DNA of 58,914 bases from contig JAQYOA010000048.1 in NCBI GenBank assembly GCA_028727605.1, positions 1 to 58,914 of the forward strand. Reading direction: 5' to 3'. A program made the position numbers and the translations under genes. The notes beneath the pieces are model-generated. The model searched no databases, was not told where the DNA came from, and was given only the letters and a program-made list of their open reading frames with translations. Source of the DNA: Lachnospiraceae bacterium. GTDB lineage: Bacteria > Bacillota > Clostridia > Lachnospirales > Lachnospiraceae. Positions within the stretch are counted from its first letter, which is position 1. Each line of letters opens with the position of its first letter. Of the stretch, positions 1 to 58,914 are shown piece after piece.

Positions 1-881
1 TATTCGAAACTTTCCGGATGCAGTGCATACTGTACGTTACATCCGCCGGTAATACCAAGCTCTGTGATAATATTCAGCGCAGAGGTACGAAGCATCTGAT
101 ACTCTTTATCACCCAGTGTCTGAGATGGTGCCACTACAATACTGTCTCCCGTATGAACGCCGACAGGGTCGATATTTTCCATATTACATACCGTAATACA
201 GTTTCCTGCACTGTCACGCATTACCTCATACTCGATTTCCTTCCATCCGGCAATGCAGCGTTCTACCAGTACCTCTCCCACACGGGAAAGACGAAGACCG
301 TTGGAAAGAATCTCCACCAGTTCTTCCTCATTGTTGGCGATACCGCCGCCGCTTCCGCCAAGGGTATAAGCAGGGCGAAGTACAACCGGATATCCGATTT
401 TATTGGTAAAATCGATACCTGACTGCACATCTCTTACCACAAGAGATGCTGCTACCGGCTCGCCGATCTTTTCCATGGTATCCTTGAATTCCTGACGGTC
501 CTCTGCTTTTTTGATCGTCGCAGCCGTTGTTCCGATCAGACGAACATTGTTCTCCTTTAAAAAGCCTTTTTCCTCCAGCTCCATAGCCAGATTCAGACCG
601 GCCTGTCCTCCAAGAGTAGGAAGAATGCTGTCCGGTTTTTCCTTCTGAATCAGCTGTTCTACCACCTCTACTGTAAGGGGCTCAATATAAACTCTGTCAG
701 CAATATCTTTATCCGTCATAATGGTCGCAGGGTTGGAATTTAAAAGGACAACCTCCATTCCCTCCTCTTTCAGAGAACGGCAGGCCTGAGTACCTGCATA
801 ATCAAACTCTGCTGCCTGACCGATCACAATCGGACCGGATCCGATAACAAGAACTTTTTTGATATTTGGATTCTTTGGCAT
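1..881 (-). CDS. carB: carbamoyl-phosphate synthase large subunit, N-terminal part (runs off the window edge)
   Basis: Minus-strand translation [41 protein letters not shown]... is typical CarB; ATG at 879-881 overlaps the carA stop (TAATG). Confidence 0.95.
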
Positions 882-1957
882 TATCGATTTCCTCCCATCA
901 TCTCAATAAAGCGGTCAAACAGATATCCGGAATCCTGTGGTCCAGGGCATGCCTCCGGATGGAACTGTACGGTAAAGATATTCTTTCCCACATATTTGAG
1001 TCCCTCGTTTGTTCCGTCATTGACATTTACAAAAGCCGGCTCTGCAACCTCAGGATCCAGCGTATCTGTATCCACTACATAACCATGGTTCTGAGATGAA
1101 ATATAAACCCGTCCTGTCGCCAAATCCTTTACCGGATGATTTCCGCCCCGATGACCGTATTTCATTTTATGTGTATCGGCACCGGTGGCCAGCGCCATCA
1201 GCTGATGTCCCAGACAGATTGCAAAAATCGGCACATCCGAATCGTAGAGTTTCTTAATCTCGCGGATAACGGAAACGCACTCCTTTGGATCCCCAGGGCC
1301 GTTTGACAGCATAATTCCATCCGGATTTGCTTTCAGAATCTCTTCTGCAGTAGTAAGTGCAGGATAAATTGTTACTTCACAGCCACGCTGATTTAATGAA
1401 CGGGCAATGTTGTTTTTTGCTCCCAGATCCAGCAGAGCTACTTTCGGACCATTTCCTTTTAACACGCTCTTTTCCTGGCAGGTTACTTTCTCTACCACTT
1501 TTCCTGTATGATATTCTTTTAACTTTGGAATGATTTCTTCAAGATTGTAATTTTCGTTGGTGGTAATCATACCGTTCATCGTTCCCTTCTCACGAAGGAT
1601 ACGGGTAAGCGCCCTTGTGTCAATGCCGGCGATTCCTGGGATATCGAATTTCTTCAAAAAGTTCTGAATGGTGTCCTGGCAACGAAAGTTGCTGGGAAGA
1701 CGTGATAATTCTCTTACAATATAGCCATCCGGCCAGGGCCGCAGGGACTCCTGATCGTCATAACAGATACCATAATTTCCAATAAGCGGATAGGTCATAC
1801 AGACAGCCTGCCCTGCATAAGAGGGATCGGTCAGCACTTCCAAATATCCGGTCATGGATGTATTAAATACGATTTCGCTGATCACTTCTTTTTGTGAACC
1901 GATGCTGGTTCCGGTAAAGACATGTCCGTCTTCCAATATTAGAAAAGCTTTCATCAT
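881..1957 (-). CDS. carA: carbamoyl-phosphate synthase small subunit
   Basis: ORF 358 aa; glutamine amidotransferase motif [17 protein letters not shown]; directly upstream of carB. Confidence 0.95.
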
Positions 1958-2245
1958 TCCACCGTGTCCTTTCTCTTGTTGTTCGCTTTTACAAAAAGAG
2001 CTGCCACTTCTGGCGTTTCACCTGGACGCATTTGTCCTTCGAACCTTCCTTGGCGGCATACTCTAATCTTCAAGATTTTATCATAACATTTTTTCCATTT
2101 CAACTATTTTTGTTAAATTTATTGATTGTTTCTCAAAAGAAAATTACAAAACAAACAGCAAAAATTTTTTCAAAAAAGTTATTGACATTTTGCCATAAAG
2201 CTGGTATGATACATCTTGTTGAGCGGTTGAAACGCAAAACGAAAT

Positions 2246-2329
2246 GCAGGAGTGGCGGAATTGGCAGACGCGCAGGCTTCAGGTGCCTGTGGTCGCAAGA
2301 TCGTGTGGGTTCAAGTCCCATCTCCTGCA
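2246..2329 (+). tRNA. tRNA-Leu (anticodon CAG)
   Basis: Acceptor GCAGGAG/CTCCTGC, anticodon stem CAGGC/GCCTG with loop TTCAGGT, long variable arm, T-loop TTCAAGT; 3' CCA not encoded. Confidence 0.95.
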
Positions 2330-2732
2330 TTTTTTATTGTCTTTTTTCAATCACATACAGTGTTCTTTTAAAACTGTATGAATTCTTTCTATACTTTTTC
2401 CGATGTTCGTCAAATAATTCTTCGGCATCGGTCGTTTTCTTTGATAGAATCAATCATCCCGCAAAATGATCATTGATTGTTCCTCTCCATATATATGCAT
2501 AGTTTCCCATTCACTTCTATCTTATATTATTTCTCTTTAGCAAGCCAGATAACGCAAGCTCTCTTTCATGCATTTCTGCAATGCCACCTTCAACTCTTTC
2601 AGCTTTTTAGCTCTTCCATTACCCGAACCATTGACTGGCAAACCAGAAGAAGAATCCTTCCATCACTTTTTCAGGTTCCGGACCGGAGCGTCGATATGCA
2701 GGAAAGAAAAATGGTTGTCGTTAATACGCAAA

Positions 2733-2764
2733 ACAGCCACAGCAGTGTAAACTGCCGTGGCTGT
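2733..2764 (-). terminator. hairpin downstream of the minus-strand tRNA-Leu
   Basis: ACAGCCAC-A-GCAGT-GTAA-ACTGC-C-GTGGCTGT stem; followed on the minus strand by TTTTGCG. Confidence 0.55.
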
Positions 2765-2786
2765 CAATTGTCTTGAAGAAAAAAGA

Positions 2787-2870
2787 TGCAGGAGATGGGA
2801 CTTGAACCCACACGATCTTGCGACCACAGGCACCTGAAGCCTGCGCGTCTGCCAATTCCGCCACTCCTGC
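2787..2870 (-). tRNA. tRNA-Leu (anticodon CAG), second identical copy
   Basis: Exact reverse complement of 2246-2329. Confidence 0.95.
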
Positions 2871-3024
2871 ATTTTCTTATGTATCGGCGTTCCCGCCTGA
2901 CAGGTATTATAATACCAGTTTCATCAAAAAAAGTCAACACCTTTTTTTACTTTTTTCAGATTTTTAAGAATTTGAGAATTTTGAGAATTTTTCCTGGCCG
3001 GTCTGTCTGAAATGTTCGGCATCC

Positions 3025-3492
3025 TTAACCTTTTGTTTCCCCGGAAATCAGACTTCCAATCAAAACGAGAAGTGTTCCGGCAAATATACAAAAATCCGAC
3101 AAATTGAAAACCAGACGCCGCAATCTTTGATTTCCCCGGGTAAAGCTGAAGTAATCTGTCACAAAGCCCTGTCGAAAACGGTCATACCAGTTGGAAAATC
3201 CGCCTCCCAGAAGAAAGGCAAGCCCCATCTTCATCAGATAACCGCTCTTCCGAACTATAAGTACACCTTCACCGATCAACAGCGTAATCAGTACAAAAAA
3301 AGTACTTCTCTCAACAACATGCGTATGATTCGCAAAAAAACCTCCCGCAATTCCGTAATTGTGAAGTTTTCTGGCCACAATCCGACCACCAAAAAGGGGA
3401 ATTTCTTCCCCTTTTTTCAAATTCTTTTCCACGTATCGCTTGAGACACAAATCTCCAAAAAAAATCAAAATAATCAGCAATACACAAATCAT
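3025..3492 (-). CDS. lspA: signal peptidase II-like protein
   Basis: ORF 155 aa; GGGFSNWYDRFRQGFVTDYFSF and VFNLSDFCIFAG correspond to the two LspA catalytic-Asp motifs; four hydrophobic segments. Confidence 0.75.
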   Translation of the reverse strand: MICVLLIILIFFGDLCLKRYVEKNLKKGEEIPLFGGRIVARKLHNYGIAGGFFANHTHVVERSTFFVLITLLIGEGVLIVRKSGYLMKMGLAFLLGGGFSNWYDRFRQGFVTDYFSFTRGNQRLRRLVFNLSDFCIFAGTLLVLIGSLISGETKG

Positions 3493-4013
3493 ACGTTTTC
3501 AGTCTCGGTTTCTGCTGCAGGAGCCTCTTGTGCGGGCACTTCCTCTTCCGGTGCTCCCTCTGTCACTGCTTCCTGTGCCGGTTCCTCCGCAGGCTCCTCT
3601 GCAGATTCTTCCACATCGGAAAACTCTGCTTCCTTTGGTTCCTCTTTTACCGGAATCGGTGCGCCACAGCGCATACAAAATGCCGCTTCTTTCGGAGCAA
3701 ATGCATCGCATGCAGGACAAATATTCTGCCCCTTACGGTTTGCCACTTCATCACGGCAGGCTGCAATGTCTTTCTCGAGCTGAATAATATCTTTGCAAAG
3801 ACCTGCGATTGTTTCGTCAAATGCTTCTCCGTTCAGAAAACGGTTGTAGATAATCTGTCCGATGTCCTGATAATTTTTTTCCTCCTGATCCTCAAGGGAA
3901 TGCTGACGGCTGCGGATTTTCTGAATTTCCACAAATTCATCCGTTCTCTTTCCGACACTGCCAACCGTTTTTTTCAGGGTTTTTCCAAGACTTCCCAAAA
4001 AATCATCTGCCAT
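3489..4013 (-). CDS. zinc-ribbon protein with acidic, low-complexity C-terminus
   Basis: CPACDAF...FCMRCGAPI double CxxC ribbon; Glu/Ala-rich tail; overlaps the lspA-like ORF by 4 nt. Confidence 0.7.
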   Translation of the reverse strand: MADDFLGSLGKTLKKTVGSVGKRTDEFVEIQKIRSRQHSLEDQEEKNYQDIGQIIYNRFLNGEAFDETIAGLCKDIIQLEKDIAACRDEVANRKGQNICPACDAFAPKEAAFCMRCGAPIPVKEEPKEAEFSDVEESAEEPAEEPAQEAVTEGAPEEEVPAQEAPAAETETENV

Positions 4014-4068
4014 TTTTAGTTCCTCCTCTTATAAAAAAATTGAAACATCAAGATCCAACCAACTTAGA

Positions 4069-5505
4069 TTACTTCTGTTCGAGGAACGGTACTTCCTGCC
4101 CTCTCAGAAGAATTCTGGGGCCGCCTGTATTTTCAATGTATTCCCGGGTGATAATCACCTCTCCGATACTGCTGTCTTTTGGTATTTCATACATAATATC
4201 CAGCATGAAATCCTCAATGATAGCACGAAGTGCTCTTGCACCGGTATCCTTCTCCAATGCTTTCCTTGCAATAGCCCGCAGAGCTTCCTCTTCGAATTCC
4301 AGTTTGACCTCATCCAGCTCCAGCAGGCGTTTATACTGTTTCAGTATTGCATTCTTCGGCTCCTTCAGAATTTCAACCAGCATATCCTCTGTCAGGCTTT
4401 CCAGGGAGAATACAATGGGAAGTCTTCCCAGAAACTCCGGAAGCATTCCGAACGTTCTCAAATCATCCAGGGTAACTTTTGACAGAATATTCTTATCCTG
4501 ATCATATTTGTCTTTCAGCTCTGCCTGAAAACCGATCGAAGATGTTTTCGTTAACCGTTCACGAATGATATCCGAAAGATCCGGAAATGCACCGCCGCAG
4601 ATAAACAGAATATTCTTCGTGTTCACCGTTTCCAGCGGAACCATCGCATTTTTGCTGTTTGCACCTACCGGCACTTCAATGTTACTGCCTTCCAGCAGTT
4701 TCAGCATTCCCTGCTGCACAGCCTCTCCGCTGACATCACGCTGATTTGTATTTTTCTTTTTTGCGATTTTATCAATTTCATCGATAAAAATAATACCATG
4801 TTCCGCCCGCTCCACATCATTGTCGGCTGCGGCAAGAAGTTTGGATACTACACTCTCAATATCGTCGCCAATGTAACCTGCCTCTGTAAGTGAAGTAGCA
4901 TCCGTAATCGCAAGCGGTACATCCAGCAGTCTGGCAAGTGTCTGTACCATATATGTTTTTCCGGAACCGGTGGGCCCGATCATCAGCATGTTGGATTTTT
5001 CGATCTCAACATCACTGGCTGCAGGTGCAAAAACTCTCTTATAGTGGTTATAAACAGCGACCGACATCACTTTTTTGGCATGCTCCTGACCGATGACATA
5101 TTCGTCAAGCATTGCTTTAATTCGATGCGGCGGCGGGATATCTTTTATGGAAAATTCCCTGGCTGCTTTTTTCTCTTTCTTTTTCACTCGCTGTTTCTTC
5201 GGCACCTGATTCGACAGATTCGACAAGTCAATCATCCCAAAATTCGGCATGCCGCTGAGCATATCGCTCATGTTTCCGTTATTCTGGTTCATCGTATCGA
5301 AGCTCTTCTGCATGCATTCGGTACAGATACTGATGCCTCCAGGAAGTGTAATCATCTTGCCCGCTTTACTTTCCGGTCTTCTGCACATGAAGCAGACTTT
5401 CTGGTACTCATCCTCATGTGACTCTTTTCTCTCATCTCCTGCTGCGGTTGACTGTTCTTTGCTTCCATCGGAGATTTCGTCTATTGTTTTCTTGTCTTCT
5501 GACAT
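4069..5505 (-). CDS. clpX: ClpX-like AAA+ unfoldase
   Basis: Walker A GPTGSGKT, IFIDEIDKIAKK, pore loop GYIG, IGF loop (TSSIGFQ), N-terminal CxxC..CxxC zinc finger. Confidence 0.88.
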   Translation of the reverse strand: MSEDKKTIDEISDGSKEQSTAAGDERKESHEDEYQKVCFMCRRPESKAGKMITLPGGISICTECMQKSFDTMNQNNGNMSDMLSGMPNFGMIDLSNLSNQVPKKQRVKKKEKKAAREFSIKDIPPPHRIKAMLDEYVIGQEHAKKVMSVAVYNHYKRVFAPAASDVEIEKSNMLMIGPTGSGKTYMVQTLARLLDVPLAITDATSLTEAGYIGDDIESVVSKLLAAADNDVERAEHGIIFIDEIDKIAKKKNTNQRDVSGEAVQQGMLKLLEGSNIEVPVGANSKNAMVPLETVNTKNILFICGGAFPDLSDIIRERLTKTSSIGFQAELKDKYDQDKNILSKVTLDDLRTFGMLPEFLGRLPIVFSLESLTEDMLVEILKEPKNAILKQYKRLLELDEVKLEFEEEALRAIARKALEKDTGARALRAIIEDFMLDIMYEIPKDSSIGEVIITREYIENTGGPRILLRGQEVPFLEQK

Positions 5506-5587
5506 CTATGGAATTTCCTTTCTCTGATATGTCCCCATTATAGCCCAAAACAAGATTACCTACAAGTGAATTCTTTCTTAAATAACG

Positions 5588-5618
5588 CGAAACTCTCCCG
5601 CTTTGCGGAAGAGTTTCG
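5588..5618 (-). terminator. hairpin after the htrA-like gene
   Basis: CGAAACTCT...AGAGTTTCG with inner CCGC/GCGG. Confidence 0.5.
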
Positions 5619-5623
5619 TTCAA

Positions 5624-7282
5624 TCAATTATTTCCAAACGGATTGGTAATCTGGTTCTTGCTGTTTCCTGAATTATCTGAGTTTCCTGAACTTCCTGAGC
5701 TTCCGTTTGAAGACGTCGGCATATCTTTTGCAGAACCAAGAGTCAGGGTAATTGTCACTTCCTTGTATTCACCGTTATCTGCTCTCTGGACAATTACATC
5801 CACCGTTTCACCGGCTGCATAATAGGTAAGGATTTCTTTCAGACCGGTAGCATTTGTGACGGTTCTTCCGTCAAATTTTGTGATAACATCGCCCTTTTTC
5901 ATACCCGCCTGTTCTGCCGGGCTTCCTTCCATAACATTCATAATACATACACCGGAAGGAATTCCATAACTCTGTGAAGCATCACTGCTCACATCTGCCA
6001 TGTTAATGCCGATATAAGAGGCATCATCATCTTCTACTTTGTAACGGGTTGTCATATTCATCAGTTCCTGCAGGATCGGTTCGGCTTTTGAAATCGGAAT
6101 TGCAAATCCCATGCCCTCAACCTGAGTACTGCTGTATTTTGCCTCATTGATGCCGATCAGCTCTCCTTTCATGTTCAGAAGAGCGCCGCCGCTGTTGCCA
6201 GGGTTAATCGCTGCATCCGTCTGAATCAGACCTTCTGAGGTGATCGTCTCACCTGTGGATTCATCCTCGCTGGATATTGTACGATCTAGCGCGCTGACAT
6301 ATCCGGATGTAACAGACTGTCCGGTTCCCAGTGCATTGCCGATGGCAACAACCTGTTCTCCTACTTCAAGCTCATCAGAATCACCCATCACCGCAATTTT
6401 GATCTGATTCAGAGTTTCCTCCGGAATATCATCAAGTTTAACAGCAACTACTGCCAGATCGTTGGTGGAATCCGTACCTTTGATCTGACCTGAGATTGTC
6501 TGATCATCAATGAAAGTTACGGACAATGTTGTGGCACCGCTTACCACGTGATTGTTTGTAGCAATCAGCAGCTCATCCTCATTCTGTCCGACAATTACAC
6601 CGGTACCGCTGGCAGGAACTTCCTGGCTGGTGGTTCCGAAGAATGTCTGAACCTCCTCTACGGTAATTGTGGAGATGGAAACCAGGGAAGGCATCGCGTT
6701 AGCAGCCACATCTTTTACTGACATACCATCGGAAGTATTACCCGAACTGCCTGTCGTAACAGTCGTGGCAGTCGTTGGAATTGTCACGCTGGTGTTCTGT
6801 TGATTTGTTCCGAAGAGTTTCATTCCTGCTGCGGAAGTTCCTGTAAATACTACTCCGGCTACCAGTCCAAAGCACGCTGCCATCGCAAGGGTCATTCCCC
6901 ATTTCTTCCCGACAGACATCGGCTTTTTCTCTTTCGGAGCTTTTTTCCTGTGATCCTGCGGCTCGATTGTCTGGTACGTGTAGTGATCATTTTGGGGCTG
7001 CGGTTGTGGTTCCGGCTGTGGCTGTGATTCCGGCTGCTGATACGGATTGGATCTTTCATTTCTGCTGTCAGAACCGATTTCCGGCTGTCCGGTGTAGGAA
7101 GCCGAGTTATCTTCCTCGGTTGCCTTACCGCTGATCTTCGGATTCACCCAGCTGTAGGTAGTCGCTGACTCTTTTTTTTCTTCATTTCCGTTTGTGCTGT
7201 TTTTGGCATTATCAGTCACATAGGAACTATCCTGTTCAAAATTTCTTTTTTCATTTTCATTATTTGTAAATTCATCACTCAT
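5624..7282 (-). CDS. HtrA/DegP-like membrane serine protease with PDZ domain
   Basis: ATNNHVVSGA (His), TDSTNDLAVV (Asp), NPGNSGGALLN (Ser), C-terminal PDZ, N-terminal TM segment. Confidence 0.93.
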   Translation of the reverse strand: MSDEFTNNENEKRNFEQDSSYVTDNAKNSTNGNEEKKESATTYSWVNPKISGKATEEDNSASYTGQPEIGSDSRNERSNPYQQPESQPQPEPQPQPQNDHYTYQTIEPQDHRKKAPKEKKPMSVGKKWGMTLAMAACFGLVAGVVFTGTSAAGMKLFGTNQQNTSVTIPTTATTVTTGSSGNTSDGMSVKDVAANAMPSLVSISTITVEEVQTFFGTTSQEVPASGTGVIVGQNEDELLIATNNHVVSGATTLSVTFIDDQTISGQIKGTDSTNDLAVVAVKLDDIPEETLNQIKIAVMGDSDELEVGEQVVAIGNALGTGQSVTSGYVSALDRTISSEDESTGETITSEGLIQTDAAINPGNSGGALLNMKGELIGINEAKYSSTQVEGMGFAIPISKAEPILQELMNMTTRYKVEDDDASYIGINMADVSSDASQSYGIPSGVCIMNVMEGSPAEQAGMKKGDVITKFDGRTVTNATGLKEILTYYAAGETVDVIVQRADNGEYKEVTITLTLGSAKDMPTSSNGSSGSSGNSDNSGNSKNQITNPFGNN

Positions 7283-7421
7283 AGTTCTTACCTCTTTCCA
7301 TCTTTTATCTTTGAAACCTGATTGGTTTTTCTTTTCTTATCTTACATGGATTATTTTAGCGGTGAATTGTGATTAATCTGTGATAAATTCTTAAAAAAAA
7401 GATGAAGTATTCCAAAGGAAT

Positions 7422-9248
7422 CTATTCTACCGTAACGGATTTTGCCAGATTTCTCGGTTTATCCACGTCAAGACCTCTGCCGATGGATACATAGTACCCA
7501 AAAAGCTGCAGCGGAACAATTGCCAGAGAATTCGTAAAGTACGGATTTGTCTCAGGCAGATAAATCACATAATCCGCAACCTTCTCCACTTCTGTATTTC
7601 CTACGGTTGTAACCGCCATGACAAAGGCGCCTCTTGTTTTCACTTCCTGAATGTTACTGATCGTCTTTTTATACAGATCCGGCTGTGTCAGGACAGCCAC
7701 CACCAGTCTTCCGTCCTCAATCAGAGAAATCGTTCCATGTTTTAATTCTCCTGCCGCGTAAGCTTCCGAATGGATATAAGAAATCTCTTTCAGCTTTAAG
7801 GATCCTTCCATTGAGATCGCGTAATCAATTCCCCGTCCGATGAAAAAGATATGTTCCGCTGCGAGATACCGGTTTGCAAACCGCTGTACATTCTCCTTAT
7901 GGGAGAGCAGCAGCGAAATCTGTTCCGGAAGCTGCCGGAGATCTTCAATCATGGCAGAAAACTCGGAATCCGCAATTGTTCCCCTTACCTTTGCAAATTT
8001 CAGTGCAAGCAGATAATGCGCAATCAGCTGTGTACTGTAAGCTTTTGTGGTTGCTACCGCAATCTCCGGTCCGGCCCAGGTATACATCACGTTATCTGCT
8101 TCACGCGCAATGGAACTTCCAACCACATTCACAATTCCAAGCGTGCGGATTCCTTGTGCTTTTGCCTCCCGAAGCGCGGCAAGTGTGTCGGCAGTCTCTC
8201 CCGACTGGCTGACAATGATGACCAGGGAATCCGGTTCCAAAATCGGATTCCGATATCGGAATTCGCTGGCAAGATCCACTTCCACCGGTATTCTGGCCAG
8301 GCCCTCAAAAACATATTTTGCCGTCACGCCGGTATGGTACGCAGAGCCGCAGGCAACAATAAAGATCTTCCGCACGGAACGGATTTCTTCATCTGTCATA
8401 CCCAATTCCTCGATGACAATTTCATCCCCAACAAGGCGTGGTGTGAGAGTATCCCGAACTGCTTTTGGCTGTTCATGCATTTCCTTCAGCATGAAATGTT
8501 CATAACCGCCTTTTTCCGCTGCGTTGATATCCCAGTCAATATGCGTAGACTCTTTTTCCAGTTCTTCCTCGTCAATATTGTAAAAGTGAAGTCCGTCACG
8601 GGTCAGCTTCACAATTTCTTCATTTTCAATAAAGTACACATCCCTGGTATAACGCAGAATCGCAGGTACATCTGAGGCAATCAGATTTCCCTCTTTTCCG
8701 GTTCCTACAATCAGCGGACTGTCTTTGCGAACCGCATAAATCTCATCCGGATGATCCCGAAACATGATACCAAGTGCATAGGATCCCTCCATCCGGTGCA
8801 TTACTTTTGTAATGGTATCCAGCGGATCTCCGTTGTAATAGCGATCCAGCATATGAACAATCACTTCGGTATCGGTCTCGGACAAAAACTGATAACCTTT
8901 TGCCTGAAGTTTCTTTTTCAGTTTCATGTAATTCTCGATAATTCCATTGTGTACCACTACAATGGAGCGATCTTTATTAAAATGCGGATGCGCGTTCAGA
9001 TCGGATGGTGAACCGTGGGTAGCCCACCTGGTATGACCAATTCCTGCTGTTCCGGGCAGTGTCGCTCCATCCTGCGTCAGTTCCTCGAGGACTTTCAGCC
9101 GACCCATGGTCTTTTCCATACAGATCTGCTCTCCGTCAAAAACTGCAATTCCCGCGGAGTCATATCCCCGGTATTCCAGCTTCGAGAGACCATCCAGCAG
9201 AATCGGAGCTGCCTCACGATTTCCAATGTATCCAACAATTCCACACAT
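7422..9248 (-). CDS. glmS: glutamine-fructose-6-phosphate aminotransferase
   Basis: N-terminal MCGIVGYIG, GHTRWATHG, two SIS domains, C-terminal DKPRNLAKSVTVE. Confidence 0.97.
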   Translation of the reverse strand: MCGIVGYIGNREAAPILLDGLSKLEYRGYDSAGIAVFDGEQICMEKTMGRLKVLEELTQDGATLPGTAGIGHTRWATHGSPSDLNAHPHFNKDRSIVVVHNGIIENYMKLKKKLQAKGYQFLSETDTEVIVHMLDRYYNGDPLDTITKVMHRMEGSYALGIMFRDHPDEIYAVRKDSPLIVGTGKEGNLIASDVPAILRYTRDVYFIENEEIVKLTRDGLHFYNIDEEELEKESTHIDWDINAAEKGGYEHFMLKEMHEQPKAVRDTLTPRLVGDEIVIEELGMTDEEIRSVRKIFIVACGSAYHTGVTAKYVFEGLARIPVEVDLASEFRYRNPILEPDSLVIIVSQSGETADTLAALREAKAQGIRTLGIVNVVGSSIAREADNVMYTWAGPEIAVATTKAYSTQLIAHYLLALKFAKVRGTIADSEFSAMIEDLRQLPEQISLLLSHKENVQRFANRYLAAEHIFFIGRGIDYAISMEGSLKLKEISYIHSEAYAAGELKHGTISLIEDGRLVVAVLTQPDLYKKTISNIQEVKTRGAFVMAVTTVGNTEVEKVADYVIYLPETNPYFTNSLAIVPLQLFGYYVSIGRGLDVDKPRNLAKSVTVE

Positions 9249-9327
9249 AATTCATTCCTCCTGTAAAAGAAAGACAGCATATCTGCCGCAACAGAATGTG
9301 CCGTCTCTGGTTTTTACTGTCCTTACA

Positions 9328-9357
9328 TTTGTACCACGTTGTCAGTATATTTGTCAA
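9328..9357 (-). promoter_or_regulatory. putative glmS promoter
   Basis: TTGACA (9352-9357) - 18 nt - TACAAA (9328-9333), minus strand; -35 overlaps the TGA stop of the upstream glycosyltransferase. Confidence 0.55.
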
Positions 9358-10337
9358 CCTGCGGTTTTTCTTTTCCTCCTTCTGTCAGACATCGTCAGAC
9401 GGTATTCCCACCATGTTTTGTTTGAAGTACAGAAAAGGATCAGGCGATCCGGAAGGGAGCGATAATGCTTTCCAAGAAGATATCCCAGGTATTTAAACGC
9501 ACTCTGGAAAAACAGCGGAACAAGAAGCCAGGGCCGGTGAATTTTGATCACATGACCGGCAGATAGCTTCACCATCTTCATTCCTTCCCCTTCGGAAGGA
9601 TATTTTTTAAATATCTCCGGGTGCATTGCCTGGGATGCTCCAAGATCGAAATTTCGTTTCAGCTGCGCTATGCAGCCGTAATTATGCGAATGAAATACCT
9701 TCGCATCTGCCGCATATGCGATCGCATAACCGGCCTGTACCAGATGCCCGGCATAAATCATATCTTCATTAAAAGGTGTATGTCTGACGAATCCGCCAAG
9801 TTCTTCGTAAACTCTTCTGTCATAAACAGCACAGACATTGGAACAGAAAAACGTCTTGACCCCCATTTTGGGAAGATCTCCGTAATCCTTGATATCGCTT
9901 TCCGACGGATAATTGAAAGACCTGGTAAAGCGTTCCAGTGTTCTGCAGTCCTCTTTCGGAAGCTGACGCGCATAAGCCGCCTTCACATGGGGCAGCATAA
10001 ATTTTTCAACCAGATGCTCAACCAGAAATTCATCCGCAGGTATCGCATCCTGAGTCATAAACAGAATCAAATCTGCATTGGAGCTTTCCGCCATGGCAGC
10101 CCTTGTTCCGCCGTGATCAAATTCACTGGGGCGGATATGTTCCACACGGATCTTCGGGGACAGCTGCTCCCACTTTGGATTCCAATAAGCCGCCCCCGTG
10201 TTTACAACACAAATCGAACGGATCGGATAACTCTGTTTCAAAAGCCGGGGCAGAAGTTCTTCGAACTCCTGCCCTGGCTTATAGGTCGGTATCATAACGT
10301 CTACAACAAATCTTTTCATCACTTTCGTATCTCCCAC
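9354..10337 (-). CDS. GT2 glycosyltransferase, rhamnosyltransferase-like
   Basis: VDVMIPTYKPGQEFEELLPRLLKQSYP; LFMTQDAIPAD; GT2 fold signature. Confidence 0.85.
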   Translation of the reverse strand: MGDTKVMKRFVVDVMIPTYKPGQEFEELLPRLLKQSYPIRSICVVNTGAAYWNPKWEQLSPKIRVEHIRPSEFDHGGTRAAMAESSNADLILFMTQDAIPADEFLVEHLVEKFMLPHVKAAYARQLPKEDCRTLERFTRSFNYPSESDIKDYGDLPKMGVKTFFCSNVCAVYDRRVYEELGGFVRHTPFNEDMIYAGHLVQAGYAIAYAADAKVFHSHNYGCIAQLKRNFDLGASQAMHPEIFKKYPSEGEGMKMVKLSAGHVIKIHRPWLLVPLFFQSAFKYLGYLLGKHYRSLPDRLILFCTSNKTWWEYRLTMSDRRRKRKTAG

Positions 10338-11530
10338 TACTCTTCACCGGAAACCTGTGTCTCCGATTCGGATCCCGGTCCCTGATGAAGTACCGAATCA
10401 ATCTTTTCTTCATCGTATCCGCTCTTATTTGCGATATAATCACTGTATTCCTGTACCGTGGAAGAAACCGTATAGGGAACACCCGGATACAGATATTCAT
10501 GCAGTTCCTTCACGTTCTGTTCCAGCGTGACCGGAATGACTACATCCACTCCAAGCGCATCAATAACATGCTGACCGTAACAAAGCTCAAAGGGATACGC
10601 ATAGGAAGTACCCATGGTGTAAGTAACCGCATTTGTTCCGATGGAAAGAATCTCAGACTTACTAAGGCTTGTGCTGACATTGCTCATAACAGCATCAAGA
10701 ATTTCCGGAATTTTGGCGGGATTTTTCTTGATTTTCTCTACCATCAGATTAATTACAATTCTCTGACGGCTGGTTCTCTTGGCATCATCACCGCCGCCTT
10801 TTCGGATTCTGGCATAGGAAACTGCCTGAGCACCGGTGACATGATGTACTTCCGTATAATCATCGCCCATGGACTCTTCATATGCGATTGCCTCATATTC
10901 CACTCCCTGAGCCACGGACACTTCCTGGTTATAATTATTGGAATGAACACATTCCGCATTGGTCATCTCAAGATCCAAACCGCCAAGTACATCAATGGCA
11001 TCCGCCAGAGCCTTGAAATTTACCGTCACGTAATCTGTGAGCGTCAGGTCCAGATTGGTGTTCAGCATTGTCAGCATCCGTTCCGGACCGCCCTGATTAT
11101 AAGCGGCATTCGCTTTCGAGAAATTATAGTTTGCATTCTTATTCTTTGCGAGATTCATCCACGTATCACGCATGACAGAAACCATGCGGATCTCATCTCT
11201 GTCATGATCTATGCAGCATAAAATAATCGTATCACTGTTCATACTCTCCGCAAGTTCGGAACCTTCCGCCCTTGAATCTACACCTACCAGAGCGATTACC
11301 TGTGTTCCGGACAATGCTTCCAGATTGCTTTTGGTATTCACTTCACTGTTAAATTCAATCTCGGTACTGTCAAGTGTATCCTGATGCATTTTATCCATGG
11401 ATTTATTGATCCAGGCATAAAGAAAAAGCACACCTGCCAGAAGCAGAAGCACGACTACTTCAATTCCAAATATAATCTTTCGTCTTCGCATTCTCCGGTA
11501 TCTTCTGTTTTTTTTCTTATTTTTCGACAT
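10337..11530 (-). CDS. LytR-CpsA-Psr (LCP) family glycopolymer ligase
   Basis: N-terminal TM, LVGVDSRAEG, DTIILCCIDHDRDEIRMVSVMRDTW, YARIRKGGGDDAKRTSRQR. Confidence 0.93.
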   Translation of the reverse strand: MSKNKKKNRRYRRMRRRKIIFGIEVVVLLLLAGVLFLYAWINKSMDKMHQDTLDSTEIEFNSEVNTKSNLEALSGTQVIALVGVDSRAEGSELAESMNSDTIILCCIDHDRDEIRMVSVMRDTWMNLAKNKNANYNFSKANAAYNQGGPERMLTMLNTNLDLTLTDYVTVNFKALADAIDVLGGLDLEMTNAECVHSNNYNQEVSVAQGVEYEAIAYEESMGDDYTEVHHVTGAQAVSYARIRKGGGDDAKRTSRQRIVINLMVEKIKKNPAKIPEILDAVMSNVSTSLSKSEILSIGTNAVTYTMGTSYAYPFELCYGQHVIDALGVDVVIPVTLEQNVKELHEYLYPGVPYTVSSTVQEYSDYIANKSGYDEEKIDSVLHQGPGSESETQVSGEE

Positions 11531-11549
11531 GGTCGCTTCCCCTTATCTC

Positions 11550-12959
11550 TCAGTAAGCATTTTTGTTGACAAAACCTTTAAAGAACGTAAGAAACAGGAT
11601 TTTAAAATCCAGTCCCAGCGTCCAGTTTTCAATGTAATACAAATCACAGTCGATACGCTTTCGAATGGAAGTATCTCCCCGGTACCCATTTACCTGCGCC
11701 CATCCGGTCAGACCCGGACGCACCTGATGTTTTACCATATAGCGCGGAATTTCCTCCCGGAATTTTTCCACAAAAAACGGTCTCTCGGGCCTTGGTCCCA
11801 CAAGGCTCATATCGCCTTTTAAGATATTAAAAAGCTGCGGAAGCTCATCAATACTGGTATGCCGCATAAATTTCCCAAAACCGGTGACCCTCGGGTCATC
11901 TTTTACTGTCCAGGCTTTTTTCTCTTTTTCCTCAGACTGTACTTCCATCGAACGGAATTTGTACATTTCGAACGGTTTATTGTGGAGCCCGACTCGCGTC
12001 TGACGGTAAATCAGCGGTCCTGGGGAAGTCAGTTTGATCCCGATCACTGCCAAAAGCATGACCGGAGAAAAGAGAATAATTGCAACAATTGATCCGATAA
12101 TATCCACAATGCGCTTGATCGTCGCATTGAAGGTGTTGGAAAGCGGAACATACCGGATGTTCACTACGGGAAGTCCCTGCAGATCTTCTGTATATGGTTT
12201 TGTCGGAATAATATTATGATAGTCCGGAACAAACTGTGTATGGACGCCGGACTTTTCACACATTGACACGATCTCTTCCAGACGAAAGTACTCGTTCAGT
12301 CCTAACGTAATGGCAATCTCATCCAATCTGTTTTCCGGCAGAATTACCATCAGATTGTTGATTCTCCCAAGGACTTTTACACCACGGTACATAGTTCCGG
12401 CCTCCACATGGTCATCAAGAATTCCCCGAACCACATAGCCCCATTCCGGATTTGCAATAATCCGGTCTATATACTCTTCCGCTGCACGGCTGTATCCCAC
12501 CATCAGAATCTGCTTCTGATTACGGCCTTTCTTCCACATATTGGACAAAATACCACGAATTGCAGCCCGTACGCAGATCTCAAGAACCACATTTGTCACA
12601 AAAAAAATGGAGAGCATGCCACGGGAAAAATGAATCTGATGAACCATATACAGTCCTGCCAGCCAGACCAGAAAGCCAACGGTGTTGGCCTTTACAATAT
12701 TGGCAATTTCAAGACGTCTTCCCTGAATACGCTTGGAAGTATAAAGATTGAATGCATAATACAGAATCAGATAGCATGGTACGATATAGGTTAATGCCAG
12801 CATATAAGTTGCAGGCGGCAATACCCCTCGCGGAAGATGATTGTGGAACACATCCAGCCTGACATAAAAAAACCATGCCAGAATATAGGATACGGCAATC
12901 ACAACGGCGTCAACCAGCACATGCATCCGAGTAAAGTATTTCTGATTTTCATTGATCAA
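11550..12959 (-). CDS. polyprenyl (undecaprenyl-phosphate) sugar phosphotransferase, WbaP/CpsE type
   Basis: N-terminal TM region, PLIYRQTRVGLHNKPFEMYKFRSM, SIDELPQLFNILKGDMSLVGPRPERP. Confidence 0.93.
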   Translation of the reverse strand: MINENQKYFTRMHVLVDAVVIAVSYILAWFFYVRLDVFHNHLPRGVLPPATYMLALTYIVPCYLILYYAFNLYTSKRIQGRRLEIANIVKANTVGFLVWLAGLYMVHQIHFSRGMLSIFFVTNVVLEICVRAAIRGILSNMWKKGRNQKQILMVGYSRAAEEYIDRIIANPEWGYVVRGILDDHVEAGTMYRGVKVLGRINNLMVILPENRLDEIAITLGLNEYFRLEEIVSMCEKSGVHTQFVPDYHNIIPTKPYTEDLQGLPVVNIRYVPLSNTFNATIKRIVDIIGSIVAIILFSPVMLLAVIGIKLTSPGPLIYRQTRVGLHNKPFEMYKFRSMEVQSEEKEKKAWTVKDDPRVTGFGKFMRHTSIDELPQLFNILKGDMSLVGPRPERPFFVEKFREEIPRYMVKHQVRPGLTGWAQVNGYRGDTSIRKRIDCDLYYIENWTLGLDFKILFLTFFKGFVNKNAY

Positions 12960-13020
12960 ATTTTTTCACCTTATCTCATTTCCTTTTGTTGCTTTTAACG
13001 GAATTCTCCGCGTTACACCT

Positions 13021-13049
13021 ACTATACAATAAGTCGTGAAAAAGAGCAA
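13021..13049 (-). promoter_or_regulatory. putative promoter for the sugar transferase-LCP-GT operon
   Basis: TTGCTC (13044-13049) - 17 nt - TATAGT (13021-13026), minus strand. Confidence 0.5.
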
Positions 13050-13100
13050 CCTAATATTTTCTTGCGTTTTTCTTTCATTCTCTGACAAAAATCTTATCTT

Positions 13101-14066
13101 TTACACAAAACGCCGGAAGACATTGAGAAACAATTCCCATTCAATAACCAGATATCTGCCTGTTCTGGAAGGACGGAACCGGATCTTTTTTTCCCTGTTC
13201 TCCGCTTTTTTGCTGATTTCAAGACCATTTTTGATTCCGGCAAGATACTCTTTTCCGAAACCTTTCCTTGAAAAAAATACAAATTTTGCCAGGAATCCCA
13301 GAAACAGAGCAGGAAGATTGAGGATAATCTGCCCGATGGGCATATTTTTGTAAATCAGATAAATATTATTTCGCGAAGAATAGCGGATCTTAAACAAATT
13401 ATATCTGGAGCCGCTGGTACCGCTTCCCACATGATAGACCTTTGCAGAGGGAAGATAATAATTCTCATAGCCAAAAATTCTCGCACGGTATCCGATATCT
13501 GTGTCCTCCAGATATGCAAAATGCTCCTCATCAAAGAGACCGATTTTCTCAAATACCTCTCTTCGGTAGATTGCCGCTCCTGCACAGGCAGCAAATATTT
13601 TCTCCGGTTTCTCATAGAGGTCAACAGATTTTCCTTTTCCTCTTGCGAAAGCCCATCCCAGCAGATTATAGTAATTGCCCGCATCATCAATTTTATCACG
13701 CTCTCTGTAGGAAATCAGCTTTGCACTGCAGGCAAATGCATTTTTTCGCTGACAGATTCCCTGATAAAGTTCTTCGACAAAATCCGGAAATACCTGTGTA
13801 TCATTATTCAGCAGAATCACATAAGGTGCTTTGGAAGAACGGATCCCTTCATTTACCGCTCTGCTGAACCCGTAATTGTCATCCAGTCGGATCTGTCTGA
13901 CTTCCGGATAATGTTCTGCTACAAAGGAACAGCTGTCATCTGTGGATCCGTTATCCACCAGATATACCGCGAAGTCCTGAAACGTTTGTTGTTCCAGCGC
14001 TTCCAGGCAGACTTCCAGATACGCTCTTCCGTTATAATTTGGTATTACAATTGCTACCTGTTCCAT
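13101..14066 (-). CDS. GT2 glycosyltransferase
   Basis: VAIVIPNYNGRAYLEVCLEALEQQTFQDFAVYLVDNGSTDDSC; rhamnosyltransferase-like. Confidence 0.88.
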   Translation of the reverse strand: MEQVAIVIPNYNGRAYLEVCLEALEQQTFQDFAVYLVDNGSTDDSCSFVAEHYPEVRQIRLDDNYGFSRAVNEGIRSSKAPYVILLNNDTQVFPDFVEELYQGICQRKNAFACSAKLISYRERDKIDDAGNYYNLLGWAFARGKGKSVDLYEKPEKIFAACAGAAIYRREVFEKIGLFDEEHFAYLEDTDIGYRARIFGYENYYLPSAKVYHVGSGTSGSRYNLFKIRYSSRNNIYLIYKNMPIGQIILNLPALFLGFLAKFVFFSRKGFGKEYLAGIKNGLEISKKAENREKKIRFRPSRTGRYLVIEWELFLNVFRRFV

Positions 14067-15898
14067 GGTTTTACTCCCTTGCCGTCAGAACGCAGTCCAT
14101 AATTCCACTGGCTAAGCGTCAGATTGGGATTATAGCAGGGATCACCTGATTTCAACAGCGTGATCCACCGGGTCCGCATAAATTCGATTTCTGACTGAAA
14201 ACGCCGTATTTTTGCTTCATCATCTTCCGCACCTCTTGACTTGGATTCGTAATGATACATTTCCACATGCGGGTTATATACAATCTTCCATCCGGCCTGA
14301 CCGACTCTGAGGCAAAGATCCACGTCATTAAATGCCACGGACAATTTTTCCTCAAAACCGCCAACTGCTTCAAAAACCTCACGTTTCATCATCATACATG
14401 CCGCAGTCACCGCACTGACGTTCATCTGCAGAGATGCCTTGTGAAGATAACCGCTTCTTGCACGCGGCATATTGAGAAATGCATGTCCTGCGATTCCTCC
14501 GATTCCAATCACAATTCCTGCATGCTGGATGGTATTGTCCGGATAATACAGTTTTGCTCCCACTGCCCCCACATTCTTTCTCTGGCAGTTTCCCAGCATT
14601 TTTTCCAGAAAATCCGGAGTAATTACCTCAATATCATTATTCAGAAACAAAAGGTATTCTCCTTTTGCTTCTTTCACACCAAAATTATTGATTGCAGAAT
14701 AATTAAATCCCTGATTCGGATATCGGATCACACGGATCTTTTCTTTTTCAAGCTTTCTGTATAATTCAAATGTTTCCGGTTCCGTACTGTTATTCTCAAT
14801 TACAATGATTTCATAGGAAGAATAGGTCGCTTTTGTCCGAATGGAACGAATACACTTTTCCAGCGTTTCATGCTGATCTTTATTCGGAATCAGAATCGAC
14901 ACCAGAGGATTTCCCTCCACCGGATAGGAAACATCATAGAACCCGTAATCTGAACGGAGCACCACGTCTCCCCGTTCTTTGTTTCTCGAAAGATTCCCGA
15001 GAATTGCCTGCCTTCCTGCTTCATAGGCATAGAGTTTGCTTTCCGGATTATCTGCGGTCGAAGCGCTGTGCACGCGCCAGTGATACAGAATCCGCGGGAT
15101 ATGAGCAATTTTTTCCGCCGCTTCGACACATCGGAAAATAAACTCATAATCCTGCGCTCCGTTGAACTTCGGATCGAGATAACCGACGCGCTCCATAAGG
15201 GTGCGCCGCACCACAAAGAAATGGCAAATGTAGTTATTGGAACGAAGCAGATCCAGGTTAAAATCCGGCTTAAAATGAGGCTGAAAATGTTCCGAACCGT
15301 CTGTGGTGACTTTATCCTCATCCGTATAGAACACATCAATATCCGAATCCTTTTCCAGCCGGATTGCGATCTCAAAAAGAGCGTCCGGTGAGAGAAAATC
15401 ATCATGATCCATAAATCCAATATAATCACCCCGGGCTGCTTTTACGGCCTCATTTGTATTTTCGGCGATTCCTCTGTTTTCCTTAATTTCGATGACCCGG
15501 ATTCTCTCATCTTCCCGGCAGTATTCCTCCAGCACCCGTCTCATGATCTCGTCATCGCTGCTGGCATTTCCGATACAGAGTTCCCAGTTATCATAACTCT
15601 GCTGTTTCAGGGATTCGATCATCTCCCGAAGAAACGGTTCCGGCGTGTGATAAGCCGGTACCACAACACTGATCAGCGGACGGTTGGAAAATCTGTGTCG
15701 TCTCTGGCTCTGTAAATCTGCCGGTTTTGCACAATACATCTCATACCAGGGAGCATAAGGAACACTTTCCGGCTCCATCCGCTCCATCAGGCGCACAAAA
15801 AACTCTTTGGGACCATAATGTTTCAGATAGCGCAGTCCTTTTTGTATATTGTATGGTTTCAGTTTCTTAAGAAACCGTATCATTTGATTCCCGGACAC
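14054..15898 (-). CDS. tandem-domain GT2 glycosyltransferase
   Basis: Two GT2 domains: ISVVVPAYHTPEPFLREMIESL... and VSILIPNKDQHETLEKCIRSI.... Confidence 0.88.
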   Translation of the reverse strand: MSGNQMIRFLKKLKPYNIQKGLRYLKHYGPKEFFVRLMERMEPESVPYAPWYEMYCAKPADLQSQRRHRFSNRPLISVVVPAYHTPEPFLREMIESLKQQSYDNWELCIGNASSDDEIMRRVLEEYCREDERIRVIEIKENRGIAENTNEAVKAARGDYIGFMDHDDFLSPDALFEIAIRLEKDSDIDVFYTDEDKVTTDGSEHFQPHFKPDFNLDLLRSNNYICHFFVVRRTLMERVGYLDPKFNGAQDYEFIFRCVEAAEKIAHIPRILYHWRVHSASTADNPESKLYAYEAGRQAILGNLSRNKERGDVVLRSDYGFYDVSYPVEGNPLVSILIPNKDQHETLEKCIRSIRTKATYSSYEIIVIENNSTEPETFELYRKLEKEKIRVIRYPNQGFNYSAINNFGVKEAKGEYLLFLNNDIEVITPDFLEKMLGNCQRKNVGAVGAKLYYPDNTIQHAGIVIGIGGIAGHAFLNMPRARSGYLHKASLQMNVSAVTAACMMMKREVFEAVGGFEEKLSVAFNDVDLCLRVGQAGWKIVYNPHVEMYHYESKSRGAEDDEAKIRRFQSEIEFMRTRWITLLKSGDPCYNPNLTLSQWNYGLRSDGKGVKPWNR

Positions 15899-15922
15899 TT
15901 TTGTTTAAGGCTCCTTCCCCAC

Positions 15923-17086
15923 TCATTTTTCAAAAAAAGCATGCACCATTTCAATCACGTAATCCACCTCATCCAGAGAAAGATTATAGAACATTGGCAG
16001 ACGCACCAGTCTCTCACTCTCTCTTGTCGTGTAAATGTCCTCACCGCAGAATCTTCCGAAGCGCTTCCCGGCCGGTGCATTGTGCAGCGGAATGTAGTGG
16101 AATACACTCATAATCTGTTTTTCTTTCAGGAAACTGATCAGATGTGTGCGCTCTTCCAGATCGGCTGTCTTGATATAATACATGTGTGCATTGTGAACCG
16201 CATAATCCGGAATCACCGGCCGCTGTATCCTTCCCTCAGTCTCCAGATCCTGCAGCCCTTCATGGTATCTGTTCCAGATCTGCAGCCGTTTTTCATTGAT
16301 TTTATCCATTTCCTGAAGCTGTGCGTAGAGATAGGCCGCATTCAAATCGCTTGGCAGATAGGAAGAACCATAGTCCATCCAGGTATATTTATCCACCTGC
16401 CCGCGGAAGAACTTGCTTCGATTGGTTCCTTTCTCGCGGAGAATTTCCGCTTTTTCCAGAAACTTCTCATCCTGAAACAACAGTGCTCCGCCTTCTCCCA
16501 TCGTATAGTTCTTCGTCTCGTGAAAACTGTAGCAGCCGAAATCTCCGATGGTTCCAAGTGCTTTTCCTTTATAGTAAGCATTGACTCCCTGCGCAGCATC
16601 CTCAATCACTTTCAGATTGTATTTTTTCGCAAGCTGCAGAATCGTATCCATCTCGCAAGCCACTCCGGCATAATGAACCGGAACAATTGCTCTTGTTTTT
16701 TCTGTGATTGCCTGTTCAATCAGCTTCTCATCCATATTCATGGTATCCGGCCGGATATCTACAAAGACAATTCTCGCACCCTGAAGTACGAATGCATTGG
16801 CCGTGGATACAAACGTATAAGCCGGCATAATGACCTCATCCCCCGGCTGTATCCCGGCAAGAAACGCACTCATCTCAAGAGCATGCGTACAGGATGTTGT
16901 CAGCAGCAATCCAGGAGAATCAAATCTCTCTTTCATCCACTGGGTACATTTTCTGGTAAAAGGACCGTCACCGCACAGTTTTCCGCTGGCGATTGCCTCC
17001 TTTAAATATTCCTCTTCTCCTCCGACATGCGGAGCTTTGTTAAACTCGATCATGTGATTTCTCCCGATTCTCTGGCTTATTGTCAA
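15923..17086 (-). CDS. DegT/DnrJ/EryC1 aminotransferase, WecE/FdtB-like
   Basis: IEFNKAPHVGGEEEYLKEAI, EDAAQGVNAYYKGKALGTIGDFGCYSFHETKNYTMGEGGAL (PLP Lys context). Likely start is the internal Met of MIEFNK (17053). Confidence 0.88.
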   Translation of the reverse strand: MTISQRIGRNHMIEFNKAPHVGGEEEYLKEAIASGKLCGDGPFTRKCTQWMKERFDSPGLLLTTSCTHALEMSAFLAGIQPGDEVIMPAYTFVSTANAFVLQGARIVFVDIRPDTMNMDEKLIEQAITEKTRAIVPVHYAGVACEMDTILQLAKKYNLKVIEDAAQGVNAYYKGKALGTIGDFGCYSFHETKNYTMGEGGALLFQDEKFLEKAEILREKGTNRSKFFRGQVDKYTWMDYGSSYLPSDLNAAYLYAQLQEMDKINEKRLQIWNRYHEGLQDLETEGRIQRPVIPDYAVHNAHMYYIKTADLEERTHLISFLKEKQIMSVFHYIPLHNAPAGKRFGRFCGEDIYTTRESERLVRLPMFYNLSLDEVDYVIEMVHAFFEK

Positions 17087-17109
17087 AATAAGAAATAAGA
17101 CTCTGCGGG

Positions 17110-17138
17110 CATTATACTCTATTTTCTCTGTTTTTGCA
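17110..17138 (-). promoter_or_regulatory. putative promoter for the aminotransferase-GT operon
   Basis: TTGCAA (17133-17138) - 17 nt - TATAAT (17110-17115), minus strand. Confidence 0.6.
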
Positions 17139-17203
17139 AATCCCGACAGGAAATATTAAGAATTTCACAATTTTCCCTTCTTTCCACCCCATCTCACCTG
17201 TGG

Positions 17204-17209
17204 TATAAT
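17204..17209 (+). promoter_or_regulatory. putative extended -10 (TGGTATAAT) near the D,D-carboxypeptidase gene
   Basis: TGgTATAAT; no clear -35. Lies only a few nt before the listed ORF start, so translation probably begins at the ATG in gaggattttcccATGAAACAT (17243). Confidence 0.4.
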
Positions 17210-17242
17210 GGCATGGAAAGTTTGAAACAGGAGGATTTTCCC

Positions 17243-18508
17243 ATGAAACATACTCTGCGCGCCATCCGGCCGCTGTTCTGTATCCTGATGCTGCTCTTCG
17301 GAATGTTTTACGGAGCATCTGCAGTTTCTGCTGCCGAGATTTCCACCAATCAGCTGGAAGGATGGCCGACAGGTCCGGAAGTGCCCACGCCTTATGCGGT
17401 TGTCATGGATGCGGATACCAATGCAATTCTCTACGACAAAGGAATGGATGAAATCCGTTACCCCGCCAGCATCACAAAAATTCTGACCGCCCTTGTGGCA
17501 ATTGAGAACTCTTCTCTCACAGACGAGGTCATCTTCGGTGAAAATGCCGTAAAAGAAGCAGTTCCCGGAAATGCCCGCATCGATGCCAAGGTCGGCGAGG
17601 TACTGACGATGGATCAGTGTCTCCATGCGATTCTTCTTTCCTCGGCAAATGAAGTTTCCACCCAGGTTGCGGAATATATCGGCGGAAGCGTGGAAGCTTT
17701 TGCTGCGATGATGAACGAAAAGGCTGCTTCCCTTGGCTGCGTCAATACTCATTTTACAAACGCCAACGGTCTCCCGGATGAGAACCACTATACAACAGCT
17801 CATGATATGGCTCTGATTATGCAGGCCGCAATTCAGAATGAAACCTTTTGCTCCATTGAATCGGATCTCTATTACACGATCCCGCCCACCAATATGACCT
17901 CCTCTCCACGAGAGCTTACCAATCACCATGCCATGCTTTTTGACGGTCAGTGGCATTACGAAGGCGCTTTCGCCGGAAAAACCGGATACACCGATTCTGC
18001 TGGAAACACACTGGTTACGGCTGCCAGGCGGGACGATATGACCCTGATCTGCGTTGTTCTCGGCTGCAAAGATCTGGACTATATTTACGATACCGCCAAA
18101 CTTCTGGATTACGGTTTTGAACAGTTCACTCATGTCACTGCCGTGGGCGAAAAAGGGGAAGAATGCTCCGGTACCCTGACACTTCCAAAGGATGTTTCCC
18201 TTTCCGATACTTCTTTTACTGATACCGTCAATGAAGATCAGAGCATTACCCGCACATATACGTACCGCAGTCAGGTTGTCGGAACAGCTTCTGTAGTAAA
18301 ATCAGTCACACCGGAACCCGAACAAACGAAACCCACTCCTGCTGATCAGCCCGATTCCCAGTCAGAAGGGCTTGTGGGGGAAGAGCTGGAGTCTGCTTTT
18401 AATCTGCTTTCCCATTATCCGGTTCTTATCATGATCTTTCTTGATCTCGCTGCTTTTCTTCTTTTGATTGTTCTGATTGTGAAAAAGAAAAAGAAGAGAA
18501 AAAAATAA
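17243..18508 (+). CDS. D-alanyl-D-alanine carboxypeptidase (DacF/PBP5 family)
   Basis: RYPASITKILTALVAIE (SxxK), SSANE (SxN), GAFAGKTGYTDSAG (KTG); signal peptide; C-terminal TM. Listed ORF starts upstream at 17213. Confidence 0.92.
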   Translation: MKHTLRAIRPLFCILMLLFGMFYGASAVSAAEISTNQLEGWPTGPEVPTPYAVVMDADTNAILYDKGMDEIRYPASITKILTALVAIENSSLTDEVIFGENAVKEAVPGNARIDAKVGEVLTMDQCLHAILLSSANEVSTQVAEYIGGSVEAFAAMMNEKAASLGCVNTHFTNANGLPDENHYTTAHDMALIMQAAIQNETFCSIESDLYYTIPPTNMTSSPRELTNHHAMLFDGQWHYEGAFAGKTGYTDSAGNTLVTAARRDDMTLICVVLGCKDLDYIYDTAKLLDYGFEQFTHVTAVGEKGEECSGTLTLPKDVSLSDTSFTDTVNEDQSITRTYTYRSQVVGTASVVKSVTPEPEQTKPTPADQPDSQSEGLVGEELESAFNLLSHYPVLIMIFLDLAAFLLLIVLIVKKKKKRKK

Positions 18509-18518
18509 ATTTCAGACA

Positions 18519-18566
18519 GCATTAAAAAAAGTCCGCTTAATTTTGTCATGCGGACTTTTTTAATGC
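18519..18566. terminator. bidirectional intrinsic terminator
   Basis: GCATTAAAAAAAGTCCGC / GCGGACTTTTTTAATGC between convergent genes. Confidence 0.88.
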
Positions 18567-20774
18567 TTATTTTTGATCCAGATAAGTTTTTTGTATCTCC
18601 GGTCGGATCACTTCCCAGGATCTTTCCTGCGCAGCGGCAAGACCTCCCCGATACAGTTTTTCCTGCAGTCCCTTCTCTTCACAGAGACGATGAATCAGCT
18701 CCACCGCCTGCTCTGTTTCTCCGGCGGGATACAAAAGCGCGTTTTCGCCATCTATGAGATATTCCCGGTTTCCATCATTTGGAACTGCAACGACATAACC
18801 GCCCGATGCCATCATCTCAAGAGGGGGATAGGAAAAGCTTTCCAAAAGGCTGGTTTTGATCAGAATATCACAGGCTTCATAGACTTTCGGTGTCTCCTCG
18901 TAGGGAACTTTATGAAGGAACCGATCTACCCGGTACCATTCCTTAGGAGTTCCGTTATAGGACATATACCAGACTTCAAACTGTTCTTTTGGAAGCCGCT
19001 TTACAATTTCAAAGCTCTCATCCACATTTTTGTGCTCAGCCTGACAATCTCCCTCCACCAGAATACGTACTTTTCCGGTCAGATCTCTTCTGCGCGGCGT
19101 ATAACTGCCAACATCAATTCCATTTGGCAGATACCTGGCAGATGTTCCGTAATCTTTGGCAAGCCACTGCTCACACCAGCGGGATACGGTAAGATAAGAA
19201 ATGTTTGGCCTTTGCCGGTAAGTTGCCGAGGCCATCAGCCGATACGGACTTCCCGGAGGGTAGAAATCCACCTCATAATTCTGAACAAGATAGAATCTCT
19301 TCCCCATCACTTTCATTTTCTCAACCGCTTCCAGAGTATTCCACATCGTAGCTGATGCAAAATCCAGCCGTCCCTGCACCCTTTCCGGATCTGCAGCAAA
19401 TACCGGAAAACGGCAGGTTTCATCCTCATACCATTCTTCTTTTCCTTCAAGTACAAGCAGTAAAATCTGCGCACCTGCATTCTTAAGCAGTTCTGCGTGC
19501 TTTAAGGCCACACGGATTCCACCGCTTATAGTAAGCGCCGGAAGCACAAAGGCCCCGCAGGGATTTGCATGATTTTCAATCCATTTTGCTAAATTCCGGC
19601 ACTGATAAATTGTGACACATTCTTTCCTGCAGCGTTCATACGCCCTCTTTGCAATCTTGGCACGCTCCTCTTCCTGTTCGATCAGCCAGTTCAGCCTCTC
19701 CTCCCATTCTTCATTATCACCACAGAGAATTCCGTCCCAACCATCCTGAATCATTTCACAAAACGCGCCGATACGGCTTGCCGCTGTCACCGTCTGTACC
19801 AGTGATGCTTCCACCCATTTGTTCTCTGACTTTGCGGCATTAAAGATCGTATCGGTAAGCGGAGCCAGATTAATCGTCACCGAAGCAATCAATTCCGGAA
19901 GGCGGCGATAATCGGTAAAACCGACTGTCCTGACCCGCTCCCCAAACCGCTCCAGCTCCTTTGGGACATCCAGAATGCCGACCAGGAGAAGTTCCACATT
20001 TTTCCGTTTCTCCATCACTCTGAGCAGCACCGGAAGAATCATGCGGATGTCATCGAGATGAGTCGCGCTTCCGCTGAAATATCCGAGAACAACCGGATCC
20101 CCGGAACGCCTTTCTTTTTGCATGAGCTGCTTTTTTTTCAGGACCTCCTGGGAGAGAAGCAGCATCTCCTCGGAAGCACAGTTCCGGTTAATCAGCACCT
20201 CCGGCACATAACCTGACAATTCTTTTGCCAGCTGAGCCGTTGTCGTAATTGCTCCGTCGCAGATTTTCAGCATGTTCCCCATCTTTCGGACATTTTCATC
20301 ATAGGCCAGCCGTTCTTCCTGTTTCATGGAGGAAAGCCACGGGATCTGATCGGTATATTTTGTGTCAATGACCAGATCATCCACATCATACCAGACCTTT
20401 TTGTTCAGCCGATGTGCCTCCAGAACAAAGTCTTTTAGTTTCTCAGTCTCCGGTGCGCGAAAAATGATGAAATTACTGTAACAGCGCACCATGGAAAGGG
20501 AAACTTCCTGATAATAAACCGTATCACAGGTATATCCCGCGGCTCTTAGCTGTTCCATCTGATGGAGTACGCGGTAGCGGTGAGGATGAGGCAGTGCCTC
20601 GTTGCATCCGCTGATAAAGAGAAGATCCCGGTATACCCGGGACTTCTCTTTTCGAAATTCATTTTCTCTTTTTACACGGCCAAGATATCCTTTTGTTCTG
20701 GCAGCCAGACCTGTAATGCCGTCCTCTTCCATCGCTTTTTTCACTTTTTTTGCAAGCTCTGTAACCTGACTCAT
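18567..20774 (-). CDS. large glycosyltransferase with two GT4-like domains
   Basis: 735 aa; N-terminal half VWYDVDDLVIDTKYTDQ..VVLGYFSGSATHLDD; C-terminal half RYLPNGIDVGSYTPRRR..YEACDILIKTSLLESFSYPPLEMMASGG. Confidence 0.82.
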   Translation of the reverse strand: MSQVTELAKKVKKAMEEDGITGLAARTKGYLGRVKRENEFRKEKSRVYRDLLFISGCNEALPHPHRYRVLHQMEQLRAAGYTCDTVYYQEVSLSMVRCYSNFIIFRAPETEKLKDFVLEAHRLNKKVWYDVDDLVIDTKYTDQIPWLSSMKQEERLAYDENVRKMGNMLKICDGAITTTAQLAKELSGYVPEVLINRNCASEEMLLLSQEVLKKKQLMQKERRSGDPVVLGYFSGSATHLDDIRMILPVLLRVMEKRKNVELLLVGILDVPKELERFGERVRTVGFTDYRRLPELIASVTINLAPLTDTIFNAAKSENKWVEASLVQTVTAASRIGAFCEMIQDGWDGILCGDNEEWEERLNWLIEQEEERAKIAKRAYERCRKECVTIYQCRNLAKWIENHANPCGAFVLPALTISGGIRVALKHAELLKNAGAQILLLVLEGKEEWYEDETCRFPVFAADPERVQGRLDFASATMWNTLEAVEKMKVMGKRFYLVQNYEVDFYPPGSPYRLMASATYRQRPNISYLTVSRWCEQWLAKDYGTSARYLPNGIDVGSYTPRRRDLTGKVRILVEGDCQAEHKNVDESFEIVKRLPKEQFEVWYMSYNGTPKEWYRVDRFLHKVPYEETPKVYEACDILIKTSLLESFSYPPLEMMASGGYVVAVPNDGNREYLIDGENALLYPAGETEQAVELIHRLCEEKGLQEKLYRGGLAAAQERSWEVIRPEIQKTYLDQK

Positions 20775-20799
20775 CTTTTCACCGCCTTTTTCTTCACTG

Positions 20800-22263
20800 T
20801 CAGCGCAGCCCGTAATAATTCTGCAGGTACAACGGGTAAATCAGTCTTGCCCAGGTAAAGACTGCCAATACAACTGCCATCACACTTACCAGAATGCAGA
20901 AAGCTTTCTCCAGCTTTTTCAATTTTTCATGTTCCTCAAAAAAAGCTTCACAGCCTTTGGTCACAAAATACATCAGCGGAAACAGCATCGGCATACTGTA
21001 CCTTCCCTGTGCCTGAAAATCAGAACTGTAAGAATAGTATGCATTCAAAAAATTCGGTATCAGCATTGCTGCCGCAAACGCCCAGGACATCATTCCCTGT
21101 ACTTTCCATGTTTTCGTTCCCGACGTCACACGCAGAAGTACTTTCCGACCGCCTATCTGTTCTCTTTTTCGGATTTCGTCTTTTTTCAGATAGAAATCCG
21201 GCTTCCGGTATACCAGCATGAAAACCAGACCAGCCAGCAGGAACAACAGATACGGGACAATAATCCACTTGGAAAGATAAATCTTATTGTAGCCAAAAGC
21301 TCCTACGAAACTGAACAAAACGGTAACCAGCCAACTGTGTTCCAAAAAGATCGGACGATAAAAAATCATAGAAAGCATCGATTGTCCGTCTTCCTGAAAA
21401 GTGACTACATTGGACGGTTTATATTTTTCTCTTGCATACAGCTCGGCACACTCGTGAGATGCCTGTCTTGCGAAAATATCACCGTCATATAAAATCGCGT
21501 TGCGGATAAACCACCAGAGCGCAATGGCACAGACAATCAGCGTAATCCATGCTCCTCTGGAAAACAGTTCTTTCCAGCGATTCCCTTTTCGTTCTCCCAG
21601 CAGAATCATCGCCACAAAGTAAAAGAAAGACACCAGGACATATCCGTATGCATTGTAGTAAGACAGCAGGCAGAAGCCCATACCTACCGCAAGAACGGCA
21701 CAGTTTTTCCATGACCAACCTTGCTTTGCCGCAAGAACCCATGCGTAAAAAATGATCGCGGAAGAACACATTGCCAGGGCGTCACAATTTACATAGGAAT
21801 ACAAAATTACATTGGAAGGCAGAAAAGCAACCAGACAGGTAAACATCCAGGCGTACTTTTCAGAAAACAGAAGCTTTGCTGTTTTCCGTACCGTCCACAC
21901 CATCAAAGTTCCAAGCAGCACATTCATAAACCGGGCTGCAATCAGCAGGATCCATTCATCGGTCGTAAAAATACTGACCACCTTCATCAGCGCTGCCGAA
22001 CCCATATAGGCAATGATGGGATTAAACGCATAGGAAATACCCCAATCCTCATTCCGAATCGATGGCTCGTCTCCTCTCGGAAGGCTCCCGTGTTCATAAA
22101 TATACTGCACGACCTGATACCGCATAGACTCATCTGCCGAAAAATTAAATCTCTGGGTACAGGACCAAAGGAAAAAGAACAAAAAGACGCCAAGCAGGAA
22201 CAGCCACTCAAGCCGGCGTTTCTTTCTCTTCTCCTCACTGCAGCTTTCTTTCATCTTCTTCAA
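20800..22263 (-). CDS. polytopic membrane protein, GT-C/DUF2142-like
   Basis: 487 aa, about 10 hydrophobic segments; FNFSADESMRYQVVQYIYEHGSLPRGDEPS luminal loop typical of GT-C-like surface polysaccharide proteins. Confidence 0.65.
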   Translation of the reverse strand: MKKMKESCSEEKRKKRRLEWLFLLGVFLFFFLWSCTQRFNFSADESMRYQVVQYIYEHGSLPRGDEPSIRNEDWGISYAFNPIIAYMGSAALMKVVSIFTTDEWILLIAARFMNVLLGTLMVWTVRKTAKLLFSEKYAWMFTCLVAFLPSNVILYSYVNCDALAMCSSAIIFYAWVLAAKQGWSWKNCAVLAVGMGFCLLSYYNAYGYVLVSFFYFVAMILLGERKGNRWKELFSRGAWITLIVCAIALWWFIRNAILYDGDIFARQASHECAELYAREKYKPSNVVTFQEDGQSMLSMIFYRPIFLEHSWLVTVLFSFVGAFGYNKIYLSKWIIVPYLLFLLAGLVFMLVYRKPDFYLKKDEIRKREQIGGRKVLLRVTSGTKTWKVQGMMSWAFAAAMLIPNFLNAYYSYSSDFQAQGRYSMPMLFPLMYFVTKGCEAFFEEHEKLKKLEKAFCILVSVMAVVLAVFTWARLIYPLYLQNYYGLR

Positions 22264-23476
22264 TTCCTTTTATCATACTGTCGTATACTTTTTGGGCTTC
22301 TTTCTGCCAGGAAGTTGTTCTGGCAAACTCAAGGCCTTTTCTGCGGATCTTTGCAAGTTCCTCCGGATGGTTAAAGTAATACTCCATGGTATCTGCGATC
22401 TGAATCGGATCATAGTCCACCAGAACAGCATTTTCTTCATTCACAAGCCAGGTACTGTTTTCTCCTTTTGAACATACGGCAACCGAATTGCATGCCATAA
22501 CCTCCAGCGGAACCAGAGAAAGGTTCGTATTGGAAATAACCAGACACATATCACAGAGCACATAGGATTCCGCAAGCACCTGTGGTGTCACGGTTCCCAG
22601 GTTTCGATGACGGAACGGTATCTCATAACCGCTCACATCCCAGCCCGCGAAAATCACTTCGATATCCGGGATTCTGCGGCAAAGCTCATTGATTGCCAGC
22701 ATGCCAAGTTCAAAATCTCTCCGGGGTGTTACCGGACGGGCATAAAAGAACACTCTTTTTTGATGATCCGGCTTTTCCTTCGCCTGATAGATCTTGTCGT
22801 CATAAGAGAAACTGAAACTGTCTGCCTTCATGCCGTACTGTCCGCGCATCAAATCTCTCAGCCAGTCCCCGGCTGTAATTCCGCGGAAGCCCATCTTATA
22901 GGTGTTTTCCGCAAACTCGTATTCCGATCCGTGAGCATAAAAATACGGTTCAAAATCCTGCACAAAGTAAAACTTTGAGATTGTATTATTGAATTTCCGA
23001 ACATAATATGCCGTCGTCCAGGAAGTCGCAACCGTCGCATGCGCAAATTTCATCTGAGAAACATCGCAATATACTTCCACTTCCGGTACAAGAAGCGGGA
23101 AATACTCCTTCAGAAATTTCCGAATGGAAGCGTTGTCCTGAAAATTCGGTGACATATACAGATAAACTCTGCTGTGGAAGCCCAGCCGCTCCAGATTGGA
23201 AATAAATCGAAAAATAGTGGTATGGCCGCCCGATCCGGGGCCCATCTCCGGTATTACCCAGTTCAGAATCTTCTTCTCGTCATTTTTGTGCTTTTCATAC
23301 TCTTTTCGATTCAGCGGAATCGGCTCTTTGTCCGCCACAAAGCTGTAAAAACCGATCACATCGTTTTTCGGAGGCACTGCAGGCTCATTTCCCTGCTTTG
23401 CTCTCTCGATGGTGGCACGAACCCCATGATTTTTTGCATATCGAAGTGTTCTGTATATTACATTTGTTTTTTTCAC
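22235..23476 (-). CDS. GT4 glycosyltransferase, WsaF-like rhamnosyltransferase
   Basis: NWVIPEMGPGSGGHTTIFRFISNLERLGFHSRVYLY; FYFVQDFEPYFYAHGSEYEFAENTY; SLVPLEVMACNSVAVCSKGENSTWL. Confidence 0.78.
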   Translation of the reverse strand: MKKTNVIYRTLRYAKNHGVRATIERAKQGNEPAVPPKNDVIGFYSFVADKEPIPLNRKEYEKHKNDEKKILNWVIPEMGPGSGGHTTIFRFISNLERLGFHSRVYLYMSPNFQDNASIRKFLKEYFPLLVPEVEVYCDVSQMKFAHATVATSWTTAYYVRKFNNTISKFYFVQDFEPYFYAHGSEYEFAENTYKMGFRGITAGDWLRDLMRGQYGMKADSFSFSYDDKIYQAKEKPDHQKRVFFYARPVTPRRDFELGMLAINELCRRIPDIEVIFAGWDVSGYEIPFRHRNLGTVTPQVLAESYVLCDMCLVISNTNLSLVPLEVMACNSVAVCSKGENSTWLVNEENAVLVDYDPIQIADTMEYYFNHPEELAKIRRKGLEFARTTSWQKEAQKVYDSMIKGIEEDERKLQ

Positions 23477-23494
23477 TGTAAAATTTCCTTTCTA

Positions 23495-24472
23495 TTATGC
23501 ATGTCTCTGATCATACTGCTGAGAAATATGGCGATCCAGAAAAGCCTGTTTCCCAGGCGAATACAAATGATATTTACCGCCCAGATAACCGCCGAAGAAT
23601 CTGCCGCAGTTGCGGAACAGGGAATAAAACGCCCAGTGTATTTTTTCTTTTTTACTGATCGGCTGATGTTTGATATAAACACAGTCTCCTCTCACCTGCC
23701 GATACAGCATTCCGGGAAGCTGTGTCCATTTCTGCGCAATCATATACTGATGCACTTCATACAATCCCTTCTGCTCGTCGTAATACCGCTTAAAATAAGT
23801 ACTGAGTTTAAAATTATGAGAATGATAAACCGGCGCATACGGGCAATACACCTTCTTAAATCCCAGTTCGATCATTTTTCTTGCCCAGATCTGATCCTCG
23901 GCAAAATTCACATCGTCATAAGGATATTTCTCAAAAACATCTCTGCGGATACAGGAGTTATTGTCAGAGAAAAAGGCAAGATAATGGCGGTATCCCTCTT
24001 CTCTCTCGTATCTTTCCGGATCATCCAGATGGAAAATTGTATTTGTCTCTCCAAAACCCTTGAAATGTCCGTCCAGATCCCTCTTATCCAGCAGATTGCA
24101 GTCCGGATAAGGGTAATGAATTCCGAAACCGCCCACAATTTCCGGATCCATCCGCATGGCATCAATAAAATTCTGCAGCCAGGTATCGGTTGCCGGCAAA
24201 GCGTCCTGAGTTATAAAAACAATGTAAGTACCGGTTCCCTTTGAGGCCCCGTAATTTCTTGTCTTTCCATGACCGAATTCCGAGGGGGGAATCTGAAATA
24301 AGCGGCACGGATATTTCCGGATCAAATCCAGGGTACCGTCCTTGGAACCGGAATCCACACAAATTACCTCATATTCATATTCCGTTTTCTGATGAAACAC
24401 AGCATCCAGAACTTTCTCAAATAATGGTCCTGCATTTTTTGTAGGTATCACAATGGATACATCCATAATCAT
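23495..24472 (-). CDS. GT2 glycosyltransferase, rhamnosyltransferase-like
   Basis: DVSIVIPTKNAGPLFEKVLDAVFHQ...SGSKDGTLDLIRKY; FGHGKTRNYGAS; ITQDALPA. Confidence 0.88.
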   Translation of the reverse strand: MIMDVSIVIPTKNAGPLFEKVLDAVFHQKTEYEYEVICVDSGSKDGTLDLIRKYPCRLFQIPPSEFGHGKTRNYGASKGTGTYIVFITQDALPATDTWLQNFIDAMRMDPEIVGGFGIHYPYPDCNLLDKRDLDGHFKGFGETNTIFHLDDPERYEREEGYRHYLAFFSDNNSCIRRDVFEKYPYDDVNFAEDQIWARKMIELGFKKVYCPYAPVYHSHNFKLSTYFKRYYDEQKGLYEVHQYMIAQKWTQLPGMLYRQVRGDCVYIKHQPISKKEKIHWAFYSLFRNCGRFFGGYLGGKYHLYSPGKQAFLDRHISQQYDQRHA

Positions 24473-25825
24473 TTACTCCTTTTTCAATACTCTGTGAACC
24501 GCATCCGCCATACGGACCACTTTCCGCTGACGCATCCGTTCCAGCTCCTCTTCCAGCAGCTTCTTTTCCTCTGAAATACGATTTTTCTCCTGCTTAAGTG
24601 CCTCTTCCCGCTGAATGCTCTGCGTATAAAGGCTCCGCATTTCCTCCAGCTGATCCTTCATTTGCTTATCCTGTCTGATAAATCCGACAAACTGTGCAGT
24701 AATCTGGCTTCCCCGGAAATAAATCAGATACTCAAGATAAATCTTCTGATATCCCTGGTTCTGAAAGGTAATTCTAGGCTGTTTGAGGAAATAATAGTCA
24801 TCAATGATTTCCAGCTCCGCGTTATGAGAAAAGGCCAGCGGCTCTCTCATCCCGTTCTTTTCTCCTTCGAGAGAACGTATTTTAATCACTGCCCCTTCTC
24901 CGGTAATGGAAAGACATAACATTCCGTCAGGGTCTGCCTGTTCGATGTCGATCGAGGTATGCATCTCCTGCTCAGCGCTGTCAGCATAATATAATTCCCT
25001 CTTCACAGGCGCCGTCTGTTCCAGCAAAAGAGGATAAAAAATCTTTTCTTTTTCCCACAGGGAGATGGGATAACTGCGGCGATGCAGCTTTTCCTGAATA
25101 TTGTTCAGTTTATTTTCACCATTTCCTGCCGCATAATTCTGGAAGCAGACCTCCATATGATAATAGATCAGAACCTCCTCCGGGCGGATCCCCGCAATGG
25201 AATACAGTTCTCTTCTCTCTTCTTCCTCAAGTGCGCATGCTGCTTCCTGCAGAAAAACACTTCTGGCATAGATAAAATTCAGCGGAACCGGAAACGGAAA
25301 TACCCACTCATAATCCACAACCCAGATTTTCTGTCCGTCCATCAGAAGATTCCCGGGAATCATATCAATATTGGAGCATTTTGCCGCCTTCAAGCCCTCC
25401 GGAAGATGAGGCGTCCCAAAAACCTGATAAAATTCATCCGTCGCATGAAACGTTTCCTGCTCACCGACGGAAGAAATAATATCAAAGAGAAGCTGATAAT
25501 CTCTCTTCATCTCCTGGAATCTGTTTTCCTTCCCATGATGGGAAATCCGCTCTTCCAGGCTCTCCCCTTCAATGTACGGAAATTCCAGTTTAATCTCCTG
25601 TTCTGTCTTTGTCAGGCTGCAGGGACAGATCTCAATCCGCGGATCCTGATACATGTTCTGCAGACGCGCATAATTTTCATACAAATTCATAAGATGCGTT
25701 CTGCCGCTTTCCCGGAGGGGAAGTTTCCATACTCTGCGAACTCCGTTTTCCTCGGTAATCCGCGTCATAATCTGAAACTGTTCCCGTCTTTCTCTTGAAA
25801 ATTTGGTATATAGAATCTTCTTCAT
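24473..25825 (-). CDS. kinase-like (APH/WbdD-kinase-like) protein with C-terminal coiled coil
   Basis: NIDMIPGNLLMDGQKIWVVDYEW resembles catalytic D...N and DFG-like positions; last ~65 aa are a Glu/Lys/Arg heptad-rich coiled coil ending in a basic amphipathic segment. Confidence 0.55.
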   Translation of the reverse strand: MKKILYTKFSRERREQFQIMTRITEENGVRRVWKLPLRESGRTHLMNLYENYARLQNMYQDPRIEICPCSLTKTEQEIKLEFPYIEGESLEERISHHGKENRFQEMKRDYQLLFDIISSVGEQETFHATDEFYQVFGTPHLPEGLKAAKCSNIDMIPGNLLMDGQKIWVVDYEWVFPFPVPLNFIYARSVFLQEAACALEEEERRELYSIAGIRPEEVLIYYHMEVCFQNYAAGNGENKLNNIQEKLHRRSYPISLWEKEKIFYPLLLEQTAPVKRELYYADSAEQEMHTSIDIEQADPDGMLCLSITGEGAVIKIRSLEGEKNGMREPLAFSHNAELEIIDDYYFLKQPRITFQNQGYQKIYLEYLIYFRGSQITAQFVGFIRQDKQMKDQLEEMRSLYTQSIQREEALKQEKNRISEEKKLLEEELERMRQRKVVRMADAVHRVLKKE

Positions 25826-25829
25826 ATGT

Positions 25830-26756
25830 TTAAGACTCCTTTTTTTCTACTTCAATCAAAAAGGAATTGGAAAAGATCGGAAACAGCCCGGAACGCAGGA
25901 TGGTATCGAATGCTTTTCCCTCGTCAAATAAAAGGACACGATCCGCATCAAAATTCTGCTGGTTTCTCCGAAGTTCTCCCGGTTTGGGAAGATATTCGTC
26001 CGAATAAATAACAGACGGGAATTTATAATCCGGATAAGGATAAAAAAACTTGTAATTTGGAAATCCGTTCTCCATCAGCAGCTTTTCCAGCTCCGGTTTG
26101 CTGAAGGTTTCCACAAAATCAATTCCCGGATATCCCTCGATTCCGGCAAATTCCCTTCCCACATGATCTTCTTTGCAGCCGGCAAAATATTTCATTCCGA
26201 GACGGTTTTCAATGGCAATGAGGATTTTTCCGCCCGGCTTTAACAGACGATTGATTTTGTCCAGATATTCCGGATAAGGATTCTCTTTCCCCATATAGCT
26301 CTTTGCATACTCCAGAACGCCGATCAGTGTCACATAATCAAACCGTTCTTCCAGTTTTTCCGAGACCAGGTTGAAATTGCCAACCATAATTTCCAGATTA
26401 TCGGCATCCTGATTCTTATAGGCATTGATTCTGCTTCTTCTTCTGGAAAGATCATTTGCTACCACTCTTTTTGCACGTCTGCACAATACACCGGAAATCG
26501 CGCCGCATCCGGCACCGATTTCCAGCACAGAGGCACCTTCCGAAAATTCGTACCAGTCCAGGATGTTCTCCCTCTGCGGTGAAAGGTGATAAAAAATGGG
26601 CCAGCTTCCTTCCGACAGAATGATCTTCTGATAATCCTTTCTGTCCGTCGTTTTTACAATTTCCAGCAGACGGTCTTCAATCTCGCCGTCGCTGTACGCA
26701 TCTTCTCCGTCATAATAATCCAGATTCAGAAGAACTTTTCCTATATACTCTCTCAT
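25830..26756 (-). CDS. class I SAM-dependent methyltransferase
   Basis: SVLEIGAGCGAISGVLCRRAKRVVANDLSRRR; VTLIGVLEYAKSY; NRLLKPGGKILIAIENRLGMKYFAG. Confidence 0.87.
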   Translation of the reverse strand: MREYIGKVLLNLDYYDGEDAYSDGEIEDRLLEIVKTTDRKDYQKIILSEGSWPIFYHLSPQRENILDWYEFSEGASVLEIGAGCGAISGVLCRRAKRVVANDLSRRRSRINAYKNQDADNLEIMVGNFNLVSEKLEERFDYVTLIGVLEYAKSYMGKENPYPEYLDKINRLLKPGGKILIAIENRLGMKYFAGCKEDHVGREFAGIEGYPGIDFVETFSKPELEKLLMENGFPNYKFFYPYPDYKFPSVIYSDEYLPKPGELRRNQQNFDADRVLLFDEGKAFDTILRSGLFPIFSNSFLIEVEKKES

Positions 26757-26779
26757 AAAAGCCCCCGCTATTCGTATAT

Positions 26780-28090
26780 TTACTCGTATGTCACTGTTGA
26801 ATTCATATCAAAAAATCCCACAGTGTCCTTCATGGAAAAGACTTCCAGGAAGCAGGCATCATACAGCCTGTGATGAATTATCAATTCTTCCAGATGATAA
26901 CCGGTACATCCAAAAGACATCAGGTATTGACCGCTCTGCAGCGGCATCACCTGATCAAAGCAGACAGTGATCGTTTCCCCTGCTTCCACCACATCTCTGG
27001 TATATTTTTCCAGCGCAGTGTTGGTTCCGGTGATCTCCGTCCCCTTTCGATCCTTGATTGAAAAGGCAAAAATCGGATTTTCCATCCGCTCGTTAAAGTG
27101 CACTTTCATTTTGATCCGGAATCTCTGATTCTTATCCACCGAAGAAGTGATCATTCCTTTGTGATCAATAATGGCAAAATCTACAATTTCGGCAGCTTTA
27201 TCACCGTACTCCACCAACTGTGCATTGGCAATCAGCCGCTCTCTCCAGAGACCTTTCTTCTGTTTGGGTTCTGTCGTTTCTGTTTTTCCGGCATTTTCTG
27301 CTTCACCGGAAGTTGTCTTGTCGGTTTCCTCTTTTGTCTCATCATCATACTGATTTGCCAGGATTTTTTTGTAAATATCCACCGCCTCAGAGGATTTGCC
27401 GACCATCACCTGTTTTCCCTTATTAATCAGAAGACATCTCTCACAATACTTAATCACGCTTCCCATATCATGGGAAACGAACAAAATTGTCTTTCCGGCC
27501 TCTTTCAGATCATTAAATTTCCGGTAACACTTGGACTGGAAGAAAATATCGCCGACACTTAACGCTTCATCCACAATCAGGATATCCGGATCAACGTTGA
27601 TCGCAACAGCAAATGCAAGGCGCGCAAACATACCGCTGGAGTAGGTTTTTACCGGCTGATTAATAAAATCTCCGATCTCGGCAAACGCAATGATATCATC
27701 CAGTTTGGCACGCATCTCCTCCTCTGAATAACCCAGCATCGTTCCGTTCAGAAAAATGTTTTCAATACCGGTATATTCCATGTTGAAACCGGCACCAAGT
27801 TCCAGAATCGCACTGACACGTCCTTTGAGTTCCACACTTCCCGATGTAGGATTCAATACACCGGTAACAATTTTAAGCAGGGTCGATTTACCCGAACCGT
27901 TGGTTCCGATAATTCCAACACATTCCCCCTTATGCACATCCAGAGAAATATCTTCCAGTGCAAAGTGATCACTGTGATAACACTTGTGGGTCGGGGAAAG
28001 AGATTCTTTCAAACGATCCATCGGTTTTTCAAAGAGTTTATAAACCTTGCTGACATTCTTTATTGAAATAACGGTTTCCGTTTCGTTCAT
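26780..28090 (-). CDS. polysaccharide ABC transporter ATPase with C-terminal extension (Wzt-like)
   Basis: Walker A GTNGSGKST, YSSGMFARLAFAVA, ILIVDEALSVGD; ~180 aa C-terminal beta-rich extension compatible with Wzt_C. Confidence 0.92.
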   Translation of the reverse strand: MNETETVISIKNVSKVYKLFEKPMDRLKESLSPTHKCYHSDHFALEDISLDVHKGECVGIIGTNGSGKSTLLKIVTGVLNPTSGSVELKGRVSAILELGAGFNMEYTGIENIFLNGTMLGYSEEEMRAKLDDIIAFAEIGDFINQPVKTYSSGMFARLAFAVAINVDPDILIVDEALSVGDIFFQSKCYRKFNDLKEAGKTILFVSHDMGSVIKYCERCLLINKGKQVMVGKSSEAVDIYKKILANQYDDETKEETDKTTSGEAENAGKTETTEPKQKKGLWRERLIANAQLVEYGDKAAEIVDFAIIDHKGMITSSVDKNQRFRIKMKVHFNERMENPIFAFSIKDRKGTEITGTNTALEKYTRDVVEAGETITVCFDQVMPLQSGQYLMSFGCTGYHLEELIIHHRLYDACFLEVFSMKDTVGFFDMNSTVTYE

Positions 28091-28099
28091 CGCTTCCTC

Positions 28100-28900
28100 C
28101 TATAAAACATCTGAAAAATGAACACGCAGACGCTTGAATACTTTTGAACTCACCAGTACCAGAACCAGTACAAAGGCCCAGAAATACAAAGTCATCCAGG
28201 GATGTTCAAAAAACCAGATTCCATTCATGAAACTCTCCCGGTATCCCTGCACAATATAATACAGCGGATTCAGTTTCAGGATACGGTCCAGCCATTGCGG
28301 AATATTTGCTATCGTCGTTTTATCCCACAGAATCGGAGTCGCCCACATTCCCACAGAGAGACAAACATTGATAATCTGTCCGAAATCACGGAAAAACGGG
28401 GTGATGGCACAGGTCAGATAGGACAGCGCCGTCACAAAACAGATCACCGCAAACATATAATAGGGAATCTGAATAATCTGAATCGGCGGAAGTTTTCCCA
28501 TCGCCACAAAGACCACCAGCGTAAATACAATAAAAAACAAATGTACAAACAGGGAAGAGATGATCTTAACAATAGGAAGAATACTGATCTTAAAGACCAC
28601 TTTTTTTACCAGATAACTGTATTCCAGAAGGCAATTGGATGCGCTCGGCAGCGCATCAGAAAAGAAAAACCACGGAATAATGCCCGCTACCAGCCAGCAG
28701 ATATACGGATAACCGGTTGCCGAAGGGTTGACGCGCAGACCCAGCTGAAACACAACGAAATATACGGCAACGGTTACCATCGGCTGGATAAATGCCCAGA
28801 TGATACCAAAATAGGAGCCGGCGAATTTGTTTCTGAAATCGTTTTTACTCAATTTCCAGATTAATCTCCGGCTCTGATATAACTCTTTCAATACATTCAT
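28100..28900 (-). CDS. polysaccharide ABC-2 type permease (Wzm-like)
   Basis: SKNDFRNKFAGSYFGIIWAFIQPMVTVAVYFVVFQLG; SLLFV..; downstream partner of the ATPase. Confidence 0.93.
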   Translation of the reverse strand: MNVLKELYQSRRLIWKLSKNDFRNKFAGSYFGIIWAFIQPMVTVAVYFVVFQLGLRVNPSATGYPYICWLVAGIIPWFFFSDALPSASNCLLEYSYLVKKVVFKISILPIVKIISSLFVHLFFIVFTLVVFVAMGKLPPIQIIQIPYYMFAVICFVTALSYLTCAITPFFRDFGQIINVCLSVGMWATPILWDKTTIANIPQWLDRILKLNPLYYIVQGYRESFMNGIWFFEHPWMTLYFWAFVLVLVLVSSKVFKRLRVHFSDVL

Positions 28901-28915
28901 AAAAGACTCTGCTCC

Positions 28916-29476
28916 TTACTTCTTAAGTTCTTTGATGCCGCCCCACTTATGGTCTTTTTCAGAAATAATCAGATCTTCCTTTGTCATTCCCTCCGGTATT
29001 GGCCATTCTACGCCGATCTCCGGATCATCGAAATACAGGCCGCCCTCATCGTTCGGATGATAAAAATCCGTACATTTATATGCAAATTCCGCATAATCGG
29101 AAAGCACCAGAAAACCATGCGCAAAGTTTTTCGGAATAAAAAACTGCTTTTTATTCTCCGCTGAGAGGTAGACGCCGAACCATTTACCATATGTTTCTGA
29201 GCCTTCACGAAGGTCAACCGCCACATCGAATACTTCTCCGTTCACTACACGCACCAGCTTATCCTGAGGATAGTTGATCTGAAAATGAAGACCGCGAAGC
29301 ACTCCCTTTTTGGAGGCAGACTGATTATCCTGCACAAACTGTACATCAATTCCCGCTTCCCTGAAATCATTATAATTATATGTTTCCATAAAATAACCGC
29401 GTTCATCTCCGAATACCGTCGGTGTAATTACCTTCAGGCCTTCGATTTCACAAGTTTCTACTTTAATTTTACCCAT
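28916..29476 (-). CDS. rfbC: dTDP-4-dehydrorhamnose 3,5-epimerase
   Basis: GDERGYFMETYN, GVLRGLHFQ, FFIPKNFAHGFLVLSD. ATG at 29474-29476 preferred over the upstream ORF start at 29548. Confidence 0.93.
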   Translation of the reverse strand: MGKIKVETCEIEGLKVITPTVFGDERGYFMETYNYNDFREAGIDVQFVQDNQSASKKGVLRGLHFQINYPQDKLVRVVNGEVFDVAVDLREGSETYGKWFGVYLSAENKKQFFIPKNFAHGFLVLSDYAEFAYKCTDFYHPNDEGGLYFDDPEIGVEWPIPEGMTKEDLIISEKDHKWGGIKELKK

Positions 29477-29519
29477 TGTTCTTTCCTTTCCGATTTGATA
29501 AAAGTCTATAATCTTTTTT

Positions 29520-29548
29520 ATTATAGCATTATGCAAGGGGAAACTCAA
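29520..29548 (-). promoter_or_regulatory. putative promoter of the rfbC-wzm-wzt operon
   Basis: TTGAGT (29543-29548) - 17 nt - TATAAT (29520-29525), minus strand. Confidence 0.6.
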
Positions 29549-29674
29549 GCTTCTTTGTCCTTTTGTTCTCCTTGGCAGTCCCCGATTTTTGCTGTACCGG
29601 ATAAAATTTCCGATAATAGTTATAAAAAATTAGGAAAATCGTAAGAAATGCTGTCCTTTTTGTTATCTTTCTGT

Positions 29675-29680
29675 TATAAT
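29675..29680 (+). promoter_or_regulatory. putative extended -10 (TGTTATAAT) for the sulfatase-fold gene
   Basis: TATAAT preceded by TG-T; no strong -35. Confidence 0.4.
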
Positions 29681-29741
29681 ACCGTAAGCTGCAGGTAAAT
29701 TCTGCGAAACATACGAATACTATGATGGAGGTTGATTTACG

Positions 29742-31493
29742 TTGATTCGTCAAAAAATACGTCGCTGCGGAAAAGTGATGTTTATTACTCTTTCCGTACT
29801 TTTCGGTTTTCTCGGGGTATTGATTTTTACCTCTGCGCGCTGGATGCTTTCCACCTGGGCTCATCTGGACATGGAGGAACTGATCTATCACCTGAACGCA
29901 CCTCTCGAAGGAACCAGCAAAGATGTGATTATGAGCTATATCACATCCTGCGCTCTGATTTCCCTTGCGATTCTGGTTGTCCTGATTGTGCTGTTTGTCG
30001 TGCTTCGCCGCCGCAAATGGGTGGAGCTGATTCTCGGTCTCGCCTGCATCGCCGGCGGTGCCGCTTCGGTCGGATATTCCCTTTATACCATCTGGACAAC
30101 GCTTGAAATCAGTGACTACGTGGAAAGTCAAAGTGAATACAGTACGCTTGCGGAAGATTACTATGTGGATCCCGCACAGACAGTGATCACTTTCCCGGAG
30201 CAGAAACGGAACCTGATTTACATATACCTGGAATCCATGGAAAGCACCTATTCCGACAAAGCTCACGGCGGTGCTTATGATCATAACTTCATTCCTGCTC
30301 TCACAGAGCTCGCCCTGGATAACGTGAATTTTTCCAACTCCGATCTCCTTGGCGGCGCCTACTGCACTACCGGTACTACGTGGACCATGGGAGGATTGTT
30401 TGCCCAAACTTCCGGACTGCCGCTGAAAATCTCTGCCAATGGAAATGAAATGGCTTATCAGGATTCGTTCTTTCCGGAACTGGATACGCTTGGAGATGTA
30501 CTGGAACGGGCCGGATACCGCCAGTACTTCATGATGGGCTCGGACGCTTCCTTTGGCGGAAGAAGAAATTATTTTACAGATCACGGCAATTATGAAATGC
30601 TTGACTATTACTGGGCAATTGATGAAGGTCTGATTCCCGACGGTTATTATGAATGGTGGGGATACGAAGACGCCAAGCTGTTTGACTATGCCAAGACAAA
30701 GCTTACGGAAATCGCGCAGAGTGATGAACCCTTCAATTTCACGATACTGACCGTTGCCACACATTTCGAGGACGGCTATTCCTGTGATCAGTGTGACAGA
30801 GAAGCGTATGGAGATGACCATTACGGTATGGTCATTGACTGCTCCAGCTCGCGTGTGGTTGAATTCATTGAATGGATCAAACAACAGGATTTTTATGAAA
30901 ATACAACCGTGATTCTTTCCGGTGATCATCTGACCATGGATTCTGATTTTTGTGAGAACATTGACGAAGATTACCAACGCTCCACCTATAACGCGATTTT
31001 AAATTCCCCTGTTACACCTGTACAGGAAAAGAACCGTGTCTTTACCACCATGGATATGTTTCCTACCACCCTTGCAAGTCTCGGCGCTGTGATTGAGGGA
31101 GACCGTCTTGGCCTTGGAACCAACCTCTACTCAGACCGGCAAACCCTGGCAGAAGAACTTGGATATGACACGCTGAACAAAGAACTTTCCCGCCGTTCCC
31201 GCTTCTTTGAAGAACTTTCCGCTGAAGTAAAACCGGTTTGGATCAGCAGCGAAGAAGGACAGAAATACTATATTCACGATGAGGACCGCTATGCGGTGAG
31301 CGAGTGGGTTCGCTATGATCCTCATCAGCTGTGGGCCAATGGCGAACAGCTTTATTTCATCGGATCGGATGGTTATATGGTAAAAGGATGGCAGCAAATC
31401 GGGGAAGAATGGTACCATTTTTCCGAATCTGAAGGACACCTGATCGAAGGTCCCTATGATAATCCGCTGAAAGCAGATTCAAAAGCTTCCTAA
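29742..31493 (+). CDS. OpgB/LTA-synthase-like membrane sulfatase-fold phosphoglycerol transferase with C-terminal wall-binding repeats
   Basis: TM segments; NLIYIYLESMESTYSD; GTTWTMGGLFAQTSGLPL; VILSGDHLTMD; C-terminal LYFIGSDGYMVKGWQQIGEEWYHFSE. TTG start after GGAGG. Confidence 0.82.
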   Translation: MIRQKIRRCGKVMFITLSVLFGFLGVLIFTSARWMLSTWAHLDMEELIYHLNAPLEGTSKDVIMSYITSCALISLAILVVLIVLFVVLRRRKWVELILGLACIAGGAASVGYSLYTIWTTLEISDYVESQSEYSTLAEDYYVDPAQTVITFPEQKRNLIYIYLESMESTYSDKAHGGAYDHNFIPALTELALDNVNFSNSDLLGGAYCTTGTTWTMGGLFAQTSGLPLKISANGNEMAYQDSFFPELDTLGDVLERAGYRQYFMMGSDASFGGRRNYFTDHGNYEMLDYYWAIDEGLIPDGYYEWWGYEDAKLFDYAKTKLTEIAQSDEPFNFTILTVATHFEDGYSCDQCDREAYGDDHYGMVIDCSSSRVVEFIEWIKQQDFYENTTVILSGDHLTMDSDFCENIDEDYQRSTYNAILNSPVTPVQEKNRVFTTMDMFPTTLASLGAVIEGDRLGLGTNLYSDRQTLAEELGYDTLNKELSRRSRFFEELSAEVKPVWISSEEGQKYYIHDEDRYAVSEWVRYDPHQLWANGEQLYFIGSDGYMVKGWQQIGEEWYHFSESEGHLIEGPYDNPLKADSKAS

Positions 31494-31527
31494 TCAGCAC
31501 TGAAAAATTAAGAAAGCATACAAAACA

Positions 31528-31589
31528 AAAGAGTTCCGGTATATCACACAGACAAAAAATCGTCTGTCCATATACCGGAGCTCTTTTTT
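31528..31589. terminator. bidirectional hairpin terminator between convergent genes
   Basis: GAGTTCCGGTATAT..ACAGAC..GTCTGT..ATATACCGGAGCTCTTTTTT. Confidence 0.85.
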
Positions 31590-31600
31590 CTTTCTTCTTT

Positions 31601-31939
31601 TCAGGGCATTGTATAGATCAGTACCCCCAGAATAATCAGAAGGTTTCCGATCAGTTTTCCCTTTGATACTTTTTCCTTCAGAAGCGTGCAGGAAAATACC
31701 AGCACAAATACATAGGTAAGTGTATCCAGCACAGATCCGTATTTTAATTCCACCTGTGTATATGCGTATGTATTGATCAGCAGTACACTTCCGAAAATCA
31801 GATACGCTGTAATTACGCGCCAATTCAGGTATTCTCTTATAGCACTCGCATGTTCTCTGTTTGCACTCTGTTTCAGCAAAATCTGAGAGATTGCTGAAAA
31901 TACCGTACATCCGGTCATTAACATCATATATTTATTCAT
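31601..31939 (-). CDS. small DMT/SMR-type membrane protein, ArnE/ArnF-like subunit
   Basis: 112 aa, four TM segments, SQILLKQSA, LKEKVSKGKLIGNLLIILGVLIY. Confidence 0.72.
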   Translation of the reverse strand: MNKYMMLMTGCTVFSAISQILLKQSANREHASAIREYLNWRVITAYLIFGSVLLINTYAYTQVELKYGSVLDTLTYVFVLVFSCTLLKEKVSKGKLIGNLLIILGVLIYTMP

Positions 31940-32282
31940 AGCGCTGCACCACCATCACTCCCACCAGTACAATCAGAAGACCGATGATATTTTTGACTGT
32001 AAGATTCTCATGAAAGATCAGCACTGCCCAGAGCTGGGACCAGATCAGATACACACTGCGGTTTGCATATGCGGTGGAAAGTGAAAACTTTTTTATGACC
32101 TTCTGCCAGGCAATCGCATAAATACCGCAGTTTACAACCATGAGAAACAAAAACAGGTACAAAAGAGGATTTCCAAGTCCTCCACGTTTCAGCTGTACGG
32201 AAGCACATTTTGAAAATACACTGGTCAGGGAGAACAGCATGATATTCAGATGCAGCTGAAGATAATCTTTTGTCTTATTCAC
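31932..32282 (-). CDS. small DMT/SMR-type membrane protein, second subunit
   Basis: SVFSKCASVQ; FHENLTVKNIIGLLIVLVGVMVVQ; overlaps the next ORF by 8 nt; likely GTG start at 32282 (AAAGGAA RBS). Confidence 0.7.
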   Translation of the reverse strand: MNKTKDYLQLHLNIMLFSLTSVFSKCASVQLKRGGLGNPLLYLFLFLMVVNCGIYAIAWQKVIKKFSLSTAYANRSVYLIWSQLWAVLIFHENLTVKNIIGLLIVLVGVMVVQRYE

Positions 32283-32296
32283 GACCAAATTCCTTT

Positions 32297-34300
32297 CTAT
32301 TCCACACGATAAATGAGATGCTCCTCTGTCTGTCTGCAAAAAGAACAGCCGGCGGTCTCCACATATTCCCGCGCAGGGGAATCTTCCGAAATCACAACAT
32401 AATCGGTTCCGGTATCGTACAATGCCTGCATAAACTCAGATGCTTCGACTGAAAAATCCGATTGATAAATTACACGGATAATCAGGTTCTGATCTTCAAT
32501 TTCCTCTTCCGATAACCCTCTGGTGGACACGGTTGTCGATCCCTGCGAAAGCAGAACAATGTCCCGATCCAGAGAAAGCAGAATCGAACCGTCATACTGC
32601 CGCACAAACAAATTAAAGTCGTTCTCAAACACTGCTTTCGGAAACTCTTTCTCTGTATCCTCGTGAATCGCCGCACAGACATTCAGAAGATCATCAGCAA
32701 CTTTGTACTGATTCTCCGGCACTTCCGGCATTCCTCCACTTATCACGGAATCTCCCGAAATCCAGATGATCAGCACCAATGCTGCCGTCACGCCGGCTCT
32801 TTGGAGCCCTTTTGGGATTTCATCCAGCACCCTGACGCAGCAATACCCGATTAGAAGAACAATCGGAAGAATCCAGAAAAAGCGATAATAAACGGTCGTC
32901 ATTCCCAGTTTTCCGATGACCAGTTTTACAATCAGCGGATTATATACGGTGAACAAAAGAAAAACCGCGCTGCAGACAAAAATATCTTTTTCTTTTTTCT
33001 TTCCCTTCACTGCAAGGAAAAGAAGAGACAGTAAAAACAAGGCAAGCAAATCCGTATTTCCGCCAAAAGTTTTAAAGCAGCTTCTCACAAAACGGAGCCC
33101 CTGTTCTTCCAGACTGATATTTCCCAATATTCTTTCTCCTCTCTTTTCTCAATATGCTATCGGGAACTGCAAAAATCCTCTGCTTCCCAGGAAATAGACC
33201 ACCAGAACAATCACAGACGGAATCATACAGATGACATAGCTGCCCATCTTTTTCCATTCTTTTTTCCGGATCATCTGGGGAATTACAACCGCACTGACTG
33301 CAGCAGGTACAATCAGCATGGAAGACATGGAAAGATCAACCGCAGCAATTCCAGTCATGAAGAGCAAAATCCAATTTGTCCGATTGTCAAATGCTTCATA
33401 CAGACGGCATCCCAGATAAAATACCAGAGGCAAAATCACATTCGACAGAATCGCCTTTCCCTCATACCCTCTCGTCAGCAAAAAAGACGCATTGGAGTAA
33501 AGGGTGTGAAAACTCAGATTCAATACACTGATAAAACACAGCATGAGCCAGACAGATTCTTTCTTTTTTCCGAACAGGCAAAATCCAATCTGCGCATAAA
33601 CCAGATAAGAAAGGACCACTGTCATGACAAATAATATCACTTTTGTCAGCACCAGCGGATGAATACCGGTCAGATCACAGAGCACGGAATTCGCTACAGG
33701 GTACATACCGAAAAGATAACGGATATTGAACGTCTCCATGGCAGCACCCGTAAACGGATCATAACAATTGATAGTGTTCGTTGCCAGGTTTGTACTGACA
33801 TTCGCCACATAATAGGCAGAATCCACACTATTATCCGGTGTCACTGCCACAAGGTAACACTGAAAACCGATCAGAAGCAGCATTACAAAAAAGCTTGCTG
33901 ACCTTTTTTGTTTCTCAGCTCTCTGCCGATCCAGACAGTTCTTCCATGCTCCCAGATAACGAATGATCGCCGCAGCACAGATCACTGCAGCCGTAATCGT
34001 CCAGATCACCGTTAATGTCCGAAGACTTGTCTGCAACAGCATCATCGGAAAGGAAACCAGCTCAAACAGAAAATAGTACCCGATAAATCCAAACAGAACA
34101 GCACGGGCGATTCCACGCTCTTCTCTCCTTTTTTCAAAAACCAAAAAAGAGCCGAAACAGAAAAAGACAAACAGCATCATCGCAAAGATGCCTGCTATTT
34201 TTATCATAGTAACCATAGAAAAGAAACCTCCGATATCTTCCGCAATTTTTAAAGATCCCTCTTTCTGGCAAGCGCCCTTGCCAGAGACCGGTAAAACCAC
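32297..34300 (-). pseudogene. DUF6077-like polytopic membrane protein interrupted by one in-frame TGA (33149-33151)
   Basis: ORFs 33149-34300 and 32297-33127 share a frame and are separated by one TGA then GAA AAG AGA GGA GAA AGA ATA TTG. First half is an N-terminal multi-TM region; second half continues with TM segments and a C-terminal soluble domain. Confidence 0.6.
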
Positions 34301-35229
34301 GATCCCAAAAACAGTGACAGATACGCCGTTTTTCGTGCAGCAGTAAAGTGATCTTTCGACAAAATCAACCTGGGATATCTTTTCAGTTCTTTGATCAATT
34401 CCCTCTGTAATTGTCTCTCTGCCTGATCCTGTTTCGATACAAGCATCAGTTTATCCAGAACATAAAAGCGTGCCCAGCAGTATCGCACCAGCGCCTGCTC
34501 TTCCAGATTGGGAAATTCTTTTCGGATCACTTCCAGGTTGTGTGTCCAGACTTCAATCGTTCCCATATCCGTCCAGCGGAAAGCACTTGTAGTCAGACTT
34601 CCCTTCCGATGCATATAATAATACTTCTGCGCTGTTGTAAAGGCAATCCTTTCGCAGTTTTGCACCAGCGGAATGATCACATAGGCATCCTCCGCAATTG
34701 TTTTATCCGGATATTGAATACCCTGAAAAATTTCTCTTTTGTACAGCTTGGCATACGGAGTCACATGAAACCCCTTTGCTCTCAGCATGTATTTCAGTCC
34801 CTCCTCACGGTCGGTACAGAATTCCTCTGCTTTGCAATCCGACCCGGAAGGAATTTTCCCTTCATAACAATCGACATGACGGCAAAGTGCCATTTGTGCC
34901 TGAAATTTCTTTGCAAGCGTATATAAAACCTGCAGAAGATCCTCTGACACACAGTCATCACTGTCCACAAACATCACATAATTTCCCTGTGCATGACGGA
35001 TTCCATAATTTCTTGCAGAACTGACTCCACCGTTTTCTTTACGACAGTATCGGATTCTGCCATCCTGCTCTGCATATCTTCTGCAGATTTGTCCACTGCC
35101 ATCCGTACTTCCGTCATCTACAATAAGCAGTTCAAAATCCGAAAACGTCTGCGCAAGTACCGAATCCAGACATCTCTCCAGGTATTGTTCCGACTGATAA
35201 ACCGGAATTATTACTGTTATTTCTGCCAT
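34249..35229 (-). CDS. GT2 glycosyltransferase
   Basis: MAEITVIIPVYQSEQYLERCLDSVLAQTFSDFELLIVDDGSTDGSG; ATG at 35229 preferred over the listed start at 35337. Confidence 0.9.
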   Translation of the reverse strand: MAEITVIIPVYQSEQYLERCLDSVLAQTFSDFELLIVDDGSTDGSGQICRRYAEQDGRIRYCRKENGGVSSARNYGIRHAQGNYVMFVDSDDCVSEDLLQVLYTLAKKFQAQMALCRHVDCYEGKIPSGSDCKAEEFCTDREEGLKYMLRAKGFHVTPYAKLYKREIFQGIQYPDKTIAEDAYVIIPLVQNCERIAFTTAQKYYYMHRKGSLTTSAFRWTDMGTIEVWTHNLEVIRKEFPNLEEQALVRYCWARFYVLDKLMLVSKQDQAERQLQRELIKELKRYPRLILSKDHFTAARKTAYLSLFLGSWFYRSLARALARKRDL

Positions 35230-35233
35230 TGTT

Positions 35234-36139
35234 TCATCCTTTTTTTGAATCTGTATCTTTATTCTTCTTTCCGCAGCAATAATAAATTCCCCGATACCGC
35301 TCACAGGAATGCTCCAGATCGGTAAAAACCGCATCATGATGCGGCTTCTGCTCCTCCTTTGGCGGCAGCTCCATATAATTGCCGAACGCCATCTTCAGAT
35401 AAATGTCATACCCCACCGGAATCGGAAGACGTTCTTCTTCAAAGGGAACCTCGATGGCCGAGGCAAATATTTTCTTCGGATACTTCCTAAGAATCGCCTG
35501 CGGCGCACACATCTCCGTGATACCATCCACACGGGGGCTGTTGATATCAAACTTTGTGATATAATTTTTCGCATGGTTCCATACAGCGAAGCGCATATTC
35601 TGGGTCGGACAGAGTGCAAGCAGCACTTTTCCAAGATAGTGCATAAATGCACCGTGACGTTCTTTCGACGGGATCACCTGGGTACAGAACAGCTGAAAGA
35701 TTTTTCCTTCTGCGATCTGAAGCTTTCTGGCAAAAAATCCCGGCGCATATCCCTCAATCGGAAGGATATCAAGTGCGACTCCATGGCACAGATCCATATC
35801 CACCTGTTCTTTTTTCACCTGCGTCGTTCTGCTGTCCCGAATATTTGCGAAGGTATGGGCATTGCAGAAACCTTTCTTTGGGTATTCCAGTTTGTAGATC
35901 TTACTCTCCTCCTGGGTATCCCAAAGTTGCAGAAATCTTTCATAATCTTTTCTCGGCATAAAAAAATCCAGATCATCGTCCCACGGAATAAATCCGCCGT
36001 GACGAATCGCTCCGATACATCCGCCTCCGCACAAATAACAGAGAAGGTGATTTCTCTGGCACCAATGGTAAAACATAACCGCCATTTCCAGATTCTTCTT
36101 CTGCAGGGCTTTCAGTTCCATATCCTCTGTATTATACAT
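35234..36139 (-). CDS. LicD family phosphocholine transferase-like protein
   Basis: YLCGGGCIGAIRHGGFIPWDDDLDFFMPRKDYERF motif. Confidence 0.9.
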   Translation of the reverse strand: MYNTEDMELKALQKKNLEMAVMFYHWCQRNHLLCYLCGGGCIGAIRHGGFIPWDDDLDFFMPRKDYERFLQLWDTQEESKIYKLEYPKKGFCNAHTFANIRDSRTTQVKKEQVDMDLCHGVALDILPIEGYAPGFFARKLQIAEGKIFQLFCTQVIPSKERHGAFMHYLGKVLLALCPTQNMRFAVWNHAKNYITKFDINSPRVDGITEMCAPQAILRKYPKKIFASAIEVPFEEERLPIPVGYDIYLKMAFGNYMELPPKEEQKPHHDAVFTDLEHSCERYRGIYYCCGKKNKDTDSKKG

Positions 36140-37535
36140 TCTGATCCTCTTTCTTTTCTTTGTTTTCGGACAGACTTACGATCTGACCCTCTTCCAGTCC
36201 TTCTGTGCTTTCCTTCATAAACAGAATTTTCACGGTCAGAAGAATCAGTTTCAAATCCTCCAGAATCGAATAACTTTCGATATACATCAGATCCAGTTTC
36301 AGTTTATCATACGCTGTTGTATTGTATTTTCCGTAGATCTGAGCATATCCGGTCAGACCTGCTTTTACTTTCAGCCGGTAAGAAAACTCCGGAATCGTCT
36401 CGCTGTACTCTTCTGCAATTTCCGGACGTTCCGGCCTCGGTCCCACAATACTCATATCACCTTTTATGATATTAATCAGCTGAGGCAGTTCGTCAATCCG
36501 AAGTGCACGGATGACTTTTCCCACAGGTGTGATTCTCGAATCATGTTTTGTCGCAAGACGGGCAACACCGTCCTTTTCCGCATCGACAATCATACTGCGA
36601 AACTTATAAATTTCGAATACCTTTCCGTTTATTGTCAGACGTTTTTGTCTGAAAAAGACAGGACCTCCGTCATAGAGCTTGATGCATACCGCTGTAATCA
36701 GCATAATCGGAGATGCTATGACAAGCATCAAAAGCGATACAATCAGATCCAGTACTCGTTTGCAGAATCGCTGATCCGGTGAAAGGCCGCTGTTTCTGGC
36801 CAGCAGCAGCGGTGTGTCAAAAATATGAAGTGCCTCTGCCTTTCGGATCATCAGATCAGAAAGCTTTGGGGTCATATAAACACGGATCGAGCGGGAATAG
36901 CAATATTTCAGCAGCCGGTTTCGAAGTTCTGAATGAAGATCACCCAGAATGACCCCCTCCTGCCCGTTTTGATCAATCTGACGGTAAAGTTCCTTCTCAC
37001 CGACCGATGCATGTACCTTTGTCTTTACATCATATTTTTCTTTGCGCTGATTCATCTTCCATGCAAGGGAATCCATTTGGTACTCATCGTAGATCAGCAA
37101 AAGCTTTCTCGGCGGAAACAGCCGCGCAAAAAAACGGTCTGACAGAAAGGAAATGATCGCCGATACTGTAAAATCCATCAGCGTCATACAGATCATCGGC
37201 AGAATGTAAGGCATATGTCTCCACAAAAGCATGATTTGAAAATACATCAGTACATTTGTACAAAACGCTGCGATTGCCTGGGAATAGATGATACTGCTTC
37301 CCTTCATATAACCGATTTTCATGCCTCCGTAAATATACATAAAGACCAGCAGAAAGATTCCATAGACAACAACAATCAGTTTATTGCCCTTATCCCAAAA
37401 CGGCTCAATCCAGAGACGTTCTCCATAATAACGGTTCCAAAAAAAAGCAAAAATCAGACATTCCAGAATCAGAATGACTGCCACCGCACAGATCCGCAGT
37501 AAATGTTTGTATTGTTCCCTGTCTCTATTTCTCAT
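36132..37535 (-). CDS. polyprenyl glycosylphosphotransferase (second copy)
   Basis: PVFFRQKRLTINGKVFEIYKFRSM; RIDELPQLINIIKGDMSIVGPRPERPE; N-terminal TM segments. Confidence 0.92.
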   Translation of the reverse strand: MRNRDREQYKHLLRICAVAVILILECLIFAFFWNRYYGERLWIEPFWDKGNKLIVVVYGIFLLVFMYIYGGMKIGYMKGSSIIYSQAIAAFCTNVLMYFQIMLLWRHMPYILPMICMTLMDFTVSAIISFLSDRFFARLFPPRKLLLIYDEYQMDSLAWKMNQRKEKYDVKTKVHASVGEKELYRQIDQNGQEGVILGDLHSELRNRLLKYCYSRSIRVYMTPKLSDLMIRKAEALHIFDTPLLLARNSGLSPDQRFCKRVLDLIVSLLMLVIASPIMLITAVCIKLYDGGPVFFRQKRLTINGKVFEIYKFRSMIVDAEKDGVARLATKHDSRITPVGKVIRALRIDELPQLINIIKGDMSIVGPRPERPEIAEEYSETIPEFSYRLKVKAGLTGYAQIYGKYNTTAYDKLKLDLMYIESYSILEDLKLILLTVKILFMKESTEGLEEGQIVSLSENKEKKEDQNV

Positions 37536-37571
37536 ATGGACTTTCCTCTCTTCGTATATCTGCCCGTTCCG

Positions 37572-38339
37572 TTATGCCTTCCGATATGCCTTCGCATACT
37601 TTTTCAATCCATTCCATGCGTAACAGAAAAAATAACCGACTGCCCGAACCCGCCCGATTCCAAGATGACGGTACACCTGATACGTCATACCGGCGGAGTG
37701 AAATTTGTTTCCGGATTTACCGCTGCTGCTCACATAATATTTCAGCAGCGGTTCCGCAATGCCGCATGCCGTCCTGTACTTTCTAAGGATACGCAGCCAG
37801 CATAAATAATCTTCATGACACTCATCTTTTTCCATCGGGAATTCCAAAAGGACACTTTTCTTTGCCAGAACAGAAGAACAATTGATCACATTCCCCAAAA
37901 GAAGCTGCTGATAAGTAATCTTCTCATTAACGGGAATTACCTTTCCGGATGGCGCTCCTTTTTCGTCCACAAGCTCCCTCCCGGTACAGCAGAGTACCTC
38001 ACCGGTACTCTCCATGAGCCTTTGCTGTTTTTCCAGTTTATCGGCAGCCCAGTAATCATCCGCGTCAAGAAATGCAATATATTCACCTGACGCAGCAGCC
38101 ACACCGCGATTCCTGCTGGCTGATACTCCCAGATTTTCTTCATTTTTCAGATACCGCACTCTTTTTTCATTTGCATATTTTCTCATCACAAGTTCTGTCT
38201 CATCACTGGAAGCGTCATCAATCACCAGAATTTCCAGCGGAACTTGCTGAAGCAATGCAGAATCGACTGCCCGGCAAATTGTTTTTGCGCTGTTATAGGC
38301 AGGAATTACCACTGATACCATATTTATCCTCTTTTGCAT
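37572..38339 (-). CDS. GT2 glycosyltransferase
   Basis: VSVVIPAYNSAKTICRAVDSALLQQVPLEILVIDDASSDET; AFLDADDYW. Confidence 0.9.
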   Translation of the reverse strand: MQKRINMVSVVIPAYNSAKTICRAVDSALLQQVPLEILVIDDASSDETELVMRKYANEKRVRYLKNEENLGVSASRNRGVAAASGEYIAFLDADDYWAADKLEKQQRLMESTGEVLCCTGRELVDEKGAPSGKVIPVNEKITYQQLLLGNVINCSSVLAKKSVLLEFPMEKDECHEDYLCWLRILRKYRTACGIAEPLLKYYVSSSGKSGNKFHSAGMTYQVYRHLGIGRVRAVGYFFCYAWNGLKKYAKAYRKA

Positions 38340-38365
38340 CTTTTTTGCTCTGCAGCCTCATAGCA

Positions 38366-39178
38366 TTACAGCCACCAGGCATCCGACTCGTGCTTGGGTA
38401 CCCTCTCTTCCACCGGAGGAAGTTTCCTGTAATCACCGTATAGTGTATGAAGATAGGTCTCATATCCAATGGGTGCGTTAATCAGATGCCCCTCAAACGG
38501 CAGTCGAATCTGTTTTTCGACTGCTTCTTTCGGAATCACATCGCTTTTCCGATATCCTCCGCACATACAGGCAACATAATCAGATCCCAATACCGGGTAC
38601 TTTTTGCATTCTTTTTCGATTTTTTGAAGAATTCTTTCTTTTCCATAGCATTTTCGGATCGCCCACTTACACCATTTCATCACCGTACCTTTCTGTCCTT
38701 TCAGGGTTTCCCGGTAGGTACGAAATGCATTGAGCCTCTGACTTTCCAGAAACATCAGACCGTCCAGATGTTTTTCGTATTCTTTTGTTCCCCGCTTTGG
38801 CAGACCGTCATAGGGAAAAATATCAATAAACACTCCCGTATCCACAGAGCCTGCAAAATGCTCTTTTAAGCTTGTTCCGGTATGCACGATTTTTCCGTAG
38901 GCCAGACAGTATCCTTTCGTATTTCTGTGATTGATCAGACGATACGGATTGCCGGAATCGGAATTGACAATCTTTTCCAGCTTTTCATAGTCTCCCCGCG
39001 GCATCCATACATCCACATCATCATCCCACGGAATAAACCCCTGATGCCGGATCAGACCAAGCAGAGTGCCGTCTGCTGCAAAATAAGTCAGGTTATTCTC
39101 CAGGCAGACCTCATCAAGATAGAGCAGCAATGTGAGTGCAATATCCTGTAATTCCTTCAATTCTGTAATTTTGCGCAT
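38366..39178 (-). CDS. LicD family phosphocholine transferase-like protein (second copy)
   Basis: YFAADGTLLGLIRHQGFIPWDDDVDVWMPRGDYEKL. Confidence 0.92.
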   Translation of the reverse strand: MRKITELKELQDIALTLLLYLDEVCLENNLTYFAADGTLLGLIRHQGFIPWDDDVDVWMPRGDYEKLEKIVNSDSGNPYRLINHRNTKGYCLAYGKIVHTGTSLKEHFAGSVDTGVFIDIFPYDGLPKRGTKEYEKHLDGLMFLESQRLNAFRTYRETLKGQKGTVMKWCKWAIRKCYGKERILQKIEKECKKYPVLGSDYVACMCGGYRKSDVIPKEAVEKQIRLPFEGHLINAPIGYETYLHTLYGDYRKLPPVEERVPKHESDAWWL

Positions 39179-39199
39179 AACTTCTTTTATACTCCCTTT

Positions 39200-40261
39200 T
39201 TATATCCCAAGCAGCAGTTCTTTCCACATTTCTCCAATATGACTGCTGTGATAATATGCAGCGCGTTTTTTTGCTTCCTTCCCCATGGCTGTCAGCTTTT
39301 CCCGACGCTCCATCAAATCTCCCATTGCTTTGGCCAGTTCCGGGACATTTCCGTATTCCACAAATGCCATCGAATCCGAAGTTCCTGCCATTTCACGCAG
39401 CTGAAACATCTCAAACGCCACAATCGGCACTCCGCATTCCAGCGCTTCCAATGCCGTCATCGGAAAACCTTCATATCCGTTTCTCGACGGCATAACGAGA
39501 AAAGAGGCCTCCAGCAGCTGTTCCTTCACATTTTTCTGATATCCGGCAAACTCTGTCCTGTCCGCGATACCAAGCTCTTTTGCCTGCTTTTCCAGGCTTT
39601 CTCTGGTAACCCCATCCCCAATCAGACGCAGCTTCCAGCCGGGATACTGCCCCGCAATCTGTGCAAAAGCCTCCAAAAGCAAATCATATCCCTTCACTCT
39701 CTCCATTCTCCCGACGGCGACAATTCGTTTCTGATCCAGCCGGCTTTGTTCCGGAATTTCGAAAGAGACTGCATTTGGCAGGACTGCTGTATTTTTGATC
39801 CCATGTTTTCTATAATAGGAAGCGCATTCCTCCGTCAGCACCACCAGACGATCCGCTTTTCTGTACATCAAAAGGTTCAAAAGCTTTCTCTTCCATGTAT
39901 AATAATAGACAGAATTGTGCTCCGTTGCAATCCATTTGACCGATTTGGCAAGACGCGGCATCAAAACCGCCATCAGCTGCGCCAGATAAAGATGAAATGT
40001 AAAGATATAATCATAGCTGTTTCCAGACCGCAGCAGATATTCTTTCACAAATTTTTTTCCCTCTTTCAGACCGTTCCTTTTTCCGTGAATCACACGTACT
40101 TTTTCACTTAAGGTGAAAAAGGCGGATGTTTCTTCCGAATATAGGGAAAGGATATCTACATTCCATGAGAAAGTCTCCGTAAAATACCTGCTTAATATCG
40201 CGATGACACGCTCAATTCCACCCACCTGATTCACATCATAGGTAATAAAACAGATTTTCAT
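39200..40261 (-). CDS. GT4 glycosyltransferase
   Basis: VNQVGGIERVIAILSRYF; RIVAVGRMERVKGYDLLLEAFA; EGFPMTALEALECGVPIVAFE. Confidence 0.93.
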   Translation of the reverse strand: MKICFITYDVNQVGGIERVIAILSRYFTETFSWNVDILSLYSEETSAFFTLSEKVRVIHGKRNGLKEGKKFVKEYLLRSGNSYDYIFTFHLYLAQLMAVLMPRLAKSVKWIATEHNSVYYYTWKRKLLNLLMYRKADRLVVLTEECASYYRKHGIKNTAVLPNAVSFEIPEQSRLDQKRIVAVGRMERVKGYDLLLEAFAQIAGQYPGWKLRLIGDGVTRESLEKQAKELGIADRTEFAGYQKNVKEQLLEASFLVMPSRNGYEGFPMTALEALECGVPIVAFEMFQLREMAGTSDSMAFVEYGNVPELAKAMGDLMERREKLTAMGKEAKKRAAYYHSSHIGEMWKELLLGI

Positions 40262-40366
40262 GCTTCTCCTTCCTGTCGATCCAAGATCCTCTCATTCATT
40301 TGTTTGTGTTATCTTTATAGCACATCTGTATGTTCTTGTCAAACCAGCGGATTGCCAAGGAATGTT

Positions 40367-40395
40367 TTGACATTTCAAGGCAAATGTGCTTTAAT
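40367..40395 (+). promoter_or_regulatory. putative promoter of the Pce-like gene
   Basis: TTGACA (40367-40372) - 17 nt - TTTAAT (40390-40395). Confidence 0.6.
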
Positions 40396-40442
40396 AGCTG
40401 TTGAGAAACTATACAAACTGAATCATCGAGAGGAGTTATGAT

Positions 40443-42713
40443 ATGCATCGCAGCATTTTTCACAGCCTGAAACGTCCTGTTTTGTCCGGCGCTGTGATTC
40501 TTCTTGGGGCCTTTTCCCTTCTTTCCGCTCCCGAAACAGCTTCTGCTGCCACTGGTACAGCGAAAATTCACGTACTCACACTCCCTGGAAATACAACAGC
40601 TGTTCTTTTGGAAAGCAAAGATAAATACGGTCAGAAAGTTTTCGGTATGGTGGATTCCGGCGAAGACTGGGATTACCCGGACGGATCGGATGAACGCTAT
40701 CCCAAACGCAGCGGAATCATTACCAATGAAGGTTATGATCAGGAAGTTCTGGACTATTTGGACTCGGTAGGAGTCACTTCTTATAATCTTGAGTTTTATG
40801 TCGCAACCCATCCTCACAGTGATCATATCGGCACTGCAGACACCATTATTCGCAATTACAGCCCCGAACGAGTCTATCTTCTGGATTATCAGGATTCCTA
40901 TATATCCGATGAAACCCGCCTGTGGGATAATCTCTATGTCTACGATCAGACAGTTCAGGCAGCCAGTGAGACTTCCGGTGTCACTTTAATTTCTCATCTG
41001 GATCCCAATGCTTCTTCCGCAGAAGACGGAAATCCCAGTTTTTCACTTGGATATTTTGATATACAGATTGTCAATTATGACGAGGATTTTCTGACAAAGC
41101 CAAAAGAGGATGTCAACCAGTTCTGTCTCGGTGTCATTGCAACGGCGAACAACCATCGGGCTTTCCTTTCCAGTGACATTGACAACACAGAGAAAAACGG
41201 TTCCACTCCGGGCGATCTGGATAAGATTCTGGCAGATTACAATTTATCTGATATTGATCTTGTCACCGCAAATCATCACGGATATGACAATGCGATGGAT
41301 ACGGATTATCTGAAGAGTATCAGTGCAGATTATTTCGTCCAGCCTGGCTATTTCCGTCTCCTTCAGGAGGATAAAATCTCTCTTCTGTCCCAGATGAACT
41401 CAAGGATTTTTTCCACGACCGCTTACACTGATTCTGTTTCGGCTATTATCGTGGATTTTTCCGCATCGAATGTGACCTCCAATGTGGATGACACCTATAT
41501 TATTTATGAAAACTACAGCAGTGAACTGTGTGCCTACTATGACGGCCTGCCCTATCACGGCTTTTTCACTTTGAACGGGGACAAGTATTACTCCGACGAG
41601 GACGGTATTCTGCTGCGCAATACCAACTGGCTGGATACCTCCACAAACACAGAATACACCTTTGACGAAGACGGCCGAATTATCAGTGAAAAAACGCCCC
41701 TTGGCTGGGAAAAGAAAGACGGTAAATGGTATTATCCTTATTCTGACGGAACTTACCACACCGGATGGCTCTCCTATGACGGCAGCCTCTATTACCTGGA
41801 TGAAGACGGTGTCATGGCAACAGGATGGTATGAGATCGACGATAACTGGTATCTGTTTGCCGACTGGGGCGGAATGCTGACCGGATGGCAAAAATACGAT
41901 AATGAGTGGTATTATCTGGACACGGATACCGGCATTATGTATCACAGTGGATGGCATCCGGATCCAAGAGACGGTACCATGTACTACTTTTATTCCTGGG
42001 GCGGCATTGCCAAAAGCAAGACCCTTACCCTCTCCGGACATCAGATCCGTTTCCTGAGCTGGGGCGGTGTGTCCGGTGAGGCATTTATCCGAATGAACAA
42101 CAACTGGTATCTGGTTCGCAATTACGTCTGTGTACAGGGGAGCGGCTGGCAGAAAGTTTCCGGTGAATGGTACTATCTGAATGATAACGGCACTCTAAAA
42201 ACCAGCGAATCTTTTCTCTATGACGGCAGCCGGTATTTTGTCAACGATTCCGGAAAAATGTATCATGATCAATGGATTGACTGGAATGACAATCGCTACT
42301 ATGTCACCAGTTGGGGCGGTGCGCTGACAAATCAGTGGTTCCAGTTCCAGAGCAAATGGTATTTTCTGAACGAAGACGGAACCATGAAACGAAAAGAATC
42401 TTTCATTTATGATGAGAATCTGTACTTTGTGAACGATTCCGGTGTCATGTATTCCGATCAGTGGGTACACTGGGATGAAGACTGGTATTACGTAAAAAGC
42501 TGGGGCGGTGCAATGCGCAATGAATGGCTCCATACGAAAGACGGAAAATGGTATTATCTGGATGATGACTGTACCATGGTAACCGGATGGAAAATCATCA
42601 ACGGAAAGACCTATTATTTCGATGAGGACGGAGCAAGAGTGACCGAAACTCAGACGATCGATGGTGTTACTTATACTTTTGACCGCAACGGAGTTCTGAC
42701 AGAGCAGGAATAA
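40443..42713 (+). CDS. secreted Pce/CbpE-like phosphorylcholine esterase: MBL-fold domain plus choline-binding-type repeats
   Basis: Signal peptide; DSGEDWDYPDGSDERYPKRSGI, ATHPHSDHIGTAD, ETRLWDNLYVYDQTVQ resemble pneumococcal Pce; C-terminal GW/YY repeats (SLYYLDEDGVMATGWYEIDDNWYLF). Confidence 0.82.
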   Translation: MHRSIFHSLKRPVLSGAVILLGAFSLLSAPETASAATGTAKIHVLTLPGNTTAVLLESKDKYGQKVFGMVDSGEDWDYPDGSDERYPKRSGIITNEGYDQEVLDYLDSVGVTSYNLEFYVATHPHSDHIGTADTIIRNYSPERVYLLDYQDSYISDETRLWDNLYVYDQTVQAASETSGVTLISHLDPNASSAEDGNPSFSLGYFDIQIVNYDEDFLTKPKEDVNQFCLGVIATANNHRAFLSSDIDNTEKNGSTPGDLDKILADYNLSDIDLVTANHHGYDNAMDTDYLKSISADYFVQPGYFRLLQEDKISLLSQMNSRIFSTTAYTDSVSAIIVDFSASNVTSNVDDTYIIYENYSSELCAYYDGLPYHGFFTLNGDKYYSDEDGILLRNTNWLDTSTNTEYTFDEDGRIISEKTPLGWEKKDGKWYYPYSDGTYHTGWLSYDGSLYYLDEDGVMATGWYEIDDNWYLFADWGGMLTGWQKYDNEWYYLDTDTGIMYHSGWHPDPRDGTMYYFYSWGGIAKSKTLTLSGHQIRFLSWGGVSGEAFIRMNNNWYLVRNYVCVQGSGWQKVSGEWYYLNDNGTLKTSESFLYDGSRYFVNDSGKMYHDQWIDWNDNRYYVTSWGGALTNQWFQFQSKWYFLNEDGTMKRKESFIYDENLYFVNDSGVMYSDQWVHWDEDWYYVKSWGGAMRNEWLHTKDGKWYYLDDDCTMVTGWKIINGKTYYFDEDGARVTETQTIDGVTYTFDRNGVLTEQE

Positions 42714-42715
42714 AG

Positions 42716-42768
42716 GAAAGACGGCATCTTATGGCCACCAAATTGTTGGTCATAGGATGCCGTCTTTC
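42716..42768. terminator. hairpin terminator after the Pce-like gene
   Basis: GAAAGACGGCATC...GATGCCGTCTTTC with inner CCACCAA/TTGTTGG pairing. Confidence 0.75.
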
Positions 42769-42790
42769 TATGCTACTTTTCTTCCCTTCC

Positions 42791-44338
42791 CTATTTCATA
42801 TCTTTCATATCTTTCACATCATTTCCGGCATCCTTCAGGAAAGATGCCACAATCAAAATCAACAATATGCCGATGGGAAAAGCTGCAATAATTGAGACGG
42901 ACTGAAGACTGTACATGGAATTCTCGGAAAAAATCAGAGCGATGGGAAGCAGTATAAAGAGAACTGCCCAGAACGTCCTCACTTTTTTATCCGGCTCCGT
43001 ATCTACGGGAAGTTTTTTGTAAGAATAAGCGGAAACAACCATAGTCAATGCATCAAAGGTCGTTGAATAAAACGCAATCATCGTGATAACAAGAAGCAAA
43101 AGCCCAATCCGGTTAATGGGAAGCGTATCAAAAATTTTAAGAATCGCCTCGGCATAATTGCCTCCGGATGCAATCTCTCCGGAAACAGCAACTCCATGCT
43201 TTAACTCCTGTGCCATTCCATAGTTCCCAAGGATAATAAAAGAGGTATAGGTTCCCGCAAGCCCCCAGGCATAGCCTCCAAGAACCGTATTGCGCACGGT
43301 TCTTCCCCGGCTGATTTTCCCGATAAAAAACGGGGTTGCCACACACCAGACCATCCAATAGGCCCAATAATAAATGGTCCAGTTCTGAGGAAACGAGGTT
43401 TCCCGTAACGGGTCCATCCAGGTTGCCATACCGACAAAATTCTGAATCAGATTGCCAATGGCGGAGAAACCGGTCTCCAGAATGTAACGCGCCTCACCTC
43501 CGCCAATCAAAACATAAAGCAGTAATGCGAAAAAAAGCCAGGAACAGCAGGCTGCCAGTTTCGAAACACCCTTCATTCCAAACCAGACGGTCAGGGTATA
43601 TATCGCGGCAATCACGAGCAGAATCAGGATCGTCAGCCCGGTTCCGCTCTTCAGGCCGAATACTTTTCCCACAGCTGCCGAGAGAAGGGGCGTCGCCAAC
43701 GAAAAGGTGGTGGCTGTTCCAGCCAGCAATGCAAAAATTGCCAGCAAATCAATCAGTTTTCCCGGCACACCATCCACAAGATTTCCGAGAATCGGGCGGC
43801 ATCCTTCCGAAAATTTCTGTTTCTCTCTTCCACGCACATGAAGCATAAAACCAAAAGCCACTGCCAGAACAATATAAAAACTCCATGCAATCGGTCCCCA
43901 GTGAAACAGGGGATAGGTGGACGCCCACTTCTGGATCCCTCCCATCGCTTCGATCTGCGGTTCCCCCGCGTAAAGTGCCCATTCGCAAAAAGAGTAGAAC
44001 AGGATATCCGCTGCCATGGTAGAGGTAAAAATCATCATTCCCCAACGTAAAGAGGAATACTGCGGTTTCTCATCCTCTTTCCCGAGACGGATCCTGCCAT
44101 ACTTTGAAAATGCAAAATAAATGGAACATCCAAACATTCCGACTCCAAGCACGGCATAATACAGACCACAATCGTCTCCGAGGAAGCCCCGGATCCCATC
44201 CAGCAGTTCTGCAGACTGGTCCGGAACTGTCACAAAGAAAATACAAAGTACTGCAATGACACATAAAGGGATCCATATGGATGCCCAGTCGATTTGTGTT
44301 TTCCATTCCGCCGCCCCCTTTTTCTTATCCCGTCTCAT
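42791..44338 (-). CDS. BCCT family (betaine/choline/carnitine) transporter
   Basis: 515 aa, ~12 TM; YWAYWMVWCVATPFFIGKISRGRTVR; FHWGPIAWSFYIVLAVAFGF. Confidence 0.9.
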   Translation of the reverse strand: MRRDKKKGAAEWKTQIDWASIWIPLCVIAVLCIFFVTVPDQSAELLDGIRGFLGDDCGLYYAVLGVGMFGCSIYFAFSKYGRIRLGKEDEKPQYSSLRWGMMIFTSTMAADILFYSFCEWALYAGEPQIEAMGGIQKWASTYPLFHWGPIAWSFYIVLAVAFGFMLHVRGREKQKFSEGCRPILGNLVDGVPGKLIDLLAIFALLAGTATTFSLATPLLSAAVGKVFGLKSGTGLTILILLVIAAIYTLTVWFGMKGVSKLAACCSWLFFALLLYVLIGGGEARYILETGFSAIGNLIQNFVGMATWMDPLRETSFPQNWTIYYWAYWMVWCVATPFFIGKISRGRTVRNTVLGGYAWGLAGTYTSFIILGNYGMAQELKHGVAVSGEIASGGNYAEAILKIFDTLPINRIGLLLLVITMIAFYSTTFDALTMVVSAYSYKKLPVDTEPDKKVRTFWAVLFILLPIALIFSENSMYSLQSVSIIAAFPIGILLILIVASFLKDAGNDVKDMKDMK

Positions 44339-44341
44339 CTC

Positions 44342-45061
44342 TCATATCCTTTCCGGCATTTTGCGATAGCTTTGATCCAGCTTCACCAGATCCTCCATAC
44401 TGTCAACTTCCATCAGATCCCCCGGCTGCATTTCTCTGATCCCAAGCTGATATTCTTTTGGATAACAAAAAAGTGCCACATCGTCCCAGTAAACAGCAGT
44501 ATTTTTCTTTTGTTCAAATTCAATCTCCAGATGGCGTTTCAGTCGTCTGCCGTCTTCCCGGTTCCATCGTGAAATACTGTACAGCTGCCAGCCATGGGAA
44601 CCTCCCGTACGGCTGCATCCGGTTACGATTCCATTTTGAACCTCAAGCACCCATTCGTCGGTCGTCTGATCTGTCCATACACAGTTGTATCCGGATCGTT
44701 CGAATTCCGGAGACAGGATTTCCTCCCGGTAAATGATCTGATCCCCATCCAGGATCATGACATCCTCCAGATGTTCCCTTGCCGCATACAAAGATGAAAT
44801 ATTATTGCAGGTATCATACCATGGATTTTCAATCAGGGTAATTCCCTCATATTCTTCCGTGAGGCTCAAAAACTGCTCTTTTTTATATCCCACTACCACA
44901 TAGATTTCCGTGATCCCATTCCTGTTCAGCCCACGGATCACCGTATCAATCATCCGAATGCCGTTGACTTTCACCAGCGGCTTTGGCGTTTCCAGTGTCA
45001 CCGGACGCAGACGATTTCCGATCCCGGCTGCCATAATAATCGCACGTTTTACTCTGAACAT
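44342..45061 (-). CDS. licC: CTP:phosphocholine cytidylyltransferase-like (LicC)
   Basis: RAIIMAAGIGNRLRPVTLETPKPLVKVNG; TDEWVLEV; TAVYWDDVALFC; EVDSMEDLVKLD. Start at MFRVKRA (45061). Confidence 0.82.
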   Translation of the reverse strand: MFRVKRAIIMAAGIGNRLRPVTLETPKPLVKVNGIRMIDTVIRGLNRNGITEIYVVVGYKKEQFLSLTEEYEGITLIENPWYDTCNNISSLYAAREHLEDVMILDGDQIIYREEILSPEFERSGYNCVWTDQTTDEWVLEVQNGIVTGCSRTGGSHGWQLYSISRWNREDGRRLKRHLEIEFEQKKNTAVYWDDVALFCYPKEYQLGIREMQPGDLMEVDSMEDLVKLDQSYRKMPERI

Positions 45062-46830
45062 GTTTCCTCCTCCTGCTTTTGACACTCTTCTTTTACAAGA
45101 CGGCAGTATTCCTTGGCATATCGATACTGTCTCAAAGAATATTCGCCAAACTCAATTCCCAGGCTCCGTTTATATTCGCACCAGTTGCTCCAGAGGAGTC
45201 CGCATACGGATATATAACCATAGATCTTGATACGGACCTTTCTTTGGCAGCCTTCCGGAAAATAGGCATCAATCAGTTCCTCCATTTGGCTTCGATTGTA
45301 GAGCGCATAGATACCAAACATGGCAATGTCCACATGAGGATCCTGCATGCCGGCATACTCCCAGTCAATCAGACGAAGTTCCTCCCTTCCGTCTTTCCCT
45401 GCGACAAAAAGGAAGTTATCCGGTACCGCATCAATGTGTGTCAATACTTTCTCTTTTTCACAGCTCTCCAAAAAAGGTTTCAGAGAAAACACCTGTGCTT
45501 TCGTCTTTTCGTAATCCCGATAAACAGAAGGAATCGTTCCTCTGAGCGACTCGTAAAATTCAATCTGTTCAAACAGATCAAACTCATGCTCAACGGTAAA
45601 ACCCATATTATGGAATTCTCTCAGTTTTTTCATGCAGGCAGTTACTTCCCATCGATTCTGCGAATTGCAGACACGTGCACCTTCCAGATATTCCGTGATC
45701 TTATATCCGTTTTCGGAATTCAGATACACAACTTCATCGCAGATTCCTTTTCCTGCAATGGTGCAATATACTTCGGCCTCCTGTGCCCTGTGAATCAGAC
45801 GTTCGGTTCCCTCGCCCGGAATCCTCATAATATATTTCTTCCCGCGGCATGCAAACAGAAACGATCGGTTCGTCATTCCTTTTTTCAGAACCTGTATCTC
45901 ACCAATTTCCTCTGTCTGCACATGAAGTGCCGCGGCAATGGTGTCGATTGCATCGGATTTTAGCTGGCTCGAATCGTTGTCCAGTTCGCGAAGCTGTTCG
46001 TACGTATTGATTTCCACTGCATCAAGTATGGAAACCACTTTTGCAGGAACAATCATACGATCTTTCTGATACAAAGCTTCTTCCCAGAATGCGCCGTCAT
46101 ATCGGCTGTCCTGACATAACTCCTGAATACGTTTTCGGACAAAAGCCGCATCCGGTTCCAGAAGATAGGCGATTCCAATCATGGCATTTCCCCCCATTCC
46201 TTCCGAAACGGAAACCAGTTCCATCTTTCGATTCACTCTGACAGAACTCTCCTGCTCCACACAGTCACTGACCATATACCAGGAATACAGTTCACAGTCC
46301 GAAAACGGATTCCGGTCACACCAAATGTCACATGGGATCACATAGGTATTGGACAAATGAGAAAGCACCAGTTTCATGGAATGAAGGTTATTCTTTACCG
46401 CATATTCCGTCCCCACAACCAGTTCCACACCGTATTCATCGATGAGATACTCATATTGCTCTTTCATAAAACCGACTACCACATAGATTTCAGAAATGCC
46501 TGCTTCATGAAGCTGACAAATGATACGCTCAATCAGCGGCTCACCGTGTACCTCCAAAAGGCCCTTGGGCGTTTCCGTATTGATCGGCACCATACGCATT
46601 CCAAAGCCTGCTGCCAGAATCACCGCATTTTTCGGTGCTTTTTCCCGGAACTCGCTTTGGGCTTTTGCCGTAGGAAAAAGCTCATCATTCAAATATCCTT
46701 CCTGAATCAGCGTCTTCAGAGATCGATTTACAATTCCAAGAGAATGTCCGGACTCTTTTGCAAGAATCCTCTGATTCACGAAAGGATTCTTTCTTATGGT
46801 GTTCAAAATATCATACTCCTGTATGTTCAT
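45049..46830 (-). CDS. fusion: N-terminal winged-HTH + LicC-like nucleotidyltransferase + LicA-like choline kinase
   Basis: aa 1-62 MNIQEYDILNTIRKNPFVNQRILAKESGHSLGIVNRSLKTLIQEGYL; NAVILAAGFGMRMVPINTETPKGLLEV; kinase LTHIDAVPDNFLFV..LRLIDWEYAG. Confidence 0.87.
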   Translation of the reverse strand: MNIQEYDILNTIRKNPFVNQRILAKESGHSLGIVNRSLKTLIQEGYLNDELFPTAKAQSEFREKAPKNAVILAAGFGMRMVPINTETPKGLLEVHGEPLIERIICQLHEAGISEIYVVVGFMKEQYEYLIDEYGVELVVGTEYAVKNNLHSMKLVLSHLSNTYVIPCDIWCDRNPFSDCELYSWYMVSDCVEQESSVRVNRKMELVSVSEGMGGNAMIGIAYLLEPDAAFVRKRIQELCQDSRYDGAFWEEALYQKDRMIVPAKVVSILDAVEINTYEQLRELDNDSSQLKSDAIDTIAAALHVQTEEIGEIQVLKKGMTNRSFLFACRGKKYIMRIPGEGTERLIHRAQEAEVYCTIAGKGICDEVVYLNSENGYKITEYLEGARVCNSQNRWEVTACMKKLREFHNMGFTVEHEFDLFEQIEFYESLRGTIPSVYRDYEKTKAQVFSLKPFLESCEKEKVLTHIDAVPDNFLFVAGKDGREELRLIDWEYAGMQDPHVDIAMFGIYALYNRSQMEELIDAYFPEGCQRKVRIKIYGYISVCGLLWSNWCEYKRSLGIEFGEYSLRQYRYAKEYCRLVKEECQKQEEETCSE

Positions 46831-46861
46831 GTACTTATCCTTCCTTCATTTCATGAACATC

Positions 46862-46890
46862 ATAATAATACAATACCTTTGGCCTGTCAA
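46862..46890 (-). promoter_or_regulatory. strong promoter of the HTH-NTase-choline kinase fusion
   Basis: TTGACA (46885-46890) - 17 nt - TATTAT (46862-46867), minus strand. Confidence 0.75.
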
Positions 46891-46899
46891 GACCAAAGG
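46876..46899. promoter_or_regulatory. 7-bp inverted repeat centred on the -35 element (candidate operator)
   Basis: CCTTTGG-N10-CCAAAGG perfect dyad at 46876-46882 / 46893-46899. Confidence 0.5.
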
Positions 46900-47444
46900 C
46901 TGCATTTCGTCACTGCCAGAAACAAAAATGCCAGGCCTCCGAGAAAAGAAAGATCACACTGTCTGTGATTCCATAACGCTTTTCCCAGAAAATACCCGGC
47001 ATACATGGTAATCATTCCCATCACAAAGACCGCTGCTGAAGTTCCTGCCACAGAGATTCCAAGCATCGCTGCAAAAGGCGCCGACAAAATACCATCTGTG
47101 GACATTGCAAAAGAAAGAAAAACCGTCTCCTTCAGTGATAATTTTTTCACCGGCTGCTTACGTTCAACAGACCGGCAAGAAAAACGCTTTCTGAAATAAT
47201 CTATGAACTTGATACCTCCAAGCATCATAAAACTCACAAAACAGATTTTCTCCAAAACATCCGGAGAGATCAACAGATCGATTTCTTTCCCAAGACACAT
47301 CGCCAGGGCAAGTGTCAGACTGCAAATCAGATTCAGCAAAACCGCCATTTTCCATGGTATTCGAATGCCGTCACTGCCATAACCCATACCGGCGGCGAAA
47401 TTATCCAGTACGAGGGCCAGCACCAGGAAAACCATCTCTGACAT
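46887..47444 (-). CDS. MntP/YtaF family membrane protein
   Basis: LVLALVLDNFAAGMGYG and LSFAMSTDGILSAPFAAMLG duplicated TM motifs; start MSEMVF (47444). Confidence 0.75.
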   Translation of the reverse strand: MSEMVFLVLALVLDNFAAGMGYGSDGIRIPWKMAVLLNLICSLTLALAMCLGKEIDLLISPDVLEKICFVSFMMLGGIKFIDYFRKRFSCRSVERKQPVKKLSLKETVFLSFAMSTDGILSAPFAAMLGISVAGTSAAVFVMGMITMYAGYFLGKALWNHRQCDLSFLGGLAFLFLAVTKCSLWS

Positions 47445-47518
47445 TCTATTTTCTCCATCCGTTTTCTCACAATACTTTATTCCGCCTGCGGGAAAACGGT
47501 GCAGAAAACCAACTATTC

Positions 47519-48190
47519 TCATTGAATCGCGGTTCTGAACTCTCTGATATGATCGGCAAAATCCTCCACTCCGGTTCGAAAAATACTGGAGGTTCCCGCA
47601 ACAAAAATACTTGCTCCGCAGGTTCGAAGTTCCGCCCCGTGTTCGTTGGTAATATTACCGTCTACCTCAATAATGATATCTTCTCTGCCGTTTCTCTTCA
47701 GGAAATCCTGAAGTTTTCTGGCTTTACGCAGCGTACTCGGGACGATTTTCTGACCGGCAAATCCGGGATTTACCATCAAAAGGTTCACACCGTCAATGTA
47801 GTCAAGCACTTCTTCAATCTCATAAATCGGTGTGGCGGGATTGATTGCCAGAAAACGCTTGCATCCATACGGTGCAAGATAGTCCAGCGCACGCTGAACC
47901 TGAAAGGTGCTTTCATAATGAATCGTCGCAATATCCTTTTCCCGGATTCCAATCCACGGAAGTTTATACTCCGGATTTTTAATCATCAGATGCAGATCCA
48001 GAGGGATCGAGGTCAGCTCCCGGAGTCCGCGGATGTAATCCACGCCCAGTCCAAAATTCGGAACAAATTCCCCATCCATCACATCGATATGAAGATATTC
48101 TATTTTTTCCTGCTCAAAAACATCAATTGTAGCCTGTAAATCTACCAGATTGGAACACATCATTGATGCGGATATTTCACTTTTTCTCAT
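47519..48190 (-). CDS. rpe: ribulose-phosphate 3-epimerase
   Basis: EISASMMCSNL, LHIDVMDGEFVPNFGLG, LDLHLMI, VNPGFAGQKI, IEVDGNI; ATG at 48188-48190 overlaps the upstream stop (ATGA). Confidence 0.9.
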   Translation of the reverse strand: MRKSEISASMMCSNLVDLQATIDVFEQEKIEYLHIDVMDGEFVPNFGLGVDYIRGLRELTSIPLDLHLMIKNPEYKLPWIGIREKDIATIHYESTFQVQRALDYLAPYGCKRFLAINPATPIYEIEEVLDYIDGVNLLMVNPGFAGQKIVPSTLRKARKLQDFLKRNGREDIIIEVDGNITNEHGAELRTCGASIFVAGTSSIFRTGVEDFADHIREFRTAIQ

Positions 48191-49227
48191 CTTAGCCCTT
48201 TCTCTTCTTCCTGATCCCATTCGATCATTACCTTGCAGTAAGGTTCCTGCTTTGTTCTCATCAGTTCCAGTCCTTCCATCAGCCGTTCCGCCGGATAGCA
48301 ATGAGAGATCAGACATGCAACATCAATTTCTCCGGATGCCATTGCCTCAACTGCTTCGCTCCAGTCACACTTCGCATCCTTTTCATAGGAAGAATTCCAG
48401 GTACCGGTCACCGAAATCTGTTTGCGCAGGATTCTCCAATAGACCGCTTGTTTCAGACTAATATCCGACTTCGGATTTCCCATCAGGACAACACGGCCTC
48501 CCGGATTAACAATGGAAAGAGCGGTTTCCACAGCCTCTTTGGATCCTACCGCTTCTATGACACAATCAAACAAAGGCAGCTCTTCCATCTCTTTTTGAAT
48601 CAGGTAGGAAATACCTGGAATCCGGTCTGCAATCTTCTTTTTTTCTTCACTTCTTCCAATGACACAGACGCTCTTGGCGCCCATGCTCTTTGCCCATTGC
48701 GCTGCAGCAAAGCCAATCATACCGCTGCCAATCACTGCTACAGTATCCCCGGATCGAATTTCTCCTCTTTTTACCGCATGGAGCGCAACAGAAAGAGGTT
48801 CCAGCATAGCTGCTTTTCGGTAACTGACATTTTCCGGAAGTTCTACAAGATTCCAGGCAGGAACCGCTGCATATTCCGCAAAACCGCCGTCTCTTCGCGA
48901 TCCCAGATAATCGTAATACTCACACAGCTCATACTGTTTTTTCTGGCAGGCACCGCATTTCCGACAGGGAATCAGCGGGAATACTCCAACTCTCTTTCCC
49001 AGAAGTTCCCGATCCTGCGGATCGGCGGTCTCCACAACAATACCGGAAAACTCATGTCCCGGAATTGTCGGAAAATGATAGGTTCCATTTTGGAAAATCC
49101 GTGGAATGTCCGAACTGCAGATACCGGCCGCTTTCACCTGAACCAGTACCCATCCTGGTTTGAGCGCAGGTTTTTCTGTTTCTTCCCGGACCAGATCACC
49201 GATTCCTCTTAACTGATATGCTTTCAT
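48187..49227 (-). CDS. zinc-dependent medium-chain alcohol dehydrogenase (TarJ/GatD-like)
   Basis: GHEFSGIVVE, CRKCGACQKKQYELC structural zinc site, GSGMIGFAAAQWAKSMGAKSVCVIGRSEEK cofactor fold. Confidence 0.85.
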   Translation of the reverse strand: MKAYQLRGIGDLVREETEKPALKPGWVLVQVKAAGICSSDIPRIFQNGTYHFPTIPGHEFSGIVVETADPQDRELLGKRVGVFPLIPCRKCGACQKKQYELCEYYDYLGSRRDGGFAEYAAVPAWNLVELPENVSYRKAAMLEPLSVALHAVKRGEIRSGDTVAVIGSGMIGFAAAQWAKSMGAKSVCVIGRSEEKKKIADRIPGISYLIQKEMEELPLFDCVIEAVGSKEAVETALSIVNPGGRVVLMGNPKSDISLKQAVYWRILRKQISVTGTWNSSYEKDAKCDWSEAVEAMASGEIDVACLISHCYPAERLMEGLELMRTKQEPYCKVMIEWDQEEEKGLR

Positions 49228-49955
49228 TCTCTCTCCTCTCCCAACAGACTGCGGAAACGTTCCAGATCGCTTTGTGTGGTGATTTTAAAGTTTCTGTCAT
49301 CCCCCGGGATCAGTGTCACATCCATACCGCAGCGATAAGCAATTTCACTGGTTCCCTTTACTTCTGCAAGTTCCCTCTCCGGCGTTTCCCGATTGATACG
49401 GGCATACTTCCACAGATGAAATGCTTCCGGTGCCTGTCCCGCATACAGAGTACTTCTCTCCAGGAGCTGATCAATGCTTTTTCCATCGCTGCTCTGATAA
49501 ATGGTATCATTCATGGGAAGTACCGGCATACAGCCTTCATGCTCCAAAAGCGCTCCAAGGCAGCTCTGAATCAGTTCTCCGGTCACCATAGGACGCACAC
49601 CGTCATGAATAATCACTTGATCCTTCTCATTTTTGGAGGTCATCATACACATCTCCAGACCATTTCGAATCGATTCCTGACGACTCTCTCCGGCTGATGC
49701 AAAACAATCAAATTTTGTGATACGATACTGTTTTACCCATTCCTGAATCTGATTCTGCCATTCTTTGGCCGCAACAATCACAATTCGATCAATCTCCGGT
49801 GTCTCCTGAAAACACTCCAGTGTGTAAATCAAAATCGGTTTCTTCTTTACTTCCAGATACTGCTTCGGGAAAGATCCCATCTTCATCCGGGTTCCGACTC
49901 CGCCGGATAAAATCACTGCATAATTCGTCATCGTATCGTTCCTTTCTTTCGTCAT
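49224..49955 (-). CDS. IspD/TarI family cytidylyltransferase
   Basis: AVILSGGVGTRMKMGSFPKQYLEVKKKPILIYTLECFQ; IIHDGVRPMVT; GTSEIAYRCG. Likely start at MTNYAV (49931). Confidence 0.85.
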   Translation of the reverse strand: MTKERNDTMTNYAVILSGGVGTRMKMGSFPKQYLEVKKKPILIYTLECFQETPEIDRIVIVAAKEWQNQIQEWVKQYRITKFDCFASAGESRQESIRNGLEMCMMTSKNEKDQVIIHDGVRPMVTGELIQSCLGALLEHEGCMPVLPMNDTIYQSSDGKSIDQLLERSTLYAGQAPEAFHLWKYARINRETPERELAEVKGTSEIAYRCGMDVTLIPGDDRNFKITTQSDLERFRSLLGEERE

Positions 49956-52744
49956 TGCGATTCCTTCTTCCGATTTGCGCGCAGTTCCTCCAGAAACTGT
50001 ACCACATCCCCGGACGCATGATCCAGAAGATAATTTTTCCCTCCGGGAGTTGCTCCCAGATAGTTTTCTCTTATTTGCCCGTTTGATGCTTCAATCTCTG
50101 TCTGCAAGTCTCTCGCTGAGAGGCGCCGCGCTCCCTGACCCATGATAATAATCTGCTCCAGCCCATCGGAAGTTGCCACCGTTACCTGTCCCTTTTTCCC
50201 GATTTTATGAACCGTCTTTTCGATATACTGGTCTGCTGTCTCTGCCTCTCTGGTATAGACTACATGAATATTATGATATTTCGAAATTTCGCCCTGACTT
50301 TCCTTTACTTTATAGGCGTCAAAAACCAGAATCAGCGTCATCTTTTTATATCCCTGATAGTTACACAGGATATCCATCAGTCTGCCCCTGGCGCTCTCAA
50401 TATTGTATGCCGCCAACTCCCGCAGCTCCTCCCAGGCAAAGATCACGTTATATCCGTCTACAAGAAGGTATTCTTCTTTTTTTTCACGTTCCTTTGCCGA
50501 TTGGCCTCCTCTCGGTTCGCAGAACTCCGCCGAAGGCGGATCTCTTCGCACCACGGGTTTTGTCCGCCTCTCAAACCCTGCTTTTTTTCGCTCAACGGGA
50601 CCATAGGTTCGCTCAAAGATTTCTTCCAGTTCTTTTGCTTCCGCCAGAGAGGACGGCATCGGAACCCGCTCGGAGGCTTTTCTCTTTGAGACACCAGATG
50701 CTCCTGTCAGGCTCCCGTTCCTTCCGGCATCCTCATGCTCCTGTATCTCATCTCCTGTCGTTTCCAGGCCTTTTGCTGCTTCCAGATGCATGTAATTCTC
50801 CACCTGATCCCAACTCACCACAAAACCGGCACCATGCGCACAGAAAACAGAACCCGTTGGATTCTCCGTATCCTTTTCCGAATCATATCCTCTCTTCTCA
50901 ATCACTTCTTCCTGATTGTGGCAGGGCTCATACCCTTTCAAGGTCAGAGAAAGGTGGCCGCGTCCCCGGGAGTAGGAGGTTACTTCCCGCTGATACCCCT
51001 GAATGCAGGCAGCCGGAGCTGTACCGGTAATTACGGTCAGATCCCCTTCCATCACAGGAGGCTGAAAGTCCCCGCACATTCTTTGAATGTCATTCAGTGC
51101 CCGTCCGGTTGCTTCCGTGGGAATTTCCAGCCGATATTCGTAAACCGGCTCCAGCAGACAGGACTCCGCCTTTTTTAAGCCCTGACGAACCGCACGATAG
51201 GTCGCCTGCCGGAAATCCCCTCCTTCTGTATGCTTTAAGTGCGCCCTTCCATTAACCAGTGTAATCCGCATGTCCGTAATTTCCGATCCGGTAAGCACAC
51301 CCGGATGAGTCCGCTCTTCCAGATGGGTTAAAATCAGTCTCTGCCAGTTCCGATCCAGAACATCCTCACTGCAGGCAGTGTCAAATACCAGACCGCTTCC
51401 CGGTTCCCCGGGCTCCAGCAGCAGATGGACTTCCGCATAATGGCGCAGCGGTTCAAAATGTCCTACCCCTTCCACGGTATTTTTAATCGTCTCTTTGTAT
51501 ACGATATTGCCCGAACCGAATTCCACCCAGACACCGAATCGTTCACGAATCATTCTCTGCAGAATCTCAATCTGCACTTCTCCCATAACCTGCGCATGAA
51601 TCTCACCGAGGCGTTCATTCCACAAAATATGAAGTTCGGGAATCTCTTCTTCCAGCTGTCGGAGTTTCAGAAGCATCCCATGCACGTCACATTCCGGCGG
51701 AAGCATAATCTGGTAATTCAGAACCGGCTCCAGAAGAGGCTTTTCGGATTCACTCTCCTCCCCCAAGCCCTGACCGGCCCGCGTCTGACTAAGTCCGGTC
51801 ACGGTACAGATCATACCCGGGCCAGCTTCATTGACCAGCTGATAGGACGCTCCGGAGTAAAGGCGAATCTGATCTATTTTTTCCTCCCATTCTCCTCCAA
51901 GAGCCGCATTCCCTCCCCGGATGATCATCTTTACTTTCATTGTACCGCCGGTAACCTTCAGATGGGTCAGGCGGTTGCCCTGATTGTCCCGTGATATCTT
52001 ATAAACCCGCGCTCCGAACCCGGAAGCATAATCACAACCGTCCGTGTATTGCTCCAGTCCCTGCAAAAACTCGTCGACACCCGTAAGCTTTAATGCAGAC
52101 CCGAAATAACACGGAAAGACCTTCCGTCCGCGGATCATTTCCCGTATTTTTCCAATTTCTATTTTCCCCGACTCCAGATAGGATTCCAGGGCTTCCTCCT
52201 CACACATGGCAAGTTGATCAAACAATTCCTCTTCCGGTACTGTAAAATCCAGACAGCGGTCATCCAGCCGTCTCTGCAGTTCAGACATCAGCCGCATCTG
52301 ATCGGTTCCGGGCTGATCCATTTTATTGACAAACAAAAATACCGGTACTTCATAACGGCGAAGAAGACGCCACAACGTCTCCACATGTCCCTGCACACCG
52401 TCCGCTCCGCTGATCAAAAGAATCGCATAGTCCATCACCGAGAGTGCACGTTCCATCTCCGCCGAAAAATCCACATGCCCCGGCGTGTCCAGAAGCGTAA
52501 TTTCCTTCTCTCCAAGTGTCAGTCTTGCCTGCTTGGAAAAGATCGTAATTCCGCGCTCTTTCTCCAGGACTTCCGTATCCAGAAATGCGTCCTGATGGTC
52601 GACTCTCCCCACTTTCCGAATGCTTCCGGTTTTATAAAGAATCCCCTCGGCAAGTGTCGTTTTTCCAGCATCCACATGAGCCAGCAGGCCCATACAAATC
52701 TGTTTCTTCTTATTCCTTTTTTCTGCCTGTTCTCCCATGATCAT
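49952..52744 (-). CDS. EF-G/TetM-like translational GTPase fused to C-terminal NYN (YacP/Rae1-like) domain
   Basis: GLLAHVDAGKTTLAE, ERGITIFSKQ, LLDTPGHVDFSAEMER, NKMDQPG; C-terminal LLVDGYNVIFAWEEL...VFDAYKV...TREAETADQYIE...VATSDGLEQIIIMGQGARRLSARDL. Confidence 0.92.
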   Translation of the reverse strand: MIMGEQAEKRNKKKQICMGLLAHVDAGKTTLAEGILYKTGSIRKVGRVDHQDAFLDTEVLEKERGITIFSKQARLTLGEKEITLLDTPGHVDFSAEMERALSVMDYAILLISGADGVQGHVETLWRLLRRYEVPVFLFVNKMDQPGTDQMRLMSELQRRLDDRCLDFTVPEEELFDQLAMCEEEALESYLESGKIEIGKIREMIRGRKVFPCYFGSALKLTGVDEFLQGLEQYTDGCDYASGFGARVYKISRDNQGNRLTHLKVTGGTMKVKMIIRGGNAALGGEWEEKIDQIRLYSGASYQLVNEAGPGMICTVTGLSQTRAGQGLGEESESEKPLLEPVLNYQIMLPPECDVHGMLLKLRQLEEEIPELHILWNERLGEIHAQVMGEVQIEILQRMIRERFGVWVEFGSGNIVYKETIKNTVEGVGHFEPLRHYAEVHLLLEPGEPGSGLVFDTACSEDVLDRNWQRLILTHLEERTHPGVLTGSEITDMRITLVNGRAHLKHTEGGDFRQATYRAVRQGLKKAESCLLEPVYEYRLEIPTEATGRALNDIQRMCGDFQPPVMEGDLTVITGTAPAACIQGYQREVTSYSRGRGHLSLTLKGYEPCHNQEEVIEKRGYDSEKDTENPTGSVFCAHGAGFVVSWDQVENYMHLEAAKGLETTGDEIQEHEDAGRNGSLTGASGVSKRKASERVPMPSSLAEAKELEEIFERTYGPVERKKAGFERRTKPVVRRDPPSAEFCEPRGGQSAKEREKKEEYLLVDGYNVIFAWEELRELAAYNIESARGRLMDILCNYQGYKKMTLILVFDAYKVKESQGEISKYHNIHVVYTREAETADQYIEKTVHKIGKKGQVTVATSDGLEQIIIMGQGARRLSARDLQTEIEASNGQIRENYLGATPGGKNYLLDHASGDVVQFLEELRANRKKESQ

Positions 52745-52822
52745 GCCTCCCTTTGCGAAAATACGCCTCTAAGTATAACACAACAGAAAACAATCGTCGA
52801 GACGTCACTTGGGAAAATAACT

Positions 52823-53614
52823 TTATTCCCCGTTTGCCGGCCAGATTCCCTTTCCCCGGCTCATCAGGCAGAAAAATTCCTGACGACTGGAAACCCCAAG
52901 TTTCTTGTACATATTGGCAATGTGTTTATACGCTGTATTAATGCTGATGCAAAGAGTATTGCCGATATCCGCCGGGGTCAGACCCCGATACATCAGCCGG
53001 GCTATTTCTTTTTCCCGCTCCGTCAGCTTCGACTGAGACAGCACAAAATCCTGCTGATTGATGTTCAGAGACGAATCCCTCATCATATTGATAAAATAAT
53101 TGTCCAGAAGCGGCCTGAGTTTGCGCACCAGTGCCAATTCTTCCCTGGTAAAACGCTGATCCGTAGTCCTGTCCAGGGAGAAGATACAGCGGATACTGTT
53201 ATTAATATCCGACAGCCCGATCCCGAGACAATAAGTCAGCTTCAAAGAACGAACATAATAGGATTCAAAGATTTTGTGTCCATCCTTTTGCTTTTTATCA
53301 GTCCAGTCACAGACATTCACTTTCTCATCTTCCGAAAGATGCAACGGATGCTTCAGGGAATATGTACTGCCGATACAGTCATCCAGATAAAAATCCATAA
53401 AGGTATTCCACGTTTTCTGAGACACACCATACAACAGGGAAGAAACAATTCTTCCATCTTTCCCCAGAAAAATGACACGAGCCTGATCATAAGGAATAAA
53501 ATGATGCAGTCCTTTCGCGATTGCTCCGCAAAAAGCATAGGGATCATGCTCATTTCCGCAGTTCAGGAGAAATTCATATAAGCTGTCACAAAGTTTTTTA
53601 TCAGAAACATTCAT
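52823..53614 (-). CDS. LuxR family transcriptional regulator with GAF-like N-terminus
   Basis: C-terminal SKLTEREKEIARLMYRGLTPADIGNTLCISINTAYKHIANMYKKLGVSSRQEFF. Confidence 0.88.
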   Translation of the reverse strand: MNVSDKKLCDSLYEFLLNCGNEHDPYAFCGAIAKGLHHFIPYDQARVIFLGKDGRIVSSLLYGVSQKTWNTFMDFYLDDCIGSTYSLKHPLHLSEDEKVNVCDWTDKKQKDGHKIFESYYVRSLKLTYCLGIGLSDINNSIRCIFSLDRTTDQRFTREELALVRKLRPLLDNYFINMMRDSSLNINQQDFVLSQSKLTEREKEIARLMYRGLTPADIGNTLCISINTAYKHIANMYKKLGVSSRQEFFCLMSRGKGIWPANGE

Positions 53615-53758
53615 TTCACATCACTCCACGAATCATTTGTCAAAAATACGGATACTATGTCCTCATTATAACTTTTTTTGTAAACTTTGTACAGCGCTCT
53701 CACAAAAAGAAGCGGCAGAGATCAACTCTGCCGCCCTTTTCTATGGGTTACTATAAAA

Positions 53759-54637
53759 TTACTTAACGTCCGGATATTTCTGTTCCAGGGCATTTACAAA
53801 TTTGTCCAGTTCTGCTTCATTCATACCCCAGCCATTTTCTTCTGCCGGGTATACTTTGTTCTTAACTTCTGCGTCAAATGCTGCACAGCCCTTGATGCAG
53901 TCGATCATGGTTGTTGCATACCCTTTGGAATGCTTTGCATATGCTTCCGGCGGGATAAATCCAAGCAGATCAAAGATTACCATCTCAGAGCCGTCTGCCA
54001 CACCGCCTGCAGCTACTTCAATAACAGGAACACGCAGTTTTTTTGCCACAAGATTGCTTACTTCCCGGGAGGTCATCTCGATTGTCATGCCCACCATACC
54101 AAGCTCCTGATATTCATATGCCTGACGGAAAATAGCCATTGCCTCATCCGCAGTTTTTCCCACGCGGCGGTATCCACCGGTACGGGCGGTCTGCCACCCG
54201 GACAGGCATCCCACATGACCAAAAACTGCAATGTGATTATCTGTCATCGCTTTTAACACATCATTTGTGACACCCATCGGAAGCACACTGTCTGCGCCAT
54301 CTGCCAGCAGAAGAGAACCTTCCTGTACTGCTGTTTTTGCATCTGCATACTGATGTGTCTGCATTACCGCATTCAGGCAGATATTCGGAGCCATCTTTCT
54401 CTGCTGTCTGGTCCACCATCCCAGATTGTCTCCTCGCATCTTTGTGTTTTCACCCGGTGCCGTATAACGAACCAGGTCAATGCCTGCCTTTTCACAGAAC
54501 ATGGTAAAAATCGGATCGAGATAGGCTGTACCTACCATCGAAATCAATTTCCCTTCATCTTTCATTTTCTGAAGATGCCATACGGTTTTTCTTCCCTGCG
54601 TTACGGACGCCATTGGTACTTCTGTTTTTGCTGCCAT
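53759..54637 (-). CDS. ketopantoate hydroxymethyltransferase (PanB)-like / PEP mutase-superfamily enzyme
   Basis: 292 aa; LADGADSVLPMGVTNDVLKAMTDNHIAVFGHVG; VGMTIEMTSREVSNLVAKKLRVPVIEVAAGG resembles PanB core. Confidence 0.65.
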   Translation of the reverse strand: MAAKTEVPMASVTQGRKTVWHLQKMKDEGKLISMVGTAYLDPIFTMFCEKAGIDLVRYTAPGENTKMRGDNLGWWTRQQRKMAPNICLNAVMQTHQYADAKTAVQEGSLLLADGADSVLPMGVTNDVLKAMTDNHIAVFGHVGCLSGWQTARTGGYRRVGKTADEAMAIFRQAYEYQELGMVGMTIEMTSREVSNLVAKKLRVPVIEVAAGGVADGSEMVIFDLLGFIPPEAYAKHSKGYATTMIDCIKGCAAFDAEVKNKVYPAEENGWGMNEAELDKFVNALEQKYPDVK

Positions 54638-54671
54638 AATAAAACTCCTTTCACTGATCTGTTTTTACAAA

Positions 54672-55625
54672 TTATGATTCTGTTTTTGCCGGCCCCGGAA
54701 TACATCCTTCCACCGTGTAGCTGAATGGTTTTTCCTGTGTCACCATCAGCGCACCGCCATTTACATTCACTACTTCGCCCACCATAAAATCCGACATCGG
54801 TGTGCAAAGTGCAAAAACGGTTAATGCGATAAGATCCGGGTTCATTGCCAACGGTGCATCATGGCTGTGTGCGTTTCTCACGTTCATGTATTCCTCCCCG
54901 TACAACGCAGCCGCCTCGCTTCCTTCCTTAAACACACCGGCAGAGAGCATTCCTCCGGGTGCTACACAGTTTACACTGATTCCATATTGCTTCAGTTCTC
55001 CTGCGATCCCCTTGGTCATGGCTGCCACACCGGCCTTTGCAGCAATATAATAAGAATTCATGCCTAAACCGGCAGGACCCTCTCCCATGTGTGCCGCCGA
55101 TGAGATAAATACAATTTTTCCTTTGATTTTATTTTTCACCATCACCCTGGCTGCCGCCTGTCCGATAAAATAGGCACCTTTCAAGTCCGTATCAATAATC
55201 CGGTCAAACATTTCCTCCGGCACATCCAGATATGCACAGCTGTCCCAGCCTGCAGCATTTGCCACCAGAACATCCAGTCTTTGATATTTCTCGATAGTAA
55301 AATCAACTGCATGATAGCATTCCTGCACATTCCGCACATCTGTCTTTACCCAGCTGACGTCATATCCCTTTTCTTTAAAGTCTGACACTGCACGCAGACC
55401 TCTCTCCTCCTGGCGGGACGCAATTACAACCTTGGCTCCGGCTTCACAAAGCCGATTCACAACGGTATATCCCAATCCAGAGGCACCGCCGGTTACAAGT
55501 GCCACTTTTCCCTGAAGACAATTGCAGAAAATCTCGGAAAGCGGCTGTACATTTGCCACATTCATACGGGACAGCGCTTCGGGATCCATCTTTTTTCTCG
55601 AATCATCTCCCATAATTAATTGCAC
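54672..55625 (-). CDS. short-chain dehydrogenase/reductase
   Basis: GKVALVTGGASGLGYTVV, LVANAAG, SSYYIAAKAG-type YxxxK (NSYYIAAKAG), GGML. Confidence 0.92.
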   Translation of the reverse strand: MQLIMGDDSRKKMDPEALSRMNVANVQPLSEIFCNCLQGKVALVTGGASGLGYTVVNRLCEAGAKVVIASRQEERGLRAVSDFKEKGYDVSWVKTDVRNVQECYHAVDFTIEKYQRLDVLVANAAGWDSCAYLDVPEEMFDRIIDTDLKGAYFIGQAAARVMVKNKIKGKIVFISSAAHMGEGPAGLGMNSYYIAAKAGVAAMTKGIAGELKQYGISVNCVAPGGMLSAGVFKEGSEAAALYGEEYMNVRNAHSHDAPLAMNPDLIALTVFALCTPMSDFMVGEVVNVNGGALMVTQEKPFSYTVEGCIPGPAKTES

Positions 55626-55831
55626 CTCCTAATCCGTTGTTTTGATGAGTTTCTTTGTAAATACATTCTATATTTTATTCATAACGACGAACATAATCAA
55701 AATTGATTATTTTCATTTCCATCATTCTGCATACTTCAATAAAAATAACAAATTTTAATTATACTATTTTCCCAACATTTTCCCATTTGACTGATCAATC
55801 CGGATTTCTTTTGACCTTTGTTCAATGCATC

Positions 55832-55881
55832 AAAAAAACACCTGAGAAATCTTGTGTTCCAGGATTTCCGCAGGTGTTTTT
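55832..55881. terminator. bidirectional hairpin terminator
   Basis: AAAAAAACACCTG-GAAATC...GATTTC-CAGGTGTTTTT. Confidence 0.8.
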
Positions 55882-55924
55882 CCTTTATGTATTTCATTTT
55901 TTCTGTGTTCGTTTCACGATCCTC

Positions 55925-56770
55925 TTAATCCAGAAAAGCTTTCAGTGAGGAAAGTTTCTCTATCGCTGTATTTCTTCCGATTTCGTAGGTAAGGCGCAGT
56001 TTCTCCGAATCTTTTTCAATACGGCTAACCGGCAATGGACTTTCCGGCCGAATCACAAACAGCTGACCGGCCGCTTCTTTTTTCGCAATATCGTCCAGTT
56101 CTTCATTATATACAAGGTGCCGTTTTTCCATAGCCTCTACCAGTTTGGGATACGCACGGTATTTCCGGCGGATCAATGGCAGCACACTGTTTTTTTCTTT
56201 TCGATAACCTTCCGGCTGCGTGAGGATTGCCACATTACGAGTGTATCCAATACTTTCAAAATATCGGATCGGAATGGAATCGGAAATTCCTCCATCCAGG
56301 AGCAGCAAATCATCAATCTTTACAATCTGTGATACCAGCGGCATGGAGGCGGATGCACGTATCCAGTCAAAACCATGATCTTCATAGCTGTCATATTTAT
56401 GGTAAACAGCTTCTCCGGTTACAATATCCGTGCACACGACATAAAATTCCATGGGATTTTCCGTATATGCCTTAAAATCAAATACATCCAGTTTCAATGG
56501 AACTTCTCCATAACAAAAATCCGTATTATAAATATTGCCGGTTTTCAAAAGAGAGCCGATTCCACAATAGCGCTTATCCCTACAGAACTGTAAATTATAG
56601 CGAATGGCCCGGCCGATCTGCCCGGACTTATAATTTACCCCGAAGGCTGCACCGGCAGAGACACCCACTGCACCGTCAAAACTCACCTTGTTTTCCATCA
56701 GCACGTCCATGACGCCGGCGCTGAAAAGCCCGCGCATGGCCCCGCCTTCCAAAATCAAACCTTTTTTCAT
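55925..56770 (-). CDS. patatin-like phospholipase
   Basis: LILEGGAMRGLFSAGV oxyanion motif, GVSAGAAFG (GxSxG), LLLDGGISD (DGG). Confidence 0.92.
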   Translation of the reverse strand: MKKGLILEGGAMRGLFSAGVMDVLMENKVSFDGAVGVSAGAAFGVNYKSGQIGRAIRYNLQFCRDKRYCGIGSLLKTGNIYNTDFCYGEVPLKLDVFDFKAYTENPMEFYVVCTDIVTGEAVYHKYDSYEDHGFDWIRASASMPLVSQIVKIDDLLLLDGGISDSIPIRYFESIGYTRNVAILTQPEGYRKEKNSVLPLIRRKYRAYPKLVEAMEKRHLVYNEELDDIAKKEAAGQLFVIRPESPLPVSRIEKDSEKLRLTYEIGRNTAIEKLSSLKAFLD

Positions 56771-56814
56771 CTCATTACTTCACTTTCTTAAACATACATC
56801 CGATTGATCGGAGA

Positions 56815-58326
56815 TCACGCCTTATGCCCGCCGATTCTGCCGTTTCTGTCCTTCGCAGTCGCACCCTCCTGCAGACTCGTCCCCTTTAAAATGGCATTCT
56901 TTCCAAACTTCTTTTTGATCGACAGCATCGCTTCCTGCATCTTCCGCTCCTTTAAAAGGGCTTCCTCTTCTTCCTGCTGCTTTCGCTCAATTGCCTCGTA
57001 ATCTGTAAATAAATCCAATTGTTCGTAAGTTTCGGTTTTTTTACTGTCTGCCTCTTTTTCATCTATCACATGATTGACTGTGATGGTAAGGCGCCGGATC
57101 AGCAGATCCGGATTCACAATTCTGTCATACAGATCAAGCACCGCTTCTGCAAACATTCTTGCAGAAGAAGTATAACAGGGCAGATTCGCTGTACCATGAG
57201 CATGCTTTGGTATTTTTCTCCCATAGCTGTCAATGGTCACTTCACCTTTGTATTTTCGGCTGATCACGGGATTTGTCAGGTTTTCCCGGTCATAGCCGAC
57301 GGTCAGCACCACCTGATCGGAAGCGAATCCCTTGTCCACCAGATCCAGTGCGGCATCTTCCGCCATTTCCTGCACAACAAGACGTGCTTTTTTACAGGTA
57401 TAGGGCGACTGCAGTACCTGTCCGGAGCATAGAGAACTATTCTCCGGCTTGTATGCTTTGACCAGATCAATTGTACACGGCTCCCAGCCCCATGCATGAT
57501 CGATGAGCAGCTCCGCATTTACACCAAACAAACGGTACAGCAGATCCTCGTCTTCCACAGAACACCTTGCCACATCTCCCATCGTATACATGCCATGCTG
57601 CTCCAGTTTTTTTGCATAACCTTTTCCAACACGCCAGAAATCTGTGATCGGCTTGTGATCCCAAAGCTGCCTGCGGTAACTCATTTCATCCAGTGCAGCG
57701 ATCCGTACACCGTCCTGATCCGGTTCCACATGCTTTGCCACAATATCCATGGCGATCTTGCACAGATACATATTCGTCCCAATCCCCGCTGTCGCAGTAA
57801 TACCTGTTTCATGCAGCACATCACGGATCATCATCATTGCTAAATCATGGGCGCTCATCCGATAAATATTCAGGTAAGAAGTCACATCCATGATCACCTC
57901 GTCAATGGAATAGACATGGATGTCTTCCGGCGCAATGTATTTTAGGTAAATATTGTAGATCCTGGTACTGTATTCGATATAATGTGCCATCCTCGGCACA
58001 ACAATCTCATAAGAAACTGCCAGTTCCGGGTGTTTCTTCAATTCCGGATCGGAAGAAGACTCCCCGATCAGTTTCCTCCCGGGTGCCCTCTGACACCGGA
58101 GGGCATTGACTTCTTTTACCCTTTGAACAACCTCAAATAAACGGGCACGTCCGGAGATCCCATAGGCTTTCAGAGCAGGAGAAACGGCCAGACAGATTGT
58201 TTTCTCTGTCCGGCTCGCATCTGCAACTACCAGATTTGTCGTCAGCGGATCAAGTCCGCGCTCCACACACTCGACGGAGGCATAAAATGATTTCAGATCA
58301 ATTGCAATGTAGGTTCGCTCTTTCAT
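56815..58326 (-). CDS. Y-family DNA polymerase (DinB/UmuC/UvrX-like)
   Basis: YIAIDLKSFYASVECVERGLDP, VYSIDEVIMDVTSY, TATAGIGTNMYLCKIAMD; C-terminal clamp-binding-like QLDLF. Confidence 0.93.
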   Translation of the reverse strand: MKERTYIAIDLKSFYASVECVERGLDPLTTNLVVADASRTEKTICLAVSPALKAYGISGRARLFEVVQRVKEVNALRCQRAPGRKLIGESSSDPELKKHPELAVSYEIVVPRMAHYIEYSTRIYNIYLKYIAPEDIHVYSIDEVIMDVTSYLNIYRMSAHDLAMMMIRDVLHETGITATAGIGTNMYLCKIAMDIVAKHVEPDQDGVRIAALDEMSYRRQLWDHKPITDFWRVGKGYAKKLEQHGMYTMGDVARCSVEDEDLLYRLFGVNAELLIDHAWGWEPCTIDLVKAYKPENSSLCSGQVLQSPYTCKKARLVVQEMAEDAALDLVDKGFASDQVVLTVGYDRENLTNPVISRKYKGEVTIDSYGRKIPKHAHGTANLPCYTSSARMFAEAVLDLYDRIVNPDLLIRRLTITVNHVIDEKEADSKKTETYEQLDLFTDYEAIERKQQEEEEALLKERKMQEAMLSIKKKFGKNAILKGTSLQEGATAKDRNGRIGGHKA

Positions 58327-58404
58327 GCTCCGGCTACCTCCCTAAAAACAATGATGATACCCAAAAATGAACCTGACGTCGTTTATGCGTCAAACAGGAC
58401 ATTT

Positions 58405-58914
58405 CTATTCTATCACATTTCGTTGTGAGATACAAATTTCAAATGCAAAATGCCTCTTTTCCTGTAAAGTCGGCTTTCTTCCGCAATAGTTACCCCACTC
58501 CATACTTTTGTCATATGCTCCAAGTGTAATCTGCAGCCGATCCTTATGATCTCCATCTGTCTGATCCGGCTGTCCCATGCAATCATGAAATTCCATCTTC
58601 TGTACATAAGCTGCCAGATCTCCAAAGATCGGCCGCAGTACCAATTCCGTACCGGAGACATCCCGTATACCATATCTGACAATGTGAGGCCTTTTCGTAT
58701 TAAAATCACGTGTTGCGGCTAATTGACGCAGATCATTTTCCGCATACAGGAAATCATCCCGGCTGTCCTCTTTCCAGTTCCAGACCGGCTTTTTCCCATA
58801 TTCCTCCGGTAATTCCCTGTATTCCTCCCGTTTTACTGCTGCCGATCCACAGTTTCTTCCGATATGTTCTTCGGGATATACGGAATAGCTTCCCCGTCTT
58901 TCCCAGAAAATTCG
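58405..58914 (-). CDS. hypothetical protein, C-terminal part (open at window edge)
   Basis: Open minus-strand frame of 170 codons to the window end: ...DFLYAENDLRQLAATRDFNTKRPHIVRYGIRDVSGTELVLRPIFGDLAAYVQKMEF...; immediately upstream of the polymerase. Confidence 0.5.
   Translation of the reverse strand, partial: RIFWERRGSYSVYPEEHIGRNCGSAAVKREEYRELPEEYGKKPVWNWKEDSRDDFLYAENDLRQLAATRDFNTKRPHIVRYGIRDVSGTELVLRPIFGDLAAYVQKMEFHDCMGQPDQTDGDHKDRLQITLGAYDKSMEWGNYCGRKPTLQEKRHFAFEICISQRNVIE

Follow-up and report, generated by a model that had tools for sequence, protein, structure and literature searches.

A predicted Pce-family phosphorylcholine esterase encoded within a lic-type gene cluster in Lachnospiraceae

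Comparisons of sequence, of a predicted structure and of gene neighbourhoods strongly support the view that an open reading frame at positions 40443-42713 (forward strand) of a Lachnospiraceae contig encodes an enzyme of the Pce family and lies in a locus of lic type. The window analysed is 58,914 bases long, one whole contig of a 2.9 Mb Lachnospiraceae draft genome. The family assignment agrees with the DNA of other genomes placed in the same family, which is identical to that of loci from the named species Mediterraneibacter glycyrrhizinilyticus and Faecalicatena contorta. Pce is a known bacterial enzyme that takes phosphocholine off wall teichoic acids, and phosphocholine is a target of natural antibodies and of C-reactive protein. 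The pneumococcal lic1 and lic2 regions comprise tarI, tarJ, licA, licB, licC, licD1, licD2 and tacF, and to our knowledge pneumococcal pce lies outside both; by contrast, the window gene sits within its lic cluster.

In the pneumococcus, Pce strips about 20% of the phosphocholine off teichoic acids (PMC4929436). Phosphocholine decoration beyond streptococci is already known: a survey of 26 phosphocholine-bearing species tied Lic-1 genes to glycan-linked phosphocholine. For Erysipelothrix, for commensal Neisseria and for Haemophilus it reports both the pathway and phosphocholine; for Actinomyces it reports Lic-1 genes and a phosphocholine epitope recognised by antibody (PMC10434233). As in the window, the Lic-1 systems of Haemophilus, Erysipelothrix and Actinomyces place LicA, LicC and LicD genes outside the pneumococcus (PMC10434233). 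Neither Lachnospiraceae nor Pce appears in the main text of that survey (PMC10434233), and searches of the openly accessible literature turned up no account of Lachnospiraceae with phosphocholine, licD or a phosphorylcholine esterase, which is weak evidence of absence. The first-pass annotation had presented the locus as a full phosphocholine cycle "outside streptococci"; a lic-type locus in Lachnospiraceae is indeed what we find, but it is less exceptional than that wording implied, since Lic-1 phosphocholine had been reported elsewhere (PMC10434233).

A Pce-type catalytic domain and choline-binding-type repeats

The reading frame starts with ATG and encodes 756 amino acids, and its translation contains GEDWDYPDGSDERYPKRSGI, THPHSDHIG and RLWDNLYVYDQ; the span and all three motifs are exactly as first annotated. 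The start codon and an apparent secretion signal, MHRSIFHSLKRPVLSGAVILLGAFSLLSAPETASA (40443-40547, forward strand), were recognised by eye in the translation as a hydrophobic N-terminus, typical of signal peptides, upstream of the metallo-beta-lactamase (MBL) domain. The Pce-type MBL catalytic domain follows at residues 36-376 (40548-41570, forward strand; phmmer, alignment, profile and fold), and about 15 choline-binding-type repeat hairpins occupy residues 418-756 (41694-42710, forward strand; Pfam Choline_bind_1/2/3 and a repeat listing). An apparent signal peptide and C-terminal choline-binding-type repeats are likewise features of pneumococcal Pce/CbpE (2BIB, 1WRA).

Membership of the MBL domain in the Pce family, first proposed from motifs, is borne out by profile and structure comparison. 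Among solved structures the closest by phmmer is pneumococcal Pce/CbpE (2bib; total E 4.9e-56), with residues 40-301 aligning at a domain E of 7.5e-36. A family profile built from nine homologues matches CbpE/Pce at E 4e-69 to 3e-68, the runner-up being ComEC at 1.8e-9. An AlphaFold model of the domain (pLDDT 88.5, pTM 0.90) finds 2bib and 1wra as its top solved matches in Foldseek (E 5e-27, 30-32% identity; TM 0.77-0.78 on the query and as high as 0.87 on the target), followed by ComEC at 2e-14. The C-terminal MBL domain of ComEC is thus second nearest by both fold and profile, yet far weaker, and unlike ComEC the window protein carries choline-type repeats and a Pce-specific acidic segment; given the wide score gap in both searches, a generic MBL or ComEC domain was rejected. 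Viral origin was also rejected, a scan of viral contigs having returned no relative.

Sequence identity to pneumococcal Pce across the MBL domain is only about 30%, set against close agreement at particular positions. The alignment pairs Pce H85, H87, D89, H90, D203 and H229 with H123, H125, D127, H128, D245 and H279 of the window protein, so that putative metal ligands are present at all six Pce metal-ligand positions; these positions are invariant in a curated 19-sequence alignment (HxHSDH, D210, H243/H244). Pce H85, D89 and H90 we take to be ligands from the HxHxDH motif. The other three, H87, D203 and H229, are named metal ligands of 2bib (PMC2916828). Besides the RLWDNLY segment, the window protein shares with Pce the specific pattern GEDxDxPDGSDxRYP, and the Pce acidic segment TGEDYDFPDGSDSRYP is retained as SGEDWDYPDGSDERYP.

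Several homologues show a different arrangement, in which several hundred residues interrupt the Pce MBL domain after the LWDN segment and ahead of the remaining half of the ligands (L034:192-1900, L040:10001-11900, L047:10001-11900 and L055:296-2100). The inserted residues resemble CnaB-type repeats by eye, and neither half of the active site is lost.

The many choline-binding-type repeats first noted after the MBL domain are recovered by Pfam above its cut-offs (Choline_bind_3 E 6.6e-39, Choline_bind_1 8e-33, Choline_bind_2 8e-8). By eye, about 8 of the roughly 15 hairpins retain both tryptophans of the GW...WYY pattern, as a choline pocket would require, and several, different from pneumococcal Pce, are of a WGG variant. 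Because the repeats also match clostridial and glucan-binding repeats (phmmer against the PDB), choline is a putative ligand of the module, predicted from its sequence. A clostridial toxin or glucan-binding protein was considered and rejected, given the Pce-type MBL at the N-terminus and the lack of anything toxin-like. The same genome encodes further repeat proteins, three with wall-active domains (Amidase_3, YkuD and Hydrolase_2), comparable to the choline-binding wall hydrolases of the pneumococcus; these three fit, as expected, the part of readers of the wall ligand.

The surrounding lic-type cluster

The neighbours named in the first-pass annotation (a BCCT transporter, a LicC-type gene, a kinase and two LicD genes) were all found with Pfam and NCBIfam; the neighbouring genes described below between 35234 and 49955 all lie on the reverse strand. 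The BCCT transporter, putatively for choline uptake, lies at 42791-44338 (Pfam BCCT 7e-124). Its nearest PDB relatives are DddT and then CaiT, so the uptake step proposed earlier stands as to the gene, but choline as the substrate is a prediction. A second copy of a LicC-type CTP:phosphocholine cytidylyltransferase follows at 44342-45085 (pneumococcal LicC, 1jyk, E 2.8e-32 over residues 10-239), and next to it lies a fusion gene, 45049-46830, in which Pfam and PDB searches delimit a winged HTH (residues 1-47), LicC (about 60-256) and a LicA choline kinase (about 300-572) with the kinase motifs HIDAVPDN and DWEY. The LicA part matches the choline kinase 4r77 at 7.4e-33 and the LicC part matches 1jyk at 4.5e-28; the nearest solved structures of the activation genes are therefore pneumococcal, as the proposed activation step would have it. 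About 24 of 298 genomes of the family have a full-length match to the fusion, at 48-69% identity. With HTH_24 ahead of LicC and LicA, this CDP-choline-making enzyme may double as a DNA-binding regulator.

Beyond the fusion lie an MntP/YtaF-like membrane protein gene (46887-47522; Pfam Mntp 2.8e-7), which synteny shows to be retained in the corresponding cluster of two congeners, a ribulose-phosphate 3-epimerase family gene (47519-48316; Pfam 4.4e-46), a zinc alcohol dehydrogenase gene (48187-49227; Pfam ADH_N/ADH_zinc_N) and a TarI-like ribitol-5-phosphate cytidylyltransferase gene (49224-49955; Pfam IspD 4.2e-38), whose top PDB matches include 4jis and 6xhp, annotated as ribitol-5-phosphate cytidylyltransferases. 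The nearest PDB match of the dehydrogenase is galactitol-1-phosphate 5-dehydrogenase, and a TarJ-like role in a CDP-ribitol route is suggested by its position, because it adjoins the TarI-like gene. At 49952-52744, a single 930-aa protein joins an EF-G-like GTPase to a C-terminal YacP NYN (ribonuclease-like) domain; its gene adjoins the TarI-like gene in two congeners as well.

On the other side, a GT4 glycosyltransferase gene (39200-40261; Pfam Glycos_transf_1 2.5e-36) is divergent from the Pce gene, followed by LicD family phosphotransferase 1 (38366-39178; DDD motif, Pfam LicD 5.5e-48), a TuaG-like GT2 glycosyltransferase (37572-38339; Pfam/NCBIfam), a polyprenyl-phosphate sugar phosphotransferase (36132-37535; Pfam Bac_transf 3.3e-65) and LicD family phosphotransferase 2 (35234-36139; DDD motif, Pfam LicD 5e-37). 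LicD1 matches the NCBIfam model of diacylglycerol cholinephosphotransferase Mf1 at 4e-23, under that model's cut-off, and its sole significant PDB match, a weak one, is to fukutin-related protein, a ribitol-phosphate transferase. Attachment by two LicD proteins accordingly holds as to family and DDD motif, but one of the pair could be a ribitol-phosphate transferase, because TarI/TarJ-like genes lie in the same cluster.

A long polysaccharide cluster extends over 10337-36139, with two sugar phosphotransferases, a dTDP-rhamnose epimerase, many glycosyltransferases, an LCP ligase and, at 26780-28900 on the reverse strand, a Wzm/Wzt-type ABC polysaccharide exporter (Pfam ABC2_membrane, ABC_tran and Wzt_C). 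Two reading frames of this cluster, 24473-25825 (450 aa) and 29529-30977 (482 aa), have no Pfam match. The glycan that would carry the decoration may be a wall polysaccharide of rhamnose type instead of a classical teichoic acid, and the exporter is a candidate for moving the decorated glycan. Elsewhere in the window, two tRNA-Leu(CAG) genes (2235-2335 and 2781-2881) stand on opposite strands 445 nt apart, forming a 101-nt inverted repeat that is 96% complementary.

Like pneumococcal lic1 and lic2, the window groups TarI/TarJ-like, LicA, LicC and two LicD genes; it differs in having the HTH-LicC-LicA fusion with an extra LicC, a BCCT transporter for LicB, a Wzm/Wzt-type exporter nearby and no recognised TacF. 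Among the window genes scanned there was no MOP-type Pfam match of the kind expected of a TacF-type flippase, and the single EamA-type match in the scanned cluster was a 135-aa frame barely over the cut-off. The BCCT transporter may stand in for LicB in choline uptake.

Pce and lic genes in other genomes

Pce homologues are widespread in Lachnospiraceae, Eggerthellaceae and Actinomycetaceae, with genes in Mediterraneibacter glycyrrhizinilyticus, Faecalicatena contorta, Oliverpabstia intestinalis and Actinomyces denticolens; Actinomyces genomes related to the epitope-bearing species of the survey encode both Pce homologues and LicCA-like genes. In a phylogenetic tree, pneumococcal Pce is placed among the Bacillota rows, and since the deep forks are weak we claim no direction of transfer.

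The neighbourhood of Pce and lic genes recurs. It is retained in two congeneric loci (L021 and L022), one of them with identical order from TarI to DUF6077 and the other with most of the order, its LicCA being located elsewhere in the genome. In a more distant Lachnospiraceae MAG (L041), LicCA-LicC2-BCCT-Pce follow one another in tandem on a single strand; the order in Clostridiales bacterium S5-A14a (L071) is LicD-Pce-LicCA-LicC2-BCCT. In this last, complete lic cluster the Pce gene (L071:9740-11553) consists of two overlapping frames, by frameshift or sequencing error. Pce is distant from lic genes in several other genomes (L023, L025, L028, L031 and L040).

Of 38 Pce loci, 12 had LicA or LicD within the flanking sequence fetched, as against 0 of 28 control MBL loci (Fisher p 5.5e-4), the controls being weak MBL matches from other bacteria and imperfectly matched to the Pce loci. 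Pce is encoded by 14 of 298 Lachnospiraceae genomes. A strong LicCA match accompanies it in 9 of these 14, as against 15 of the 284 without Pce (p about 5e-8); in the same set, choline-type repeats co-occur with LicCA even after the Pce genomes are dropped (p 6e-17). All these Fisher tests count related genomes as independent, and their p-values are guides only. On the strength of the control loci and the co-occurrence tests, a chance neighbourhood was rejected. The five Pce genomes with no strong LicCA match encode divergent LicA-like and LicC-like domains, and in four of the five the LicA-like domain shares a contig with Pce, at a distance of 5 to 14 kb. LicCA-like domains are encoded in 19 of 20 further Pce genomes searched, the one with zero LicCA match being the genome that holds L042.

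A proposed phosphocholine cycle and its alternatives

We consider it quite probable that the window gene encodes a di-metal phosphocholine esterase of the Pce/CbpE family that is secreted and anchored via choline, whose neighbours would make and attach phosphocholine and which would itself trim it. The BCCT transporter would import choline, the LicA domain would phosphorylate it, and the LicC domain together with the second LicC would convert phosphocholine to CDP-choline, from which LicD would move phosphocholine onto a cell-wall glycan. The repeats would tether Pce to phosphocholine groups of the wall, where its MBL domain would cleave off part of them, and this trimming would determine the amount of phosphocholine left available to other choline-binding enzymes of the wall and to recognition from outside. 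The window likely encodes a full write/read/erase cycle, as first proposed, with choline transport, the LicD donor, the identity of the glycan and activity as its predicted steps. The analysis shows the domain identities, the conserved metal-ligand positions, the predicted fold and the recurring gene association; that the protein is secreted, what it cleaves and releases, that it binds choline, which glycan is decorated and what physiological role follows are inferences.

An alternative we regard as unlikely is that a phosphodiesterase of the Pce fold acts on some other LicD-linked group, such as phosphoethanolamine or ribitol/glycerol phosphate, and that the locus makes that decoration. The TarI/TarJ-like genes could provide CDP-ribitol, the sole significant PDB match of LicD1 points the same way, and the BCCT, nearest to DddT and CaiT in the PDB, may have a substrate other than choline; against this, the two LicC-type domains and the LicA-type kinase are nearest to pneumococcal choline enzymes, choline-type repeats sit within the same protein, and family-wide such repeats tend to be found in genomes that have LicCA. 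Less probable still is that the enzyme serves choline acquisition by cleaving phosphocholine off targets other than self, whether host glycoconjugates or neighbouring bacteria, with BCCT importing the choline released. Its apparent secretion, the adjoining transporter gene (in tandem with BCCT in L041) and the Pce genes lying away from lic genes would suit such scavenging, but the repeats would hold the enzyme on the producer's own wall, nearly all of the further Pce genomes have LicCA-like genes, and BCCT would carry choline rather than phosphocholine, no extracellular phosphatase having been identified. A non-catalytic surface adhesin with the Pce fold has a precedent of sorts in Erysipelothrix SpaA, modelled on Pce and with no activity demonstrated there (PMC7083082), but is very improbable given that the window protein keeps every ligand position and that these do not vary in the curated alignment.

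With the secreted esterase as the preferred reading, a kind of surface remodelling best known from the pneumococcus is probably shared by gut bacteria and by some Actinomycetota. We lean slightly towards a broader proposal, namely that many gut Lachnospiraceae, as well as Eggerthellaceae and Actinomycetaceae, have a self-contained system to write (LicCA, LicC and LicD), read (choline-binding wall hydrolases) and erase (Pce) phosphocholine, with pneumococcal Pce as one branch of a wider family and not its centre. If this is true, surface phosphocholine, and with it recognition by natural anti-phosphocholine antibody and C-reactive protein, would be tunable in many commensals; and should phosphocholine indeed be made, read and trimmed by gut Lachnospiraceae, their immune recognition and choline demand would become directly testable in named culturable species.
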